Assembly: GCF_024519725.1 (NCBI RefSeq) | Contig: NZ_JALJRK010000025.1 | Span: 1-64,000 of the forward strand | Source of the DNA: Microvirga sp. Mcv34 | GTDB taxonomy: Bacteria; Pseudomonadota; Alphaproteobacteria; Rhizobiales; Beijerinckiaceae | DNA: 64,000 nucleotides | Direction: 5' to 3' | Part shown: positions 1 to 64,000 of the stretch, in pieces | Layout of the letters: each line of letters begins with the position of its first letter | Numbering within the stretch: position 1 is the stretch's first letter | Notes under the pieces: generated by a model | What the model saw: only the letters and a program-made list of their open reading frames with translations | Databases searched by the model: none | Told to the model about the DNA's origin: nothing | Position numbers and translations under genes: made by a program

Positions 1-442
1 TGGCCCGGCCCATGGCGACGCGCTGGCGCTGGCCGCCGGAGAGCTGGCGGGGATAACGATGGAGGAGGGGGCGCAAACCGAGCACGTCCGCCGCACGTTC
101 GACCTTCGTGGCAATCTCGCTTTTGCTCGCCTTCTTGAGCTTGAGCGAGAAGCCCATGTTGTCAGCCACGTTCATATGCGGATAGAGCGCATAATTCTGG
201 AACACCATGGCGATATCCCGGTCCTTGGGCGGAACCTCGTTCACAACCCGGGGGCCGATGCGGATCTCGCCCGATGTGATGTCCTCCAGGCCTGCGATCA
301 TGCGGAGCAGGGTCGACTTGCCGCAACCCGACGGCCCCACCAGGACGACGAAGTCGCCGTCATCGACATCGATGGAGACCCCGTGCAGGATGTTCATGGC
401 TCCATATGACTTCTTTGCGTCGCGAATGACTACCGATGCCAT
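1..442 (-). CDS. ABC sugar importer ATPase (MalK/UgpC type), 3' part off the window
   Basis: This is the N-terminal 147 residues of a cytoplasmic ATPase that powers a CUT1-type carbohydrate importer; the rest lies left of the window. Seen: Walker [10 protein letters not shown] at residues 36-44, Q-loop Q82 followed by [10 protein letters not shown] (typical of MalK/UgpC), and signature [14 protein letters not shown] from residue 134. The frame is open to base 1, before Walker B. It is the last visible gene of a leftward operon behind the RraA-like gene (about 60 bases away). The matching permeases (12.6-14.4 kb) and binding protein (6.4 kb) have no ATPase of their own, so this is their likely partner. 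Confidence 0.93.
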
Positions 443-501
443 GGCGTCGTCTCCTTTGTTGGGGTTTCCTCGGTTCGACGGAGCATTCCGCTCTCTTGGT
501 C

Positions 502-1254
502 TTATGCAGGGTCGACGGCCCTGCCGTTCGTCCGCAGCCAATCCTGGTATTCGGGCCAGGCAGCTTCGGAGAGCGGATAATAGCGCCTGAGGTCGCCGCC
601 CTGGAGAAGCTTGATCTTGGAGAACTCTTCCCACTCGTGATGATGCGAGGCCTGCTTGATCAGCTCGGGTGTGAGCTTGACCGGAACGACCACGGCGCCA
701 TCGTCATCGGCCACGATGATGTCTCCCGGCATGACCAGCGCTCCGCCGCATGCGATCGGCACATTCACGCCGAACGGCATGAGATCGGTCTGCGTGTGGA
801 AGTTCGGTGTCACGCCGTTGATCCACAATCCGAGATCGAGGTGCTTGGTGTTAGGCGTATCGCGAAGGCACCCGTCGACCACGATCCCTTGCCCGCCGCG
901 ACCTTGGAAAAATGTCATCATCATTTCTCCAAAGATGCCGCTGCGCATGTCGCCTCTCGCATCCACCACGACGATGTCACCGGGTTGAGTGTGATAAAGG
1001 ACGTGACGGTGGAGTTGCTTCTCCGGCTCCGCATATTCGTCGGCTCCGTAAAGGTCCTCACGCTTCGGCATGAACTGGAGGGTCAGGGCCGGGCCGGCAA
1101 TGGCTTTGCCTTTCGTCCAGGCCTTGGGGCCGAAGATATGCGAGTTGCGGATGCCCATCCGGCTCAAGGTGCTGCTCGCGGTTGCGGCGCCGATGGCGGC
1201 TAGTGCCTCGCACCATTCCTGGGGAGGGCGGCTGATGTCGTTCGTTTCGATCAT
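502..1254 (-). CDS. RraA-like protein (HMG aldolase/RraA fold)
   Basis: A 250-residue member of the RraA / 4-hydroxy-4-methyl-2-oxoglutarate aldolase family. Seen: the metal/substrate loop [15 protein letters not shown] (from about residue 109) followed by VVDGCLRDT, with R131-D132 matching the conserved Arg-Asp of the family, and [15 protein letters not shown] near 177. Family knowledge: members include true aldolases/decarboxylases of oxaloacetate-like compounds and RNase E inhibitors. In a sugar-acid operon behind an enolase-superfamily dehydratase, a retro-aldol or decarboxylation step on a keto acid is more likely than an RNA-related role (inference). Located between the dehydratase and the ABC ATPase on the same strand. 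Confidence 0.88.
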
Positions 1255-1314
1255 TGGCGGCGGGTCCTCGTTGTCGACATGATGTTCAGGAGCTTCGAGA
1301 TTTCCGACATAGAC

Positions 1315-2640
1315 CTAGCCGGTCGTCACGCGCTCGAAGCCGAGCTTCTTCGCGTTCCAGGCGTCGGTCGGTGCGAACATCGTGCCTTTGACGCGCAGGT
1401 TCTCCTCGATGACCTCGTAATTGAGATCGAGGCCGAGCCCGGGAGCATCCGGAACCTTGACATAGCCGTCGACCATGTACTCGGGATCGAGGCCAGTCAC
1501 GAGATCGGTCCAGAACGGAATGTCGAGGCCATGGTGCTCGACGGCGAGAAGGCTTGGAATGGCCGCGCCGCAATGGACGTTGGCCATGAAGCCGATGGGA
1601 GAGCAGCAGCAATGCAGGGCCGTGGCAACCCCGTAGCGCTCGCCGTAATCGGCGATGCGTTTCGTCTCCAGCATTCCACCAGAGGTCAGGAGATCGGGAT
1701 GCAGGACGTCAAAGGCGTTCGTCTCGATCGCCTCGCGGAATCCATCCCAGAGATAAAGATCCTCGCCGCCTGCAATGGGCGTCTGCAGCGCATCGGCCAC
1801 CTTCTTGTGTCCGGCGATATCATGCCAGGGCAGGGGATCCTCCAGCCAGGCCAGATTGAAGGGTTCCAAGGCACGCCCCAAACGGATCGCCTCGTCGGCG
1901 GTCATGAAGCCTTCGCCGAAATGATCGATGCACAATGAGATGCTGGGGCCGACCTCCTCGCGTACGGCCGCCACGATGTCGACAGCCGCGGCAATTCCCT
2001 TTTCGCTGAGGCGCGCTCCCGGTCCATGGCCCGGAACGCGCCAAGCCCTACCGAGATCATATTCGTGCTTCGTCGGCTGGCCGACGAGAGCGCCCTCCGT
2101 GCTCTCGAACAGGCGAGGGGGAAGGTCGAACTTGATGAAGCTGAGCCCCATCTCGGCGCGGCTCTTCACCGCCTTCGCGTAGTTCTCCGGAGTCTGTTGA
2201 TCCGGCGCGGGCGTGTCCCCATAGATGCGGACCTGATCGCGGTACTTGCCCCCGAGGAACTGATAGCAGGGGACGCCGTAGACTTTCCCGATCAGATCCC
2301 ACAGGGCGATCTCAATCCCCGAAACGCCACCACCTTCCCGGCCATGTCCGCCGAAGCGGCGCATCGCCGAAAAGATCATATCGACGTTGCAGGGATTCTG
2401 CCCGATGAGCATGTGCTTGAATTGAAGCGCGTTCTCGGGATGGCCGCCATCCCGCACCTCGCCGAGCCCGTAAATCCCCTGGTTCGTATCGATCTTGATG
2501 ATCGGGTAGTAGCAGATACCGGTCACCACGGCGATGCGCATGTCGGTGATGCGAAGGTCGCTCGGGCTGGAATACGTAGAGACGGCATTCTCCACGGCTT
2601 CGGCGGCGTTCAAAGTGGGCTTCTGATGTAGCACGTTCAT
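1315..2640 (-). CDS. Enolase-superfamily (mandelate racemase/muconate lactonizing) sugar-acid dehydratase
   Basis: A 441-residue protein, probably a cytoplasmic Mg-dependent sugar-acid dehydratase. Seen: metal ligands D239 (CIDHFGEG), E267 (WLEDPLPW) and E293 (AGGEDLY); H343 in ALHCCCSP, placed like the general-acid/base His of the galactonate/mandelate racemase groups; and a Lys-containing strand FIKFDLPP at 168-175. An ATG at 2640 was chosen, with AGGAGC just upstream and mature-looking sequence from there; the frame is open further upstream but that part looks non-coding. It is the first gene of the leftward operon with the RraA-like gene and ABC ATPase, and its promoter region holds operator-like repeats. 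Substrate not identifiable from sequence. Confidence 0.9.
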   Translation of the reverse strand: MNVLHQKPTLNAAEAVENAVSTYSSPSDLRITDMRIAVVTGICYYPIIKIDTNQGIYGLGEVRDGGHPENALQFKHMLIGQNPCNVDMIFSAMRRFGGHGREGGGVSGIEIALWDLIGKVYGVPCYQFLGGKYRDQVRIYGDTPAPDQQTPENYAKAVKSRAEMGLSFIKFDLPPRLFESTEGALVGQPTKHEYDLGRAWRVPGHGPGARLSEKGIAAAVDIVAAVREEVGPSISLCIDHFGEGFMTADEAIRLGRALEPFNLAWLEDPLPWHDIAGHKKVADALQTPIAGGEDLYLWDGFREAIETNAFDVLHPDLLTSGGMLETKRIADYGERYGVATALHCCCSPIGFMANVHCGAAIPSLLAVEHHGLDIPFWTDLVTGLDPEYMVDGYVKVPDAPGLGLDLNYEVIEENLRVKGTMFAPTDAWNAKKLGFERVTTG

Positions 2641-3096
2641 GCTCCTGTGGAGGTCCCGTTTCGCGGACGAATACGGTGCCGGAATTGTCGAAATCTGCGG
2701 GCGCTTAGCCTTGGGGCAGGCAAGTCGGTCAGCCGTCTGGTCTCTATGGAATGCGGATTGGAGGCGCGATGGCCGGTGTGCTTGCCTTTCCTCCCAGAGC
2801 AAGGCTATGTTTTGTTTTGTTATGTTTGTTGCTTAACATGACCAAACAAAGCGAGCAAGTATGAAATCTCTCGATGGCTGCACCGGAGCCATTAACGCGC
2901 TGTTTCTAGCTTTTAGAGGGATAAGTTGCCTTCGCCGGCGAGTTGACTTTTTGTTTGCTTATGTTAGGTCATGGGTCGAGGCGCATAACAAAATTTGTTG
3001 GTCTTGCGTCTCGCGGGCTTCTTGGTGGGGCGAGTGCTTGACGCTCTTCCGCCGACTGCTCACAACAGCGTTTTCAAAGCGCAATCCGGGGCATCT
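2641..3096. promoter_or_regulatory. Divergent promoter region with operator-like repeats
   Basis: A 456-base AT-richer spacer between the leftward dehydratase operon and the rightward LacI gene; no gene is supported in it. It holds GTTATGTTTGTTG (2819-2831) followed by CCAAACAAAG (2842-2851), and TTATGTTAGG (2959-2968) followed by CATAACAAAATTTG (2984-2997). These resemble the exact 17-bp element found at 6268 and 14890, so they are probably degenerate operators of the same LacI-family repressor. The pairs lie about 140 bases apart, compatible with looping (inference). Confidence 0.5.
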
Positions 3097-4125
3097 ATGA
3101 GCTCAAGCCGCGTCACAATTCAGGATCTCGCCGATCGGCTCGGTCTGTCGAAGTTTTCGGTCTCGCGGGCTCTCTCGGGCAAGCCTGGAGTGGGCAAGGC
3201 GACGCGGGACCGTGTTCTGCGCGCAGCGCACAGCATGGGCTATCGTGTGAGCCAGGAATTCGCGCAGACGAACGGGCAGGTGCTTTTCATCCGCCAGGAG
3301 GTTGATCCCGTCAGCAGCGAATTGTGGCTCAACCTGTTGCACGGGGCCGAAATGGAAGGGGAGCGCCGCGGATTGTCCGTCGTGCCCCGCCAGGCGCGTT
3401 ATCTCAACGACCCCGCGAGTATCGACAGCACGGTTGTGGGGCTCATTCTTGCTGTGCCGTACCCTGCCGAACTGAGCGGGATCGCGGCGAAGATCGGCCT
3501 GCCTGTCGTTTGTGCGGGCTATGTCGGTGCGCTGGAGCCCGTCGACCATGTGGTCGGGACGGATTGGGAGGCCGGGGTCGCCGTCGGGCGCTTTCTGATG
3601 GCGCGGGGGCATCGCGAGATCGCTTTCGTACACGGCAACGCGAAGCTTCTCGGGCGCGCCGAACGTTTCCGTGGGTTGCGCGACGCCATGCGCGAGGTCG
3701 AAGGCGCGACGGTGCACGACATCGTGTTCGACGAGTCCGTCGGGTTTCGTGAAGCCTTCCTCGCCCATCTTCGCGCCGGCAGTGCTCCGACGGCATTGTT
3801 CTGTGCCCATGACGGGATCGCCGTGAACGTCATTTCCGAACTCGCTCGCCTCGACGTGCGTGTGCCCGAAGACGTTTCCGTGGTCGGGTTCAACGATTTT
3901 ATTTCTGCCTCACAAGTTGTGCCCCGGCTTACGACTGTTCGGACGCCGCAATTGGAACTGGGTGCCGCTATGATGCGCTGCATTGCCGACCGGGCCCTCA
4001 ATCCGGATTTCCGGACCGTGCCGCCCATGCGGATTGCTCTCGTCTCGGAACTGATCGAGCGGGAGTCCACGGGACCGGCGACGTCGACCCAATGGCGCGC
4101 AAGGTGCCTCGCGGCCGCCGGATAG
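3097..4125 (+). CDS. LacI-family transcriptional regulator
   Basis: A 342-residue sugar-responsive DNA-binding regulator. Seen: the N-terminal LacI helix-turn-helix TIQDLADRLGLSKFSVSRAL followed by the hinge helix segment RDRVLRAAHSMGYR, then a periplasmic-binding-protein-like effector domain ending in the usual GFNDF...PRLTTVRTP region. The ATG at 3097 is preferred because the HTH begins immediately after it. It faces the dehydratase operon across the operator-bearing spacer and leads toward the aldo/keto reductase and SDR genes. Likely a repressor of the whole 1-15 kb cluster, since similar sites recur at 6.2 and 14.9 kb (inference). Confidence 0.93.
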   Translation: MSSSRVTIQDLADRLGLSKFSVSRALSGKPGVGKATRDRVLRAAHSMGYRVSQEFAQTNGQVLFIRQEVDPVSSELWLNLLHGAEMEGERRGLSVVPRQARYLNDPASIDSTVVGLILAVPYPAELSGIAAKIGLPVVCAGYVGALEPVDHVVGTDWEAGVAVGRFLMARGHREIAFVHGNAKLLGRAERFRGLRDAMREVEGATVHDIVFDESVGFREAFLAHLRAGSAPTALFCAHDGIAVNVISELARLDVRVPEDVSVVGFNDFISASQVVPRLTTVRTPQLELGAAMMRCIADRALNPDFRTVPPMRIALVSELIERESTGPATSTQWRARCLAAAG

Positions 4126-4290
4126 AATTCGATGGCTTGAATGGATCATCGGTGGCTCTGGATCGGGCTGCCTGACGATCGCATAGCCGGTTCGTTGATT
4201 GCCCGCCGAAAATGGCTCCGCAGGCACCGTTCTGCGGACAAGGCGGAGCTTTGTCCGGAGTCACGTTGAACAAGGGAGGAGAGGTGCATC

Positions 4291-5274
4291 ATGAAATACA
4301 CGAAGTTGGGACGGACCGGGTTGGAGGTCTCGCGCATCTGCCTCGGGTGCATGACATTCGGCGAGCCGGACAGGGGGGAGCCAAAGTGGACTTTGATCGA
4401 GGACGTGAGCCGGCCGTTGATCAAGAAGGCCCTCGACGTCGGCATCAACTTCTTCGACACGTCGAATAGCTATTCGCTCGGGTCGAGCGAGGAAATCGTC
4501 GGGCGCGCCTTGAAGGAATATGCCAAGCGTGACGACGTGGTGATCGCCACCAAGGTCAATACGCGCATGCGGCCGGGGGCGAATGGAGCCGGCCTTTCGC
4601 GCAAGGCGATCATGACGGAAATCGACCACAGTCTGCGTCGTCTCCAGACGGACTATGTGGACCTGTACCAGATTCACCGTTGGGATCCCACGACGCCTAT
4701 CGAGGAGACCCTGGAGGCGCTGACCGACCTCGTGAGGATCGGCAAGGTTCGCTATATCGGCGCCTCTTCCATGCATGCCTGGAAGTTCGCCAAGTCGCTC
4801 TACCTGTCCGACCGCAAGGGCTATGCGCGCTTTGTGTCCATGCAGAACCATTACAATCTCCTCAATCGCGAGGAGGAGCGTGAAATGGTGCCGCTGTGCG
4901 AGGCCGAAGGGGTCGGTCTCATCCCCTGGGCGCCTCTCGCGCGCGGATTGCTGGCTCGCGAGCAGGGCGAGCCCGAGAGCGTCCGCAAAAATACCGATCT
5001 GTTGCGGCCGGTGCTTTACGGCGACACGGAGGAGGTCGATGCCAAAATCATCGATGCGGCCGCAGCCGTCGCCCGGCGCCATGGCGTTCCGCGCGCCAGC
5101 ATCGCGCTCGCCTGGCTCATGGCACAGCCTGCGGTTGCCGCGCCCATCGTGGGTGTGAGCCGCGAAAGTCAGATCGACGATGCGGTGACGGCAACGGAAG
5201 TGACTCTGACCGCCGAGGATCTCGAGGACATGACAAAGGCGTATGTGCCGCATAAGCCGCACGGGTTTGTCTAG
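4291..5274 (+). CDS. Aldo/keto reductase
   Basis: A 327-residue NAD(P)H-dependent oxidoreductase of the AKR family. Seen: the catalytic tetrad D and Y in FFDTSNSYSLGSSE (about residues 52-65), K in VVIATKVN (about 85) and H in YVDLYQIHRWD (about 125), with the C-terminal cofactor segment VSRESQIDDAV. SD sequence GGGAGGAG lies upstream of the ATG. The following SDR starts ten bases after its stop, so they are co-transcribed. Likely interconverts a carbonyl and an alcohol of the imported sugar derivative; similar AKRs oxidise pyranoses in Hyphomicrobiales (inference). Confidence 0.93.
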   Translation: MKYTKLGRTGLEVSRICLGCMTFGEPDRGEPKWTLIEDVSRPLIKKALDVGINFFDTSNSYSLGSSEEIVGRALKEYAKRDDVVIATKVNTRMRPGANGAGLSRKAIMTEIDHSLRRLQTDYVDLYQIHRWDPTTPIEETLEALTDLVRIGKVRYIGASSMHAWKFAKSLYLSDRKGYARFVSMQNHYNLLNREEEREMVPLCEAEGVGLIPWAPLARGLLAREQGEPESVRKNTDLLRPVLYGDTEEVDAKIIDAAAAVARRHGVPRASIALAWLMAQPAVAAPIVGVSRESQIDDAVTATEVTLTAEDLEDMTKAYVPHKPHGFV

Positions 5275-5284
5275 GGAGCTGAAC

Positions 5285-6067
5285 ATGGAACTGCAAGGAT
5301 CCGTCGCGTTCGTCACGGGTGCAGGCTCGGGCATCGGAAGAGCCTCAGCCATCAAGCTCGCCCAGGAGGGTGCTGCTGTCGCCGCAATCGGGCGCACCGA
5401 GAGCGAACTGCTTCAAACCGTCAGCGAGATTGAGAGGGCGGGAGGGCGCGGCATCGCCCTCGTCGCCGATGTCGCTCTCGAGAATGGGATGCGAGAGGCT
5501 GTCGCACGGACGGTCGAGGCTTTCGGCAGGATCGACATTGTGGTCGCCAATGCTGGAATCAACGGCGTTTGGGCGCCGATCGACGATCTGCGCCCGGATG
5601 AATGGGACAAGACCATCGCGATCAATCTGCGTGGGACTTACCTGACGCTCCATTACGCAGTGCCGCACCTCAAGGCGGCCGGCGGCGGATCCATCATCAT
5701 CATGTCCTCCATCAATGGCACGCGCACCTTCACCACGGCCGGTGCGAGTGCCTATGCGGCCACGAAGGCGGCGCAACTTGCCCTCGCACAGCAACTCGCC
5801 CTTGAACTCGGCAAGCACCGCATCCGCGTGAATGCCGTCTGCCCGGGGCAAATCGATACGGCCATTCCGGACAACACCTTCAAACGCAATGTAGACGAGG
5901 CGCGTGTTCCGGTCGTCTGGCCCGACGGGGATATTCCCATTACCCGTGGAAAGCCTGGGCAGAGCGAGGACGTCGCCGATGTGGTGGTTTTTCTCGCCTC
6001 CCCACGATCGCGCCATATCACCGGAACGCCGATCTGGATCGACGGAGGTCAATCGCTGCTGCGTTGA
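5285..6067 (+). CDS. SDR-family NAD(P)-dependent oxidoreductase
   Basis: A 260-residue classical short-chain dehydrogenase. Seen: Rossmann motif TGAGSGIG near residue 10, NAG at about 86, and catalytic Ser...Tyr-x-x-x-Lys as SS(INGT) and SAYAATKAA, then CPGQIDT typical of the substrate loop and the C-terminal ITGTPIWIDGGQS. SD AGGGAG stands five bases before the ATG at 5285. The gene follows the aldo/keto reductase closely and ends the LacI-AKR-SDR group. Probably a polyol/sugar dehydrogenase of this pathway; substrate unknown. Confidence 0.93.
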   Translation: MELQGSVAFVTGAGSGIGRASAIKLAQEGAAVAAIGRTESELLQTVSEIERAGGRGIALVADVALENGMREAVARTVEAFGRIDIVVANAGINGVWAPIDDLRPDEWDKTIAINLRGTYLTLHYAVPHLKAAGGGSIIIMSSINGTRTFTTAGASAYAATKAAQLALAQQLALELGKHRIRVNAVCPGQIDTAIPDNTFKRNVDEARVPVVWPDGDIPITRGKPGQSEDVADVVVFLASPRSRHITGTPIWIDGGQSLLR

Positions 6068-6408
6068 CACCTTAGGCGCGCATCAGTCCAGCGTCGGCCC
6101 ATCGCACCCAGGTGGGTGATTGCGCGGAGAGCGAGTGTTGCGGTTCTTGTTAGGTGAATTGTACCCTCTGGGCCGTAAAATATCTTCCTTTGCGTTGGTA
6201 AATCAATAAAAGGAGCTTGCTTAATTTTCAGATGATGCCAGATTTGATTAGGCGTCGGTAGATTTCGCCTAACAAAACATAACACTGTGAAGCGGTGTCC
6301 CGGCTCGGCAGAGAGGATGTGTATCCCTGATCTCACTCAAGAGCCGCATATGTCAGCCTCATAACAAGCATGATCGCGGTGAAGACGGTCATGAAGGGAG
6401 TGAAAGAA
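6068..6408 (+). promoter_or_regulatory. Promoter region of binding-protein gene with two LacI-type operators
   Basis: A 341-base spacer without a gene. It carries TTGTTAGG at 6147-6154 and CCTAACAAAACATAACA at 6268-6284. The latter is, as reverse complement, identical over 17 bases to 14890-14906 in front of the Rieske-led operon. The two half-sites here are about 120 bases apart. A good SD (AAGGGAG) for the next gene is at 6392-6398. The operator role is inferred from recurrence only. Confidence 0.6.
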
Positions 6409-7752
6409 ATGTCCAAGGAAACATATGTCGCGCGAAATGGCGTGATCACACGGCGTACGCTCATGGCTTCCGCCGCTGCCGGCTTTGGTCTCGCGGCGAT
6501 CGGGGCTCCGCGTCGCTCGTATGCTCAGGGCAAGCCCGCTAAGCTGCTCGTTGTCGGTGACAGTGCGCCTTGGAAGGGCACGATCATCCAAGATGCCATT
6601 CCGGCCTTTACCAAGCAGCACGGAATCGAGGTGGAATACACCCAGCTTCCCAATGAGGCGATGGTGACGCGCATGAAGGCGGAGCTGATGGGTGGCTCCA
6701 ATACCATCGACGTGATCCAGCTCGGTGCCTCCCAGGTCGGCTGGATGGGCCCCTATCTCGAGGATGTGCAGGAGCTTATCAAGAAGACCGCCGACAAGCA
6801 TCCGGACTTCAACTGGGGCGACTTTCCGGAGGGCGTCAAGCAGCTATACCTTCATGAGAAGGAAAAGCGCTATGTCGGCGTACCCTATCGCAGCACGACT
6901 TATATCCTGCACTACCAGAAGGAGCTTCTGGAACAAGCTGGGATCACGAAGCCGCCGCAGACCTTCCCAGAACTTCTCGAAGCCGCCGTGGCATTGACCA
7001 AGCAGGGCAACGGGACCCGTTTCGGGCTCGGGACATGCGCTCGCCAAGGTGGTGCCATCGTCGACCATTTCCTTCCATGGCTGCGTTCCGCCGGCGGCGA
7101 TCTCTACGACCCGCAGACGGGCGAGATCTTCGTCACCAAGCCGGAAGCGATCGAGGCGCTGCAGTTCTATGGCGACCTGCTCGCCAAGCACAAGGTCATA
7201 CCGCCGGATGCCGTGACCTGGGAGTGGGACGAGATCATCGCCAACGGACAGAATGACCGCTATGCCATGGCCGTGACGGTCAATGCCTCGGCGACTCCTC
7301 TGAACCGGAATCCATCCTCCAAGACGGCGGGCAAGTGGAGCTGGACGGTCGTACCCGGCATGAATACCCCGGAGCAGTCCAAGAGCCTCAACGGCGGCTG
7401 GGCGTTCGCGGTGCCGAAGGACACGAAGAACAAGGAATGGGCCTGGGAGTTCGTCCAGCACATCACGGGACCCGAATGGTCGCGTCGTTCGATGGAGAAG
7501 GGCAACGCGCCGGCCCGTCAATCCGTCCTGAACGATCCCACGGTCATTCAGGAATACGGCTGGGCTCCAGCGTCCGCCGCCTCGCTGAAGACGGCGGTCA
7601 TGAATCCGCGTGATCCGAACTGGGGCGCCTTCGAGCAGCACCTGCGCTCCGGCATCTCCCAGGCCATGCTGGGACAGACCACGGCCAAGCAGGCGATGGA
7701 GAACGTCGCGTCCAATTGGAAGCGCGTGATGGTCCGCACCGGGCAGAACTGA
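6409..7752 (+). CDS. Extracellular solute-binding protein of ABC sugar importer (family 1)
   Basis: A 447-residue periplasmic receptor for a CUT1-type importer. Seen: twin-arginine-type leader with R15-R16 (ITRRTLMAS) followed by an Ala-rich stretch and AYAQ-like cleavage region (SYAQG); mature protein with family-1 features such as GWAFAVPKDTKNKEWAWEF. The start at 6409 is set by SD GGGAG nine bases upstream. It stands alone on the plus strand, closed by a strong terminator. Its permeases lie on the opposite strand at 12.6-14.4 kb and the ATPase at the left edge, all preceded by the same operator-like repeats. Confidence 0.92.
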   Translation: MSKETYVARNGVITRRTLMASAAAGFGLAAIGAPRRSYAQGKPAKLLVVGDSAPWKGTIIQDAIPAFTKQHGIEVEYTQLPNEAMVTRMKAELMGGSNTIDVIQLGASQVGWMGPYLEDVQELIKKTADKHPDFNWGDFPEGVKQLYLHEKEKRYVGVPYRSTTYILHYQKELLEQAGITKPPQTFPELLEAAVALTKQGNGTRFGLGTCARQGGAIVDHFLPWLRSAGGDLYDPQTGEIFVTKPEAIEALQFYGDLLAKHKVIPPDAVTWEWDEIIANGQNDRYAMAVTVNASATPLNRNPSSKTAGKWSWTVVPGMNTPEQSKSLNGGWAFAVPKDTKNKEWAWEFVQHITGPEWSRRSMEKGNAPARQSVLNDPTVIQEYGWAPASAASLKTAVMNPRDPNWGAFEQHLRSGISQAMLGQTTAKQAMENVASNWKRVMVRTGQN

Positions 7753-7779
7753 TCCTGTCTGCCGAGATAAAACAGAATT

Positions 7780-7803
7780 GCCCGGCGTCGCCGGGCATTT
7801 TTT
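7780..7803 (+). terminator. Rho-independent terminator
   Basis: GCCCGGC (7780-7786) and GCCGGGC (7790-7796) form a 7-bp GC stem with a 3-base loop, followed after one A by six T (7798-7803). It closes the binding-protein gene and separates it from the convergent reductase gene. Confidence 0.85.
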
Positions 7804-7818
7804 GTGATTACAGATATC

Positions 7819-8781
7819 TCAAAGGTCGAGCACAAGCCTGTCTGAAAAGGATCTCGAACAGCAGATCATCAGCGAGGCATTCTTTTCACGCTCGGCAGGC
7901 GTCAGGTATGTGTCCCGGTGATCGGGAATGCCTTCCAGAACCGCGACCTCGCAGGTGCCGCAGACCCCTTGCTCACAGGAGAAGGCGACGTCGATTCCGG
8001 CCTGGATCAGGACGTCGAGGATCGACTGTCCTGGCTTGACATCCAGCCTGACGCCCGAGCGCGCGAGCTCAACCTGGAATGCTCCCTCCCTCGTCGGCGT
8101 TTCAGCCGATCCGAAATGCTCCAGGTGGACGAACTCTGTGGGGCGTCGGGCGGCCGCCTCCTTGAATGCTTCGAGCAGGGAGCTCGGACCGCAACAATAG
8201 AGGTGCGCATCATCCGGCGCCGAATTCACGATGTTCGCAATGTCGGGACGCGTGGCGGGCTCTTCCTGGCTGAAGGAGACACGGATATCGGCTCCTGCTG
8301 ACTTGCGGAGCTCGGCGATCCGAGTGAGGAAAGGGGCGCTTGACCGGGTGCGGGCTACATAATGAACTTCGTAGGGCCGCCCGAGCTTGGATAAGCGCGT
8401 CATCATCGCGAGGAGCGGGGTGATCCCGATGCCGCCGCCGATCAGCACCGTATGGCGGGCATCTTCACGCAGTGGAAAATTGTTGCGTGGGCCGCTCAGA
8501 ACAACGGTTTGGCCGACATGCAGACTGTCATGTACGAGGCGCGATCCGCCGCGTCCCGCGGCATCGCGATGGACCCCGATCACGTAGCGGCGTCTTTCGG
8601 ATTGGCAGTTCACAAGCGAATAGCTGCGGACCAGGCCATTTCCGAGATGCAGGTCGATATGCGATCCGGCTGAGAAAGCAGGGAGTGTGCCAGTGCCGAC
8701 GGCAGACAGTTCGTAGCTGTTGACCGTCTCGGTTTCCGCGATCACAGCCGTGACGATCACCGGGAAAGTGGCTCGTTCCAT
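7819..8781 (-). CDS. PDR/VanB-type flavin reductase with C-terminal 2Fe-2S ferredoxin domain
   Basis: A 320-residue electron-transfer protein of the phthalate dioxygenase reductase family: FMN domain, NAD(P)H domain, then plant-type ferredoxin. Seen: RSYSLVN flavin motif (about 53), GGGIGITPL (about 114) and YCCGP for NAD(P)H, and the cluster ligands in SCEQGVCGTC plus a later Cys in ICCSR. Family members pass electrons from NAD(P)H to Rieske oxygenases. It is the last gene of the operon that begins with the small Rieske protein at 14.86 kb, so the two probably form one electron chain; no oxygenase alpha subunit is visible in this window. Confidence 0.92.
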   Translation of the reverse strand: MERATFPVIVTAVIAETETVNSYELSAVGTGTLPAFSAGSHIDLHLGNGLVRSYSLVNCQSERRRYVIGVHRDAAGRGGSRLVHDSLHVGQTVVLSGPRNNFPLREDARHTVLIGGGIGITPLLAMMTRLSKLGRPYEVHYVARTRSSAPFLTRIAELRKSAGADIRVSFSQEEPATRPDIANIVNSAPDDAHLYCCGPSSLLEAFKEAAARRPTEFVHLEHFGSAETPTREGAFQVELARSGVRLDVKPGQSILDVLIQAGIDVAFSCEQGVCGTCEVAVLEGIPDHRDTYLTPAEREKNASLMICCSRSFSDRLVLDL

Positions 8782-8801
8782 TGTGCCGCCGATCTCCCGG
8801 G

Positions 8802-9410
8802 CTATCTGGCGACTGCATCGACGAGTTTGACGAAAGCGAGCATTCCGGGATCATGCATCCCGACGCTCTTATCCGCGAACATGCGAGCGCGGCCGACCTT
8901 GCAGCTCTCGTTGAAGAAGCGCTCGAGAACGACCTGTCCCGCCTGTTTCGCCGACTGAGCGACGGCTACCGGGTCGTTCAGTCCCTCGACCGCGAGCGCG
9001 ACTTCGTGAATGGCATCAAGAACGGTTTTGTCGCCGAGCTTCGCGCCACCGCGCGCCATCATCGCATCGCGGGACGCTGACAGAAGCGGGGCTAGCTCGG
9101 ACCAGGGGATCGCCTCGCGCCCCTTTGTCATTCGCGATGCCGTCATGAGGCCTGTGGCGAAGAGAGTGCCGAGGCTCGACCCGGTCGCTCCCATGGCGGC
9201 GCGGGCGAGCTTGCTGAACGTATCGCTTAGGGAAGGCTCCGTCGCAGTGTCTGCCTCCGCGAGCCGGTCGATCAGGCGGGTGAGCATGCTGCCCGTGTCC
9301 CCATCGCCGAGCTTGGAATCTGCTTCGTTCAGGACCTGCTCGAGGTCACCCATGGCCGCCTTGGCGCCGCTGACGGCGGCAGCGATGTGCTGTGTCGTAA
9401 TGGCGGTCAT
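8802..9410 (-). CDS. dhaL: Dihydroxyacetone kinase subunit DhaL (ADP/ATP-binding)
   Basis: A 202-residue DAK2-domain protein that carries the nucleotide in two-subunit triose/tetrulose kinases. Seen: Mg-nucleotide motif LGDGDTG at about residues 34-40 and the glycine-rich GATGSSLGTLF segment near 72. The ATG at 9410 overlaps the DhaK stop as ATGA and has SD GGAGGG five bases upstream, so translation is coupled. No DhaM phosphotransferase gene is nearby; the pair may be ATP-dependent and act on dihydroxyacetone or an erythrulose (inference). Confidence 0.92.
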   Translation of the reverse strand: MTAITTQHIAAAVSGAKAAMGDLEQVLNEADSKLGDGDTGSMLTRLIDRLAEADTATEPSLSDTFSKLARAAMGATGSSLGTLFATGLMTASRMTKGREAIPWSELAPLLSASRDAMMARGGAKLGDKTVLDAIHEVALAVEGLNDPVAVAQSAKQAGQVVLERFFNESCKVGRARMFADKSVGMHDPGMLAFVKLVDAVAR

Positions 9411-10402
9411 GGGACCCTCCAGAACGGGCAATCGGCCGGCGCTGCCAGGAGCGTTGCAAGTTCGTCGTCGATGGCGTGAAGGCTGATCGAAGCCCCTGCC
9501 ATCTCCATCGAGGTCACATAGTTGCCGACGAGTGGCTGCACGATTTCGATCTTAGCCTGCCGCAGGCGCTCGGCGGCCCGGCGGTAGAGGATGAACAATT
9601 CCTCCAGCGGCGTCGCACCGAGGCCGTTGACGAGGATGGAGATGCGCCCGGTGGTCACGGGTTGGTCGGCGAGAAGGCGATCGATCATCTCGTCAACCAC
9701 CGCGTCGGCAGGTTTAAGCTTATCCCGCCAGATGCCTGGTTCGCCATGGATGCCCATCCCCATTTCGATCTCATCCCCGGCGAGGCTGAAAGTCGGTCGA
9801 TCGGCCGTCGGCACCCGGCAGGGGGCAAGAGCAACGCCGATCGTGCGCGTCGCGTCGACCGCCTTGCGGGCAACGCGCGTGACCTCATCGAGGTCGGCGC
9901 CTTCTTCCGCCTTCGCACCGGCGGCCTTGTAGGCGTAGATCAGGCCCGCGACACCGCGGCGCTTCTGTCGCTCGTCTTGGGTTCCACTCGCGATGTCATC
10001 GGTGCCGAGCACGGTGGTCGTGTGGATTCTTTCTTCCTCCAGGAACTCACCCGCCATGTCGAAATTCATGCGGTCGCCTCCATAGTTCCCGTAGAGACGG
10101 AGCACGCCTCGCCCGCCATTGGCCAAGCGGATGGCATCCATGCAGGAATCGATGTTAGGGCCCTCGAACACATTGCCGATCGCGCAGGTATCGATCAGGC
10201 CTGACCCCACATAGCCGGTGAAGAGAGGCAGGTGGCCGGAGCCTCCGCCCGATGCGATGCCGACCTTCCCGGATCGGATACCGCTCGCGCGACGGATGAC
10301 CCGACCGGCAGTGCCGTCACGCACGAGCGAGGGATGAGCGAGAGTGAGACCGTCAAGCACCTCATCGACATAGGCCGTGGGCGCATTCAGCAGCTTCTTC
10401 AT
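9407..10402 (-). CDS. dhaK: Dihydroxyacetone kinase subunit DhaK (substrate-binding)
   Basis: A 331-residue DAK1-domain protein binding the keto-triose or keto-tetrose covalently through a histidine. Seen: GGGSGHLPLFTGYVG (about 53-67), and GMGIHGEPG near residue 215 with the substrate-linking His. It is translated just before DhaL with an ATGA overlap and follows the two amidohydrolases on the same strand. Its presence says the pathway yields a short ketose such as dihydroxyacetone or erythrulose that must be phosphorylated. Confidence 0.94.
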   Translation of the reverse strand: MKKLLNAPTAYVDEVLDGLTLAHPSLVRDGTAGRVIRRASGIRSGKVGIASGGGSGHLPLFTGYVGSGLIDTCAIGNVFEGPNIDSCMDAIRLANGGRGVLRLYGNYGGDRMNFDMAGEFLEEERIHTTTVLGTDDIASGTQDERQKRRGVAGLIYAYKAAGAKAEEGADLDEVTRVARKAVDATRTIGVALAPCRVPTADRPTFSLAGDEIEMGMGIHGEPGIWRDKLKPADAVVDEMIDRLLADQPVTTGRISILVNGLGATPLEELFILYRRAAERLRQAKIEIVQPLVGNYVTSMEMAGASISLHAIDDELATLLAAPADCPFWRVP

Positions 10403-10414
10403 GGATGTGTGTCT

Positions 10415-11524
10415 CTAGGCGGCGAGGTTGTAGAAGGCCATGGCATTGTCGCGGAACAGCATCGCTTTCTCCGCCTCCGACATGGGCATTTGGATCGCGC
10501 GCTTGGGATCGTCGAAATCCCAATGCGGGTAATCGGAGGAAAACATCATGCGGTCCCACCCGATCCAGTCGAAGAGGGCCCGCAGATCCTCCCGCCGCTC
10601 CGGCTCCTCCACCGGTTGCGTTGCGAACCAGACATGCTCACGCATGTATTCCGAAGGAGGGCGCTTCACGTGGGGGACCTCGCTGCGCATCCGCGACCAC
10701 AACCGGTCCAGACGCCATGAGAGAGGAGGGGCCCAGGCGAAGCCGTTCTCGATCATCACGACCCGCGTCTTCGGGAACAGCTCGAAGACGCCTTCTAGGA
10801 TCATGCTCGTCACCTGGGCCTGGGCACCATGGATCAGGACATGATGGTCTTCGACATAGAAGGACGGCCAGCCGCTGGCGGAGGGCGCGTAGCCCGACGG
10901 GCCGCCGACATGGAAGCCGATGGGAAGACCTGCGGCTTGCGCTGCCGCAAAGATCGGCCAATACCGCTTTCTCCCAATGGGCTCGAGGGAGCGGGCGCCG
11001 AGTTGCACCTGGGCGAACCGCCGATCCCCTGCATGTTTCTCGATTTCTTCCACGGCCCCCGCTGCGTCCTCTGCGCAGACGAGGATCGACGCCTTCAGCC
11101 GCGGCTCCTTCGATGCGAAGACATCGAGCTGCCACTCGTTCACCGCGGCGCACATGGCGGTCGAGAGGTCGGTGTTGCGGGTGACATTGGCCTCGACCAG
11201 CGGTTCCAGGATGCCGAACGCGATGTCGTGCGGGTCCAGGTGCTGGCTTTGCATGAAAGCGAGATCCGAGCCGGGAGGTCCTCCCGATGGCGGCCAGGCA
11301 TCCCGCCGTGCGGTGTTGGGCGTGAAGCGAGGGTAGGTGCCACGGCCGGCATAGATGGTGTGCTGGAATGTTCCGTATTGATCGAGGTGATCTCGCCAAA
11401 GCTGCGAAAGGTAAGGGTAAAGCGCCTTGGGATGCGCCAGAGTCGGATGGATGTCGCAATCCACGACACCGAGGCGGCTGCGGGTTGCGGACGCATGATC
11501 GAGCGTGTTCGAGAGCAGGGTCAT
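10415..11524 (-). CDS. Amidohydrolase-2 family protein (copy A)
   Basis: A 369-residue TIM-barrel metal-dependent hydrolase/decarboxylase. Seen: N-terminal DCDIHPT (metal-binding D-x-H), IGFHVGG with the middle His, and C-terminal SSDYPHWDFD with the catalytic Asp. The ATG at 11524 forms ATGA with the stop of the upstream paralogue and has GGAGGGG upstream; the longer open frame further upstream is the paralogue read in another frame. Members act as lactonases, decarboxylases or hydrolases of ring and lactone substrates. A lactonase or decarboxylase step in this pathway is inferred. Confidence 0.9.
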   Translation of the reverse strand: MTLLSNTLDHASATRSRLGVVDCDIHPTLAHPKALYPYLSQLWRDHLDQYGTFQHTIYAGRGTYPRFTPNTARRDAWPPSGGPPGSDLAFMQSQHLDPHDIAFGILEPLVEANVTRNTDLSTAMCAAVNEWQLDVFASKEPRLKASILVCAEDAAGAVEEIEKHAGDRRFAQVQLGARSLEPIGRKRYWPIFAAAQAAGLPIGFHVGGPSGYAPSASGWPSFYVEDHHVLIHGAQAQVTSMILEGVFELFPKTRVVMIENGFAWAPPLSWRLDRLWSRMRSEVPHVKRPPSEYMREHVWFATQPVEEPERREDLRALFDWIGWDRMMFSSDYPHWDFDDPKRAIQMPMSEAEKAMLFRDNAMAFYNLAA

Positions 11525-12594
11525 TGAAATGTCCCCTCCAGTCGGGTGTACGTTCTCAACGGGTTCTCGATCATGATCTTCTCGACCAGCCGGTCCGGGA
11601 TTCCCGGGGGCAGAACCTCGCGGCCGTCGAATTGCCAATGGGGAAAATCGGTTGCGAAAAGCAGCATATCGTCGCTTCCGATCTGATCCATGATCCGCCC
11701 AAGCTGAGCGCCACCGGCCGGCGCATCTATGGGCTGCGCCGTGAGCCGGACGTGTCGGCGGATGATCTCGGCAGGAGACTCCTTCACCCACGGAACTTCG
11801 GGACGCACTCCGCGCCAGGTTTTCACCGCGCGCCAGAGAAAGCCCGGAAGCCATGTGACACCGGATTCGATCAGGACCACCGTCAGATGCTCGAATTTGG
11901 AGAACACGCCCTGCGAGACGAGGCTCAGCAGCTGGTCCTCGAATGTCTGCGTGATGCTCGCGTAGTCCTGCAGGTAGTGCGACGGCCAGCCGGTCGAAGT
12001 CGGGGCGAAGCGGTACATCAGGCCGGCATGGAGGCCGACCGGAAGATTGTGCCGCTGAGCGGCCTCGTAGATCGGCCAGTAGAACTTGCGCCCCAGCATC
12101 ATCTCGACGCCGACGGGAAGCATGATCTGAACGAAGCGTTGGTCGACCGCGCAACGCTCGATCTCCTCCACGGCCGCGGCGGGATCCTGCGGGGGAACGA
12201 CGATCGACGCCCGCAGGCGGTGATCTCGGTCGAGCCATTCGGCCCTGATCCAGTCGTTGACCGCCCGGCACATGGCAGCCCCCATGGTTTCGCTCGTGGC
12301 GATCTGCCCGCCATAGACGGTGTTGCAGATCGCATAGCGCGTCCCAAAGGCGTCCAGGGCGTTCTTCTGCAGGGCCGTGAAGTCACTGCCCGGAAAGACG
12401 CCGGGCTCCCTCCAATCCGGTCGGCAGGTCAGGGGAGCATTGGGCGGGTAGCTCATCGGATTGAAGTGATCGATGCCGCGTGCGATGAACGCGTCCTGCC
12501 AATGCTCTTCCAAATAGGGCATCAGAGCCTTGATGGTCGGCACGGCCGGATGAAGATCGCAATCGATCGCACCCGTTGTCAGTGTAGCATGCAT
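11521..12594 (-). CDS. Amidohydrolase-2 family protein (copy B)
   Basis: A 357-residue paralogue of the next gene. Seen: DCDLHPA at about 10-16, PVGLHAG with the second metal His, and FATDFPHWQFD near the end; AMCRAVNDW and the partner's AMCAAVNEW show common descent. SD AAGGAG lies seven bases before the ATG. The pair is translationally coupled, so they may form a hetero-oligomer or catalyse consecutive steps (inference). Both lie between the permeases and DhaK. Confidence 0.9.
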   Translation of the reverse strand: MHATLTTGAIDCDLHPAVPTIKALMPYLEEHWQDAFIARGIDHFNPMSYPPNAPLTCRPDWREPGVFPGSDFTALQKNALDAFGTRYAICNTVYGGQIATSETMGAAMCRAVNDWIRAEWLDRDHRLRASIVVPPQDPAAAVEEIERCAVDQRFVQIMLPVGVEMMLGRKFYWPIYEAAQRHNLPVGLHAGLMYRFAPTSTGWPSHYLQDYASITQTFEDQLLSLVSQGVFSKFEHLTVVLIESGVTWLPGFLWRAVKTWRGVRPEVPWVKESPAEIIRRHVRLTAQPIDAPAGGAQLGRIMDQIGSDDMLLFATDFPHWQFDGREVLPPGIPDRLVEKIMIENPLRTYTRLEGTFQ

Positions 12595-12628
12595 CTCGGG
12601 CTCCTTCGCCGGCGTCGTGAGCGCCAGC

Positions 12629-13471
12629 CTACTTCACGCTGCCGGCCGATAGCCCCGCCACAAGGTGGCGCTGCACCATGAGGGAGAAGATGATCACCGG
12701 GATGACCACGAGGACACCCGAGGCCGTCATCGATCCCCAATCCGTCCCCGTCTCCGCCCCTGCATAGGTCGCCATGAGAACGGGCAACGTGCGCGTGGCG
12801 TTGTTGGTCAGGATGGCCGCGAAGATGAAGTCGTTCCAGGCGAGAAGCAGGCACAGAATGGATGCGGTGACGATGCCGGGCCGCGCGAGAGGGAGCACGA
12901 TGCGCAAGAACGTCGTCATGCGCGAAGCTCCGTCGATATAGGCGGCTTCCTCGAGCTCCTTCGGCAATCCTTCGAAGAAGTCGCGCATGATCCACACGAT
13001 GAGGGGAAGACTGAACGTCGTATAGGCAATGATCAGGCCGATCCGGCTGTTGGCCAATCCAAGGCGGGTGAACAGGATGAAGATCGGCAGCAGGATGGCC
13101 ACAGGTGGAAGCATCCGCATGAGGAGCAGAGTATAGAACATTGCTCCGCTGCCGAAGAACCGGAACCGTGCGAAGACATAGGAGGCCGGGACGCCGATCA
13201 CCAGGGACAGGGCAACCGATGCCGACGTCACGGTCAGGCTGTTCATGAAGGACGCGATGAAATCAGCCTGCGTCAAAACTCTGGCGTAGTGCTCGAATGT
13301 CGGCGTCCAGACCAGAACCGGCGGGGTGACGAAGATCTGCGCGCGGGTCTTGAGTGACAATCCGAGGACCCACAGGAGCGGTCCAATGAAAACGACCAGC
13401 AGCATGATCAGCCCGAAATAAGTAAGGCTGATGCCGATGAGGCGTTTCCGGCGGCTCGTTGCGACGCTCAT
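12629..13471 (-). CDS. ABC sugar importer permease (MalG type)
   Basis: A 280-residue inner-membrane permease of a CUT1 importer. Seen: multiple hydrophobic spans and the cytoplasmic EAA loop EAAYIDGASRMTTFLRIVLP near residue 188, which docks the ATPase. The ATG at 13471 overlaps the stop of the MalF-type gene as ATGA. It pairs with that gene, the binding protein at 6.4 kb and the ATPase at the left edge. Confidence 0.93.
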   Translation of the reverse strand: MSVATSRRKRLIGISLTYFGLIMLLVVFIGPLLWVLGLSLKTRAQIFVTPPVLVWTPTFEHYARVLTQADFIASFMNSLTVTSASVALSLVIGVPASYVFARFRFFGSGAMFYTLLLMRMLPPVAILLPIFILFTRLGLANSRIGLIIAYTTFSLPLIVWIMRDFFEGLPKELEEAAYIDGASRMTTFLRIVLPLARPGIVTASILCLLLAWNDFIFAAILTNNATRTLPVLMATYAGAETGTDWGSMTASGVLVVIPVIIFSLMVQRHLVAGLSAGSVK

Positions 13472-14421
13472 AGGGCGTTTTCCTTGCGACGGGATGCTGC
13501 GACGAAGAGGACGCAGAAGACGAAGACGATGAGCAACATGATCCACGATGCGGCAGCGCCGAGGCTCATATCGAAGGCGAAGAAGGACGTCATGAAGGTG
13601 TAGACGGACAGAAGCTTCGTGGCATCGGCGGGGCCGCCGCCCGTCATGACCCAGACATTATCGAATGTGCGGAATTCGAAGATGGTCCGCAGCAGCAGGG
13701 CGACGACGATGTACGGGGTGAGAAGCGGGAAGGTCACATGCCGGAAGATCTGGAAGCGGGTGGCACCGTCGATAGCCGCAGCCTCGATGGGTTCGGATGG
13801 TAGGGACCGCAGGCCAGCCAGGAGCAGGATCGCAACATATGGAGCATTCTGCCACACATTCACGAACCCGACGGAGATCCTCGCCAACGTCGGATCGCCG
13901 AGCCAGAGGATCGGGCTGCCGATGAAGTAATCGACGATACCGTAATTCGGATCGAGCAACAGCTTCCAGCACATTGATGCGACGATCGGCGTGATCATCA
14001 TCGGTACGATCAGAGCGGTGCGGAAGGCCTTGACGAAGGGAACATCCTTGTTGAGCAGGAGCGCCACTCCCAAGCCGATTGCCAGCTCCAGGAAGACAGT
14101 GATCACCGTGTAGGCGATGGTAAGCCACAGGGCCTGGGTGAACTGGGGATCGCTGAAAAGATCGATATAGTTGGCAAATCCAACGAAGCGACCGCCGAAC
14201 AGGCTTTGCTGAGCGCTCCAACCTTGAACGCTCAACATCAGGGAGAGGACCAGAGGCAGGCCGAAGACGAGAATCGTGACGGTCAGCGTCGGCATGACCG
14301 TCAGGACGGCAAAGTGTCTGTCGACCCAAGACGACAATGTGCTTCCGAAGCGCTTGCTGGTGGACTTTCTCAAGTCCGTCTCAGGCACATCGAGCATGTA
14401 GGAACTGACGCGTTGGTCCAA
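13468..14421 (-). CDS. ABC sugar importer permease (MalF type)
   Basis: A roughly 317-residue inner-membrane permease. Seen: hydrophobic spans from about residue 45 and the EAA loop EAAAIDGATRFQIFRHVTFP. The start is uncertain: a TTG at 14421 has SD CAGGAG six bases upstream and was chosen; an ATG at 14466 (20-base overlap with the Rieske gene) or at 14397 is also possible. Second gene of the Rieske-led operon. Confidence 0.9.
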   Translation of the reverse strand: MDQRVSSYMLDVPETDLRKSTSKRFGSTLSSWVDRHFAVLTVMPTLTVTILVFGLPLVLSLMLSVQGWSAQQSLFGGRFVGFANYIDLFSDPQFTQALWLTIAYTVITVFLELAIGLGVALLLNKDVPFVKAFRTALIVPMMITPIVASMCWKLLLDPNYGIVDYFIGSPILWLGDPTLARISVGFVNVWQNAPYVAILLLAGLRSLPSEPIEAAAIDGATRFQIFRHVTFPLLTPYIVVALLLRTIFEFRTFDNVWVMTGGGPADATKLLSVYTFMTSFFAFDMSLGAAASWIMLLIVFVFCVLFVAASRRKENAL

Positions 14422-14446
14422 GGCAATCTCCTGCCTGTTTGCGGCT

Positions 14447-14860
14447 TCAAGCCTCGATGACGACATATCGATCTTCGACCGACACCGGAAACGTGTCGGC
14501 GACATAGGGCCCTTTCACCAGGTCAGAGCCCTCCTTCACGTCGACCTGGTAGCTCCGGGTACGGATCCTCTTTGGGTCGCACCAGGACTGGCCCGACCGG
14601 ATGTCGAATTCCCAACCATGCCAGGGGCAGCGGAGGATCTCGCCTTTTCTCTCGAGGCGGTATTGCCCGGGAGCGTCGGAAGTGACGAGGCTGCCCAGAT
14701 GGCCGTCGCAAAGGCTGCCTCCCTGATGCGGGCAGGCGTTGGCAATCCCAAAGAATTCGCCGCCGATGTTGAAGACGGCGATCGGCCGACCGTTGACGTG
14801 GACCAGCCTGTGGGTTCCGTCCAAAAATTCCGTGACGGGAGCCACGATGTGCTTACTCAC
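14447..14860 (-). CDS. Small Rieske 2Fe-2S protein
   Basis: A 137-residue single-domain Rieske protein. Seen: cluster motifs C-x-H as ACPHQGG and C-x2-H as CPWHGWEFD, with a 45-residue insert between them, longer than in typical Rieske ferredoxins. No mononuclear-iron catalytic domain follows, so it is an electron carrier rather than an oxygenase. A GTG at 14860 is chosen because GGAGGAAA lies eight bases upstream; another in-frame GTG is at 14875. First gene of an eight-gene leftward operon ending in the PDR-type reductase, its likely electron donor. Confidence 0.9.
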   Translation of the reverse strand: MSKHIVAPVTEFLDGTHRLVHVNGRPIAVFNIGGEFFGIANACPHQGGSLCDGHLGSLVTSDAPGQYRLERKGEILRCPWHGWEFDIRSGQSWCDPKRIRTRSYQVDVKEGSDLVKGPYVADTFPVSVEDRYVVIEA

Positions 14861-15499
14861 CGTTGTTTCCTCCACGCCGCCTTAGGCGTTGTTATGTTTT
14901 GTTAGGTAAACCCTATCAAAAAGCAAACACATGCGCAAGCGCGAGCTGATTTATCCTTAGGTTTTAATATTTCTGTTCCGAAACGAGCATAACGCGACCT
15001 AACAAGGTCGGGTTTATGGTTGTATATCAGCAGCTTGGAGAGGAGCTTGGGGAATGGTGAGGTCGCGGGATTGGTGTGGTGGCGTCCACAGCCAGGTGCG
15101 AGAGGCGCCCTCACCTGTGATGCATCTGGAGAATCGTCCAGACCGAGAGAACTGCGTCGGCGGCCCCGCCATCGACAGGATGGAAGGGAGGCGAAACGTC
15201 CACTCAGGTCTTGAGAAACAACGGCAATCTGCATCGGGCTTTGCCGCATATGGTGCTCCTGCTGGAACCGAGCTGGCTCGGAAGCACGAACATCACGATG
15301 GTTGGGTCTGGGTGCCGCAGCTGCATCCTTCTTGCGCGCCGTCGATGGGGCAGTTGGAGAGTATGAAGCGAGAGGGTTTCATACTTTGTAGTCACCCGGC
15401 TTCGCCTCCAGAGTTGTTTGTCGTCGGGCCGATTAGCCTTAGTCATCAATGATGGCGCTCAGTTTGAGTGCCGTACTTGGCAAAATACCCGTTGGCAGC
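14861..15499 (-). promoter_or_regulatory. Promoter region of the Rieske-led operon with two operators
   Basis: A 639-base spacer. TGTTATGTTTTGTTAGG at 14890-14906 is the exact reverse complement of 6268-6284. A second site with CATAAC and CCTAACAA lies at 14989-15005, about 90 bases away. Both are probably bound by the LacI-type regulator at 3097. Bases 15010-15499 hold only unsupported short open frames; I see no gene there. Confidence 0.6.
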
Positions 15500-15817
15500 A
15501 TGACGATGCGATTGAAACTCCTCTTCCTGGCGACCGCCAGCCTTCTCGTGGCAAACCTCGCTGGTGCCCGTGAGGCTGATCACAACGGCAATTGGCTTGC
15601 GCAGCAGGAGAAATTCAACAAGCGCATCGAGGCCAGCGACCGCCGGGCCACCCGAAGCATCTGTGCGGATCTTTGCAAGGAACCTAAGCGACCAGCGTAT
15701 GAGGGACCGGAAGATTCGCTCGAGCCCAATGCGGTTGCCGAGGCGACTTACGAGCGTGCGCGGACGCCCTATCAAATGCAGTTCGAGATCGATGGTATAC
15801 AAGAGGAGAGCGAGTAA
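15500..15817 (+). CDS. Small secreted hypothetical protein
   Basis: About 105 residues, not recognised. Seen: a clear signal peptide (basic MTMRLK, then LLFLATASLLVANLAGA) followed by a hydrophilic, charged mature part with two Cys (ICADLCKEPKRP) that could form a disulfide in the periplasm. A second ATG two codons on (15506) is an equal start candidate, and no strong SD is visible. It stands alone between the Rieske operon promoter and a long palindrome. Confidence 0.55.
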   Translation: MTMRLKLLFLATASLLVANLAGAREADHNGNWLAQQEKFNKRIEASDRRATRSICADLCKEPKRPAYEGPEDSLEPNAVAEATYERARTPYQMQFEIDGIQEESE

Positions 15818-15871
15818 GGTTGTCCTGATGCTATCGGCGGGGCATCGCTAAGCCGCTCTAGAACGATGATG

Positions 15872-15908
15872 GCCATGATGGGAGCGGCATTGCCGCTCCC
15901 ATCATGGC
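15872..15908. terminator. 37-base perfect inverted repeat, probable bidirectional terminator
   Basis: Arms 15872-15888 (GCCATGATGGGAGCGGC) and 15892-15908 pair over 17 bp around a 3-base ATT loop; the symmetry extends through the loop edges. It lies between the small secreted protein and the convergent aldolase gene. It lacks a long T-run, so a repeat-like or mRNA-stabilising element is an alternative. Confidence 0.5.
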
Positions 15909-16003
15909 ACTCGCAAGGGGCTTCATCCTGAGAGTTGGTGCACGCGTCAGCGAAGGTGTCCCGAAGCTGGGTTTAGGCACATGTCGCTCGTGGCAGGAAC
16001 GAC

Positions 16004-16783
16004 TTACTCCGGAGAGACAGGCTTGAAGCTGTTGGCCAGGTCATCGGCGCCTTTGACGAGCACTCCCAGGTCCGATCCGACAGCAACGAATTCATAACCC
16101 CACTCGATGTAGCGGCGGGCATCCGCCTCGCGCGGCGCGAGAATCCCCGCAGGCTTTCCGACGGCCTTGAGCCGCTGCACGGCATCTTGAATGGCGGCCT
16201 GGACCTCCGGGTGCTGCGGGTTTCCGATATGGCCCAAGGAGGCGGACAGGTCGGCGGGGCCAATGAACACCCCATCAACGCCATCGACGCTGGCGATCGC
16301 CTCCAGTTCCGCAAGCGCCGCCGACGTCTCGATCTGCACCAGGACGCAGGTCTCCTGGTCTGCTTGCTTGAGGTAGGCCGGCAAGCGTCCATACGCGCTG
16401 GGGCGGCCCACCGACGTGATGCCGCGAATGCCCGCCGGAGGATAACGACAGGCGGCAACCGCCAGCTCCGCTTCCCGTGCGTTCTGCACGAAGGGTATCA
16501 GAACGGCCGGCGCGCCGATGTCGAGGAGCCGCTTGATGAGCACAGGATCGTTCCAGGCTGGACGAACGATGGGCGTAGCCGTGCCGCCGGAAAGAGCCTG
16601 GAGCTGGCTCAGAACCCCCGGCACCTCGTTGGGAGAGTGCTCCATGTCGAGCAGGATCCAGTCGAAGCCGCTATGAGCGATGATCTCCGCTACGATGTTG
16701 CTGCAGAGGCTGCTCCAGAGCCCGATTTGCAGTTGCCCGTTCTTGAGAGCGGCTTTGAAGGCATTGCGCTGAAGGTCCACCAT
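16004..16783 (-). CDS. HpcH/HpaI-family aldolase
   Basis: A 259-residue class II, divalent-metal-dependent pyruvate aldolase. Seen: [10 protein letters not shown] (about 44), VRPAWND, IPFVQNA, GIRG, and the metal-ligand pair VQIETSAA and [12 protein letters not shown]. Family members cleave 2-keto-3-deoxyglucarate or 4-hydroxy-2-oxoheptanedioate to pyruvate or tartronate plus an aldehyde. SD AAGGGTG precedes the ATG. It lies downstream of the TRAP permease gene on the same strand and probably serves the acid-sugar pathway of the 16-25 kb locus. Confidence 0.92.
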
Positions 16784-16882
16784 CGGTCACCCTTGTGTCT
16801 GGCTGGTCGCTGCGCCTGTTATACAGGGAAATGCCGGGCGCTTGCCTAGCGACCTGTGTTTCCGGTTAACCCATCAATGCCC

Positions 16883-16902
16883 GAGGCCCGACCAGGGGCC
16901 TC
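16883..16902 (-). terminator. Possible terminator hairpin
   Basis: GAGGCCC (16883-16889) and GGGCCTC (16896-16902) form a 7-bp stem with a 6-base loop just downstream of the TRAP permease gene on the minus strand. There is no T-run, so this is weak. Confidence 0.35.
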
Positions 16903-16935
16903 AGACAGGTCGCAAGCTCCATGTCGAGAGGCGTC

Positions 16936-18804
16936 CTAGAGATAAGCGGTTGAGAGTGCCGGCACCATGGCGATGACGAGGAGGCCGATGAAGAGCGCGC
17001 CGATATAAGGCCATATGGCGCCCATGGCCTCGTCCGGTGAGACGTTGCCGATCTTGCATGCGATGTAGAAGCCGACGCCGATGGGTGGTGCCATCAGGCC
17101 CACATTCATGGCTGTCACGACGACCATGGAATAATGGATGTCGTTGATCCCGAGGTTCTTCGCGATGGGGAACATGATCGGTGCCATCAGCACGATGGCG
17201 GGAAGTCCTTCCAGCACGCAGCCGAGCACCATGAAAACGGCGATCGTGACCAGCATGTAGGTCACCCAGCCGCCCGGCAGATCTGTGACCATCGCGGCCA
17301 TCTTGAAGGCGAACCCGGTTTGGGTCAGCGTCCAGGCCATGGCCGAGGCGGTGCCGAGGATGATCAGGATGGCACCTGACAGGGCGGCCGTTTCGACCAG
17401 CATGTCATAAATCTTCCCGGGCCGGATGCCGCCATACAGCACCATGCCGATAATCAGTGCGTAGAGCACCGCGATGGTGGAAACCTCCGTGGCGGTCGCT
17501 ACCCCACCGCCGACGGCGCTCCGGATCAGGAAGGGCAGAACGAGCGCCGGTGCTGCGACGGCAAGCGCCTTGCCGACGACCTGAAGAGGAGCGCGCCGGA
17601 TACCGTCCATCATCTCGCCCCGCGCTTTCCAGCGCGCAAGGACGGCGAGAGCGAGAAGCAGCACCATGGCGATGACGAAGCCGGAGGTGAAGAGGCCCGC
17701 GATGGACACGCCCGCGACCGATCCCAGAACGATCAGCACGATGGAAGGCGGCACCGTATCGGCCATGGCGGCCCCCGTCGCGAGCAGGGCGATCATCTCT
17801 TTCGGCTTATGCCCGCGCCGCTTCATTTCCGGGAAGAGGGCGGGAGCGACGGTCGCCATATCGGACACTTTCGAACCCGAAATGCCGGAGACCAGGAATA
17901 GCGAGCCGAGCAGCACATATGACATGCCGGCCTTCACGTGGCCGAACAATGACGCGAGGAACTCGACGATGGCCCTGCCCATGCCCGTTGCGTCGAGAAT
18001 GCAGCCGAGGAGCACGAAGATCGGAACCGACAGAAGAATAAGGCTGGACATGCCCTCGTCGATGCGCCCGATCATCACCATCGTGGGCATGGAGCTGGTG
18101 AAGGTCAGGAATGCCAATGCGCCCAGGCCGAAGCAGAAGGCGATCGGCACGCCGATGACAAGGAAGAAGGCGACGAAGCCGACGAGAAAGATGAGGATGT
18201 TGAGATCGCCGAGGGCAGGGAGCGAAGGAGATGCGAGCCATAGAATCGCGCCGACGGCTGCGATCGCAGCTGCGGCGGTCACGATGTTCATGCCTTTGGT
18301 TGCGCGGGCCGCTTCGCGCAGGGCGAGAACCGCCATCAGGCCGATCCCGACCGGAAGCGCGGCAACGCGCCAGCTCATGGGAATGTTGAGAGCCGCCGAC
18401 GTGATGTAGGATTCCTCGATCACATACTCCATGGCGGGCCATAGCATCCCGATGAGGAACACAGCGACAAGGAGCGGGCCCAGGGCCGTGAAGAAATCGC
18501 GCAGCCTGTCCGACATCATCTGCAGGAACAATGTCAGGCGCAGATGTTCGTTGCGATCGATGGCGATGACCGCGCCGAGCATGGCGAGCCAGAGGAAGCA
18601 GAAGGCCGCAGCCTCATCGATCCAGACGATCGGGAGCGAGAGGACGTAGCGCGAGGTCACGCCCATGAGGAGCAGGACAATGATCGCAACCAGAATGGCG
18701 GAGGCGATCATCTCGACGGGCTTCAGAAAGGCCGAGCCGCTTCTCAGGCCGGTCGGCAGATCCTCGAGTTCTCCGACATCGATGGTTTCTGTTGCCATGG
18801 TCAT
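16936..18804 (-). CDS. TRAP transporter fused small/large permease (DctQM)
   Basis: A 622-residue inner-membrane protein joining the DctQ and DctM subunits of a sodium-coupled TRAP importer for organic or sugar acids. Seen: an N-terminal part of about 190 residues with DctQ-like spans (WIDEAAAFCFLWLAMLGA, a typical DctQ motif), then a long DctM part with LSVPIFVLLGCILDATGMG, VSGISGSKVSDMATV and the late VEGLPAIVLMAPIMFP-like segment. ATG 18804 has SD GGGAGGAG five bases upstream. Its receptor DctP is divergent at 20030, with a LacI gene between them. Confidence 0.93.
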   Translation of the reverse strand: MTMATETIDVGELEDLPTGLRSGSAFLKPVEMIASAILVAIIVLLLMGVTSRYVLSLPIVWIDEAAAFCFLWLAMLGAVIAIDRNEHLRLTLFLQMMSDRLRDFFTALGPLLVAVFLIGMLWPAMEYVIEESYITSAALNIPMSWRVAALPVGIGLMAVLALREAARATKGMNIVTAAAAIAAVGAILWLASPSLPALGDLNILIFLVGFVAFFLVIGVPIAFCFGLGALAFLTFTSSMPTMVMIGRIDEGMSSLILLSVPIFVLLGCILDATGMGRAIVEFLASLFGHVKAGMSYVLLGSLFLVSGISGSKVSDMATVAPALFPEMKRRGHKPKEMIALLATGAAMADTVPPSIVLIVLGSVAGVSIAGLFTSGFVIAMVLLLALAVLARWKARGEMMDGIRRAPLQVVGKALAVAAPALVLPFLIRSAVGGGVATATEVSTIAVLYALIIGMVLYGGIRPGKIYDMLVETAALSGAILIILGTASAMAWTLTQTGFAFKMAAMVTDLPGGWVTYMLVTIAVFMVLGCVLEGLPAIVLMAPIMFPIAKNLGINDIHYSMVVVTAMNVGLMAPPIGVGFYIACKIGNVSPDEAMGAIWPYIGALFIGLLVIAMVPALSTAYL

Positions 18805-18868
18805 TCTCTCCTCCCTCATCGCCGGTGTCTTTGCGGCTATCGTTCTTCGTTGTGGCTGATGCTCGGTC

Positions 18869-19924
18869 TCAGGGAAGGTTTTCCCTGAAGACGACTTCGA
18901 TCCTCATGGGATCGGGGGAAGGGCTGGGCTTGCGTCCCTCCCGCAGGTCTCGGAACAGAGCGGCGCATTTGGTGATCGTATCTTCGGCGCTCTGCGTGAT
19001 GACCGCATCCATCGTGCCGTCGAGTAGGTACTCGCGCGTGTCGCTCGTCAGGCCGTGGCCGACGAAGACTACGCTCTTCTCGCGCCGTGCATCCTTCAGC
19101 GCGCGTCCGACGCCGGAAGCGCCTCCGCCGATATTGTAGATGCCGTCCAGATCGGGGTGGTGAGACAGGAGCGCTCGCATCTGCCGGTAATTGAGCGCTT
19201 CATCGTCGTGCCCTTCCCGGAGGCCGACGACCTCGATGTCTGGATAGAGCTCTTGGAGGATATCGAGAAACCCCATCTCGCGCTCTCCATGAGCGCGGTA
19301 GCTGAGACTGCCCGCGATCATGGCGACCTTGGCGGGACGCTTGCCGATGAAGCGGGCGAGCAGATATCCCGCCATGCGACCGGCGGCCCGGTTGTCGAGG
19401 CCGAAATAAGCGGTTCGCATCGGACTGGCGACGTCGGAGATCAGCGTCACGACGGGCTTCCCTGTCGCGGCGATGCGATTGACGGCCTCCCGCACCACGG
19501 GATGCTCAATCGCCATGAAGGCGATGCCGTCCGCGTGCTTGGCATGACGGTGCAGTGCCTTCGCGAGCAGGTCCGGGTTGAAGCTATCGATATACTCGAC
19601 CGTCGGCTTGATCGAGAAGCGTTCGAGCTGGGGCGCCATCTCGCTGATCATGCGACCAAGCATGGTGATGTAGCGGTTCGTCCCTTGGGGGAGAATGAAC
19701 GAGATCTGCGCGAGCGGACGGACATCACGGATCCGAGCATCGCTCTCATCGACATAGCCGAGTTCGGCGGCAGCCTTCATGACCCGCGCGACCGTGGCGG
19801 CCTTGACACCCTGCCGCCCGTTGAGGACGCGGTCAACGGTGGCCGTCGACACATCGGCGAGGCGCGCGATGTCTACAATGGTGACCCGGCGGTTGAGAGA
19901 GGGATTGTCGAACACGATGCTCAT
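18869..19924 (-). CDS. LacI-family transcriptional regulator (second)
   Basis: A 351-residue regulator. Seen: HTH TIVDIARLADVSTATVDRVL followed by NGRQGVKAATVARVMKAAAELGY, and a PBP-like effector domain (FGLDNRAAGRMAGYLLARF; YNIGGGASGVGRAL). It lies between the TRAP permease and receptor genes, divergent from the latter over a 105-base AT-rich spacer. It most likely controls the TRAP/RLP/DUF1537 locus in response to its acid sugar. Confidence 0.93.
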   Translation of the reverse strand: MSIVFDNPSLNRRVTIVDIARLADVSTATVDRVLNGRQGVKAATVARVMKAAAELGYVDESDARIRDVRPLAQISFILPQGTNRYITMLGRMISEMAPQLERFSIKPTVEYIDSFNPDLLAKALHRHAKHADGIAFMAIEHPVVREAVNRIAATGKPVVTLISDVASPMRTAYFGLDNRAAGRMAGYLLARFIGKRPAKVAMIAGSLSYRAHGEREMGFLDILQELYPDIEVVGLREGHDDEALNYRQMRALLSHHPDLDGIYNIGGGASGVGRALKDARREKSVVFVGHGLTSDTREYLLDGTMDAVITQSAEDTITKCAALFRDLREGRKPSPSPDPMRIEVVFRENLP

Positions 19925-20029
19925 AGAGTTACATCAAAAAACATCATAATTTTGATTTGACCACATCATTGATATGACGGATTTCTTCATTCGGAAAGAG
20001 AAAAACGTCTTTTCGGGAGGAAATCACCA
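19925..20029 (+). promoter_or_regulatory. Divergent LacI/dctP promoter with ACATCA repeats
   Basis: A 105-base AT-rich spacer holding ACATCAAAAAACATCAT (19931-19947) and CACATCATTGATATG, whose ATCATTGAT (19965-19973) is nearly palindromic. These are candidate operators for the adjacent LacI regulator. SD GGGAGG for dctP is at its right end. Confidence 0.45.
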
Positions 20030-21046
20030 ATGACAGTCAGCAGAAGAACACTTCTGAAGGGGCTTGGAGCGGCTCCGGCCGCCGTGAGCCTTTTCTCGAT
20101 TCCGCGTTACGCTCATGCTGCCGAGATCACTCTGCGCTATGGCAACAACCTGCCGCTCAGCCATCCCCTCAACATCCGGGCGAAAGAAGCGGCGGATCGG
20201 ATCGCAAAGGAGACCAACGGGCGCGTCGAGATGCTGATCTTCCCCGCCAATCAGCTCGGCGGCGATACGGACATGCTCTCTCAGGTGCGTAACGGCGCGC
20301 TGACCTTCTTCACGCCGTCCGCCCTGGTGATCGCCACCCTCGTTCCCGTCGCGGCGATCAACGCTGTTGGCTTTGCGTTCAAGGATTACAATCAGGTCTG
20401 GGCCGCCATGGACGGACCGGTCGGCGCTTTCGTCCGCAAGGCGATTGCCGACTCCCGGCTGCATGCGCTGGACGTCATGTGGGACAACGGCTTCCGTCAG
20501 ATGACGACGAGCGGTGCGCCGATCACGAACGCCGATTCCATGAAGGGCCTGAAGATCCGCGTCCCTGTCAGCCCGATCAGCATCTCCATGTTCTCCGGTC
20601 TCGGCTCCGCGCCGGCCAGCCTGCAGTTCAGCGAGGTCTATACCGCTCTGCAGACCAAGGTGGTCGATGCGCAGGAGAACCCGCTTCCGATCATTCAGGT
20701 CGCCAAGCTCTATGAGGTGCAGTCGTCCTGCGCGCTCACGAACCATATCTGGGACGGTTACTGGTTCATCGCCAACGGCCGCCAATGGTCCGGCATGCCT
20801 GCCGACGTTCAGGAGATCGTCTCGCGGGCCATCAACGAGGCGGGGCTGAAGCAGCGCCAGGACATCAAGGCGCTCAACGAGTCCGTTCAGGCCGATCTCC
20901 AGAGCAAGGGGTTGGCCTTCAACCAATGCGAGACGGACAGCTTCCGCGCGAAGCTGCGCGACGCTGGCTTCTACAAGGAATGGAAGCAGAAGTTCGGTGC
21001 CGAGGCCTGGGGCCATCTCGAAAGCGTCGTCGGGACGCTCGCCTAA
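20030..21046 (+). CDS. TRAP transporter substrate-binding protein (DctP)
   Basis: A 338-residue periplasmic receptor. Seen: a twin-arginine leader SRRTLLKGLGAAPAA with cleavage around AHAAE; GLKIRVP at about residue 183, containing the conserved Arg that pairs with a substrate carboxylate; and KVVDAQENPLP, typical of DctP proteins. GGAGG lies nine bases upstream of the ATG. It starts the operon dctP-VOC-RLP-DUF1537 and works with the DctQM permease at 16.9-18.8 kb, implying an organic or sugar-acid substrate. Confidence 0.93.
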   Translation: MTVSRRTLLKGLGAAPAAVSLFSIPRYAHAAEITLRYGNNLPLSHPLNIRAKEAADRIAKETNGRVEMLIFPANQLGGDTDMLSQVRNGALTFFTPSALVIATLVPVAAINAVGFAFKDYNQVWAAMDGPVGAFVRKAIADSRLHALDVMWDNGFRQMTTSGAPITNADSMKGLKIRVPVSPISISMFSGLGSAPASLQFSEVYTALQTKVVDAQENPLPIIQVAKLYEVQSSCALTNHIWDGYWFIANGRQWSGMPADVQEIVSRAINEAGLKQRQDIKALNESVQADLQSKGLAFNQCETDSFRAKLRDAGFYKEWKQKFGAEAWGHLESVVGTLA

Positions 21047-21139
21047 TCACTCTCGCGGGATCCGATGGCGTCCATCGGGTCTCATCGTTCCCCGGCGCAC
21101 CTCATAAGGATGCGCCCTCATCAAACACGCAGGTAAGGT

Positions 21140-21679
21140 ATGAGCCGATTTCTCGGAGAGATCAGGCAGGCAGGCTACGTTGTCGACGACATCGAGGCCG
21201 CCATGGATTATTGGTCGCGTGTTCTCGGCGTCGGCCCGTTCTTCTACAAGGAGAGGGTGCCGATCGAGAACTACATCTACCGTGGGGAAAGTTATCGGCC
21301 TCACAATTCCGTCGCTTTGGCCAATTCCGGTCCGCTTCAGATCGAGCTCATTCAGACCCGCAACGACGCTCCCTCGATGTATCGTGACTTCAAGCGGGCC
21401 GGCCATCGCGGGTTGCAGCATGTCGCCTACTGGACGGAGACATACGATGCCGATCTGGAAAGGCTCACGAAGCAGGGATTCGCTCCTGTGATGAGCGGCG
21501 AGGTCGGAGAGCGCGGCCGGTTTGTCTATTTCGATACCGAGTACCATCCGGGGACCGTCATCGAGTTGTCGGAGGTCGCGGGTCCGAAAGGCAAGATGTT
21601 CCAGCTGATCAGGGAAGCGTCGGAGAGCTGGGACGGACGCGATCCGGTCCGTCCGTTCCCCGATCTCTCTCAGCTCTGA
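21140..21679 (+). CDS. VOC-fold (glyoxalase/epimerase-like) protein
   Basis: A 179-residue protein with two beta-alpha-beta3 modules. Seen: a module start GEIRQAGYVVDDIEAAM; candidate metal ligands E in LQIELIQT (about 74), H in LQHVAYW (about 94) and E in VIELSEV (about 143). The first position usually occupied by His or Gln is Gln12 here. SD AGGTAAGGT. It lies between dctP and the RLP gene and may isomerise, epimerise or cleave an acid-sugar intermediate; not assigned further. Confidence 0.85.
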   Translation: MSRFLGEIRQAGYVVDDIEAAMDYWSRVLGVGPFFYKERVPIENYIYRGESYRPHNSVALANSGPLQIELIQTRNDAPSMYRDFKRAGHRGLQHVAYWTETYDADLERLTKQGFAPVMSGEVGERGRFVYFDTEYHPGTVIELSEVAGPKGKMFQLIREASESWDGRDPVRPFPDLSQL

Positions 21680-21686
21680 GGCCGTC

Positions 21687-22952
21687 ATGTCGGATGCACA
21701 TTACGAGGCGACATATCTCGTCGAAACGCCTTTGCCCCTCGAAAAGGTGGCCGCCGTCATGGCGGGCGAGCAATCCTGCGGAACCTTCACGCGGGTCGAG
21801 GGGGAAACCGACGAGCTGCGTGAACGGGCGCGTGCGGATGTCGTTGGGATCCGGGATCTGGGCGAGGTCGGGAAACCGTCTCTCCGAAGTTCCTGGCTCG
21901 ACCGCAAAGGACCGTCGGCCTCCTCGCGGCGAGGCGAAGTCGTCATCCGCTTTCCGGTGGACAATGTCGGCGTCAATCTGTCGACGCTCGCCGCGACCGT
22001 GGCCGGCAACCTGTTCGATCTGGGTGAGGTCACAGGCCTGCGCCTCGAATCTCTCAAGCTGCCAAGTCTCTATCGAAAGCAATATGCACTTCCTCAGCAT
22101 GGGATTGTCGGAACGCGCCGCGTGACCGGCGTTGCCCAGGGCGCCCTCATTGGCTCGATCATCAAGCCGAATGTCGGGCTTCGCTCGGAGGAGATCGCAT
22201 CCCTGGTGGAGCGCCTGTGCGCCGCCGGACTCGACTTCATCAAGGATGACGAGATTGCAGCCAATCCTGTCCATGCGCCCCTGTCTGTCCGTATTCCTGC
22301 GGTCATGGCGGCCGTGCGCCGCCATCAGGATCGAACGGGCAAGCATGTGATGGTCGCCTTCAACATCACCGGCGAGACGGACGCCATGCGCCGTCATGCG
22401 GACCTGGTGGCTCAAGAGGGTGGAAGCTGTGTCATGGCCAGCCTGAACTGGTGCGGCTTCTCCAGCATCGAGACGCTGCGGCGCAGTTCCGACCTGGTCA
22501 TCCACGGCCATCGCAACGGTTATGGCGCATTCTCGCGGCACCCGGTGCTGGGCATCGGCTTCCAGGCCTACCAGACGCTCTGGCGGCTCGCCGGTGTCGA
22601 TCATATGCATGTGCACGGTCTAGGCGGGAAGTTCGCACAGGCCGACGAGGAGGTGGTGGATAGCGCAAGAGATTGCCTGACGCCCCTGTGCGATGTGGAC
22701 GATCGCGTCATGCCGGCGTTCTCGTCGGGACAATGGGCCGGCACGGTGGAGCAGACCTACCGTGCGGTGAAGACGTCCGATCTACTCTTCATGGCCGGTG
22801 GTGGTATCATGGCGCATCCCGGAGGGCCCGCCGAAGGGGTCGCGAGCATCAGAGAGGCGTGGCGGGTGGTCGAGTCCGGCGACAGCATGGAACGCGCCCG
22901 CGAGCAGAATCGTGCTCTTGCGGATGCATTCAGCTTCTTCACAAAATCCTAG
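21687..22952 (+). CDS. RuBisCO-like protein (RLP), probable acid-sugar phosphate (de)carboxylase
   Basis: A 421-residue protein of the RuBisCO large-subunit superfamily. Seen by motif comparison with plant RuBisCO: K160 (Lys175), K186-D188-E189 in DFIKDDE (carbamylated Lys201 and metal ligands), H273-G-H275-R276 (His294 region), H308 (His327), loop-6 K315 (Lys334), S347-G348 (Ser379) and GGG 371-373. The position of Lys177 is Asn162. It therefore keeps metal binding and most phosphate ligands but differs in the catalytic set. RLPs next to DUF1537 kinases are known in D-apionate catabolism (OiaX/OiaT types); that role is inferred from context. SD GAGG; the DUF1537 gene follows after 15 bases. 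Confidence 0.9.
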   Translation: MSDAHYEATYLVETPLPLEKVAAVMAGEQSCGTFTRVEGETDELRERARADVVGIRDLGEVGKPSLRSSWLDRKGPSASSRRGEVVIRFPVDNVGVNLSTLAATVAGNLFDLGEVTGLRLESLKLPSLYRKQYALPQHGIVGTRRVTGVAQGALIGSIIKPNVGLRSEEIASLVERLCAAGLDFIKDDEIAANPVHAPLSVRIPAVMAAVRRHQDRTGKHVMVAFNITGETDAMRRHADLVAQEGGSCVMASLNWCGFSSIETLRRSSDLVIHGHRNGYGAFSRHPVLGIGFQAYQTLWRLAGVDHMHVHGLGGKFAQADEEVVDSARDCLTPLCDVDDRVMPAFSSGQWAGTVEQTYRAVKTSDLLFMAGGGIMAHPGGPAEGVASIREAWRVVESGDSMERAREQNRALADAFSFFTKS

Positions 22953-22967
22953 AAGACGGAGGTCGCC

Positions 22968-24242
22968 ATGACGCCGACCTACGGGTGGTATGGAGACGAC
23001 TTCACCGGCGCGACGGATACGCTCGCGACGCTGGCGGGCCGTGGCCGCCGCGCCTTCCTGTTTCTGGGCATCCCGGAGCCGCAGCACCTCGCGCGGGTCG
23101 GAGATCTTGAGGCCGTTGGGATCGCGGGGGCGGCCCGCACCCTTTTGCCCGACGAGATGCGGAGGGAACTCTCACCTGTCGGAGCGTTCTTTCGTGATCT
23201 CGGTGTCCGCGTCCTGCACTACAAATGCTGCTCGACTTTCGACAGTGCGCCGGAGCGCGGGAACCTGGCCATAGCTGCCGCGACCCTGCGCGTCGACGGA
23301 ATGCACGAGACAACCGTCATCCTCGGTGGTCAGCCGTCGCTTGGCCGATACTGCGCCTTCTCCAATCTCTTCGCGTCTTTCGGCGCGGACGGCGACATCT
23401 TCCGCCTCGACCGCCATCCCACCATGAGCCGGCATCCGGCGACGCCGATGACCGAAGCGGATCTGCGGCGCCATTTCGGCGCACTGGGTCTGCCCGATGT
23501 CGAGGCGATCCACTGGACCGTGATCGAGAAAGGCGCAGATGCGATCGCGCATGAATGGCGGCGCCTCTCGCAGACGGCTCGGGCCACGCTGTTCGATGCG
23601 CTCGACGCCCGTCATATCGATGCCGTCGGGCGCCTGCTCCGGAGCGAGAGCGAGAAAAGCTCCCTTCTGGTGCTGGGACCCAGCAGTGTCGCGCAGGCCT
23701 TCTTCGAAGCACGGGAGGCGGTGCTGGAATCAGCCTCCGGCTCGATGGATGGGCCCGTCCTCGCCTTCGTGGGGAGCCTTTCACCGACGTCGAGAGCGCA
23801 GATGGCAGCCGCGCATTCCTATCGACGCTTGGCCATCATGCCCGAAAGTGTTCTTTCGAGCGCAGGGGCCCGTGAGCGTATCGTTCAAGAGGCTGTGGCT
23901 ATGCTGGGCCAGGGCGAGCATGTCATGCTCTCCACGGCTCCGGAGGCGGGCGATGTTCCGCACAACGCGGCTGCCGATCTTGCACGAGTCAGCGCCTCGC
24001 TTGTCGATGCGGTGATCCGGCGCCACCCCGTCCGACGCCTGGCGGTCGCCGGCGGGGATACATCGAGCCGGATTGTTCAGCACCTCGGCTATTGGGGGCT
24101 CGGCTACCACAGCCAGATCAGCAACGGCGTCGCCGTCAGCGTGGCGCGCAGCGACGATCCGGCCCGGGACCGCATGCTCGTGATGCTCAAAGGCGGCCAG
24201 ATGGGCCATGAGCAGCTGTTCGAGACGTTCTTGCGACACTGA
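22968..24242 (+). CDS. DUF1537 four-carbon acid sugar kinase family protein
   Basis: A 424-residue two-domain kinase. Seen: the catalytic N-terminal motif YGDDFTGATD (residues 8-17), YKCCSTFDSAPERGN (about 84-98), HPTMSRHPATPMTEADL in the substrate domain, and the C-terminal nucleotide region AVAGGDTSSRI. The family phosphorylates acid sugars such as threonate, erythronate or 3-oxo-isoapionate (OiaK) with ATP. GGAGG seven bases upstream. Directly follows the RLP gene, which fits kinase then RLP decarboxylation or transfer on a phosphorylated beta-keto acid. Confidence 0.92.
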   Translation: MTPTYGWYGDDFTGATDTLATLAGRGRRAFLFLGIPEPQHLARVGDLEAVGIAGAARTLLPDEMRRELSPVGAFFRDLGVRVLHYKCCSTFDSAPERGNLAIAAATLRVDGMHETTVILGGQPSLGRYCAFSNLFASFGADGDIFRLDRHPTMSRHPATPMTEADLRRHFGALGLPDVEAIHWTVIEKGADAIAHEWRRLSQTARATLFDALDARHIDAVGRLLRSESEKSSLLVLGPSSVAQAFFEAREAVLESASGSMDGPVLAFVGSLSPTSRAQMAAAHSYRRLAIMPESVLSSAGARERIVQEAVAMLGQGEHVMLSTAPEAGDVPHNAAADLARVSASLVDAVIRRHPVRRLAVAGGDTSSRIVQHLGYWGLGYHSQISNGVAVSVARSDDPARDRMLVMLKGGQMGHEQLFETFLRH

Positions 24243-24366
24243 GCCTGTTCAGGATCGGATGGTTAGTCTTCTCTGGGGGCTGAGGGAAACCGTCGCGTCG
24301 CCACAGTCGTGAGACATAGCGATATTCTCGCGTCCACAGCTTCGATCCTCAGCGTCGGATAGAGCA

Positions 24367-25275
24367 TCATGGATCGGACGGTGCCGGCTGCTGAAAGGAG
24401 GCCAAGGCCACGTGGATGAACTCGGTCAGCTGCTGTGCCGCGAGGGACAAGGGACGGCGGCTCGAGGTCAGGAGCCAGATATCCATCGAGGTCTTCGGCA
24501 GAAGCGGGCGTCGGACCAGCTGGTCCGACGGGTAATCCATTCCGACGAAGGGTGGGAGAATGGAAACCCCGATGCCATTCGCGACGAAGCTGCAGGCAGT
24601 TTCGGACATGGGGACTTCGATGCGATTGCGCTTTTGAACGCCGCGCATCTGAAAGGCCCGATCGATCGTCATCAGGGAACAATCGTCCCGCTCCAGAGAG
24701 ATGAACGATTCGTTGCGCAGGTCTTCCACGCCGATGGTGGCTTTTTGGGCCAGCGGGTGCTGCGCCGGCAGGAAGCACATGAGGTCGAAGCGGATCACCG
24801 CTTGGGCCGTCACGTCCGGATGGTCGAACGGAAGGATGCTGAGACCGATATCCACCTGCTGCGCCATGACGAGTTCCGCGATGCGTGGCGAGGCTCGGCT
24901 TTGAAGCGTCAGGCTCAGCTCGCGCTGCTCGGCCAGAAAGGGCGAAAGGGCCCGCGGCAGAAAGCGCGAGGCGAGAGCCGGGAGCGCCGCGATCGTGACT
25001 TGGCCCCACTCGCGGTTCCGCACGGCGGTCGCCACGCGTTCGATGCGTTCGGTGCCGGCGATCAGCTTCTCCACCTCCGCCGCGACGAGGCGGGCCTCGA
25101 GGGTGGGAACCAGCCGTCCGTTGCTGCGCATGAAAAGCTTGAAGCCGCAGCTTTCGCCGAAGCCCTTCAGCAGCTTGCTGACCGCAGGCTGCGAGATGCC
25201 GAGCCTCTCGCCCGCATGCGTCACCGATCCGGTTTCCATGAACGCATGAAAGGCTTCGATCTGTCTGATGTTCAT
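24367..25275 (-). CDS. LysR-family transcriptional regulator
   Basis: A 302-residue regulator. Seen: the N-terminal winged HTH (MNIRQIEAFHAFMETGSVTH, then RLGISQPAVSKLLKGF) and a two-lobe effector domain with RNESFISLERDD and VANGIGVSILPPF. It is convergent with the DUF1537 gene and divergent from the orphan peptide-binding protein gene, so it probably controls the 25.5-30 kb group. TTCATT (25271-25276) and AATGAA (25321-25326) flank the divergent promoter as an inverted pair. Confidence 0.93.
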   Translation of the reverse strand: MNIRQIEAFHAFMETGSVTHAGERLGISQPAVSKLLKGFGESCGFKLFMRSNGRLVPTLEARLVAAEVEKLIAGTERIERVATAVRNREWGQVTIAALPALASRFLPRALSPFLAEQRELSLTLQSRASPRIAELVMAQQVDIGLSILPFDHPDVTAQAVIRFDLMCFLPAQHPLAQKATIGVEDLRNESFISLERDDCSLMTIDRAFQMRGVQKRNRIEVPMSETACSFVANGIGVSILPPFVGMDYPSDQLVRRPLLPKTSMDIWLLTSSRRPLSLAAQQLTEFIHVALASFQQPAPSDP

Positions 25276-25497
25276 TACAATGTTCTCAAGCGTGCGCTGC
25301 GCATCATGAATTTTAGTTATAATGAACGGAAGAAAAGCAATTTGACAATCATGTTCCGCGCTCCTCTAATCCTCGGAAGACCTGCGGGCAAGGCGGTCGG
25401 GTGACGGGCGAACATGAGAGGCGGCCTCTCTGGAGAGAGCCGCCAGAGGCTCGTCCGACGTGTCTGCGGCAACAATATCCAAAGGGGACGCAGCGTG

Positions 25498-27108
25498 ATG
25501 AAATCAACAATTTCCGCGGGCGCATTGGCGATCTTGATATCCGCCGCGTCGCCTGCCTTGAGCAGCAGCCTCGTCGTCTGCATCGAAGGAAGCCCGGAGA
25601 CCTTCAATCCGCAATTGACCAGCAATGCGACCACCAGCATCGTGACGGGGCAGATCTACGATCAGCTCGTCTCGGTGAAAGCGGGCAGCTCGGAGCTCGA
25701 GCCGAGCCTCGCCGAAAGCTGGTCCGTCTCGGAGGACGGCAAGACCTATACGTTCAAGCTGCGGCAGGGCGTGAAGTGGCAGTCCAACAAGACGTTCAAG
25801 CCCTCGCGCGACTTCAACGCGGACGATGTGGTCTTCAGCTTCGAACGGATGATGAAGGCCGACCATCCCTACGCCAAGGTGAATGGCGGGAACTATATTA
25901 CCTTCAACACCAAGCTCGCGGATGTTCTGACGGCGGTGAAGAAGGTCGACGACCACACGGTCGCGTTCACGCTGAAGGAACCCCTAGCGCCCTTCATCGG
26001 GATCCTGTCCCACCAGTCGCTGGTGATCCTCTCGGCGGAATATGCCGATCAACTGCTCAAGGCCGGAACGCCCGAGCAGCTCGACCTGCAGCCGATCGGA
26101 ACGGGTCCGTTCCAGATGCAGGTCTACCAGACCAATGCGGCGGTGCGTTTCAAGGCCTTCCACGACACCTGGGGCGAGAAGGCGAAGGATCCGTCGCGGA
26201 CGCCGAAGGTCGACGATCTCATTATGCCGATCACTGTGGACGCTCCGGTCCGGCTGCAGCGCGCGCAGGCGGGTGAATGCCACATCGCCAATGCGCCGAG
26301 TCCCGCCGACCGTGAGGTGATCAAGGCGAGCGCGAAGCTCAACCTCGCCGAGACGCCCGTCGCGTCCTCCGGCTTCCTCGCCTTCAACTTCAAGGAGAAG
26401 CCCTTCCAGGACAAGCGCGTCCGCCAGGCCCTTGCACATGCCATCAACATGAAGGGCCTCGTCGACAACGTCTTCGAGGGAACGGGCACCGTGACGGGAG
26501 CTCTCATTCCGGCATCGCTCTGGGGGCACAATGCCGACCTGAAGGGGCACGCATACGATGTCGAGAAGGCCAAGGCGCTGCTCGCCGAGGCCGGATATCC
26601 GAACGGCTTCGAAACGCAGATCTGGGCGCTTCCGGTCACGCGTCCCTACATGCCGAACGGACGCCGCGCCGCGGAACTGATCCAGGCGGATTGGGCCAAG
26701 ATCGGCGTCAAGGCGGAAATCGTGACCTATGAATGGGGCGAGTACGTCAAGCGCGCGCGCATGGGCGAGTCGAAGACCGCGATGTTCGGCGGCATCTGGG
26801 ACTTTCCGGATCCAAGCCAGATCCCGAACAACTACTTCACCTGCAATTCGCAGGGTAAACCGAGCCCGTCGAATATCGGCTCCTGGTGCAACTCGACCTT
26901 CATCGATCTGATCGCCCGCGCCGGACAGATCACCGATCAGACGCAGCGGACCGACCTCTACAAGCAGGCGCAGGTCGTCTTCAACGACGAGGTTCCGGCG
27001 ATCCTGTTCGGCAGCTCCTCGGCGCTGCTTGCCGTCAACAAATCGGTCTCAGGCTTCGTCCCGGCCGTGTTCGGAACCAGCCGCTTCTCGGGCGTCACGG
27101 TGCCGTAG
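25498..27108 (+). CDS. Family-5 (Dpp/Opp-type) ABC substrate-binding protein
   Basis: A 536-residue periplasmic receptor for peptides, opines or other amines. Seen: a signal peptide ending around ALSSS; ETFNPQ near the mature N-terminus; a family-5 core with ESWSVSEDGKTYTFKLRQGV at about 76, and FQDKRVRQALAHAIN. SD AAAGGGG upstream of the ATG at 25498. No permease or ATPase genes accompany it, so the membrane components must be encoded elsewhere. The next genes are an FAD oxidoreductase and RidA-like protein, suggesting an N-substituted amino acid ligand (inference). Confidence 0.93.
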   Translation: MKSTISAGALAILISAASPALSSSLVVCIEGSPETFNPQLTSNATTSIVTGQIYDQLVSVKAGSSELEPSLAESWSVSEDGKTYTFKLRQGVKWQSNKTFKPSRDFNADDVVFSFERMMKADHPYAKVNGGNYITFNTKLADVLTAVKKVDDHTVAFTLKEPLAPFIGILSHQSLVILSAEYADQLLKAGTPEQLDLQPIGTGPFQMQVYQTNAAVRFKAFHDTWGEKAKDPSRTPKVDDLIMPITVDAPVRLQRAQAGECHIANAPSPADREVIKASAKLNLAETPVASSGFLAFNFKEKPFQDKRVRQALAHAINMKGLVDNVFEGTGTVTGALIPASLWGHNADLKGHAYDVEKAKALLAEAGYPNGFETQIWALPVTRPYMPNGRRAAELIQADWAKIGVKAEIVTYEWGEYVKRARMGESKTAMFGGIWDFPDPSQIPNNYFTCNSQGKPSPSNIGSWCNSTFIDLIARAGQITDQTQRTDLYKQAQVVFNDEVPAILFGSSSALLAVNKSVSGFVPAVFGTSRFSGVTVP

Positions 27109-27130
27109 AACAATCCGATGTTCAAAGCCG

Positions 27131-27157
27131 GGGGGAGGGCTGAAGGATTCCTCCCCC
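27131..27157 (+). terminator. Possible terminator/attenuator hairpin
   Basis: GGGGGAGG (27131-27138) pairs with CCTCCCCC (27150-27157) between the binding-protein gene and the FAD oxidoreductase gene. It lacks a clean T-run, so it may only lower downstream expression. Confidence 0.4.
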
Positions 27158-27227
27158 TCGATCCTTCTTGCCGTTGAGCCGGGTCCTGAACTCGGCGAAA
27201 GGCCTTTCCTTCGTGCGGAGCTTGAAG

Positions 27228-28334
27228 ATGCGTGTCGTCGTGATCGGCGCAGGGATTCTCGGATCCAGTGTCGCCTATCATCTTGCCGTGAACGGCATTG
27301 AAGTCGAGGTGTTCGACGAAGTCCACCAGGGCAAGGCGACCCTGGCGGGCGCGGGGATCGTCTGTCCCTGGGCCACCAAGGTCACCGATCCGGAATGGTA
27401 TGCTCTCTATGCCGCCGGAGCGCGCTACTATGAGAACCTGGTCGAAGGCCTGACGCAGCGTGGCGAAACCGATCTCGGATACGGACGCGTCGGTGCGCTC
27501 GTCGTGGCCGAGGACCGGCGGGAACTGGATGCGGCGGATGAGAGGATCCAGTCCCGCATCGCCCATGCGCCGGAAGCCGGAAACGTGCGGCGTGTGTCGG
27601 CCGCGGAAGCGAAACGGCTGTTCCCGCCGTTGCGGGAGGATCTCGACGGCATCTACATTCCTGGTGGCTCTCGCGTCGACGGCAGGCTTCTCGCCGCCGC
27701 CATGACCCGTGCGGCCGTCGCAGCGGGCGCCGTGCTCCGGCACGACCATGTGTCGCTCGAATTGCGGGACGGAAAGGTGCGCGGCATCCGCAGCGACGGG
27801 AGCCCGATCGAAGCGGACGAGATCATCGTCACGGCGGGCGCCTGGGCGTCGCAGATCCTGCGTCCGCTCGGATTGGAGCATCCCGTCCGTCCGCAAAGAG
27901 GCCAGATCGTTCACCTGCGCCTGTCGGGAACCGAAACGCGCTCATGGCCCGTCCTGCTGCCGATGACCAGCCATTACATGCTGGCCTTCGACGATTCCCG
28001 CGTCGTGATCGGTGCGACGCGCGAAGATAATACCGGCTTCGACTACCGGGTCACCGCCAGCGGCCAGGCCGAGGTCCTCAATGCGGGCCTTTCGATCGCT
28101 CCCGGACTGGCATCGGGCACGATCATCGAAACACGGATCGGCTTCCGTCCCGCAGGAGACGGCTACAAACCCATTCTCGGGCGCGTTGCGGGGATCGACG
28201 GCCTCGTCATCGGTAACGGCCTCGGGGCGGCCGGCCTCACCATCGGGCCTTATGCGGGACGCCTGCTGGCCCAGATCTGCATGGGCGAGACACCGGATAC
28301 CGACACTGCTGCCTACGCTCCCGCCGCGGCGTGA
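27228..28334 (+). CDS. FAD-dependent amine/amino-acid oxidoreductase (DAO family)
   Basis: A 368-residue flavoprotein related to D-amino-acid dehydrogenase/glycine oxidase. Seen: N-terminal GxGxxG in VVIGAGILGSSVAYHL with E/D at the end of strand two; VDGRLLAAAMTRAA (about 161) typical of DAO substrate domains; and the C-terminal RIGFRPAGDGYKPILG...GLVIGNGLGAAGLTIGP, which closes over FAD. Start at 27228 is set by the Rossmann strand and GGAG eight bases upstream. It would oxidise an amine or imino acid to an imine, which the next gene product could hydrolyse. Confidence 0.92.
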   Translation: MRVVVIGAGILGSSVAYHLAVNGIEVEVFDEVHQGKATLAGAGIVCPWATKVTDPEWYALYAAGARYYENLVEGLTQRGETDLGYGRVGALVVAEDRRELDAADERIQSRIAHAPEAGNVRRVSAAEAKRLFPPLREDLDGIYIPGGSRVDGRLLAAAMTRAAVAAGAVLRHDHVSLELRDGKVRGIRSDGSPIEADEIIVTAGAWASQILRPLGLEHPVRPQRGQIVHLRLSGTETRSWPVLLPMTSHYMLAFDDSRVVIGATREDNTGFDYRVTASGQAEVLNAGLSIAPGLASGTIIETRIGFRPAGDGYKPILGRVAGIDGLVIGNGLGAAGLTIGPYAGRLLAQICMGETPDTDTAAYAPAAA

Positions 28335-28366
28335 GCGAGGTTTCATTCACAATCAAAGGACATCCA

Positions 28367-28720
28367 ATGACCGACATCATCCGTCACCGGAAACACAAGA
28401 TCATGCACGGCGCCGTGGAGCACAACGGCGTGCTCTATTTCGGTGGGCATGCGGCCAACGACCTGTCGCAGGGCATGGCCGGCCAAACTCGGGAAGTCTG
28501 CGCCAAGCTCGACAAGTTCCTCGCCGAGCTCGGCTCCGACAAGACCAAGATCCTCGCAGCGCGAATTTACCTGAGCGACATGTCGCAGAAGGAAGAGATG
28601 AACAAGGCCTGGCTCGAATGGATTCCCGAAGATGACCTCCCGTCGCGGGCCACGATCGGCATTGCCAGCCTCGGCGATCCCAATCGCCTGATCGAAGTGA
28701 TCATCACCGCCGCGCGATAG
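28367..28720 (+). CDS. RidA-family (YjgF/UK114) protein
   Basis: A 117-residue single-domain protein. Seen: GVLYFGGHAANDLSQGMAGQTREV, the RIYLSDM strand with the conserved Arg region, and DLPSRATIGIASLGDPNRLIEVII, matching the C-terminal R...E signature of the family (a usual Pro-x-R is Pro-Ser-Arg here). Classical RidA proteins hydrolyse reactive enamine/imine intermediates. The ATG at 28367 has AAAGGA upstream; a GTG overlapping the previous stop (28331) is the alternative. Linked to the FAD oxidoreductase that would make an imine. Confidence 0.9.
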   Translation: MTDIIRHRKHKIMHGAVEHNGVLYFGGHAANDLSQGMAGQTREVCAKLDKFLAELGSDKTKILAARIYLSDMSQKEEMNKAWLEWIPEDDLPSRATIGIASLGDPNRLIEVIITAAR

Positions 28721-28838
28721 CGAAAGCTGCGGTTCATTCAGCAATGACACTGGATTGCGGGCACGTACTCTGCCCGCAGTCCTTCCTCGAGAGGTCTGTT
28801 GACCGAGGATTGCCGCCGCGATCCCGCCGGTCCCCGGG

Positions 28839-29954
28839 ATGCCGAAGATGACAGAGACGAAAACCAGCCGGATCGACGATCGCTACGCGACCAATGAAAA
28901 ATACACGACGCTGCGCGGAATCCACCGCGATGCCCAAAGGCATCTGTCGGAAGTCGAGTGGAACTATCTCTGGTGCGGCACCGGCGATGAGGTCACTCTT
29001 CGGGATAACACGGCGGCCTTCGATCGTTATCGGTTCATCACTCCACTTTTTGCCGGGATCGATAATCCCGATACGCGAACCAGGGTTCTCGGACTGGACC
29101 TGAGCTTTCCGGCCTTCATCGCTCCGTTCGGCGGCGAGGCCGCCTTCCATCCCGGCGGACATCCCGCCATCGGTCGTGCGGCCGAAGCGGTCGGCATTCA
29201 GCAGATGGTTCCCGTGGCCGCATCGTTCCCGCTCGAGGATATCGCAGCCGCCTCTTCCGTGGCGTCGATCTTCCAGATGACGTTCGTCGGCGATGAGGAT
29301 GCCGCCGTCGACCTCATGGAGCGGGCCAAGGCCGCCGGCTACAAATACATCTGCGTCACCTACTCGCCCATCCGGCAATGGCGGGAACGGATGATGGAAG
29401 ACCGCTTCTCCATCCGGGGCGAGAGCGGTCCCGCCAATTTCGGACCGGGACGGTCCGATCCGGCTCCTCTCGTCGAATTGCTGGAGTTCACGCAGCCGCG
29501 CTGGACCTGGCAGCAGGCCGCGCGCGTCATCGCCCGGGCGCCTCTCCCGTGCATCGTCAAAGGCGTCACGAGCGTCAAGGATGCCCACGCGGCGCTCGAT
29601 GCCGGGGCAGTCGGGCTTTATATTTCGAACTACGGTGGCCGCACGGTCGACCGGACGCCTGCAACTCTGGACGTTCTACCATCCATCCGGAAGGCGGTGG
29701 GGCGGGATGTTCCGATCATCCTCGACTCGGGCATCCGCCGGGGCAGCGACATCGCCACGGCGCTTGCACTGGGTGCGGACGCGGTCGCGCTCGGACGCCT
29801 CATCGCGCTCGGTCTTGCCGCCGATGGCGAACATGGCGTTCGTCGAACCCTCGAACTCCTGCAGCGCGAGTTCTGGACGACATTGGGCCATCTGGGCTGC
29901 TCTCGCGTCCAGGATCTGAGCGAGGCCGTTCTGTACGCCCCCAATCAGCCGTAG
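28839..29954 (+). CDS. FMN-dependent 2-hydroxyacid dehydrogenase homologue lacking catalytic His
   Basis: A 371-residue protein with the glycolate oxidase/lactate dehydrogenase TIM barrel. Seen: FMN-site K241 in CIVKGV, LDSGIRRGSDIATALALGADAVALGR for the phosphate, and SNYGGRTVD at 263-271. In active members this reads SNHGGRQxD, with His as base; here it is Tyr265. The QxY motif is QMT (residues 146-148). R268 is kept. So oxidation of alpha-hydroxyacids by the usual mechanism is doubtful and a different FMN chemistry is possible. Weak SD; a second ATG at 28848 is possible. Last gene of the group. Confidence 0.85.
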   Translation: MPKMTETKTSRIDDRYATNEKYTTLRGIHRDAQRHLSEVEWNYLWCGTGDEVTLRDNTAAFDRYRFITPLFAGIDNPDTRTRVLGLDLSFPAFIAPFGGEAAFHPGGHPAIGRAAEAVGIQQMVPVAASFPLEDIAAASSVASIFQMTFVGDEDAAVDLMERAKAAGYKYICVTYSPIRQWRERMMEDRFSIRGESGPANFGPGRSDPAPLVELLEFTQPRWTWQQAARVIARAPLPCIVKGVTSVKDAHAALDAGAVGLYISNYGGRTVDRTPATLDVLPSIRKAVGRDVPIILDSGIRRGSDIATALALGADAVALGRLIALGLAADGEHGVRRTLELLQREFWTTLGHLGCSRVQDLSEAVLYAPNQP

Positions 29955-30579
29955 CGCGCTTGTGCGCACGACATGAAGGTTCGAATTCAATAGGATCCGC
30001 CATATCGTGCCCATGAAGTCAGCGCCCGGGATGAAGGATCCCGCCTTGCGAAGGGTTGCCAGCCCTCCGCCTTGAGGAGCCGCAAGAGCCTTCTTCACTT
30101 TGCATGCGGATCGAGCGGCTTCGGAGCCGCATTCTCAATGACTGTTCAGGCGCTTCAGCGGAACCACAACGCCGCTTGCAGCCTGCACCATCATGGATGC
30201 GAAAGGCGCAACACGATATGCGCTTTCATGGTTCAAACGCCGGTGCCGCGCAATTCTGCTCAGCCGATCTCCTGCACAGACATGTCCTAACACCCTGTTC
30301 TGGAACCAAAAGTCCGATGTCGGCGTGGTGAAGGATCGGCCGCTATAAGTATGGAATGAAGCCAATTCATGTCCATGGGGTTGGCAATTCGGTCAAAATT
30401 GTCTAGACAAACGTCGTCAACGGCAGTGGCTCTCGCTGTCCATCTCGCCGGATTGAGGCAATTGCACATGTGATTTCGTGCACAAATATTGCCGGATCCA
30501 ATCATTCGACTGTTCTCGCTCGAGAGACTACATCATGGAGTTCGCCCCTCAGCTTTATGCCAGGGGAAACGGGGGTTTG
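29955..30579. promoter_or_regulatory. Gene-free region with a 12-bp palindrome upstream of proV
   Basis: A 625-base spacer with no supported gene; open frames in it lack SD and family features. TTGTCTAGACAA at 30399-30410 is a perfect 12-bp palindrome of the kind bound by GntR/HutC-type regulators (inference from form). No HutC-type regulator gene is in the window. Confidence 0.45.
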
Positions 30580-31821
30580 ATGACTGATAAAGACGGCGCT
30601 TTAGGCAGTGGCGACGCTGCCGCCCTGTCGGCTGATAAGATCGTCCTAAACAATATTTTCAAGGTTTTCGGCTCGAATGTTCCGCGAGCCGTCGAAATGA
30701 TTCAGGCCGGACACGGGAAGGATTCCGTTCAGGCCGAGACGCGCTGCACCATCGGTGTCAACAACGCGAGCTTCAGTATCAAGGAAGGCGAGATCTTCGT
30801 CGTCATGGGGCTTTCCGGCTCCGGAAAGTCGACTCTTCTGCGCCTGCTCAACCGGCTGATCGAGCCCACGCTCGGCTCCATTCTCGTGGGGGGACAGGAT
30901 GTCACGAGCATGAGCAAGCGCGACCTGATCGAGTTGCGCCGGCGTGACATGAGCATGGTCTTCCAGAGCTTTGCACTCCTGCCCAACCGCACGGTCCTGG
31001 CCAACACGGCCTTCGGATTGGAAGTCGCTGGCGTCGCCGAGAAGGAGCGCAATCAGAAGGCACTCCACGCGCTTGAGGCCGTCGGGCTGGAACGTTATGC
31101 GGCAAGCCGTCCGGACGAACTCTCCGGCGGCATGCGCCAGCGCGTCGGACTCGCCCGGGCATTGGCCAACGAGCCGACCATCCTTCTGATGGATGAGGCC
31201 TTCTCCGCGCTCGATCCCCTGATCCGCACGGAGATGCAGGACGAACTTCTTCGTCTGCAGGCGGAGCATAGTCGCACCATCGTCTTCGTCAGCCACGATC
31301 TCGACGAGGCCATGCGCATCGGTGATCGCATTGCGATCATGCAGGACGGCGTGGTGGTGCAGGTCGGGACACCGGAAGAGATCGTCATGAGCCCAGCGAA
31401 CGACTACGTCCGCTCGTTCTTCCGGAATGTGGACGTGACGCAGGTTTTCCGTGCGGGCGATGTCGCGAGACACAGCCAGATCACGCTCATCGACAGGGCT
31501 GGACTGAGCGTCAACGCCGCGCTCGAGCGCATGCGCGCCCATGATCGCGATATCGCCATCGTGGTGGCTCGCGACAAGCGCTATCACGGCATGGTCAGCG
31601 CGGATTCGCTGAGGGAAGCGGTGCGTTTCGGAGGGGCCGATCCCTACCGGCAGGCCTTCTTGCCCGATATGGCGCCGATCGAATCCGATGCGCCGTTGGC
31701 GCAGGTCATGGGCCGTGTCGCCGAGAGCCGGTGGCCGGTGCCGGTTGTCGATTCGAAGGGCCGCTACGTCGGCACCATTTCCAAGTCGTCTCTTCTCATG
31801 ACGCTCGACCGTGCGGCCTGA
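30580..31821 (+). CDS. proV: Glycine betaine/proline importer ATPase with CBS domains
   Basis: A 413-residue ATPase of a type-I betaine/choline/proline importer. Seen: Walker A GLSGSGKST (77-85), Q-loop FQSFALLPNRTV, signature LSGGMRQRVGLARAL (about 181), Walker B ILLMDEAFSALDP, then two C-terminal CBS modules (LSVNAALERMRAHDRDIAIV; VMGRVAESRWPVPVVDSKG) that sense ionic strength in this family. ATG 30580 has GGGGG upstream; ATG 30535 would add 15 residues. First gene of proVWX. Confidence 0.94.
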   Translation: MTDKDGALGSGDAAALSADKIVLNNIFKVFGSNVPRAVEMIQAGHGKDSVQAETRCTIGVNNASFSIKEGEIFVVMGLSGSGKSTLLRLLNRLIEPTLGSILVGGQDVTSMSKRDLIELRRRDMSMVFQSFALLPNRTVLANTAFGLEVAGVAEKERNQKALHALEAVGLERYAASRPDELSGGMRQRVGLARALANEPTILLMDEAFSALDPLIRTEMQDELLRLQAEHSRTIVFVSHDLDEAMRIGDRIAIMQDGVVVQVGTPEEIVMSPANDYVRSFFRNVDVTQVFRAGDVARHSQITLIDRAGLSVNAALERMRAHDRDIAIVVARDKRYHGMVSADSLREAVRFGGADPYRQAFLPDMAPIESDAPLAQVMGRVAESRWPVPVVDSKGRYVGTISKSSLLMTLDRAA

Positions 31822-31847
31822 ACAGCGCCAGCGCGAAGGATATTTTC

Positions 31848-32762
31848 ATGGATTTCGATCTCAGCATCGGCGCTGCCGCCAGCGCCGCTGTCGAGTATAC
31901 GCTCGACAATTTTTCCCCCACGCTCGATGCCATCGCGGATGTCATCGGTTTCTTTGCGAGCGGCATCAAGGATGCTCTGTCCTGGTTCCCGCCATGGGCC
32001 TTCATCGGTGCCGTTGCGCTCTTCGCCTTCTGGAGGGTGGGATGGAAATTCGCCGTTCTCTGCGGAGCGGCGCTTCTCCTCATCGTCGGCATGGGGTTGT
32101 GGAAGGAGACGATCGAGACGCTCGCCCTCGTCATCGCCGCCACGGCGATTGCGATCACCCTCGGCATTCCCCTCGGCATCTTCATGGCGCGTAGTTCCAT
32201 AACCGCCGCCGGCGCGCGCCCGCTGCTCGATCTCATGCAGACGATGCCGGCTTTCGTCTATCTGATTCCGGCCGCGATGTTCTTCGGGCTCGGCGCGGTG
32301 CCGGGCACCATCGCAACCGTGATCTTCTCCATGCCGCCCGTGGTGCGGCTCACCGCGTTGGGACTGACGCAGGTGAGCCGTGAATATGTCGAGGCAGGTC
32401 TCGCCTTCGGCTGCACCGACCGTCAGCTGCTGTTCAAGGTGCAGTTTCCGCTGGCCCTCCCGTCCATCATGGCCGGTGTGAACCAGACCATCATGCTTGG
32501 TCTCTCGATGGTGGTCATCGCCTCCATGATCGGCGCGGGTGGCCTCGGCAACACGGTGCTGACGGGCATTCAGCGCCTCGATGTCGGTCTCGGCTTCGAG
32601 GGCGGACTCGCCGTCGTCATCCTGGCGATCATTCTCGACCGTCTGACTCAAAGTCTTTCACGTCCGGCAGCCTTCAAGCTGCCCCGCGCCGTCCGTCAGG
32701 AGACCGGGGCCAAGGAGGACGCGACGGACATGAAGACCGCGCTCGCCGAGGCGAGCGCCTGA
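31848..32762 (+). CDS. proW: Glycine betaine/proline importer permease
   Basis: A 304-residue inner-membrane permease. Seen: hydrophobic spans from about residue 50, the motif DLMQTMPAFVYLIPAAMFFGLG, and the ATPase-docking loop EAGLAFGCTDRQLLFKVQFPLALPSI characteristic of ProW/OpuAB. SD AAGGA eight bases before ATG 31848. Lies 26 bases after proV. Confidence 0.94.
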   Translation: MDFDLSIGAAASAAVEYTLDNFSPTLDAIADVIGFFASGIKDALSWFPPWAFIGAVALFAFWRVGWKFAVLCGAALLLIVGMGLWKETIETLALVIAATAIAITLGIPLGIFMARSSITAAGARPLLDLMQTMPAFVYLIPAAMFFGLGAVPGTIATVIFSMPPVVRLTALGLTQVSREYVEAGLAFGCTDRQLLFKVQFPLALPSIMAGVNQTIMLGLSMVVIASMIGAGGLGNTVLTGIQRLDVGLGFEGGLAVVILAIILDRLTQSLSRPAAFKLPRAVRQETGAKEDATDMKTALAEASA

Positions 32763-32829
32763 ACGAGGAGCCGGACCGGCAGCGGCCCGGCGCCCCAACA
32801 AAAACTCAAAGAGCTGAAAGGAGAACCCC

Positions 32830-33717
32830 ATGCTCAAGACCTTAGCCCGGATCGCTCTCGCGGCGACCCTGACCGCAGGCCTTGCTGGCACGACGCAAGC
32901 GCAGGAGGAGAAGAAGCCGGTCAAGATCGGCTGGACCGCCTGGGCAGACGCCGAGTTCGTCACGAAGCTCGCCAAGAAGCTCATCGAAGACAACTACTCC
33001 CAGAAGGTCGAGCTTCTGCAGACCGATATCGCGCCGCAATACCAGGGCGTCGCCAAGGGCGACATCGATGCCATGATGATGGCCTGGCTGCCCGAGACCC
33101 ACAAGGATTACTGGGCTCGGGTCGGAGACAAGGCGGTGATGCTCGGTGTGCTCTACACCGACGCGAAGCTCGGCTGGGTCGTTCCGAAATACGTGCCCGA
33201 GGACCAGATTGCGTCGATTGCCGATCTCGCCAAGCCGGAGGTGAAGGAGAAGCTGAAGGGCAAGGTGCAGGGCATCGATCCGGGCGCCGGCCTGACGCGC
33301 CTGTCGAAAGAGGCTCTCAAGACCTATGACCTGAGCGGCTACGATCTCACGACGGCCAGCGACGCCGCCATGGTGTCCGCTCTGGATCGAGCGATCCGCC
33401 GGAAGGAATGGATCGTGGTGACGGGCTGGAGCCCTCACTGGATGTTCGGCAAGTACGAGCTGCGCTACCTGGACGACCCGAAGGCCGCGATGGGCGGCGT
33501 CGAACGCGTCTACGCGATCTCACGCCAGGGCTTCCAGCGCGACTATCCCGAGGTCGCCCAGTTCCTGATGCGCATGCACCTTCCGCTGAAGGAGCTCGAA
33601 GCGGCGATGTCCGACGCGAAGGAGACTTCGGTGGACAAGGCGGTCGAGAACTACATCGGCGAACATCAGGCGCGCGTGAAGTACTGGCTGACGGGCGAGA
33701 TGACGCCCGCGTCGTAG
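32830..33717 (+). CDS. proX: Glycine betaine-type ABC substrate-binding protein
   Basis: A 295-residue periplasmic receptor (OpuAC family). Seen: signal peptide cleaving near TTQAQ; several mature-part Trp residues (GWTAWADAEF, MMAWLPETHKDYW, GWSPHWMFGKYEL) that form the aromatic cage for quaternary amines; AGAGLTRLS-like GAGLTRLSKEAL. SD AAAGGAG upstream. Ends the operon ahead of a 10-bp GC hairpin. Confidence 0.93.
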   Translation: MLKTLARIALAATLTAGLAGTTQAQEEKKPVKIGWTAWADAEFVTKLAKKLIEDNYSQKVELLQTDIAPQYQGVAKGDIDAMMMAWLPETHKDYWARVGDKAVMLGVLYTDAKLGWVVPKYVPEDQIASIADLAKPEVKEKLKGKVQGIDPGAGLTRLSKEALKTYDLSGYDLTTASDAAMVSALDRAIRRKEWIVVTGWSPHWMFGKYELRYLDDPKAAMGGVERVYAISRQGFQRDYPEVAQFLMRMHLPLKELEAAMSDAKETSVDKAVENYIGEHQARVKYWLTGEMTPAS

Positions 33718-33756
33718 AACACCAAGGCCGGTCGCACGGTCTTCCCAGAAAGCACA

Positions 33757-33780
33757 AGCCGCCGGGTCCTCCCGGCGGCT
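33757..33780 (+). terminator. Terminator hairpin after proVWX
   Basis: AGCCGCCGGG (33757-33766) and CCCGGCGGCT (33771-33780) form a perfect 10-bp stem with a TCCT loop. The following CCTCTCT is only pyrimidine-rich. Confidence 0.7.
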
Positions 33781-33857
33781 CCTCTCTGGACTGCGTCTAG
33801 TGAGACTGCCAAGTTTGGTTCAACGCCACCCATTGGCGGAACGGTGATGAGCCGACC

Positions 33858-33938
33858 TCAATGGAGCACGAGCAGCCAGCCGACCAGCGCCACCGGGGCG
33901 ATGATGCCGAGAACGAAGGAAACAGCCGAGTGAGCCAT
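33858..33938 (-). CDS. 26-residue single-span membrane peptide
   Basis: A very short frame: ATG at 33938, TGA at 33858-33860. Seen: SD GGGAGG five bases before the ATG, the best in this neighbourhood, and a product that is almost wholly hydrophobic (SFVLGIIAPVALVGWLLVL) with a polar MAHS start and a final His. This fits a small inner-membrane protein of unknown function. It is isolated, between the proX terminator and the next hypothetical gene. Support is SD plus composition only. Confidence 0.5.
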   Translation of the reverse strand: MAHSAVSFVLGIIAPVALVGWLLVLH

Positions 33939-34018
33939 AGGAACCTCCCAATGGTTCCCTAACGTAATCTTCTATGCTCCAGGACGCGGTGCGCTGCAGC
34001 ACGTCCCGCAGGACGGCA

Positions 34019-34270
34019 TTACGGCTCAGGCTTCCGGCCCCCCGACGCTCTTGTTTCGGCTGGAGACGTCGTAGGTGTTTCTTCGTCGGCCGATGAGCCG
34101 GTACGGCCCTTGCGCTTCTTGCCGAGCCATTTGTACATCATCCACCCCAGGCCCGAGCTGAGGGCGGCGATCACCACGAGGCCGGAACTCGGATAGTCGC
34201 GGAAGTTGATCCGCTTGCTGCCGTTCAGCTCTTCCAATTCGTCGTCCGGCTGGTCGTCTGTCTCGGGCAT
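34019..34270 (-). CDS. Small single-span membrane protein, hypothetical
   Basis: An 83-residue protein, not recognised. Seen: an acidic N-terminus (PETDDQPDDELEE), one hydrophobic segment SSGLVVIAALSSGLGWMMY at about 28-46, a basic stop-transfer patch KWLGKKRKGR and a Ser/Thr/Pro-rich tail. This suggests N-out or N-in single-pass anchoring with an exposed disordered tail. No clear SD. The adjacent 26-residue membrane peptide lies on the same strand downstream. Confidence 0.6.
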   Translation of the reverse strand: MPETDDQPDDELEELNGSKRINFRDYPSSGLVVIAALSSGLGWMMYKWLGKKRKGRTGSSADEETPTTSPAETRASGGRKPEP

Positions 34271-34350
34271 GGAGGCGATCTCATAGAGTTTCCTTCCATA
34301 TATGTCTTGCGCGGCCGGTTTCCATCACGCGCGGAGGCCAGAAACGGGAA

Positions 34351-34380
34351 GAGCGCCGCAGCCCTGCGGCTGCGGCGCTC
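34351..34380 (-). terminator. Strong terminator hairpin
   Basis: GAGCGCCGCAGCC (34351-34363) and its perfect complement (34368-34380) form a 13-bp stem with a CTGC loop, followed on the minus strand by TTCCCGTTTCT. It lies 38 bases past the DapA-family gene it terminates. Confidence 0.75.
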
Positions 34381-34418
34381 CCGTCAAGGTTCGATAAGGG
34401 CCAATGATCCCGGCGAGA

Positions 34419-35357
34419 CTATCGGCCCCAGCGCAGCACCATCGGGTCGAGGCGGCGGGCCACCTCGAGCAGACCCTTGCGGATCTCCGGGTGCAGGGGC
34501 TGCAGCGGATGGCGCACGGCATCGGAGCGGATCACGCCGCCTTCCTTCATGAGAACCTTGGCGGCCAGCAGCCAGCCCTGACGGTTCTCGTAATTGATCA
34601 GCGGAAGCCAGCGTTCGTAGGCGGCGGCGGCCTCTTCCTTGTTGCCCGCCATGTAGGGATCGATGATCTGGCGAATGCCGTCCGGATAGGCTCCGCCCGT
34701 CATCGCGCCGGTCGCGCCGGCATCGAGATCGGCCATGAGGGTGATCGCCTCCTCGCCGTCCCAAGGGCCTTCGATGGCGTCGCCCCCGAGAGCGATCAGC
34801 TCCCTCAGCTTCACCGCCGTGCCGGGCACTTCGATCTTGAAGTAGGACACATTGGCGATCTCCTTGGCCATGCGCGCCAGGAAGGGCGCGGACAGGAAGG
34901 TGCCGGCCATCGGCGCGTCCTGGATCATGATCGGGATGGTGATGGCATCCGAAACCCTGCGGAAGAACTCGTAGATCCCGGCTTCCGACACGCGCAGTGT
35001 CGCGCCGAAGAAGGGCGGCATGATCATCACCATGGCGGCACCCGCGGCTTCGGCCCGCCGGCAGCGATCGGCGCAGATCTCGGTCGAGAAATGGCTGGTG
35101 GTGACGATGACCGGAACCCGCCCGGCGACGTGGTCGAGCACCGTGGTCATCACGGTCTCGCGCTCCTCGTCGGTCAGCAGAAACTGCTCGGAGAAGTTCG
35201 CGAGAATGCACAGGCCGTCCGAGCCGGCTTCGATCATGAAATCGACGGCGCGCTTCTGGCCTTCGAGATCGAGCGTCCCGTCGTCATGGAAGATGGTCGG
35301 CGCCACCGGAAAAACGCCGCGATAGGGACGCGTGGAATGAATGCCGGACGAGGACAT
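34419..35357 (-). CDS. DapA-family dehydratase, probable L-2-keto-3-deoxyarabonate dehydratase
   Basis: A 312-residue TIM-barrel lyase. Seen: Schiff-base lysine K174 in SYFKIEVPGT; in place of the DapA GTTGE loop it has ANFSEQFLLT (53-62), and Gln146 replaces the usual Tyr of YxxP (IQDAPMAG). These changes are those I associate with the L-2-keto-3-deoxyarabonate dehydratase branch (Azospirillum-type L-arabinose pathway), converting the keto acid to 2-ketoglutarate semialdehyde. SD AAAGGAG at seven bases. It follows the IlvD/Edd dehydratase, which would make its substrate. Confidence 0.88.
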   Translation of the reverse strand: MSSSGIHSTRPYRGVFPVAPTIFHDDGTLDLEGQKRAVDFMIEAGSDGLCILANFSEQFLLTDEERETVMTTVLDHVAGRVPVIVTTSHFSTEICADRCRRAEAAGAAMVMIMPPFFGATLRVSEAGIYEFFRRVSDAITIPIMIQDAPMAGTFLSAPFLARMAKEIANVSYFKIEVPGTAVKLRELIALGGDAIEGPWDGEEAITLMADLDAGATGAMTGGAYPDGIRQIIDPYMAGNKEEAAAAYERWLPLINYENRQGWLLAAKVLMKEGGVIRSDAVRHPLQPLHPEIRKGLLEVARRLDPMVLRWGR

Positions 35358-35389
35358 GATGTCTCCTTTCAGAATGGATGGCGTCGCGG

Positions 35390-37123
35390 TCAATGGTTGT
35401 CGCGTGGAACGGGCGATCCCGTCCGTCCGACGAGAAAGTCCAGATCGACACCTTTGTCGGCCTGCAGCACGTGGTCGATATAGAGCTTGGCCCAACCGCG
35501 CTCGGCATGCGGCGCGGGCGGAACCCAGGCGGCGCGGCGGCGCTCCATCTCCTCGGCCTCCACATGGAGATGCAGGCTGCGGGCTGCGACGTCGAGCGTG
35601 ATCATGTCGCCGTTCTGCACCAGCGCCAGAGGGCCACCGGCGGCGGCTTCCGGCGCCATGTGCAGCACCACGGTGCCGTAGGCCGTGCCGGACATGCGGG
35701 CGTCCGAGATGCGGATCATGTCGCGCACGCCCTTCTTGAGAAGCTTCTGCGGCAGCGGCATGTTGCCGACCTCCGCCATGCCCGGATAGCCCTTCGGGCC
35801 GCAATTCTTCAGCACCATGATGCAGGTCTCGTCGATGTCGAGATCCTCATCGTCGATCCTGTGATGCAGCTCCTCGATGGTCTCGAACACGACCGCGCGG
35901 CCGGTGTGCTGCATGAGCTCCGGAGAGGCGGCGGACGGCTTGATGACGGCCCCGTTGGGGGCGAGATTGCCTTTGAGGATCGCGATGCCCGCTTCCGGCT
36001 TGAAGGGCTCCTCGAAGGTGGTGATCACCTCGCGGTTCCAGCACGGCGCCTCCTTCACGTTCTCCCAGATCGGCTTGCCGTTGACGGTGAGCGCATCCTT
36101 GTGCAGCAGGCCGCGCTCGCCGAGCGTGCGCAGCACGACGGGCAAGCCGCCGGCATAGTAGAAATCCTCCATGAGGAAGCGACCGGAGGGCATGAGATCG
36201 ACGAGGCAGTGGATGTCGCGGCCGAGCCGGTCGAAATCGTCCAGGGTCAGGTCGATACCGACGCGTCCCGCGATGGCGAGAAGATGCACGACCGCGTTGG
36301 TCGAGCCGCCGATGGCGGCCAGCGTCCGGATGGCGTTCTCGAAGGCTTCGCGCGTCATCACCTTCGACAGCACGAGATCCTCGTTCACCATCTCGACGAT
36401 GCGCCGTCCGGCCATGCGGGCGAGGTGGTTGCGCCGCGCGTCGGCAGCGGGGATCGCGGCGTTCTCCGGCAGGCCGACGCCGAGCGCCTCGACCATGGAC
36501 GCCATGGTGGAGCCCGTGCCCATGGTCATGCAATGGCCGGCCGAGCGGTTCATGCCGCCTTCCGCCTCGTGGAATTCCTGGAGGGTCACTTCCCCGGCGC
36601 GCAGCTGCTCGCTCATGGAGATGATGTTGGTGCCCGAGCCGATATACTTGCCGCGATAGACGCCGCGCAGCTGCGGGCCGCCCGAAACGCCGATGGTCGG
36701 CAGGTCCGCCGAGGCCGCGCCCATGAGGAGGGCAGGGGTGGTTTTGTCGCAGCCCATGAGCAGCACGACGCCGTCGAGGGGATGAGCGCGGATCGCCTCT
36801 TCCACGTCCATGGCCGCAAGGTTGCGGAACAGCATGGCCGTCGGGCGCATGGTCACCTCGCCGAGGGACGAGACCGGGAATTCGAGCGGGAAGCCGCCGG
36901 CATCGAGCACGCCGTATTTCACATGTTCGGCAATGGTGCGGAAATGCGCGTTGCAGGGCGTCAGCTCGGACCAGGTGTTGCAGATGCCGATGACCGGCCG
37001 ACCTTCGAACTGGTCCTGCGGGAAGCCGCTGTTCTTCAGGAAGGAGCGATAATAGAAGCCCATCTTATCCTGGCGTCCGAACCAGGCTTGGCTGCGAAGC
37101 TGGCGTTTCTTCTCGTCGGTCAT
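35390..37123 (-). CDS. IlvD/Edd-family sugar-acid dehydratase, probable L-arabonate dehydratase
   Basis: A 577-residue Fe-S dehydratase. Seen: cluster cysteines C57 (ELTPCNAH), C125 (MGCDKTTPA) and C198 (GHCMTMGTGS), and the C-terminal ARMSGTAYGTVVLH motif. Length and the partner DapA-family gene fit L-arabonate dehydratase (L-arabonate to L-2-keto-3-deoxyarabonate); D-fuconate or other aldonates are alternatives. ATG 37123 chosen over an upstream in-frame start as the family sequence begins there. Divergent from the YtfQ-type importer across a putative GntR site. Confidence 0.9.
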   Translation of the reverse strand: MTDEKKRQLRSQAWFGRQDKMGFYYRSFLKNSGFPQDQFEGRPVIGICNTWSELTPCNAHFRTIAEHVKYGVLDAGGFPLEFPVSSLGEVTMRPTAMLFRNLAAMDVEEAIRAHPLDGVVLLMGCDKTTPALLMGAASADLPTIGVSGGPQLRGVYRGKYIGSGTNIISMSEQLRAGEVTLQEFHEAEGGMNRSAGHCMTMGTGSTMASMVEALGVGLPENAAIPAADARRNHLARMAGRRIVEMVNEDLVLSKVMTREAFENAIRTLAAIGGSTNAVVHLLAIAGRVGIDLTLDDFDRLGRDIHCLVDLMPSGRFLMEDFYYAGGLPVVLRTLGERGLLHKDALTVNGKPIWENVKEAPCWNREVITTFEEPFKPEAGIAILKGNLAPNGAVIKPSAASPELMQHTGRAVVFETIEELHHRIDDEDLDIDETCIMVLKNCGPKGYPGMAEVGNMPLPQKLLKKGVRDMIRISDARMSGTAYGTVVLHMAPEAAAGGPLALVQNGDMITLDVAARSLHLHVEAEEMERRRAAWVPPAPHAERGWAKLYIDHVLQADKGVDLDFLVGRTGSPVPRDNH

Positions 37124-37216
37124 TTTTATCGGTGCCCTTGGAACTTTGTATCGCCCTGATGGGTGAAGCACGGTGGAGCGCGACTTTCGTTGAATAGGCG
37201 CTCAATTCGATTCATA

Positions 37217-37232
37217 TAATAGTACTAATAGT
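37217..37232. promoter_or_regulatory. Putative GntR operator upstream of ytfQ
   Basis: TAATAGTACTAATAGT, containing the 8-bp palindrome TAGTACTA, stands in the divergent promoter between the IlvD/Edd dehydratase and ytfQ. A near copy, TAATAGTATTATAGTA, is at 42683-42698 before chvE. The FadR-type GntR gene between the two transporters is the candidate binder. Confidence 0.55.
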
Positions 37233-37287
37233 CGGCTGTTAAGGCTGCTAAAGTCGAAAAGCAACGACAAATTTTGGGAGAATGCTC

Positions 37288-38250
37288 ATGAAGGCCCGTC
37301 ATCTCCTGACGACGATCGGCATGGCTGCGCTGATGCTGTCCTCAGGTGCCGCTTACGCCCAGAATAAAATGACCATCGGGTTCTCGCAGGTCGGATCGGA
37401 ATCCGGCTGGCGCGCCGCCGAGACGAAGGTCTCCAAGCTCGAAGCCGAGAAGCGCGGTGTCGACTTGAAGATCTCCGACGCCCAGCAGAAGCAGGAAAAC
37501 CAGATCCGCGCCGTCCGCTCCTTCATCGCGCAGGGCGTGGACGCCATCTTCATCGCGCCGGTCGTGTCGACCGGCTGGGACGCGGTTCTCAAAGAGGCCA
37601 AGGACGCAAAGATCCCGGTCGTGCTGCTCGACCGCTCCATCGATACGAAGGACGATTCGCTCTATCTCACCGCCGTGACCTCTGACACCGTCTACGAGGG
37701 CAAGGTGGCTGGCGAGTGGCTCGCCAAGGCAACCGGCGGCAAGTGCAATGTGGTGGAACTGCAGGGCACGGTCGGATCGAGCCCGGCGATCAACCGCAAG
37801 AAGGGCTTCGACGAGGTCGTTGCCGCCAATCCCGGCATGAAGATCGTCCGCACGCAATCCGGCGACTTTACCCGCACCAAGGGTAAGGAAGTGATGGAAA
37901 GCTTCATCAAGGCGGAAGGCGGCGGCAAGAACATCTGCGCCGTGTACGCCCATAACGACGACATGGCGATCGGCGCCATCCAGGCCATCAAGGAAGCGGG
38001 CCTGAAGCCCGGCACGGACATCAAGATCGTCTCCATCGACGGCGTTCCGGATATCTTCAAGGCCATGTCCGACGGCGAGGCGAACGTCACCGTCGAGCTG
38101 ACGCCGAACATGGCTGGACCGGCTCTCGATGCGCTCATCGCCTACAAGAAGAACGGCACGGCGCCGAAGAAGTGGATCCAGACGGAATCCAAGGTCTTCA
38201 CGCCGGACACGGCCAAGGCCGAGTACGAGAAGCGCAAGGACCTCTACTAA
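37288..38250 (+). CDS. ytfQ: YtfQ-type sugar-binding protein
   Basis: A 320-residue periplasmic receptor of a CUT2 importer. Seen: signal peptide ending AYAQ; the mature start MTIGFSQVGSESGWRAAET, then QQKQENQIRAVRSF, VVELQGTVGSSPAINRKKGF and AHNDDMAIGAIQAIKEAGL, which I recognise as near-identical to the E. coli galactofuranose-binding protein. ATG 37288 has GGGAG seven bases upstream; an ATG two codons earlier is too close to it. With aldonate dehydratases next door, L-arabinose or a related furanose is a possible ligand (inference). Confidence 0.94.
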   Translation: MKARHLLTTIGMAALMLSSGAAYAQNKMTIGFSQVGSESGWRAAETKVSKLEAEKRGVDLKISDAQQKQENQIRAVRSFIAQGVDAIFIAPVVSTGWDAVLKEAKDAKIPVVLLDRSIDTKDDSLYLTAVTSDTVYEGKVAGEWLAKATGGKCNVVELQGTVGSSPAINRKKGFDEVVAANPGMKIVRTQSGDFTRTKGKEVMESFIKAEGGGKNICAVYAHNDDMAIGAIQAIKEAGLKPGTDIKIVSIDGVPDIFKAMSDGEANVTVELTPNMAGPALDALIAYKKNGTAPKKWIQTESKVFTPDTAKAEYEKRKDLY

Positions 38251-38376
38251 CATCGGAATGCGATGCGGCGGCAGGCGAGCGATCGCCTGCTGTTTTGCTT
38301 AAAGCGTGATCAGCGTCGGGTCCGAAAGCGCATGTCGGCTTCCGGGTCCGATGCTTCGAAGGCCAGCGAGGACGAG

Positions 38377-39885
38377 ATGCCAGTATCGACGGAGCAGCCT
38401 CAGCTTCTCGAGATCCGGGGGCTGACGAAGGGCTTCCCGGGCGTGCAGGCGCTCGACCACGTGGACTTCACCCTGCATGAGGGCGAGATCCACGGCCTGC
38501 TCGGCGAGAACGGCGCCGGCAAGTCGACCTTGATCAAGGTGCTGACCGGCGTCTTCAAGCGCGATGCCGGCACCATCCGCCTTGACGGTCAGGATATCGA
38601 GGCGCGCGATCCCGCCGACGCGCTCTCGCTCGGCATCGGGACCGTTTATCAGGAGGTCAATCTTCTGCCGAACCTGTCGGTGGCGGAAAACCTCTTCATC
38701 GGCCGTCAGCCGCACCGCTTCGGCCTCGTGCGCACCGGCGAGATGCGCAGACGTTCCCAGGAGCTTCTGGCGGGCTATGGTCTCGACATCGATGTCGCCA
38801 ATCCGTTGAGCGCCTATTCCGTGGCCGTCCAGCAGATCGTCGCCATCGCCCGTGCGGTCGATCTCTCGGCCAAGGTGCTGATCCTCGACGAGCCGACAGC
38901 GAGCCTCGACGCGCAGGAGGTCGAGACACTGTTCAGGATCCTGAGGGATCTCAAAAGCCGCGGCATCGGCATCGTGTTCGTCACCCATTTCCTCGATCAG
39001 GTCTATGCGGTCTGCGACCGGATCACGGTTCTGCGCAACGGGCGCCTCGTGGGTTCCCGCCCCATCGCCGAACTGCCGCGCATCGAGCTCGTCTCCATGA
39101 TGCTCGGGCGCGAGCTTGCGGCGGAAGCGCTTCATCGCAACCAGCGAAAAGCCGTCACGGGCGAGCCGCTCGTCGCCTTCAAGGATTACGGCAAGCGCCG
39201 TCTCCTGGAGCCCTTCGATCTTGCGGTCCGTCCCGGTGAGGTGGTTGGCCTCGCCGGCCTTCTCGGCTCCGGCCGGACCGAGACCGCCAAGTTGGTTTTC
39301 GGGATCGAGCGCGCCGACAGCGGACAGGCTTTCGTCGACGGCAAGCCCGTCCGCATCGCCACGCCGCGCGATGCCGCCCGCCTGCGGTTCGGGTTCACGC
39401 CCGAGGATCGCAAGACGGAAGGCATCGTGGCGGAATTGTCCGTGCGCGAGAACATCATCCTGGCCCTGCAGGCCCAGCGCGGCTGGCTGCGTCTGATCCC
39501 GAGACGCAGGCAGGAGGAGATCGCCGACCGCTTCATCAAGCTGCTCGACATTCGCACGCCGGATGCGGAGAAACCCATCGGGCTTCTGTCGGGCGGCAAT
39601 CAGCAGAAGGCGCTGCTCGCACGCTGGCTTGCCACCGAGCCGCGCTTCCTCATCCTGGACGAGCCGACGCGCGGGATCGACGTGGGCGCCCACGCGGAGA
39701 TCATCCGCCTCATCGAGCGCTTGTGCGAGGATGGCCTCGCCCTTCTCGTCATCTCGTCGGAGTTGGAAGAGATCGCCTCCTACAGCGACCGGGTCGTGGT
39801 TCTGCGCGACCGGCGGCACGTGCGCGAACTCTCCGGATCCGATGTGAGCGCCAACACCATCATGACAACCATCGCGGGCCATTAA
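38377..39885 (+). CDS. ytfR: YtfR-type sugar importer ATPase (duplicated ABC domains)
   Basis: A 502-residue ATPase with two fused nucleotide-binding halves. Seen: first Walker [10 protein letters not shown] (43-51) with Walker [13 protein letters not shown]; second half with degenerate Walker A GLLGSGRTE, signature [15 protein letters not shown] and [14 protein letters not shown], as usual in CUT2 systems. ATG 38377 (GAGG upstream) gives the family length; an earlier ATG at 38332 is possible. Its stop overlaps the next start by one base (TAATG). Confidence 0.93.
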   Translation: MPVSTEQPQLLEIRGLTKGFPGVQALDHVDFTLHEGEIHGLLGENGAGKSTLIKVLTGVFKRDAGTIRLDGQDIEARDPADALSLGIGTVYQEVNLLPNLSVAENLFIGRQPHRFGLVRTGEMRRRSQELLAGYGLDIDVANPLSAYSVAVQQIVAIARAVDLSAKVLILDEPTASLDAQEVETLFRILRDLKSRGIGIVFVTHFLDQVYAVCDRITVLRNGRLVGSRPIAELPRIELVSMMLGRELAAEALHRNQRKAVTGEPLVAFKDYGKRRLLEPFDLAVRPGEVVGLAGLLGSGRTETAKLVFGIERADSGQAFVDGKPVRIATPRDAARLRFGFTPEDRKTEGIVAELSVRENIILALQAQRGWLRLIPRRRQEEIADRFIKLLDIRTPDAEKPIGLLSGGNQQKALLARWLATEPRFLILDEPTRGIDVGAHAEIIRLIERLCEDGLALLVISSELEEIASYSDRVVVLRDRRHVRELSGSDVSANTIMTTIAGH

Positions 39886-40889
39886 TGAGCGGCATGATTC
39901 AGGCGAGCAGCGCACGCACACTTCCCAAGGGGCTTCCGCAGGTTGCGGCGCTCCTCCTCGTCTTTCTCGTCAACTGGCTCGTCTTCCGCGACTTCTTCGC
40001 CCTGCGCCTGCAGGATGGGCGGCTCTTCGGCAGCCTGATCGACGTGTTGAACCGTGGCGCGCCGGTCGCCATTCTGGCGCTGGGCATGACACTCGTCATC
40101 GCGACACGCGGCATCGATCTTTCGGTGGGCGCCGTCATGGCGATCGCGGGCGCGATGGCCGCCACATTGACCGCGCAGGGCTATCCGCTGCCCGTGGCGC
40201 TGGCCGCCGCCGCCGGGATCGGCCTGGCCTGCGGCCTGTGGAACGGCTTCCTCGTCGCCGTCCTCGAAATCCAACCCTTCGTGGCGACCCTGATCCTGAT
40301 GGTGGCCGGACGCGGCTTCGCGCAGCTCATCACCGAGGGACAGATCATCACCTTCGTGAGCGAGGGCTTCGCGTCCATCGGCGGCGGCTCCTTCCTGATG
40401 CTGCCGATGCCGGTGGTGATCGCCGTCGTGATGCTCGTCGTCACGCATTTCATCGTGCGCTACACCGCCTTGGGGCTCTTCATCGAATCCATCGGGGCCA
40501 ATGTCCGCTCCAGCGCCTATGCGGGCATCGGCACCAAGGTCGTGACCATCGCGGTCTATATGTGGTGCAGCCTGTGCGCTGCGATTGCCGGCTTGATCGT
40601 GACGGCGGACATCCGCGGGGCCGATGCCAACAATGCCGGGCTCTGGCTCGAGCTCGATGCCATTCTCGCCGTGGTCATCGGCGGCACGTCTCTGTTCGGC
40701 GGGCGCTTCAGCCTCGGCCTCTCCGTCGTCGGAGCCCTCATCATCCAGGCGATGAACACGGGCATCCTGCTGAGCGGCTACCCGCCCGAATACAACCTCA
40801 TCGTGAAGGCCATCGTGGTGCTCGCCGTGCTTCTCGCCCAGTCGCCCGTTCTGTCGGCCGTCCGTTCCGTCTGGAAACCAAGAGCATGA
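39885..40889 (+). CDS. ytfT: Sugar ABC permease (YtfT type)
   Basis: A 334-residue inner-membrane permease of the RbsC/CUT2 family. Seen: GMTLVIATRGIDLSVGAVMA (about 71-90), the family hallmark, ANVRSSAYAGIG near the cytoplasmic loop and VIGGTSLFGGRFSL. Start overlaps the ATPase stop by one base and its own stop overlaps the next start as ATGA, so the four genes are tightly coupled. Confidence 0.93.
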   Translation: MSGMIQASSARTLPKGLPQVAALLLVFLVNWLVFRDFFALRLQDGRLFGSLIDVLNRGAPVAILALGMTLVIATRGIDLSVGAVMAIAGAMAATLTAQGYPLPVALAAAAGIGLACGLWNGFLVAVLEIQPFVATLILMVAGRGFAQLITEGQIITFVSEGFASIGGGSFLMLPMPVVIAVVMLVVTHFIVRYTALGLFIESIGANVRSSAYAGIGTKVVTIAVYMWCSLCAAIAGLIVTADIRGADANNAGLWLELDAILAVVIGGTSLFGGRFSLGLSVVGALIIQAMNTGILLSGYPPEYNLIVKAIVVLAVLLAQSPVLSAVRSVWKPRA

Positions 40890-41845
40890 TCAGGCGTCAC
40901 CTCCCGGTTCTCATCACGCTCGCCGTCTTCATCGTCGGCTACATGATCTGCCTCGCGCAGTTTCCGAGCTTCGCCTCGACCCGCGTCATCGGCAATCTTC
41001 TGACCGACAACGCCTTCCTGGGCATCGTGGCGGTCGGCATGACCTTCGTGATCCTCTCCGGCGGCATCGATCTCTCGGTCGGCTCGGTCATCGCCTTCAC
41101 GGGCGTGTTCCTCGCCGTCACCATCGAGAAATACGGGCTCAACCCGTATCTCGCCTTCATCCTCGTCCTAGGGATCGCGGGCCTGTTCGGGGCCGGCATG
41201 GGCTTCCTGATCCATACCTTCCAGATCCCCGCCTTCATCGTCACGCTGGCGGGCATGTTCCTGGCGCGCGGCCTGTGCTTCGTGCTCACCACGGATTCGA
41301 TCCCGATCAACGCGCCGGCCTATGGCCAGATCACGGACATCGCCTTCCGTCTGCCGGGAGGCGGGCGGGTGACCTTCATCGCCATGGTCATGCTGCTGAC
41401 CTTCGCGGTCGGCATCGTCCTGGCGCATTTCACGCGTTTCGGCGCCAATGTCTATGCGCTCGGCGGCAACCGGACCTCGGCGGAGCTGATGGGTGTGCCG
41501 GTACGGAAGACGACGATCCGCATCTATATGCTGTCGAGTTTCCTGGCGGCCTTGGCCGGGATCGTCTTTTCCTTCTATACCTCTGCGGGTTATTCCCTGG
41601 CCGCGACCGGCGTCGAGCTCGACACGATCGCGGCGGTCGTCATCGGCGGCACCCTGCTCACAGGAGGCTACGGGACGATCATCGGCACGCTCGTCGGCGT
41701 GCTCATCCAGGGATTGATCCAGACCTACATCACGTTCGAGGGAACCCTGAGCTCGTGGTGGACCAAGATCGCCATCGGGGCCCTGCTGTTCGCGTTCATC
41801 GTGCTGCAGCGCGGCCTGTCGGCGGCGTCGCTTCGAACACGGTAA
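40886..41845 (+). CDS. yjfF: Sugar ABC permease (YjfF type)
   Basis: A 319-residue permease, partner of the YtfT-type protein in a heterodimeric channel. Seen: GMTFVILSGGIDLSVGSVIA, GGNRTSAELMGVPVRKTTI in the ATPase-contact loop, and AVVIGGTLLTGGYGTIIGT. Hydrophobic spans throughout. Ends 12 bases before the GntR gene. Confidence 0.93.
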   Translation: MIRRHLPVLITLAVFIVGYMICLAQFPSFASTRVIGNLLTDNAFLGIVAVGMTFVILSGGIDLSVGSVIAFTGVFLAVTIEKYGLNPYLAFILVLGIAGLFGAGMGFLIHTFQIPAFIVTLAGMFLARGLCFVLTTDSIPINAPAYGQITDIAFRLPGGGRVTFIAMVMLLTFAVGIVLAHFTRFGANVYALGGNRTSAELMGVPVRKTTIRIYMLSSFLAALAGIVFSFYTSAGYSLAATGVELDTIAAVVIGGTLLTGGYGTIIGTLVGVLIQGLIQTYITFEGTLSSWWTKIAIGALLFAFIVLQRGLSAASLRTR

Positions 41846-41857
41846 GACAGAGGAGAA

Positions 41858-42634
41858 ATGGTGTTGTTGAACGGTATCCAGAGGCCTGCGAGAGCGCGAT
41901 CAGCCCACGATCTCGTCGCCCATGGGATCGGCCAGAACATCATGCAGGGCCGCTTCCCGGTCGGCAGCACCCTTCCGGGCGATGCGGAGCTGATGGAGCT
42001 GTACGGCGTGTCGCGCACGGCGCTCCGGGAGGCGTTGAAGACGCTTGCGGCCAAGGGTCTGATCGAGTCGAAGACGAAGGTCGGCACGCGGGTTCTCGAC
42101 CGCAACAACTGGAACATGTTCGACGCTGACATCCTCGGTTGGCATCTCGAGATGGGTGTCGACGCCCGCTTCCTCGGATGGCTCTTCGAGATCCGGCAGA
42201 TGCTCGAGCCCCTGGCCTGCGCCACCGCTGCCGTGCGGCGGACGCCGGAGCAGCTCGCGGTGATGAGCCGGGCGCTTCAGGCCATGTACCAGTGCGAGAC
42301 CAGCCGGCAGGGCTTCACCAAGGCGGACCTTGCCTTCCACCAGGCCATCCTGGAAGCCTCAGCCAATCCCTTCCTGCAGTCCATCGGTTCGGTCATCGGC
42401 GCCGCCCTGGCGACCTCGTTCACGATCAGCTCGCCGGTCTCCAGCGACGACCGCTTCCGTGAGGTGATGCGGCAGCACCAGGCCGTGTTCGACGCCATCG
42501 AGCAGGGCGATCCGGCGGCGGCGAGCGAGGCCATGTCGGAATTGATCCTGCAGGCCGCCGAACGGGTTCGGATCAAGCATGCGGAGAGCGCCTTGGCGAC
42601 GGTGCAGATCCATGCCTTCTCGGAAGGGGAGTGA
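41858..42634 (+). CDS. FadR-subfamily GntR transcriptional regulator
   Basis: A 258-residue regulator with N-terminal winged HTH and C-terminal FCD ligand domain. Seen: LPGDAELMELYGVSRTALREAL with KTLAAKGLIESKTKVGTRV (about 39-80), and FCD metal/ligand residues around FEIRQMLEP, LAFHQAILEAS and HQAVFDAIEQGD. SD AGAGGAG. It sits at the end of the ytfQRT-yjfF operon and before chvE; the shared AT-rich motif before ytfQ and chvE makes it the likely regulator of both, sensing an aldonate or keto acid (inference). Confidence 0.93.
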   Translation: MVLLNGIQRPARARSAHDLVAHGIGQNIMQGRFPVGSTLPGDAELMELYGVSRTALREALKTLAAKGLIESKTKVGTRVLDRNNWNMFDADILGWHLEMGVDARFLGWLFEIRQMLEPLACATAAVRRTPEQLAVMSRALQAMYQCETSRQGFTKADLAFHQAILEASANPFLQSIGSVIGAALATSFTISSPVSSDDRFREVMRQHQAVFDAIEQGDPAAASEAMSELILQAAERVRIKHAESALATVQIHAFSEGE

Positions 42635-42682
42635 CAGGCTGGGACCCGGCGCGCGAGACCTTCCCGGCGGCCTTGCTGAGGC

Positions 42683-42698
42683 TAATAGTATTATAGTA
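42683..42698 (+). promoter_or_regulatory. Putative GntR operator upstream of chvE
   Basis: TAATAGTATTATAGTA lies in the 273-base spacer between the GntR gene and chvE, about 210 bases before the chosen chvE start. It shares TAATAGTA and the following TA-TAGT with the site at 37217-37232. Confidence 0.5.
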
Positions 42699-42907
42699 TG
42701 ATTTATTGGTGCGCAGGAGAGGTCTAACACTCGCTCCAAAGGGGAGTGGGGCTGTTCCCGCAGGCCAAACTTCTTCTATCATGAGGTCAATAAGGACGGC
42801 CCGAGCGGCCCCGTATCCGCGCCGAACCCGGTCCTGAAACCAAGAATGCTGAATATGCGCCGGGCGCGATGATGGCGTTCCGGGCATGGACGAGAGGGAG
42901 AACGACC

Positions 42908-43972
42908 TTGAAGACATTCACGACCACAATGGCGGCCGTGGCACTTGGAGCCTTTGGCCTCCTCGGCGCCGCGCAGGCGCAGGATAAGGGCACGGTCGGC
43001 GTGGCCATGCCGACGAAGTCGTCCGCGCGTTGGATCGACGACGGCAACAACATGGTCAAGGTGCTCAAAGAGAAGGGCTACAACGTCGACCTGCAATATG
43101 CGGAAGACGACATCCCGAACCAGCTGTCGCAGATCGAGAACATGATCACCAAGGGCTCCAAGGTGCTTGTGATCGCGGCCATCGACGGCACGACGCTCTC
43201 CGATGCGCTCCAGCAGGCCGCCGACAAGGGCATCAAGGTCATCGCCTATGACCGCCTGATCCGCAATTCCAAGAACGTCGACTACTACGCCACCTTCGAC
43301 AACTTCCAGGTCGGCGTGCTGCAGGGCGGCTACATCGAGAAGGCGCTCGGCTTGAAGGAGGGCAAGGGCCCGTTCAACATCGAGCTGTTCGGCGGCTCGC
43401 CCGACGACAACAACGCCTATTTCTTCTACAACGGCGCCATGTCCGTGCTCGACCCCTACATCAAGAGCGGCAAGCTCAAGGTGGTCAGCGGCCAGACCGG
43501 CATGGACAAGGTCTCGACCCTGCGCTGGGACGGCGCGGTGGCCCAGGCCCGCATGGATAACCTGCTCTCCGCCTACTACACCGACAAGCGCGTCGACGCC
43601 GTTCTCTCGCCTTACGACGGCCTGAGCATCGGCATCATCTCGTCGCTCAAGGGCGTCGGCTACGGCACGCCGAAGCAGCCGATGCCGATCATCACCGGCC
43701 AGGACGCGGAAGTGCCCTCGATCAAGTCGATCCTCGCCAAGGAGCAGACCTCGACGGTGTTCAAGGACACCCGCGAGCTCGCCAAGGTGACGGTCAACAT
43801 GGTCGACGCCGTGCTCTCCGGCAAGCAGCCGGAAGTCAACGACACCAAGACCTACGAGAACGGCGTGAAGGTCGTTCCGGCCTACCTGCTGAAGCCGGTG
43901 AGCGTCGATGCCTCGAACTGGAAGGAAGTTCTGGTCGGCAGCGGCTACTACAAGGAAGACCAGTTCAAGTAA
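42908..43972 (+). CDS. chvE: ChvE multiple-sugar-binding periplasmic protein
   Basis: A 354-residue receptor for aldoses (arabinose, galactose, xylose, glucose in Agrobacterium), also a virulence sugar sensor there. Seen: signal peptide ending GAAQAQ, then [46 protein letters not shown] and [15 protein letters not shown], matching ChvE nearly word for word. The start is taken as TTG at 42908, with GGGAG seven bases upstream; this gives exactly the ChvE length and a normal signal peptide. An upstream ATG at 42869 lacks SD. Followed by gguA and gguB. Confidence 0.94.
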
Positions 43973-43989
43973 TCGGCCGTCTCAAAGAT

Positions 43990-44015
43990 GGACCCTGCGC
44001 GCCCGCGCAGGGTCC
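43990..44015 (+). terminator. Hairpin after chvE
   Basis: GGACCCTGCGC (43990-44000) and GCGCAGGGTCC (44005-44015) form an 11-bp stem with a 4-base loop, followed by TTGCTCATTT. It may partly stop transcription so that chvE is made in excess over gguAB. Confidence 0.6.
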
Positions 44016-44028
44016 TTGCTCATTTCCA

Positions 44029-44144
44029 GAGCATCGGACCCAGAAGTGGAACCCACTTTTGGGGTAGGATCCGATGCTCCACTCTTTGAAGAGCGCATCG
44101 TTCTTTGCGGAAAACCGGGTCCACTTTTCCGCACGATGCGCTAG
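44029..44144 (+). repeat. Nested-hairpin dispersed repeat, copy 1
   Basis: Two hairpins in series. The first has outer arms GAGCATCGGA (from 44029) and TCCGATGCTC (44070-44079) with an inner AAGTGG/CCACTTT pair; the second has GCGCATCG (44093-44100) and CGATGCGC (44134-44141), then CTAG, with TGCGGAAAA and TTTTCCGCA inside. It lies between chvE and gguA. Similar copies are at 47504 and 57643. Confidence 0.75.
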
Positions 44145-44169
44145 AAGGCATCGTGCCTGAGGTCATGCG

Positions 44170-45699
44170 ATGAATGCGATCCTTGAAATGCGGGGGATCA
44201 CCAAGACGTTCCCCGGCGTGAAGGCGCTGGACAACGTCAATATCACGGTCAAGGCCGGCGAGATCCACGCCCTCGTGGGCGAGAACGGCGCCGGCAAGTC
44301 CACGCTGATGAAGGTGCTGAGCGGCGTCTATCCGCACGGCTCCTATTCCGGCGAGATCGTCTACGAGGGCCAGGAGCGGCGCTTCTCGGGGATCGCCGAC
44401 AGCGAGAAGCTCGGCATCATCATCATCCACCAGGAGCTGGCCCTCGTGCCGCTTCTGTCGATCGCGGAGAACATCTTCCTCGGCAACGAGCAGGCGCAGT
44501 TCGGCGTCATCGACTGGTCCGTCGCGTTCGCGAAGACGAAGGATCTTCTCAAGCTCGTCGGCCTCAAGGAATCGCCCGACGAGCTGATCACCAACCTGGG
44601 TGTCGGCAAGCAGCAGCTCGTGGAGATCGCCAAGGCGCTCTCGAAGAAGGTGAAGCTTCTCATCCTCGACGAGCCGACCGCGAGCCTGAACGAGAAGGAC
44701 AGCGATGCGCTGCTGAACCTGCTGCTCCGGTTCAAGGAGCAGGGCATTTCCTCGATCCTGATCTCGCATAAGCTGAACGAGATTTCGAAGGTCGCCGATT
44801 CCATCACGGTCCTGCGCGACGGCGGCACGGTCGAGACGCTCGATTGCCGGGCCGAGTCGATCAGCGAGGACCGCATCATCCGCGGCATGGTCGGCCGCAC
44901 GATGGAGGACCGGTACCCGAAGCGCGAGCCGAAGATCGGCGAGACCATCTTCCAGGTCGAGAACTGGTCGGCCTATCACCCGCTCCACAGCCACATGCAG
45001 GTGGTCAAGAACGTCAACCTCAACATCCGGCGCGGCGAGATCGTGGGTATCGCCGGGCTGATGGGGGCGGGGCGGACCGAGTTCGCCATGAGCCTGTTCG
45101 GCCGCAGCTACGGCCAGAACATTTCCGGCCGGGTGAGCCTCCACGGCAAGGAGATCGACGTGAGCACGGTGGAGAAGGCGGTCTCCAACGGGATCGCCTA
45201 TGCCACCGAGGACCGCAAGACCTACGGCCTCGTCCTGGCCGAGGACATCCGCAAGAACGTGACGCTCGCCCATCTCGAGGGCGTCTCCAAGAACCTCGTC
45301 ATTGATGACATCCAGGAACTGGCGGTCGCCAACGACTACCGGAGCAAGATGCGGATCCGCTGCTCCAACGTCTTCCAGGAGGCGGTGAACCTCTCGGGCG
45401 GCAACCAGCAGAAAGTGGTCCTGAGTAAATGGCTCTTCTCCGATCCGGAGATCCTGATCCTGGACGAGCCGACCCGCGGCATCGACGTCGGGGCGAAATA
45501 CGAAATCTACACGATCATCAACAGGCTGGCCGATGCCGGCAAGGGCGTCCTCATGATATCCTCGGAAATGCCTGAACTGCTCGGCATGTGCGACCGGATC
45601 TACGTCATGAACGAAGGCTCCCTGATTGCCGAACTCGACATTGCCGAGGCATCCCAGGAAAAGATCATGCACGCCATCGTAAAGTCGGGGAGACGCTGA
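44170..45699 (+). CDS. gguA: Sugar importer ATPase GguA (duplicated ABC domains)
   Basis: A 509-residue CUT2 ATPase. Seen: Walker [10 protein letters not shown] (37-45), [15 protein letters not shown], then a second half with [26 protein letters not shown] and [26 protein letters not shown] seven bases upstream. It follows chvE after the repeat element and precedes gguB by one base; order and sequence match the Agrobacterium chvE-gguAB locus. No gguC follows here. Confidence 0.93.
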
Positions 45700-45700
45700 G

Positions 45701-46900
45701 ATGGACACGAGAACCGCCGACGAGATCCAGGTTCCCCAGCAAAAGACGTCTTGGATGGAGTTCGTCAAAACCCATTTCCGCGACTACGGCATGCTGCTGT
45801 CGCTTCTGGTCATCATGCTGTTCTTCCAGGTGGTGACGGACGGAACCCTGCTGCGGCCGCTCAACCTGACCAACCTGGTGCTCCAGAACAGCTACATCGT
45901 CATCATGGCGCTGGGCATGCTCCTGGTCATCGTGGCGGGCCATATCGACCTCTCGGTCGGCTCCATCGTCGGCTTCGTCGGGGGGCTGGCGGCCATGATG
46001 ATGGTGCGGTGGGGCTTCGATCCGGTGACGACCACCATCGCATGCCTGATCGTGGGCGGCATGATCGGCGCGGCGCAGGGCTATTGGGTCGCCTATTTCA
46101 AGGTGCCGTCCTTCATCGTCACTCTCGCCGGCATGCTCGTCTTCAAGGGCCTGACCCTGGCGCTGCTCGGCGGCATGTCGGTCGGCCCGTTCCCGGTCGG
46201 CTTCCAGCGCTTGAGCTCCGGATTCATCCCGGACATGTTCGGCGGCGAGGGCTTCAACTACACCGCGCTGTTCCTCGGCGTCGCCAGCGTGGCCGCCATC
46301 ATCTATTTCAGCTTCCGCAGCCGCGCCAATCAGCTCAAGCATGCGGTCGAGACCGCGCCCTTCGGTCTGTTCCTGTTCAAGAACGCCCTGCTGGCCGTTC
46401 TCGTGGTCGCGTTCTGCTACCTGATGGCGACCTATCGCGGCCTGCCGAACGTGCTCGTCATCATGGCGGTCCTGATCGCGCTCTACGCCTTCGTGACCAA
46501 CCGCACCACGATCGGCCGCCGCATCTATGCGCTCGGCGGCAACGAGAAGGCGGCCAAGCTGTCGGGCATCAAGACCGAACGCCTGACCTTCCTCACCTTC
46601 GTCAACATGGGCGTGCTGGCGGGTCTGGCCGGCCTCATCTTCGCCGCACGCCTCAACACGGCGACGCCGAAGGCGGGCCTCGGCTTCGAGCTCGACGTGA
46701 TCGCGGCGGTATTCATTGGCGGCGCCTCCGCGACCGGCGGCGTCGGCAAGGTCACGGGGGCGGTCATCGGCGCCTTCGTGATGGGCGTGATGAACAACGG
46801 CATGTCGATCCTCGGCATCGGTATCGACTACCAGCAGGTCATCAAGGGACTCGTGCTGCTGGCGGCCGTCTCCCTCGACGTCTACAACAGGAAGAAGTGA
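45701..46900 (+). CDS. gguB: Sugar importer permease GguB
   Basis: A 399-residue permease, longer than usual CUT2 permeases as in XylH/GguB. Seen: GMLLVIVAGHIDLSVGSIVGF (about 67-87, the family motif), AYFKVPSFIVTLAGMLVFKGL, a central loop FRSRANQLKHAVETAPF, and LGGNEKAAKLSGIKTERLTF near the cytoplasmic face. GGGGAG seven bases upstream. Closed by a terminator at 46935. Confidence 0.93.
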   Translation: MDTRTADEIQVPQQKTSWMEFVKTHFRDYGMLLSLLVIMLFFQVVTDGTLLRPLNLTNLVLQNSYIVIMALGMLLVIVAGHIDLSVGSIVGFVGGLAAMMMVRWGFDPVTTTIACLIVGGMIGAAQGYWVAYFKVPSFIVTLAGMLVFKGLTLALLGGMSVGPFPVGFQRLSSGFIPDMFGGEGFNYTALFLGVASVAAIIYFSFRSRANQLKHAVETAPFGLFLFKNALLAVLVVAFCYLMATYRGLPNVLVIMAVLIALYAFVTNRTTIGRRIYALGGNEKAAKLSGIKTERLTFLTFVNMGVLAGLAGLIFAARLNTATPKAGLGFELDVIAAVFIGGASATGGVGKVTGAVIGAFVMGVMNNGMSILGIGIDYQQVIKGLVLLAAVSLDVYNRKK

Positions 46901-46934
46901 GACGGGCGCTCACACCGGCGTCAGACACGCGAAC

Positions 46935-46958
46935 GGCGAGCCTCGGGCTCGCCATTTT
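46935..46958 (+). terminator. Rho-independent terminator after gguB
   Basis: GGCGAGCC (46935-46942) and GGCTCGCC (46946-46953) form an 8-bp stem with a 3-base loop, followed by ATTTTCATT. Confidence 0.8.
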
Positions 46959-46986
46959 CATTGGGCGCGATCTGGAGTTGTTCCGA

Positions 46987-47295
46987 TCAATGGGCGGAAG
47001 CGGTCAGGCCGGCCGCTTCAGGAACCGGGCTCTTGGTCAGGGTCATCTTGCTGGCGCTGCGGTCGCAGGACACCGTGACGAAGCCGTCGGAAGCGTTGAT
47101 GCGAACTGTCACCATATCGTCGGTGCTGACAAGCTTGACCGGTTCCTCATCCACGTCCTGCGCGGCTTCGTTGATGATCGAGAGGCATTCGCTGAAGGGC
47201 ATGGAGGCAATGCGCGTGTCGGCCGCCAGAGCTGCAGATCCGGCTGCGAAGGCACCCAGGGTGCCGAGCATGGTTGCAAGCAAAGTAGAGCGCAT
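46987..47295 (-). CDS. Secreted hypothetical protein
   Basis: A 102-residue protein, not recognised. Seen: a good signal peptide (MRSTLLATMLGTLGAFAAGS, cleavage near ALAAD) and a mature part with two Cys (SECLSII and VSCDRS) that could pair, plus VTVRINASDGFVTVSCD, suggestive of a small beta-rich periplasmic domain. ATG 47295 has GGGAG nine bases upstream. It is convergent with gguB and monocistronic. Confidence 0.65.
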   Translation of the reverse strand: MRSTLLATMLGTLGAFAAGSAALAADTRIASMPFSECLSIINEAAQDVDEEPVKLVSTDDMVTVRINASDGFVTVSCDRSASKMTLTKSPVPEAAGLTASAH

Positions 47296-47503
47296 CGATC
47301 GGTTCTCCCAACGCTCGGATATGACCACGCCCGAGAACGTTTCGCTGTGTCCTAGCACACGAGAAAGGAACGTCCCTCGCGAGGGCCCGTTCCTCGCCGT
47401 CAATGTCGCAGGGGAGGGCCGGACCATCATTGATAAATGTCACATGTCCGGCGTTAGAGATTCCTGAAGAACCTTGGCTTTTCGCTCGGCCGGAAGAAGC
47501 TCC

Positions 47504-47613
47504 AGAGCCTCGGACCCAAAAGTGGCTTCCACTTTTGGGTCCGAGGCTCTTTCTCTTGGCTGGCGCATCGGATGGACCGGAAAACCGGGTCCACTTTTCC
47601 GTCCGATGCGCTA
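47504..47613 (+). repeat. Nested-hairpin dispersed repeat, copy 2
   Basis: The first hairpin is perfect: 22-base arms 47504-47525 and 47529-47550 around a CTT loop. The second has GCGCATCGGA (47563-47572) and TCCGATGCGC (47602-47611) with GGAAAA and TTTTCC inside, then TAG. Same order as copy 1. Lies between two small hypothetical genes. Confidence 0.78.
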
Positions 47614-47784
47614 GCCGCTCGACTCCTTCTGACGCCCGGAGATCCGGCGCCCGCGTTGCTCCGCCTGCTCCAGGGCCTCGGCCAGAAGACGGCGGCTCCG
47701 CCTCAGGGCGTTCTCATCCGGCATGGCGGCACTCAAGGTCGCGAGGATCTTATCGGCCTCCGTTTCGTGGCGTGGCTCAGGCAT
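47611..47784 (-). CDS. Small hypothetical protein
   Basis: A 57-residue charged, probably all-helical protein, not recognised. Seen: GGAG six to seven bases before ATG 47784; ETEADKILATLSAAMPDENA followed by an Arg/Glu-rich helix (RRSRRLLAEALEQAEQRGRR). Cytoplasmic, no Cys. The stop touches the end of the dispersed repeat. Upstream in-frame starts exist but have no SD. Confidence 0.45.
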   Translation of the reverse strand: MPEPRHETEADKILATLSAAMPDENALRRSRRLLAEALEQAEQRGRRISGRQKESSG

Positions 47785-48014
47785 GGCAATCTCCATCAAG
47801 CTGTGCAGGAGCAACCGCCCGGCGTCTTCCCGGTTCCTGCGCGACAATCTGGACAGGGGAAGGAAACCTGTTTCTGGCGTAATATTGTCTAGCTTGGGCC
47901 GCCTTGCTCAAGGGCCTCACGGACGATGTCCCGGCCGTCGAAACGACTTCGTGTTCAGCCTCTCACATTGCGCGTTCAGACATGATTCATCGCAAGATTG
48001 TCAGGGATGGTGCC

Positions 48015-48242
48015 ATGACCACCGGCGGACCAGACCCTTTGAAGGATGCTCTCGCTCTCCAGGCACGGGTGAAGGGCTTGCAGGCTCTGCTCGAATTGCA
48101 GCGCTGGCAGATCGAGGTGCTCAACAGCAGGCTCTATTCATCCGAGCCCGGTGGCGTCGCCGCGCGGCGTCTTTTGTCTCTCAAGCGAGACGAGGCCACC
48201 AGGGACACATTCAGGATGCCGAAAGGCGTCAACGATCCCTGA
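48015..48242 (+). CDS. Small hypothetical protein, MTTGGPDP start
   Basis: A 75-residue cytoplasmic protein, not recognised. Seen: AGGGA seven bases before ATG 48015, an amphipathic helix ALQARVKGLQALLELQRWQI, and the start MTTGGPDPLKDAL, which recalls the MTGGPDPFEAL start of the histidine kinase at 50935. Upstream ATG 47982 is an alternative. Ends before a bidirectional terminator. Confidence 0.5.
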   Translation: MTTGGPDPLKDALALQARVKGLQALLELQRWQIEVLNSRLYSSEPGGVAARRLLSLKRDEATRDTFRMPKGVNDP

Positions 48243-48271
48243 TCACTTTTTTGTTCGCTTCATCACGCGAA

Positions 48272-48297
48272 AAGGCCCGGTGTTTCCACCGGGCCTT
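48272..48297. terminator. Bidirectional terminator
   Basis: AAGGCCCGGTG (48272-48282) and CACCGGGCCTT (48287-48297) form an 11-bp stem with a 4-base loop. The minus strand continues TTTT, serving the outer-membrane gene; the plus strand ends the small hypothetical gene. Confidence 0.85.
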
Positions 48298-48322
48298 CTG
48301 CATTGTCGGGGATGCGACGTGA

Positions 48323-49030
48323 TCAGTTGAACTTGTAGTTCAGGCCGGCGCGGATCACGCCGAATTCCGCATCGCGGTTCACGTTCACGCGGCCGCCGAG
48401 CACGTAGTTGTCCTTCGTGTCGAGATCGACATAGAGGCCTTCGACCTTGGCGGTGAAGTTGTTGGTGATGGCGTATTCCACGCCGCCGCCGAGGGTCCAG
48501 CCCCAGTTGACCTCGTCGCCGCTGTGATAGCCGAGCACCGGGTCGTAGCCGCGGTTGCCGCCGATGTCGCCGTAGGCGAAGCCGCCGGTGCCGTACACGA
48601 GGGCACGGTCGAAGGCGACGCCCGCGCGGGCGCGGATCGTGCCGAAGAAGCCGTCGGAGTCGCCGTCATAATAGGTGGTGCCGTAGGACGCGCCCTTGTT
48701 GCCGACGGCGGCATACTGGAGGTCGGTCTCGACGCCGGCCACGAACATGCCGAACTGATAATTGTAGCCGGCCTGGGCGCCGCCGACGAAGCCGCCGCCA
48801 CGGCTGCCGCGGACCGTGCCGAAGGCCGGATCGTAGTAGCGGCTGTCGCCGACGTTCCAGCCGTAGCCGGCGTTCAGACCAGCATAGAAGCCCGTCCAGG
48901 TGAAGATCGGAAGGGCATTGTAGGCCGGAGCAGGAGAATAGCGGCTCGGCAGGTCAGCCGCGTGAGCCGTCGAAGCCGCGATGGCGAGAGCCGCAGTGGC
49001 CGCGAGAAGTCCAAGAGCAGAGTGACGCAT
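48323..49030 (-). CDS. Omp25/31-like outer-membrane beta-barrel protein
   Basis: A 235-residue outer-membrane protein. Seen: signal peptide ending AHAAD, then DLPSRYSPAPAY and WTGFYAGLNAGYGW, the standard opening of rhizobial Omp25/31-type barrels; alternating strand pattern with GGGVEYAITNNFTAKVEGLYVDL and a C-terminal strand FGVIRAGLNYKFN. About eight strands fit the length. Single gene with its own terminator. Probably an abundant surface-stabilising protein. Confidence 0.9.
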   Translation of the reverse strand: MRHSALGLLAATAALAIAASTAHAADLPSRYSPAPAYNALPIFTWTGFYAGLNAGYGWNVGDSRYYDPAFGTVRGSRGGGFVGGAQAGYNYQFGMFVAGVETDLQYAAVGNKGASYGTTYYDGDSDGFFGTIRARAGVAFDRALVYGTGGFAYGDIGGNRGYDPVLGYHSGDEVNWGWTLGGGVEYAITNNFTAKVEGLYVDLDTKDNYVLGGRVNVNRDAEFGVIRAGLNYKFN

Positions 49031-49278
49031 AACTGTATTCCGTGCTTAGCAACAAAAGGTCGGATAGGCATTTATTGCCTGTCATGGGTCTAATAAGGGA
49101 ATGCGAGAGATTGTTGCAATATCTTTCGAGGTATTCCGTCGGAACATGATTGATGATTTATGAATGTTTACTTTTCATCAACCATAAAGTCTGTGCCGAG
49201 CTTGAGATCGAAGGCTGACTATGCGCAGATCTCGGCGTGAAGTTTGGCCGCGAGGCCTCAAAGCAAGAGACAGAACTT

Positions 49279-49309
49279 GGCCTCGCCTTTTTCAAGGCGA
49301 GGCCTTTTT
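49279..49309 (+). terminator. Terminator-like hairpin on the plus strand without an assigned gene
   Basis: GGCCTCGCCTT (49279-49289) and AAGGCGAGGCC (49294-49304), 11 bp, loop 4, then TTTTT (49305-49309). The T-run is only on the plus strand, yet no plus-strand gene precedes it between 49031 and 49278. It may end a small RNA, or act for the Nudix gene on the other strand without a T-run. Confidence 0.65.
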
Positions 49310-49324
49310 GTCATCGCCTCAGCA

Positions 49325-49759
49325 TCAGACTCCGCGCAGCTTCGAAGCCGCGTGAGCCCGCCGGGCAATCACATCGACATCCGCGCTCATGGGCAAGCGG
49401 CCCGAATCGACCTCCGCAAGGTCGAACCAGCGCGCCTCAGGGGCATCGTCACCCGCGACGGGCTCGCCCGCGATCCAGAGGCATTGCACGGCGATCAGGA
49501 TGTAGTGCCGCTCGATGGCGCCGGACGAATCCCGCACGAGGATGTCGAGTGTGGTGATGATGTCCCGGGCTTGTGCGTGGATTCCTGTCTCTTCCAGGAG
49601 CTCCCGGATCACGGCCTCCGCGACCGTCTCGCCAAACTCGATCTTCCCGCCGGGAAAGCCCCAGAGGCCCGCATCGGGCGGATTGGCCCGGCGCACGAGC
49701 AACGTCCGGTCTTCGTGGATGACCACGGCGATGACGGCGGGAATGGGTGAAGAGGACAT
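49325..49759 (-). CDS. Nudix hydrolase
   Basis: A 144-residue hydrolase of nucleoside diphosphate-linked compounds. Seen: the complete Nudix box GKIEFGETVAEAVIRELLEE followed by TGI (about 38-60), preceded by GLWGFPG. Similar short proteins clean oxidised nucleotides (MutT-like) or serve ADP-ribose/CTP; substrate not determinable. The start lies directly beyond the phasin terminator hairpin and has no clear SD. Confidence 0.92.
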   Translation of the reverse strand: MSSSPIPAVIAVVIHEDRTLLVRRANPPDAGLWGFPGGKIEFGETVAEAVIRELLEETGIHAQARDIITTLDILVRDSSGAIERHYILIAVQCLWIAGEPVAGDDAPEARWFDLAEVDSGRLPMSADVDVIARRAHAASKLRGV

Positions 49760-49763
49760 GGAA

Positions 49764-49791
49764 AAGGCCCGGCCTGGAGAGGCCGAGCCTT
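49764..49791 (-). terminator. Terminator after phasin gene
   Basis: Arms 49764-49775 and 49780-49791 form a 12-base stem with one G-T wobble and a 4-base loop; the minus strand continues TTTTCC. It closes the phasin gene ending at 49822. Confidence 0.7.
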
Positions 49792-49821
49792 AACCGAAAG
49801 GCTGGTCGCCGGATAGGTCGT

Positions 49822-50316
49822 TCAGCGGCCCGAGCGGTGCAGGGCCGATTGCAGCGGCTCCAGGCTCCTGGTGAACCAGAGGGCCGTCGTCTCGGCGATG
49901 TCCTTCCACTGGGCTGAGGCGGTCTCGTAAGCCTGGCGCGTCGCCTGGCTCTGAGCCTTGAAGGCCTCGGGAAGCGGGGAGGGGCTGATCGCCGAGCGCC
50001 ACAGGTCCAGAGCGGCATCGCGCTGCGTGTTCATGGCTTCGATGATCTTCTCGTTCACTTCCAGAGCGCCCTTGGCCGAGGTGGCCACGGCCTCGCTCAT
50101 GGCCTTGCGCAGGACGTCACCCTGGTTCCTGACGGACGAGAAGAGGGCTCCTGCCTCGGCGGGCGCAGCGATCGTCGCAGACAGCGGAGCGGGCTTCGCC
50201 TCCGCCACGGCCTCGACCGTCTCGGCGGCCGGGATGGCTGCCATCTCGACGAGGTCGGTGGCCTTCTGCGCGGTCTTTGCTGTCGTCTTGGCTCTGGGCT
50301 TCTTCACTTCCGCCAT
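49822..50316 (-). CDS. Phasin family protein (long)
   Basis: A 164-residue polyhydroxyalkanoate granule-associated protein. Seen: a basic, Lys/Ala-rich N-terminus (KKPRAKTTAKTAQKAT) that could touch DNA or the granule surface, an Ala/Pro linker, then the phasin helix bundle (KAMSEAVATSAKGALEVNEK, MNTQRDAALDLWRSAI). AAGGA seven bases upstream. In tandem with the next phasin. Confidence 0.88.
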   Translation of the reverse strand: MAEVKKPRAKTTAKTAQKATDLVEMAAIPAAETVEAVAEAKPAPLSATIAAPAEAGALFSSVRNQGDVLRKAMSEAVATSAKGALEVNEKIIEAMNTQRDAALDLWRSAISPSPLPEAFKAQSQATRQAYETASAQWKDIAETTALWFTRSLEPLQSALHRSGR

Positions 50317-50353
50317 CGTGAGGTCCTTGCAAGGTTTTAAGGGGAGAAGGAGG

Positions 50354-50734
50354 TTACTTCTTGGAGCCCGGCTGCTTCATGGACGATTGAGCCAGGGAGC
50401 CGAATTCCTTCATCTGGGTCTGCATCGCCTCGAACTGGCTGCGGACGAACTCGGCCTGGATCTGCATGGCTTCCTGCATGTCCTTGGCGCGCACCATGCG
50501 CTGTGCGAGGTCGAAGGCGGCGGTCAGGTTCTGCTCGGTATAGGCGAAGGTCTTGCGGGCGGCATCCTTGGCGCTGGCCTGGACGGTGTTCGCCGATCCC
50601 TCGAAGGTGTCGGCCGTCTTCTGGGCAGCGGTCATGAAACCGTCGATCGCCTTGCGGGCCTGCTCGACGCTCTTCTCGGCGAAATCGCGCATTTCCGGGG
50701 GAACTTCGTAACCTTGGGTCGGATTCGTGGCCAT
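50354..50734 (-). CDS. Phasin family protein (short)
   Basis: A 126-residue phasin. Seen: the core PPEMRDFAEKSVEQARKAID, FEGSANTVQASAKDAARKTF, then NLTAAFDLAQRMVRAKDMQE and LQAEF-like QAEFVRSQFEAM, a strong family pattern. AAGGAG six bases before the ATG. It coats PHB granules and limits their fusion. Its promoter contains TGC-rich repeats like PhaR sites. Confidence 0.92.
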   Translation of the reverse strand: MATNPTQGYEVPPEMRDFAEKSVEQARKAIDGFMTAAQKTADTFEGSANTVQASAKDAARKTFAYTEQNLTAAFDLAQRMVRAKDMQEAMQIQAEFVRSQFEAMQTQMKEFGSLAQSSMKQPGSKK

Positions 50735-50755
50735 GGAATGCTCCTTGTCGTTGGA

Positions 50756-50795
50756 TATTTGTGCAGTGCAATATCACATTGTGCGATGCAAAATC
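50756..50795 (-). promoter_or_regulatory. TGCA-rich repeat, candidate PhaR operator
   Basis: GTGCAGTGCAATATCACA and ATTGTGCGATGCAAAATC run together upstream of the short phasin gene, giving several TGCA half-sites. PhaR repressors of phasin genes bind TTGC/GCAA-type repeats; no phaR gene is in the window. Inference from motif and position. Confidence 0.45.
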
Positions 50796-50934
50796 AACTC
50801 CCTGATGATTCGTCTTATTAAGGTTACCTGAAAGTAAACGGATTCAAGTGTCCTGCCTTGCATGCTTGGCCGTCGATATTAGTCTAGAAGCTCTACTTGA
50901 GTGACTCTCAGTTCTTTCACCGCAAGGACCGTTG

Positions 50935-53577
50935 ATGACGGGTGGTCCCGACCCCTTCGAAGCGCTGATCGCGCAGCTCGCCGCCGACCCGGACTTGAGC
51001 CTCCTGGCCGGGCCGGGAGCGGGCGTGCTCGTCTGGGATCAGGCAGGGGAGAGGCTGCTCTGGGCGTCGCCCGGCGCTTCAGGGTTGAAGGACGCGATCA
51101 GCGACGAGAGCGGTCGGATGCGCCCTGGCCTGCGGGCGCGCGATCGGATCAAGGCGCTGGCGGGAGGGCTAGCCCCCCGGCACGGCGCCCTGAAGGAGCG
51201 CCTGCGGGTCGACCCGTCCCGCCCCTGGCGGCCGGTCGCAACCCTCTGCCGGCTGGCGTCGCTGGAGACCGGCGAGACTGTTCTCGTCACGGCCTTCGTC
51301 GGACCCGTGCCGAGAGGGGCATCGGTCCCCCGTACGGCCCGGCCATCGGAGCCGCCGAGCATCGAACTATCAGCGCCAATGGAAGCCGATACCACTCCTC
51401 TGCCAGAGAGGCGCCCGGGTCCGGTTCGGTTTATCTGGCACACGGATGCGGCAACTCGTTTCACTGATGTTTCACACGCTCTCCCCCTGACCGTCGGAGC
51501 CATGGCCGGCAACATCGTCGGCCTGACCTGGGAGGAAGTGTCTCGGAGCGTCGTGGAGGACCCGGACGGGATGGTCGCGGCGCTCTTTGCCCGCCGCGAG
51601 ACCTGGAGCGGTCGCACAATCCTCTGGAGTATCGATAATTCGCCCTTGCAGGTCCCGGTCGATTGGGCCGGCATGCCGGTCTTCGGCCCGGGTCGGGAAC
51701 TCGTCGGTTTCCGAGGCTTCGGCCTCGTGCGCATGGATGCCGCCCAGGAACGGCAAATCCCGGATGCGGCCGCCGACCTGATCGCGCAGAGCCTTGCCAA
51801 CGACGAGACCCTGCCGTTCCGTCCGCCCGAGGAAATGCCTGGACAGGAGCCGTCCGTCGAAGCCGCGACATCCGACGAGGAAACTTGGTTCTCCAACCTG
51901 CGCGACCAGGTGGCCGCAGCGCTGTCCGGCCCCAAGCCGCAGGAGCCGGAGACCGTCGAACGCCCCCGCCCTTCCGAGAAGCAACCCCCGGCATCGGGCC
52001 TCTCCAGCACGGAGCGGAATGCGTTCCGGGAAATCGCACGCGCCCTCGGAGCCCGCCTGGAGGAGGAGACGCCTCCACCTGAGGAAACAGAGGCCGGAGA
52101 AGGACTTGAGGCGCCGTCGCCAAGCGTGCCAGGAGATCACAACGGCATCCTCGACCGGCTGCCGATCGGGATCCTGCTGCATCGCGGCGAGGCGATCCTG
52201 TTCGCTAACCGTTTCTTTCTGGACCTGACCGGCTACGAGGACGTCGACCAGATCCGGACCGCGGGGGGGCTGGTTCATCTGTTCCGAGGTTCTCCAGCGC
52301 TCGGTGGAGCAGGACACGAGGATTGTGCCCTCGCAGTGACCACGCGGTCCGATGAGAACATTGCCGTCACCGTGCGATCCTCCTTGGCCGAATGGGACGG
52401 CGAGCCGGCCGACCTGATGGTCGTTCGAAGGGCATCGACCCCGGAAACGACGCTGCCGCCGGACGGTCGCATTCAGGAGCTGGAGGCGATCCTCGACACG
52501 GCCACCGACGGGGTGATCGTGCTCAACGAGACGGGGCGGATTCTTTCGCTCAACCGCTCGGCCGAGGCGCTGTTCGGCTATGACGAGCAGGCTGTGGCGG
52601 GCGATGCCATCACGGTGCTCCTGGCGCCGGAGAGCCACATGGTGGCCCTCGATTACCTCGAGAGCCTGCGTTCGCCTGGCATGAGGAGCCTGCTCAACGA
52701 CGGGCGCGAGGTCGTCGGCCGGGAACGCCAGGGCGGGTCGATCCCGCTGTTCATGACCATGGGGCGCTTAGGCGACGGGCCGGATCGGCGCTTCTGCGCG
52801 GTTCTTCGCGACATCACGGCATTCAAGCGGACCGAGGGCGAACTGATCGGCGCCAAGCACGCGGCCGAGGAGGCGAGCGCCCAGAAATCCGATCTCCTGG
52901 CCACGATCAGCCATGAGATCCGGACGCCCCTGAACGCCATTCTGGGCTTCGCCGAGGTCATGCTCGAGGAGCGGTTCGGCGCCATCGGCAATGACCGCTA
53001 CAAGGAATATCTCAAGGACATTCACGCGTCCGGCTCCCATGTGATCAGCCTCGTGAACGATCTGCTGGATCTCGCCAAGATCGAGGCCGGCCGGCTGGAG
53101 CTGACCTTTACGGGAGTGAGCCTGAACGAGCTGGTTTCGTCCTGCGTGACCCTTCTCCAGCCACAGGCCGCACGCGATCGCATCGTCATGCGCATGAGCT
53201 TCGCCCCCAAGCTGCCGCCCGTGGTGGCGGACGAGCGCTCCATGCGCCAGATTGTGCTCAACCTCGTCTCCAACGCGATCAAATTCACGGATGCGGGCGG
53301 GCAGGTCATCGTCTCCACGGCCATGACCGACCGGGGCGAAGTGGCCTTCCGGGTGCGCGATACCGGCATCGGCATGACCCCGGAGGAGGTCGAGGCCGCC
53401 CTTGAGCCGTTCCGCCAACTCGCCACGTCGCGCAAGCGCGGCGGCACGGGGCTCGGCCTGCCACTCACCAAGGCGCTGGTCGAGGCGAACCGCGGGGCGC
53501 TCCAGATCGCGAGCCGGCCGAGCGAGGGTACCCTCGTCGAGGTGATCTTCCCGCCGACGCGGGTAATGGCCGAATAG
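50935..53577 (+). CDS. PAS-domain sensor histidine kinase
   Basis: An 880-residue hybrid-free kinase without obvious membrane spans. Seen: N-terminal 400 residues low in recognisable domains and rich in Pro/Glu (linker about 300-400), PAS-like segments at about 403-450 and 512-630, HisKA with H660 in ATISHEIRTPLNAILG, N-box LNLVSNAIKF (about 775), G1 DTGIGM (about 808) and G2 GGTGLGLPL (about 836). Resembles the PleC/DivJ class of cell-cycle or stress kinases. No response regulator is adjacent. AAGGA six bases upstream of ATG 50935; its stop overlaps the GNAT start by one base. Confidence 0.92.
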   Translation: MTGGPDPFEALIAQLAADPDLSLLAGPGAGVLVWDQAGERLLWASPGASGLKDAISDESGRMRPGLRARDRIKALAGGLAPRHGALKERLRVDPSRPWRPVATLCRLASLETGETVLVTAFVGPVPRGASVPRTARPSEPPSIELSAPMEADTTPLPERRPGPVRFIWHTDAATRFTDVSHALPLTVGAMAGNIVGLTWEEVSRSVVEDPDGMVAALFARRETWSGRTILWSIDNSPLQVPVDWAGMPVFGPGRELVGFRGFGLVRMDAAQERQIPDAAADLIAQSLANDETLPFRPPEEMPGQEPSVEAATSDEETWFSNLRDQVAAALSGPKPQEPETVERPRPSEKQPPASGLSSTERNAFREIARALGARLEEETPPPEETEAGEGLEAPSPSVPGDHNGILDRLPIGILLHRGEAILFANRFFLDLTGYEDVDQIRTAGGLVHLFRGSPALGGAGHEDCALAVTTRSDENIAVTVRSSLAEWDGEPADLMVVRRASTPETTLPPDGRIQELEAILDTATDGVIVLNETGRILSLNRSAEALFGYDEQAVAGDAITVLLAPESHMVALDYLESLRSPGMRSLLNDGREVVGRERQGGSIPLFMTMGRLGDGPDRRFCAVLRDITAFKRTEGELIGAKHAAEEASAQKSDLLATISHEIRTPLNAILGFAEVMLEERFGAIGNDRYKEYLKDIHASGSHVISLVNDLLDLAKIEAGRLELTFTGVSLNELVSSCVTLLQPQAARDRIVMRMSFAPKLPPVVADERSMRQIVLNLVSNAIKFTDAGGQVIVSTAMTDRGEVAFRVRDTGIGMTPEEVEAALEPFRQLATSRKRGGTGLGLPLTKALVEANRGALQIASRPSEGTLVEVIFPPTRVMAE

Positions 53578-54035
53578 TGTCACTCTTCACTCTGCGCCGC
53601 GCCACTCCATCCGATATGCCGGACGTCGCGGCCTTGAACCGCCATGTCCGCAGAACCTGCCTGCCTTACCTGCCGGACCTCCATACGCCCGAGGAGGATC
53701 TGGCCTTTTTCCGCGAGCATGTGTTCCCCACGTCGGAGGTCTGGCTCGCGCATGCCGAGGAGCGGCTGATCGGTTTTGCCGGGGCAAGGCTCGATTGGCT
53801 CGACCATCTGTATGTCGATCCGGCTTGGCACGGCTGCGGCGTCGGGCAGGCTCTCCTTGCGGCTGTCAAAGAGGATCGACCGGAACTCAATCTCTGGACC
53901 TTCCAGGACAACGCTCAGGCCCGCCGCTTCTATGAGCGGCACGGCTTTTGTCTGATCGCCACAACCGACGGATCAGCCAACGAAGAGCGAATGCCCGATG
54001 CCCATTACCGCTGGACGCGGGATCAGCCACTTTAA
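53577..54035 (+). CDS. GNAT-family N-acetyltransferase
   Basis: A 152-residue acetyl-CoA-dependent transferase. Seen: LRRATPSDMPDVAALN at the start, DHLYVDPAWHGCGVGQALL with the acetyl-CoA pyrophosphate loop (Q/R-x-x-G-x-A region GCGVGQ), and NAQARRFYERHGF. The start is GTG within TAGTG, overlapping the kinase stop, so it is co-translated with the kinase. Substrate unknown. Confidence 0.9.
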   Translation: MSLFTLRRATPSDMPDVAALNRHVRRTCLPYLPDLHTPEEDLAFFREHVFPTSEVWLAHAEERLIGFAGARLDWLDHLYVDPAWHGCGVGQALLAAVKEDRPELNLWTFQDNAQARRFYERHGFCLIATTDGSANEERMPDAHYRWTRDQPL

Positions 54036-54165
54036 CGGCCACCATGAGCCCATCGGGCGGCCAACCGCGATCCGGGCTGAGATAGATCAATGGGAGCGGT
54101 ACCTATTGCGGTTATGAGAGGCCGCAATACGTTGTGACGGATATGCCCCGGGACGAAGGATCGTC

Positions 54166-56889
54166 ATGTCTACCTATCGCCTCGACAAGCTCTTCAATCC
54201 GCGCTCCATCGCGGTGATCGGTGTAAGCCCTCGCCCGGGGTCTCTCGGCCTGACCTTCCTGCGCAACCTCATCGCGGGCGGCTTCGAGGGGGAGCTCTTC
54301 GCCGTCAATCCGCATCATGTGGAGATCGAGGGGAGGCCCTGCTTCGCCTCCTTGTCGGCCCTTCCCGAAGTGCCCGACCTCATTGTCGTCGCCGTCCCGC
54401 CCGAGCGGGTGCTCGGTGTGATCGAGGAAGCCGGGGAGGGCGGCGTGAGCGCCGCCATCGTGGCGACGGCGGGCATGGGCTATGGCGAGGGGTCCCTGGG
54501 CGATCAGGTCCGGCTTGCGGCCCGCGCCCACGGCCTGCGCATCGTGGGGCCCAACTGCATCGGCGTTTTGGCCCCCCGCGCCCGGATGAATGCGAGCTTT
54601 GCGGCCCACAGCGCCAAGCCCGGCGACCTAGCCCTCGTGTCCCAGTCGGGAGCCGTGGCGGCGGGCCTCGTGGAATGGGCGGCGCAGCGGCAGGTGGGGT
54701 TTTCGGCCATCGTCTCCCTGGGCGACAAGGTCGACGTGGATTTCAGCGATTGCCTGGATTTCTTCTCCGCCGACAGCGGCACCCGGGCGATCCTGCTCTA
54801 CATCGAGTCTGTCGGCAACGCACAGAAATTCATGTCCGCCGCTAGGGCGGCCGCACGCGTCAAGCCGGTCGTGGTGATCAAGGCCGGGCGCCATGCGCAA
54901 GGGGCGAAGGCGGCCGCGACCCATACGGGGGCCCTGGCCGGATCCGATGCGGTCTACGATGCCGCTTTCCGCCGTGCGGGCTTGCTGCGCGTGCTCGATC
55001 TCGACCAGCTTTTCGCGGCGGCGGAGACGCTCGGGCGGCAGAAGCCGTTTCCTGGCAACCGACTGGCACTCCTTACCAATGGAGGTGGTATCGGGGTTCT
55101 CGCGGTCGACCGGCTGATCGATCTGGGCGGCACGCTCGCCACATTGTCGGACAAGACACGGGAGACCCTCAACGCCATCCTGCCGCCGACCTGGTCCCGG
55201 GGCAACCCGATCGACATCGTCGGGGATGCGGAGCCCAGCCGCTATGTGGGCGCCCTCGAAGCGTTGCTCGCCGATCCTAACAACGATGCCGTTCTCATCC
55301 TCAACGTGCCGACCGCCGTTGCGGGAGCATCCGACGTGGCCTCCGCCGTGGCGGACGTGGTCAAGCGCGACCGGGCCCGGGGATACCGGCAGAAGCCGGT
55401 CTTCGCCGCCTGGATCGGCGAGGACCCGGACTCGGCCCGGGTGTTCGAAGAGGCACGGATTCCGAACTTCACCACCGAGGCCGATGCGATCCGCGGCTTC
55501 ATGCAGCTCGTTCGCTACCGCGAGGCGCAGGACCAGCTCATGGAGACGCCGGACAACCTGCCCCACGACTTCGAGCCAGATCCGGAGGCGGCCCGGGCGG
55601 TCATCGAGCATGTGCTGGCGCAGAACCGCCGCTGGCTCGATCCGCTGGAGGTCGACGCGCTCCTACGGGCCTATGACATCCCGACCGCCCCGGTGACCCT
55701 CGCGACAACGCCCGACGAGGCGGCCGAGGCGGCCCGACCCGTCCTGGGGGAGGGTGGCACCGTGGCCGTGAAGGTCCTGTCGCCCGACATCGTCCACAAA
55801 TCCGACATCGGCGGCGTGAAGCTCGACCTGACCACCGAGGAGGCGGTACGCAAGGCGGCTGCCGAGATCTTCGAGCGGGCCGCCCGCCTGAAGCCGCAGG
55901 CGCACGTGACCGGCGTCACCGTTCAGCCGATGGTGCGACGGGCGAAGGCCCGCGAGCTGATCGTCGGCCTAGCGGACGACCCGTCCTTCGGCCCCGTCGT
56001 GCTGTTCGGGCGCGGCGGCACGGCCGTCGAGGTCATCAACGACAAGGCGCTGGCCCTGCCGCCGCTCGACCTGAAGCTCGCCAACGACCTGATCGCCCGC
56101 ACCCGCGTGTCCCGGCGACTGAAGGCCTATCGGGATGTTCCGGCGGCCGACGAGGGGGCGATAGCCCTCACCCTCGTGAAGCTCGCCCAGATGGCAGCCG
56201 ACATTCCCGAAATTCGCGAACTCGACATCAACCCGCTGCTCGCCGACCATACGGGGGTGATCGCGGTCGATGCCCGGGTGGCGGTCGCGCCCGAGACCCG
56301 CAAGGGCAGCGGCCATCCGCGCTTCGCCGTGCGGCCCTACCCGAAGGAATGGGAGCGCACGATCACGTTGCGAAATGGGCGGAGCGCCTTCGTCAGGCCC
56401 GTGCGGCCGGAGGACGAGGCGGAGTTCCGCCGCTTCTTCGAGCAGATCACGCCCGAGGACCTGCGCCTTCGCTTCTTCGCCCCGGTCCGCGATTTCAGCC
56501 ACACCTTCCTCGCCCGCCTGACGCAGCTCGACTACGCCCGCGCCATCGCGTTCGTGGCTTTCGACGAGAGCACCGGCGAGATGATGGGCGCGGTCCGTCT
56601 CCATGCGGACGCCAATCACGAGACCGGGGAATACGGCATCCTGCTCCGCTCCGACCTCAAGGGCTTGGGCTTGGGCTGGGAGCTGATGCGGCTGATGATC
56701 GAATGGGCGAAGGCCGAGGGCCTGCGCGAGATCGAGGGGCAGGTGCTGCGCGAGAACTCGACCATGCTCGACATGTGCCGCAGTCTCGGCTTCACGATCC
56801 GGATCGATCCCGACGACCCGGAACTGCGCCTCGTCACCCTGCCGATCGCTTCCATCGATGCGCCGGGCAAGCTCGCGCAACCCACATGA
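54166..56889 (+). CDS. Acyl-CoA synthetase (NDP-forming)/GNAT fusion, Pat-like protein acetyltransferase
   Basis: A 907-residue protein: CoA-binding domain (VIGVSPRPGSLG, about 18), succinyl-CoA-ligase-like domain with H253 in ATHTGALAGSD, ATP-grasp part (about 490-700; VAVKVLSPDIVHKSDIGGVK) and C-terminal GNAT (about 735-890; GLGLGWELMRLMIEWAK, NSTMLDMCRSLGF). This order matches bacterial Pat/YfiQ lysine acetyltransferases that inactivate acyl-CoA synthetases. Because the catalytic His region of true ADP-forming synthetases appears preserved, synthetase activity cannot be excluded. AAGGA five bases upstream. Confidence 0.9.
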   Translation: MSTYRLDKLFNPRSIAVIGVSPRPGSLGLTFLRNLIAGGFEGELFAVNPHHVEIEGRPCFASLSALPEVPDLIVVAVPPERVLGVIEEAGEGGVSAAIVATAGMGYGEGSLGDQVRLAARAHGLRIVGPNCIGVLAPRARMNASFAAHSAKPGDLALVSQSGAVAAGLVEWAAQRQVGFSAIVSLGDKVDVDFSDCLDFFSADSGTRAILLYIESVGNAQKFMSAARAAARVKPVVVIKAGRHAQGAKAAATHTGALAGSDAVYDAAFRRAGLLRVLDLDQLFAAAETLGRQKPFPGNRLALLTNGGGIGVLAVDRLIDLGGTLATLSDKTRETLNAILPPTWSRGNPIDIVGDAEPSRYVGALEALLADPNNDAVLILNVPTAVAGASDVASAVADVVKRDRARGYRQKPVFAAWIGEDPDSARVFEEARIPNFTTEADAIRGFMQLVRYREAQDQLMETPDNLPHDFEPDPEAARAVIEHVLAQNRRWLDPLEVDALLRAYDIPTAPVTLATTPDEAAEAARPVLGEGGTVAVKVLSPDIVHKSDIGGVKLDLTTEEAVRKAAAEIFERAARLKPQAHVTGVTVQPMVRRAKARELIVGLADDPSFGPVVLFGRGGTAVEVINDKALALPPLDLKLANDLIARTRVSRRLKAYRDVPAADEGAIALTLVKLAQMAADIPEIRELDINPLLADHTGVIAVDARVAVAPETRKGSGHPRFAVRPYPKEWERTITLRNGRSAFVRPVRPEDEAEFRRFFEQITPEDLRLRFFAPVRDFSHTFLARLTQLDYARAIAFVAFDESTGEMMGAVRLHADANHETGEYGILLRSDLKGLGLGWELMRLMIEWAKAEGLREIEGQVLRENSTMLDMCRSLGFTIRIDPDDPELRLVTLPIASIDAPGKLAQPT

Positions 56890-56963
56890 AAAAGCCCGCC
56901 GTGGGGGCGGGCCGATCACGCTCTCATAACCTCAACTTGAGGGTAATGGCTCACAAAGCTCTC

Positions 56964-57073
56964 ACCTCATCCTGAGGAGGTGCGAAGCACCGTCTCGAAG
57001 GATCGTCCAGTTAGCACTGGAGGCGCCCTCGTCCTTCGAGAAGGTCACTGACGTGACCTCCTCAGGAGGAGGG
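56964..57073. repeat. Long imperfect inverted repeat (CCTGAGGAGG type)
   Basis: The left arm has CATCCTGAGGAGGT, GCGAAGC and CTCGAAGGA; the right arm has TCCTTCGAGAAGGT and ACCTCCTCAGGAGGAG, complementary to it around a spacer near 57010-57030. Elements of this kind are scattered between genes in many Hyphomicrobiales. It lies between the convergent Pat-like and bfr genes and may act as terminator. Confidence 0.65.
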
Positions 57074-57138
57074 CTCAGGTCAACGCCGGCTGTCTCGCCA
57101 CGATTTTCGATGATGTCTGCTCTGTCGAGCAAACAGTG

Positions 57139-57624
57139 TCACTCGTCGTCCTTGACCCCGCCGATATGCTTCTGGGCGTAGAGCTCGATGCCGACCTGCT
57201 CGACGAGGTTGAGCTGGGTTTCGAGGAAGTCGATATGGCCTTCCTCGTCCGTCATCAGCTCCTCGAACAGGTTCTTCGACACGCGGTCGCCGATGCTGTC
57301 GCAATAGGCCGCGGCTTCGCCGTAAAGGTTGCGCGCGTCGTATTCCGCCGCGAGGTCGGATTCGAGGATTTCCTGGATGTTCTGGCCGATGCGCAGGGGA
57401 TCGAGCACCTGCAGGTTGGCGAAACCCTCGAGGAAGATGATCCGCTCGATGAAGCGGTCCGCATGGTGCATCTCTTCGATGGATTCCTTGCGCCAGGCTT
57501 TCGCAAGTTCCTTGTATCCCCAATCGTCCAGGAGCCGGTAATGCAGCCAGTACTGGTTGACCGCCGTCAGCTCGCTGCGCAGGCCGCGATTGAGATACTC
57601 GATTACCTTGGGATCACCCTTCAT
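57139..57624 (-). CDS. bfr: Bacterioferritin
   Basis: A 161-residue iron-storage protein, forming 24-mers with heme. Seen: all ferroxidase ligands at canonical positions, E18, E51, H54, E94, E127 and H130, and heme-ligand M52. ATG 57624 is preceded by GAGGG; upstream in-frame sequence is the dispersed repeat and not coding. It lies 192 bases downstream of bfd on the same strand, with the repeat between them. Confidence 0.95.
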
Positions 57625-57642
57625 CCTACCCTCTCGTCCATT

Positions 57643-57751
57643 GGCGCATCGTGCGGAAAAGTGGATCCGGTTTTCCGCACGAACGATGCGCCCATCCAGA
57701 AAAAGCATCAGATGGATCCCAAAAGTGGGGTCCACTTTTGGGTCCGATGCT
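57643..57751 (-). repeat. Nested-hairpin dispersed repeat, copy 3 (inverted)
   Basis: Here the order is reversed: first GGCGCATCGTGCGGAAAA (57643-57660) pairing with TTTTCCGCAC...CGATGCGCC (57671-57692), then GCATCAGATGGATCCCAAAA... pairing with CCACTTTTGGGTCCGATGC (ending 57751). It is the reverse complement layout of copies 1 and 2. Placed between bfd and bfr. Confidence 0.75.
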
Positions 57752-57816
57752 CAAGGCGCCGGATGCGCCAAGCACTTCCTTAGAGGATTTAGCAACTAGG
57801 GTGAAAGTCCTTTTGT

Positions 57817-58074
57817 TCAAAGGGTGGGCTCGGCCGCAGCCTTTTCGAGCGTAGTCGGGCAGCAGCCGCGATTGCAGGCCGCGATGGGCTCCACGCCCGC
57901 ATCGATCAGGGCCTGGTCCATGATGGCGCGGATCGTCCTGGCGCAGCGTCCGCAATTGGGGCTGCAGCCGAGACAGCGATAAACCTGCGCGGGAGTGCGG
58001 GGACAGTCCGGTCCCGGCTTGAGGCAGGCTTTGACATCGCCGTCGGAGAGGATGTTGCAGGAACAGACGATCAT
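57817..58074 (-). CDS. bfd: Bacterioferritin-associated ferredoxin
   Basis: An 85-residue 2Fe-2S protein that reduces ferric iron in bacterioferritin for release. Seen: MIVCSCN with C4 and C6, and SPNCGRC with C41 and C44, the expected ligand spacing; extra Cys at C34, C37 and a C-terminal CNRGCC tail longer than the usual protein. Upstream (58081-58096) are TTCTAGTTTAGAA and TTTAGAATGACTAAA, dyads reminiscent of iron-responsive (Irr-type) boxes. Leads the bfd-bfr pair. Confidence 0.92.
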   Translation of the reverse strand: MIVCSCNILSDGDVKACLKPGPDCPRTPAQVYRCLGCSPNCGRCARTIRAIMDQALIDAGVEPIAACNRGCCPTTLEKAAAEPTL

Positions 58075-58192
58075 TTGTTGTTCTAGTTTAGAATGACTAA
58101 AAACTACATGCGATATCAAAGACTTAACTGAAATTTCAGCACACCGCCAGCGCGATCGCCTGTGCCCGGATGTCACGGTTAAGGCGTAACAC

Positions 58193-58762
58193 TTAAGCCA
58201 AGCGCTTGAACAAGCCGGGATAGTCGAGCACGAAACCGTCCTCGTCGACAGGCAGGTCGGCAGTGAACCCGCTCTCCAGGCTCTCGAAGCGGTAGAGCGT
58301 GCCTGCATCGAGCGCGGTGTAGCGCTGGTTGGCCGCCGTGACGATGAGGTCGGGGACGGCGATGTAGCACAGGCGGATATCCGAGCTCTCGCCGGTCTCC
58401 AGGTCGAGGCGCCGGACAGGGAGGGTGTTGGTGAGCGGCGTCGCCTGGATGTCGATGTCGATGCAGCCTTGGAGGTCCGGTCGCACCTTGCCGTTCTCCT
58501 GCCAATGCCCTTGGCCGTCGCTTTCCAGATGCAGCACATGCCCGGCGGTGGTGCGCAGGATCACGTCCTTGGTGCGCCACAGGGCATCGAGTCTGAGGCG
58601 GTAGGAGAGGCCGAACTCGGTCTCGTCTGCTTTGGCGATCACGACGCCCGAGACGGTAAGCCCGCCATCGGCCGGCCGCACGTCCACATGCTCCATGCCC
58701 GCCCCGCAGCCGTCCCAGGCCGACCAGCGGATGGTGCGGAAGATCAGTGTCGGGATGGACAT
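58193..58762 (-). CDS. Putative glycolipid-binding domain protein (PF06475-like)
   Basis: A 189-residue protein. Seen: GCGAGMEHVDVR near the start and LQGCIDIDIQATPLTNTLPV (about 97-116) with LCYIAVPDLIVTAANQRYT, the characteristic core of the putative glycolipid-binding family. No signal peptide or membrane span, so cytoplasmic. Biochemical role is not established for the family. Single gene between bfd and lutC. Confidence 0.82.
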   Translation of the reverse strand: MSIPTLIFRTIRWSAWDGCGAGMEHVDVRPADGGLTVSGVVIAKADETEFGLSYRLRLDALWRTKDVILRTTAGHVLHLESDGQGHWQENGKVRPDLQGCIDIDIQATPLTNTLPVRRLDLETGESSDIRLCYIAVPDLIVTAANQRYTALDAGTLYRFESLESGFTADLPVDEDGFVLDYPGLFKRLA

Positions 58763-58936
58763 GCCAAGCCTCCATGCGTCGAGACGTTCATGCCGGACGA
58801 TTATGGCTGAGCTGAGGGACTTGTCGAATCGGATGCGCGGCGGAAACGGTCCGTTATCACCTCCCGGACTTGATCCGGGGAGGTGATGACGTGAGAGAAA
58901 CCGCTTATGGCTTCAATTAGATGCCAAGGAACCCGC

Positions 58937-59608
58937 TCAATCCCGCACCACCACCACATGCAGCCGCCGCGGACCATGGGCGCCGAGCAGGAGGGTCTGC
59001 TCGATATCGCCGGAGCGGGACGGTCCGGTGATGAAATTCACCGTGCGCGGCATGGAGCCCTTGCCGTAGGCGAAGCGCACCCGGTTCCAGACGGCCTCGT
59101 AATCGCCCGCGATGTCCTTGGCCGAGACCACGATGATGTGGTTGTCGGGCAGGAAGTTGAGGGTCGAGGGGTTTTCGTGTCCCGACACCATGGCGAGCGT
59201 GCCGGATTCGGCGATGCCCCCGAAGGCGTGGCTCACCGCGTTGAGGTCCCGGCCCTCACTTGGCCCATGGGCGATATCGAGGGCAGTGTCCGACCAAGGC
59301 ATGGCCTGGAGGCGCGGATCGTCCCCCATGCGGAGGGTGGCGGGCAGGTTGTGGTTGCGCAGGAACAGCGCGATGGATTGCGGCACCTCCGCCGGAGAGG
59401 CGACCTCCGTCACCGTGGCGAGCGAGGTCTCGACCATGGTTTTGAAGAGAGCGATCCGCTCCTCGCCGGAAACCTGTCCGCGCTGGGGAATCACACCCTT
59501 GGGCGAGCGCTCCAGGCGGTCCGCCACGATCTGATGGCGGATCTTCTCGGTGCCGTTCACGCCGAGAGAGCGGCGGATATTCGCGAAGATATCGTCACGG
59601 GCGCTCAT
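58937..59608 (-). CDS. lutC: LUD-domain lactate utilisation protein LutC
   Basis: A 223-residue LUD-domain protein of the LutABC lactate-oxidising complex. Seen: MSARDDIFANIRRSLG start, GIAESGTLAMVSG (about 129-141), FLPDNHIIVV and the C-terminal ITGPSRSGDIEQTLLLGAHGPRRLHVV, the family signature. ATG 59608 overlaps the LutB stop as ATGA. Last gene of the operon. Confidence 0.95.
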   Translation of the reverse strand: MSARDDIFANIRRSLGVNGTEKIRHQIVADRLERSPKGVIPQRGQVSGEERIALFKTMVETSLATVTEVASPAEVPQSIALFLRNHNLPATLRMGDDPRLQAMPWSDTALDIAHGPSEGRDLNAVSHAFGGIAESGTLAMVSGHENPSTLNFLPDNHIIVVSAKDIAGDYEAVWNRVRFAYGKGSMPRTVNFITGPSRSGDIEQTLLLGAHGPRRLHVVVVRD

Positions 59609-61038
59609 GCGGCGGCTCCCTTGCGCTCGCGCTTCCAGCGCTGTTGGAACGTCTCGCCCTGCGGGGCGGGGAAGTCGCGATACTTGGTCCATCCCTTGGC
59701 CATGGGCAGCCAGGAGAAGCGTCCACGCTGGCGGCCGGCGAGGGAAAGCGCCCCCATGGCGATGCGGGTCACGAACCGGTAGAGGATCGGGCGCCTGGCG
59801 AAGAAGCCCCAGAATTGCAGGCCGGATCGGACGGTGGCCGGCGTCAGGTGCCGCTCGAATTCCCGTTCGCGCCAGTGGCGCATGAGCTTCGGCAAGGGGA
59901 TCCTCACCGGGCACACGCTCTCGCAGCGGCCGCAGAAGGTGGAGGCGTTGGGCAGATGGCCCGCCTTGTCGACGCCGATGAGGGACGGGGTGAGTACGGC
60001 GCCCATGGGGCCAGGATAGACCCAGCCATAGGCGTGTCCGCCGACCGCGTGATAGACCGGGCAATGGTTCATGCAGGCGCCGCAGCGGATGCAGCGCAGC
60101 ATCTCCTCGAAGCTCGTGCCGAGCATGGACGAGCGGCCGTTGTCGATGAGAACCACGTGGTAGTTCTCCGGCCCGTCCGCATCGGTGCCCCGGCGGGGGC
60201 CGGTGGAGAATGTGGTGTAGACCGACATCTCCTGGCCGGTGGCCGAGCGGGCGAGCACGCGCAGGAGTTGGCTCACGTCCTCGAGGGTCGGAACGAGCTT
60301 TTCCAGGGACGCGAGCACGATATGAGTCTTGGGCAAGATCTGCGTGAGATCGCCGTTACCCTCGTTCGTCACGATGATCGACGTGCCCGTTTCGGCCACC
60401 AGGAAATTGGCCCCGGTGATGCCCACGTCGGCTGCGAGGAAGCGCTCGCGCAGGACGGCGCGCGCCTCGGTGAGAAGCTGCACGGGCTCCGAGAGATCGC
60501 GCTTGGCGTCGAGATGGGTGTGGACGCGCCGGAAATCCTCCTCCACCTGCGTGGCGTTGAGGTGGACGGCGGGTGCGATGATGTGGCTCGGCAGCTCGTT
60601 GCGGAGCTGGATGATGTACTCGCCGAGATCCGTCTCGACGGGCCGGATGCCGTTCGCCTCCAGGTGATGGTTGATCCCGATCTCCTCCGAGATCATGGAC
60701 TTGCCCTTCGTCACCGTCCTGGCGCCGGCCTCGCGGCAGATGGTCAGGATGATGTCGCGGGCCTCATCGGCATTGCGGGCGAAATGCACGTGCCCGCCGG
60801 AGGCCTTCACTTTCTCCTCGTAGGCTTCGAGGTAGAGGTCGAGATGCTCCAGGGTGTGGTTCTTGATGTCCCGCGCCGCGTCCCGCAGCGCCTCGAATTC
60901 CGGCAGCTTGTCGGCGGCGGCCTGGCGCTTGTCGATGAAGCCCTGCTTCACGTTGCCGAGCGCCTTCTGCAACTGGTCGTCGCTCAGCGCCCGCGCGGCA
61001 TTCTGCTTGAACTGGGGAGAAGTGGAATGAACGGTCAT
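59605..61038 (-). CDS. lutB: Iron-sulfur lactate utilisation protein LutB
   Basis: A 477-residue protein with N-terminal LUD-like domain and two 4Fe-4S motifs. Seen: RCIRCGACMNHCPVYHAVGG (about 312) and FCGRCESVCPVRIPLPK (about 366), and GADIGITGANF-like ADVGITGANFLVAETGTSII in the LUD part. It transfers electrons from L-lactate oxidation to the respiratory chain together with LutA and LutC. Both ends overlap neighbours as ATGA. Confidence 0.95.
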   Translation of the reverse strand: MTVHSTSPQFKQNAARALSDDQLQKALGNVKQGFIDKRQAAADKLPEFEALRDAARDIKNHTLEHLDLYLEAYEEKVKASGGHVHFARNADEARDIILTICREAGARTVTKGKSMISEEIGINHHLEANGIRPVETDLGEYIIQLRNELPSHIIAPAVHLNATQVEEDFRRVHTHLDAKRDLSEPVQLLTEARAVLRERFLAADVGITGANFLVAETGTSIIVTNEGNGDLTQILPKTHIVLASLEKLVPTLEDVSQLLRVLARSATGQEMSVYTTFSTGPRRGTDADGPENYHVVLIDNGRSSMLGTSFEEMLRCIRCGACMNHCPVYHAVGGHAYGWVYPGPMGAVLTPSLIGVDKAGHLPNASTFCGRCESVCPVRIPLPKLMRHWREREFERHLTPATVRSGLQFWGFFARRPILYRFVTRIAMGALSLAGRQRGRFSWLPMAKGWTKYRDFPAPQGETFQQRWKRERKGAAA

Positions 61039-61562
61039 CGCGCCTCATCCTTAACGCGGATCCATGCGGCGTAGGCCGGATTCCGGTCTTTCATATCGTC
61101 GAAGAGCCAGACCATGCGGTCGCAAAACCACATCTTGGCGAACCAGGCGGCGAGGCCGCCCGCAACGGTCATCAGGAGATCGGTCATGACGGCGCCCGCG
61201 AGGGCCGCGACGAAGCCGATGCCGGATGCCGTCATGAGAAGATTGGCGACTTTCACGTGATGGCCGGGGACGGGGGCCGTCGCCCTGTTCATGAAAATCC
61301 GTTCGCCGAATGTCACCTTCGCGCTCCAGGTGTCCGTTCGTGAAGGGGCCGGAAAGAGCCGGGGATTGATCCAGAGCCACAGGAGAATCAGCCCAGTCGC
61401 CAGGACGGCCCAGAGACCGATCCAGGCGTGGCTCCAGATGGCGAGAAGAAGGAATGGGAGCGAGGCCACCCGCGACCAGACGCTCCAGGGGTTCGCATGG
61501 CGCTCCCAGGTGTGCTCGTCCATCCGGAACAGGCGAGCCGCGAAACGGGCCGGGTTGCTCAT
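61035..61562 (-). CDS. DUF6653-like membrane protein within the lut operon
   Basis: A 175-residue membrane protein of unknown function. Seen: MDEHTWERHANPWSVWSR (about 14-31), then hydrophobic pairs at about 32-66 and 105-140, and WFCDRMVWLFDDMKDRNPAY at the end; the WERHANPWS and CDRMVWLFDDM motifs are what I associate with DUF6653. It sits between lutA and lutB with ATGA overlaps on both sides, so it is made stoichiometrically with them; a membrane anchor or lactate-related role is inferred. Confidence 0.85.
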   Translation of the reverse strand: MSNPARFAARLFRMDEHTWERHANPWSVWSRVASLPFLLLAIWSHAWIGLWAVLATGLILLWLWINPRLFPAPSRTDTWSAKVTFGERIFMNRATAPVPGHHVKVANLLMTASGIGFVAALAGAVMTDLLMTVAGGLAAWFAKMWFCDRMVWLFDDMKDRNPAYAAWIRVKDEAR

Positions 61563-62356
61563 GCGGAACGAGGCTCCCTCGGCAGCCCGATCGGCGGCTC
61601 GTCGGTCATGCCGGCCAGAACCTCCGCCACATGGCGCACCTGGATCGGCTTGCCGTCACGACTGAGCTTGCCGGCCATGTTCATGAGGCAGCCGAGATCG
61701 CCCGCGAGCAGGGTCGGGGCATGGGCCTCCTCGACGTTCCTGGCCTTCGCGTCGACGATGGCGCCCGAGATGTCGCTGTACTTGACCGCGAAGGTGCCGC
61801 CGAAGCCGCAGCAGACATCGCTGTCCTTCATCTCGACGAGGGTCAGGCCCTCGACGCTGGCGAGAAGCCGGCGCGGCTGGGTCTTGACGCCCAGTTCCCG
61901 GAGGCCGGAGCAGGAATCGTGATAGGTCACAGTCCCGTCGAAGGACGCGTTGACCCTGGTGACACCGAGCACGTCGACCAGGAAGCTCGTCAGCTCATAG
62001 GTCTTGGCGGCGAGCGCATCCGCCTTGGCGCGCCAGTTCGGATCCTCCTCGAAGAGTTCCGGGTAATGGGCCTTGATCATTCCGGAACAGGCGCCCGAAG
62101 GGGCGACCACGTAATCGTATCCGTGGAAGGCGTCGATCACCTGCATGGCGAGGTCCCGGGTCGTCCCCCGGTCGCCCGAATTGTAGGCGGGCTGGCCGCA
62201 GCAGGTCTGGACGGGCACGTCGACGAGGCAGCCGGCATCCTCCAGGAGCTTGACGGCGGCGAAGCCCACCGAGGGGCGCATCAGGTCGACCAGGCAGGTG
62301 ACGAAGAGGCCGACCCGCGGTTTCACAGGCCGGCCCTGGGAAGGCAGAACGCTCAT
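61559..62356 (-). CDS. lutA: CCG-domain lactate utilisation protein LutA
   Basis: A 265-residue heterodisulfide-reductase-like subunit. Seen: two CCG motifs, C52-C53-G54 (QTCCGQPAYNSG) and C182-C183-G184 (DVCCGFGGTF), and YHDSCSGLRELG between them, as in LutA/GlcF. Its start overlaps the cytochrome c stop as ATGA and its stop overlaps the DUF6653 start. Confidence 0.95.
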   Translation of the reverse strand: MSVLPSQGRPVKPRVGLFVTCLVDLMRPSVGFAAVKLLEDAGCLVDVPVQTCCGQPAYNSGDRGTTRDLAMQVIDAFHGYDYVVAPSGACSGMIKAHYPELFEEDPNWRAKADALAAKTYELTSFLVDVLGVTRVNASFDGTVTYHDSCSGLRELGVKTQPRRLLASVEGLTLVEMKDSDVCCGFGGTFAVKYSDISGAIVDAKARNVEEAHAPTLLAGDLGCLMNMAGKLSRDGKPIQVRHVAEVLAGMTDEPPIGLPREPRSA

Positions 62357-62742
62357 GGGGCGACCTTCTTGCCCGAAGCGTCGAACTGCTTGAGATAGGC
62401 GACGAGGTCGTTGACCTTCTGCTCGTCCTTGACGCCGGCGAAGATCATCTTGGTGCCGGGGATCTTGCCCCTCGGATCCTTGATGTATTCGCGGAACGTG
62501 GCCTCGTCCCAGGTGATGCCGGAATTCTTGTTGGCCGGAGAGTAGTTATAGCCTTCGACCGATCCGGAGTGGCGGCCGATGAGGCCGTTCAGCTCCGGAC
62601 CCACGGCGTTCTTCGCATTTTCCCCGATCTGGTGGCAGGCCCGGCATTGCGTGAACACCTTCTCGCCGGCGGCCGCGTCCTGGGCCTGGGCGGAACCGAA
62701 CCCGGCGAGCAGCAGGGCGGCGGAAAGTACGAAGGAACGCAT
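62353..62742 (-). CDS. Class I cytochrome c
   Basis: A 129-residue periplasmic electron carrier. Seen: signal peptide cleaved near AQAQD, heme motif C33-x-x-C36-H37 (CRACH), sixth ligand M99 in GTKMIFAG, and KVNDLVAYLKQF at the C-terminus, as in cytochrome c2/c550. AAGGAG six bases before ATG 62742. It is the first gene of the lut operon and its stop overlaps lutA, so it may accept electrons from lactate oxidation (inference). Confidence 0.93.
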   Translation of the reverse strand: MRSFVLSAALLLAGFGSAQAQDAAAGEKVFTQCRACHQIGENAKNAVGPELNGLIGRHSGSVEGYNYSPANKNSGITWDEATFREYIKDPRGKIPGTKMIFAGVKDEQKVNDLVAYLKQFDASGKKVAP

Positions 62743-62819
62743 CAAAAACTCCTTTGCTGGACCCCTGGCCCATCCTAGAGACATTCTACATTATTGGAAA
62801 ATGCCACCAGAGAAAGCCG

Positions 62820-62833
62820 CCTTATCGATAAGG
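62820..62833. promoter_or_regulatory. 14-bp palindrome in the cyt c/glcD divergent promoter
   Basis: CCTTATCGATAAGG is perfectly self-complementary and lies 45 bases before glcD and 78 before the cytochrome gene in a 135-base divergent spacer. A regulator of both lactate/glycolate gene sets may bind here; none is encoded in the window. Confidence 0.5.
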
Positions 62834-62877
62834 TAGCTATACCCTGGACGCAGCATTGGCCCTTGAGGGAGGGTGTC

Positions 62878-64000
62878 ATGACCATTGCATTCCCGAAACC
62901 GGACGAGACGGTTCTGGCGCGTCGGAAGGAGATCGTCGAGGGTTTGGGACGCCTTGTCGCGTCCGAGGCCCTGATCGTCTCCGAGGACGAGCGACGGGCC
63001 TTCGAGACCGACGGCCTGACCTCCTACCGCCAGATGCCGCTCGCCGTCGTGCTGCCCTCCACGACCGAGGAGGTCGCGGCCATCATGCGGTTTTGCCACG
63101 AGCACGGGGTGAAGGTGGTGCCGCGCGGGGCGGGCACCTCCCTCTGCGGTGGAGCCATCCCCCAGGAGGACGCCATCGTGCTCGGCGTCGCCAAGATGAA
63201 CCGGGTGCTGGACGTCAACTTCGAGGGGCGCACGGCGCGGGTTCAATCGGGCATCACCAATCTCGGCATCAGCCAGGCGGTGGCGCATGAGGGCTTTTTC
63301 TACGCCCCCGATCCGTCGAGCCAGCTCGCCTGCACCATCGCGGGCAACATCGCGATGAATTCGGGCGGGGCCCACTGCCTGAAATACGGCGTCACGACGA
63401 ACAACCTGCTCGGCGTCACCCTGGTGCTCCTCGACGGCACGGTGGTGGAGATCGGGGGCGAGCACCTGGATTCCCCGGGCTATGATCTCCTCGGCCTCAT
63501 TTGCGGATCGGAAGGCCAGCTCGGCGTGGTGACGGAAGCGGTGGTGCGGATCCTGCGCGCAGCGGAAGGGGCGCGGCCGGCCCTCTTCGGCTTCTCGACC
63601 GTCGAGGATGCGGGCGCCTGCACGGCGGCGATCATCGGGGCGGGCATCATTCCGGTGGCGCTCGAATACATGGACAAGCCCGCCATCCAGATCTGCGAGG
63701 CCTTTGCGCACGCGGGTTATCCGCTCGATGTCGAGGCCATGCTGATCGTCGAGGTGGAGGGGTCCGACGCGGAAATCGACGACATGCTCCGTCGCATCGT
63801 GGCCATCGCCGAGCCGTTCAGGCCAAAGACCATGAAGGTCTCGCAATCGGAGGCCGAGAGCGCGGCGATCTGGAAGGGCCGCAAGTCGGCCTTCGGCGCC
63901 ACGGGACGCATCGCCGACTACATCTGCATGGACGGCACGATCCCGACCGGGCAACTGCCCTACGTGCTCAACCGCATCGACGAGATCGTGAAATCCTACG
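62878..64000 (+). CDS. glcD: FAD-linked oxidase GlcD (glycolate/D-lactate type), 3' part off the window
   Basis: The first 374 residues of an FAD-binding 2-hydroxyacid oxidase subunit; frame open to base 64000. Seen: FAD-binding segments PRGAGTSLCGGA (about 82-93), PDPSSQLACTIAGNIAMNSG with GGAHCLKYGVT, and GSEGQLGVVTEAV; start of the C-terminal domain present. GGAGGG upstream of ATG 62878. By family, it oxidises glycolate or D-lactate with GlcE/GlcF, probably encoded to the right. Divergent from the cyt c-lut operon. Confidence 0.94.
   Translation, partial: MTIAFPKPDETVLARRKEIVEGLGRLVASEALIVSEDERRAFETDGLTSYRQMPLAVVLPSTTEEVAAIMRFCHEHGVKVVPRGAGTSLCGGAIPQEDAIVLGVAKMNRVLDVNFEGRTARVQSGITNLGISQAVAHEGFFYAPDPSSQLACTIAGNIAMNSGGAHCLKYGVTTNNLLGVTLVLLDGTVVEIGGEHLDSPGYDLLGLICGSEGQLGVVTEAVVRILRAAEGARPALFGFSTVEDAGACTAAIIGAGIIPVALEYMDKPAIQICEAFAHAGYPLDVEAMLIVEVEGSDAEIDDMLRRIVAIAEPFRPKTMKVSQSEAESAAIWKGRKSAFGATGRIADYICMDGTIPTGQLPYVLNRIDEIVKSY

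Follow-up and report, generated by a model that had tools for sequence, protein, structure and literature searches.

The gene at positions 28839 to 29954 (+ strand) of the window, by which we mean the whole stretch of 64,000 nucleotides from Microvirga sp. Mcv34, encodes a protein (labelled FMNY) of the FMN_dh family in which the catalytic His/Asp/Tyr set has been replaced by Tyr, Ser and Thr. The change is shared by a whole subfamily, and the gene lies in an operon that is conserved across bacterial families and usually also encodes a FAD oxidase and a RidA protein. Our tentative reading of the sequence evidence is that FMNY may be an FMN amine oxidase with an iminodicarboxylate-type substrate (an opine or an aminopolycarboxylate). 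The features discussed below are:

24367..25275, - strand: divergent LysR-type regulator (Pfam, PDB sequence matches)
25414..27108, start probably 25504, + strand: DppA-like family 5 periplasmic binding protein (Pfam, NCBIfam)
27168..28334, start probably 27231, + strand: DAO-family FAD oxidase, IdaA-like (Pfam, PDB 6PXS match)
28331..28720, start may be 28364, + strand: Rid-family (RidA) gene (ORF list, Pfam, motifs by eye)
28839..29954, + strand: FMNY, FMN_dh-family protein with the His/Asp/Tyr catalytic set replaced (ORF list, Pfam, alignments)
29211..29213, + strand: Pro125 codon, position of GOX Ser106 (alignment)
29280..29282, + strand: Thr148 codon, position of GOX Tyr129 (alignment)
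29364..29366, + strand: Ser176 codon, position of GOX Asp157 (alignment)
29382..29384, + strand: Arg182 codon, lid arginine, equal to GOX Arg164 and Hmo Arg163 (alignment)
29559..29561, + strand: Lys241 codon, FMN lysine, equal to GOX Lys230 (alignment)
29631..29633, + strand: Tyr265 codon (TAC), position of GOX His254 (alignment)
29640..29642, + strand: Arg268 codon, substrate-carboxylate arginine, equal to GOX Arg257 (alignment)

An earlier note on this DNA had described an intact frame, linked to FAD oxidoreductase and RidA genes, in which the catalytic His is replaced by Tyr265 and the QxY motif reads QMT whereas the FMN lysine and Arg268 are kept. Alignment with spinach glycolate oxidase (GOX) bears out each of these points: the frame runs intact over 371 amino acids, the motif is SNYGGRT with the Tyr codon TAC (one base away from the His codon CAC), QxY corresponds to Q146-M147-T148, K241 and R268 equal GOX K230 and R257, and both neighbour genes lie directly upstream of FMNY. 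Beyond the note, GOX D157 has become Ser176 and S106 has become Pro125; Tyr43 (GOX Tyr24) is kept.

The Pfam FMN_dh profile (PF01070) matches FMNY with 321.9 bits against a cut-off of 24.9, over profile positions 1-348 of 350. Seven NCBIfam models also match, all below their cut-offs: the best is MftD (TIGR03966, 215.5 against 470.85 bits), and L-lactate oxidase (TIGR02708, 172.5 against 645.5) and LldD (NF033901, 133.2 against 550) fall short as well. Compared with the (S)-2-hydroxyacid oxidases, to which it is 27-33% identical among the top 50 matches, FMNY has the FMN lysine, Tyr24, Arg164 and Arg257 but lacks His254, Asp157, Tyr129 and Ser106. Since the first three of these missing residues are among those that define EC 1.1.3.15, plain membership of this class was rejected. 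The AlphaFold model (mean pLDDT 83.4), which was made without FMN and is unsure at the lid (177-195) and at residues 267-270, has Hmo and glycolate oxidase as its closest folds in a Foldseek search (1GOX, Hmo 5ZZP/5ZZQ and lactate oxidases, E of about 1e-30 to 1e-28 within the top 50), a result that bears on the fold and not on the chemistry. A 284-amino-acid ORF on the other strand (28734-29588) was rejected as a real gene because third-position GC favours the + frame. Elsewhere in the same genome the FMN_dh search gave a single partial match of 25.1 bits (Pfam cut-off 24.9) and no further full-length gene. A scan for promoters and terminators returned three promoter-like sites against 1.1 expected and four terminator-like sites against 4.7, none of which is used here.

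The replacements are not peculiar to the window. Tyr265, Ser176, Lys241 and Arg268 occur in 34/34 full-length rows of the first homologue set (window included), and after enlargement of the set Tyr265 and Ser176 are found in all 38 subfamily rows, which span ten proteobacterial families and one actinobacterium. By comparison, position 265 is His in 81/81 other FMN_dh rows (Tyr in 0/81) and position 176 is Asp in 80/80, one further outgroup row being gapped. Position 148 holds Thr in 37 subfamily rows and Ser in one; Pro125 is present in 38/38, and also in the 11/11 rows of the sister clade described below. Lys241, Arg182 and Arg268 are kept in every subfamily row and Tyr43 in 37 of the 38, while the new polar residues Ser176, Tyr265 and Gln180 are fixed. 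When we asked for positions with one residue in at least 95% of the subfamily and a different one in at least 90% of the 70 non-sister outgroup rows, only 125, 148, 176 and 265 were left out of 371. Three of these four are catalytic, which we counted in favour of the amine reading given below.

A quick maximum-likelihood tree unites the 38 rows in a single clade on a long stem (SH-aLRT 100, stem 1.31); its sister is an 11-row actinobacterial clade (own support 82, joint support with the subfamily 99). Read most simply, the tree places the replacement of His254/Asp157/Tyr129 by Tyr/Ser/Thr once, on the stem of the clade. The dN/dS of FMNY (NG86) is 0.052-0.070 against the Microvirga orthologues L001-L004, 0.093 against a fifth (L014) and 0.100-0.219 against three more distant copies; these values are close to or below those of the neighbour genes, with dS at 0.8-1.7 and thus near saturation. 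The earlier note had held that close homologues with His in the same gene context would indicate a point defect. No such homologue was found, all 38 rows having Tyr, and this agreement together with the low dN/dS rules out a point defect, a sequencing error or a pseudogene. The note's opinion that the protein is probably functional gains support from the shared Tyr, the conserved operon and the low dN/dS. Its further suggestion of changed chemistry is one that we also draw from the sequence: it would fit the data of PMC6677016, in which the Hmo mutants H252F, R163A and R255A lost activity, H252F showing none that was detectable.

These counts rest on the following sets. The contig scan gave 35 loci, of which 33 were used; L035 is a 28-residue match and not a relative, and was left out of residue and operon counts, and L031 was dropped because its frame ends early with the contig end near. 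In this locus, from Microvirga lupini (L031:9992-10756), the match runs on beyond the early end of the frame, and the truncation may be a draft error or decay. The set was enlarged by the plasmid copies L065 and L066, by L102 (from the search for Chelativorans-group genomes) and by the congeneric L038, which is identical to L008. The 81 outgroup rows comprise 26 relatives at E<=1e-40 from 299 phylum genomes (few candidates were scored per genome), three plasmid and 15 actinobacterial rows, 29 of the 32 matches obtained when 70 genomes were surveyed for PF01070, and eight of 18 MftD matches. Three pairs among them are identical, and L036, L037, L075 and L124 (own or query copies and a weak partial match) are excluded. 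For plasmids, five of 178 matching records were taken, many Klebsiella records lying outside the sample.

The usual operon order is LysR, DppA-like binding protein, FAD oxidase, RidA, FMNY. Among the 33 full-length loci we find the binding protein in 31, an IdaA-like FAD oxidase (at least 60% identity) in 31, RidA in 30 and LysR (at least 49% identity) in 30, on the opposite strand in 29 of these and on the same strand in L034. DppBCDF-like genes lie inside the operon in 9/33 and a second FAD oxidase gene follows just downstream in 9/33; at least one FAD oxidase gene is present at every locus. The clade-wide conservation of Tyr beside RidA and DAO-family neighbours, which the earlier note had asked to be checked, is what we observe. 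The LysR regulator has two PDB sequence matches at E<=1e-15, a Rubisco operon regulator (73.4 bits) and OccR (63.6 bits); the latter is weak and ranks behind the former, so an identity as opine regulator was not adopted and is a hint at most. Further upstream (21687-24242) the window encodes a RuBisCO-like protein (OiaX, 410.8 bits, cut-off 700) followed by an OiaK-like kinase (234.4 bits, cut-off 700), apparently a divergent sugar-acid pathway. A link between FMNY and these genes was rejected, the RuBisCO-like protein being unmatched at E 1e-8 in the 38 loci.

RidA was not found in three operons (L015, L020 and L023). Bosea (L015) combines another ABC transporter and an isochorismatase-like hydrolase with FMNY and the second FAD oxidase; a search of its genome at E 1e-40 found no oxidase of the IdaA type. 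The Leifsonia locus (L020/L093) has a Dpp-type transporter, a hydrolase that is 63% identical, FMNY and a second FAD oxidase, with an additional FAD oxidase of 47% identity about 7 kb off. At the third locus, in Salinicola (L023), RidA and LysR matches are both absent and a distant relative of the hydrolase lies 1.6 kb away on the other strand. A close isochorismatase-like hydrolase was detected only in L015 and L020 when the 35 loci and two subfamily plasmid loci were searched.

The FAD oxidase of the window operon matches PDB 6PXS, whose title names the iminodiacetate oxidase IdaA of Chelativorans sp. BNC1, with 532.6 bits (69% identity over 353 residues, 67% over 364 columns); on this sequence match the two enzymes are close kin. 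The exact IdaA protein was found in one genome and a 99% copy in another. Around the exact copy lie a Rid gene, a binding protein, DppB-, DppC- and fused DppDF-like genes, and a NtaA/DmoA-type monooxygenase with an FMN reductase (EmoA/EmoB-like), a gene set that matches the EDTA operon reported in PMC7312458. No FMNY was detected in the 20 kb around this copy. Conversely, a tblastn search of the window and the 38 loci gave no EmoA/EmoB match at E 1e-5. The two operons are thus alike in the FAD oxidase and in a nearby RidA gene but differ in EmoA/EmoB and in their binding proteins, which match other models, so that orthology of the latter is unsupported. At L102 the FMNY operon is of the standard type, and its oxidase shares 76% identity with IdaA. 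IdaA-like FAD oxidases also occur outside FMNY operons, together with Dpp-type transporter genes and gamma-glutamyltranspeptidase (L091:101-8462 and L103:458-9484, the latter also with RidA); this is another natural setting for IdaA kin. For the second FAD oxidase (the copy in L066) the best PDB sequence match is remote (7fgp, E 6.8e-28, 101 bits). The title of 7FGP is flavin-containing opine dehydrogenase, although the gene stands 3' of FMNY in only 9/33 loci. Given the IdaA-like oxidase and the 7FGP match, the sequences point to operon substrates in which a secondary amine joins two carbons that each bear a carboxylate.

Another line of evidence concerns RidA. Within 1.5 kb of the FMN gene it is present in 23 of 36 subfamily loci (the window and L038 uncounted); in the remaining 13 it lies further off behind DppBCDF-like genes in 10 and was not found in three. 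At the same distance it is present in 8/11 sister loci, in 0/8 MftD loci and in 0/62 other FMN_dh loci, 68 of these 70 non-sister loci being flanked by 1 kb of sequence or more on either side. The sister loci missed are L067 and L068, with a Rid gene 3 kb away, and L144, where the contig ends. The RidA profile was built from subfamily, sister, EDTA-operon and one GGT-operon RidA proteins and is biased towards these, yet an unrelated RidA in L102 was also recovered, at 2e-10. By eye, the Rid Arg and Glu (SRAT, LIEVI) are present in the window RidA and in the rows inspected, which were 14 of the 41. According to PMC4433059, Rid proteins hydrolyse imines made by amino acid oxidases, and their imine deaminase activity needs a conserved arginine (Arg105 in S. 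enterica RidA); Rid genes cluster with FAD amine oxidase genes (PMC4433059, PMC5619798).

The sister proteins (rows L076-L084, L067 and L068) resemble FMNY in Trp181, Trp222 and Pro125 but keep His and Asp and have His for Tyr129 and Phe for Tyr24, all in 11/11. Eight of their loci (L142, L143, L145-L150) were seen to carry an actinobacterial FMN_dh gene with His/Asp adjoining RidA, and L143 has an ABC_sub_bind binding protein. No FAD oxidase of either kind was detected by tblastn and profile in the 11 sister stretches of 10-20 kb. Because the sister RidA genes had escaped a tblastn search that used the window RidA as query, this absence was rechecked with the profile, which does find both kinds in L066. 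At the sister loci the imine would have to be made by the FMN enzyme or to arise from another source in the cell.

The amine reading of FMNY draws on all these observations, from the fixed replacements, the tree and the low dN/dS to the operon, the FAD oxidases and RidA. Loss of His/Asp with retention of both arginines speaks for the same kind of carboxylate and a different leaving proton, and RidA adjoins the sister FMN gene where no FAD oxidase is found, while it is absent near the 70 others. In such an enzyme the carboxylate of an (S)-2-amino or N-substituted 2-amino acid would be held by Tyr43, Arg182 and Arg268. A neutral amine would need no base to deprotonate a hydroxyl, so that hydride could pass directly from C-alpha to FMN N5; the imine would then be released and hydrolysed by RidA. 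Together, FMNY and the FAD oxidase would carry out two oxidative C-N cleavages of an imported iminodicarboxylate, candidates being an opine, an aminopolycarboxylate or an N-carboxymethyl amino acid. The glycyl or D side would fall to the IdaA-type oxidase; FMNY would act on the L side or on the amino acid that has been set free.

Several observations weaken this reading. MftD, the pre-mycofactocin synthase, is an oxidative deaminase in the FMN_dh fold and acts on an amine. It shares the fold with FMNY, but both His and Asp are retained and Arg257 is replaced by Asn (8/8 rows, from the 8 of 18 matches sampled), so it was ruled out as a precedent without the dyad. The RidA-linked sister keeps His/Asp as well: amine chemistry need not entail losing the dyad and cannot on its own account for that loss. 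Also, the RidA in the subfamily operon could serve the FAD oxidase alone. No RidA was found in three operons, and the two with an isochorismatase-like hydrolase fit other chemistry. Finally, the carbanion mechanism argued for the hydroxyacid-oxidase family in PMC10153336 would require a base for an amine too.

The hydrolase bears on a rather unlikely alternative, in which FMNY would be an internal monooxygenase (oxidative decarboxylase) similar to lactate 2-monooxygenase, converting an amino acid or imine and O2 into an amide and CO2, with later hydrolysis of the amide. The Hmo variant Y128F behaves as an LMO-like four-electron oxidative decarboxylase (PMC6677016), the equivalent tyrosine is absent from 38/38 subfamily rows, and the hydrolase lies directly 5' of FMNY in Bosea L015 and Leifsonia L020. 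However, these are the only two of the loci searched with a close hydrolase, whereas RidA is found in 30 of the 33 operons; moreover the sister, with His in 11/11, also lacks that tyrosine, and the H252F variant of Hmo is dead.

It is also unlikely that FMNY oxidises 2-hydroxyacids or glyoxylate with Tyr265 as the base, for example clearing glyoxylate made by the IdaA-type oxidase. The carboxylate-binding residues are kept, the fold matches Hmo and glycolate oxidase, and glyoxylate is an IdaA product according to PMC7312458. Experience with EC 1.1.3.15 proteins cuts both ways: in PMC8491902, one or more of seven conserved residues were missing from 8/10 inactive proteins, but 2/14 active ones were also without the full seven active-site residues. 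Against this explanation, the base His is essential in Hmo (PMC6677016), and FMNY has lost Asp157 and Tyr129 too. The label "alpha-hydroxy acid oxidase" under which FMNY is annotated on the Salipiger abyssi plasmid pPABY1 (L066) is probably wrong for the whole subfamily.

Given the loss of the catalytic base together with its partner and the tyrosine, and a FAD oxidase gene at 33/33 loci, it might be argued that FMNY is a pseudoenzyme which serves the FAD oxidase as an electron relay, as a regulator or as a partner that binds FMN or a ligand. We consider this quite improbable: Tyr43 (37/38), Arg182 and Arg268 (38/38) are fixed as in a working pocket, as are the new polar residues Ser176, Tyr265 and Gln180, and in Bosea, where no IdaA-type partner was found, it is another FAD oxidase that follows FMNY. 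A non-redox or reductive FMN enzyme (isomerisation, imine reduction) with Tyr265 as general acid is very improbable: Tyr and Ser acid-base groups do occur in other FMN TIM-barrel enzymes, but the Pfam scan gives no NAD(P)H-binding domain, only FMN barrel families, and the gene company is oxidative.

If the amine reading of FMNY is pursued further, the subfamily could represent a hitherto unnoticed class of FMN amine (imino acid) oxidases, L-specific and with the glycolate-oxidase fold but without the His-Asp dyad, whose active site would be the mirror image of that of the DAO-like operon partner, the pair dismantling natural iminodicarboxylates. We regard this wider proposal as doubtful; the idea of a mirror image to the D-amino-acid-oxidase fold is taken from a paper title (Mattevi 1996). 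No description of the FMNY subfamily was found in the titles and abstract starts of 12 of the 17 matching open-licence PMC papers.

The subfamily is rare and patchy. At E 1e-60 it was found in 2/149 genomes of the window's family; among the matches in 299 phylum genomes only the window's own genome is a member, and in 296 genomes of the actinobacterial class it occurs only in the Leifsonia genome itself. Copies are also found on plasmids: L066 (pPABY1, 4115-14198) has a ten-gene version of the operon beside repABC. This distribution, together with the plasmid copies, suggests that the FMNY operon is an accessory module moving between lineages. An isochorismatase-like hydrolase directly 5' of FMNY with a second FAD oxidase 3' is shared by Bosea (L015:9328-11080) and the actinobacterial Leifsonia (L093:17629-19451), which suggests horizontal transfer of a variant module.

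In textbooks the catalytic His serves as the base of a flavoenzyme family that has been studied intensively, and in which carbanion and hydride transfer mechanisms are disputed: PMC10153336 argues for the former and PMC6677016 for direct hydride transfer. The FMNY subfamily has lost this base, its partner and the tyrosine, and yet selection maintains it within a conserved operon; it offers a test, set by nature, of how far the fold can work without these residues. Natural relatives of the iminodiacetate oxidase used for EDTA degradation are also indicated by the operon, as is a possible source of it: IdaA may have come from an operon of the FMNY type. If the proposed class of L-specific amine oxidases is real, IdaA of the EDTA pathway would have been recruited from an operon in which such an enzyme and its FAD partner work together.
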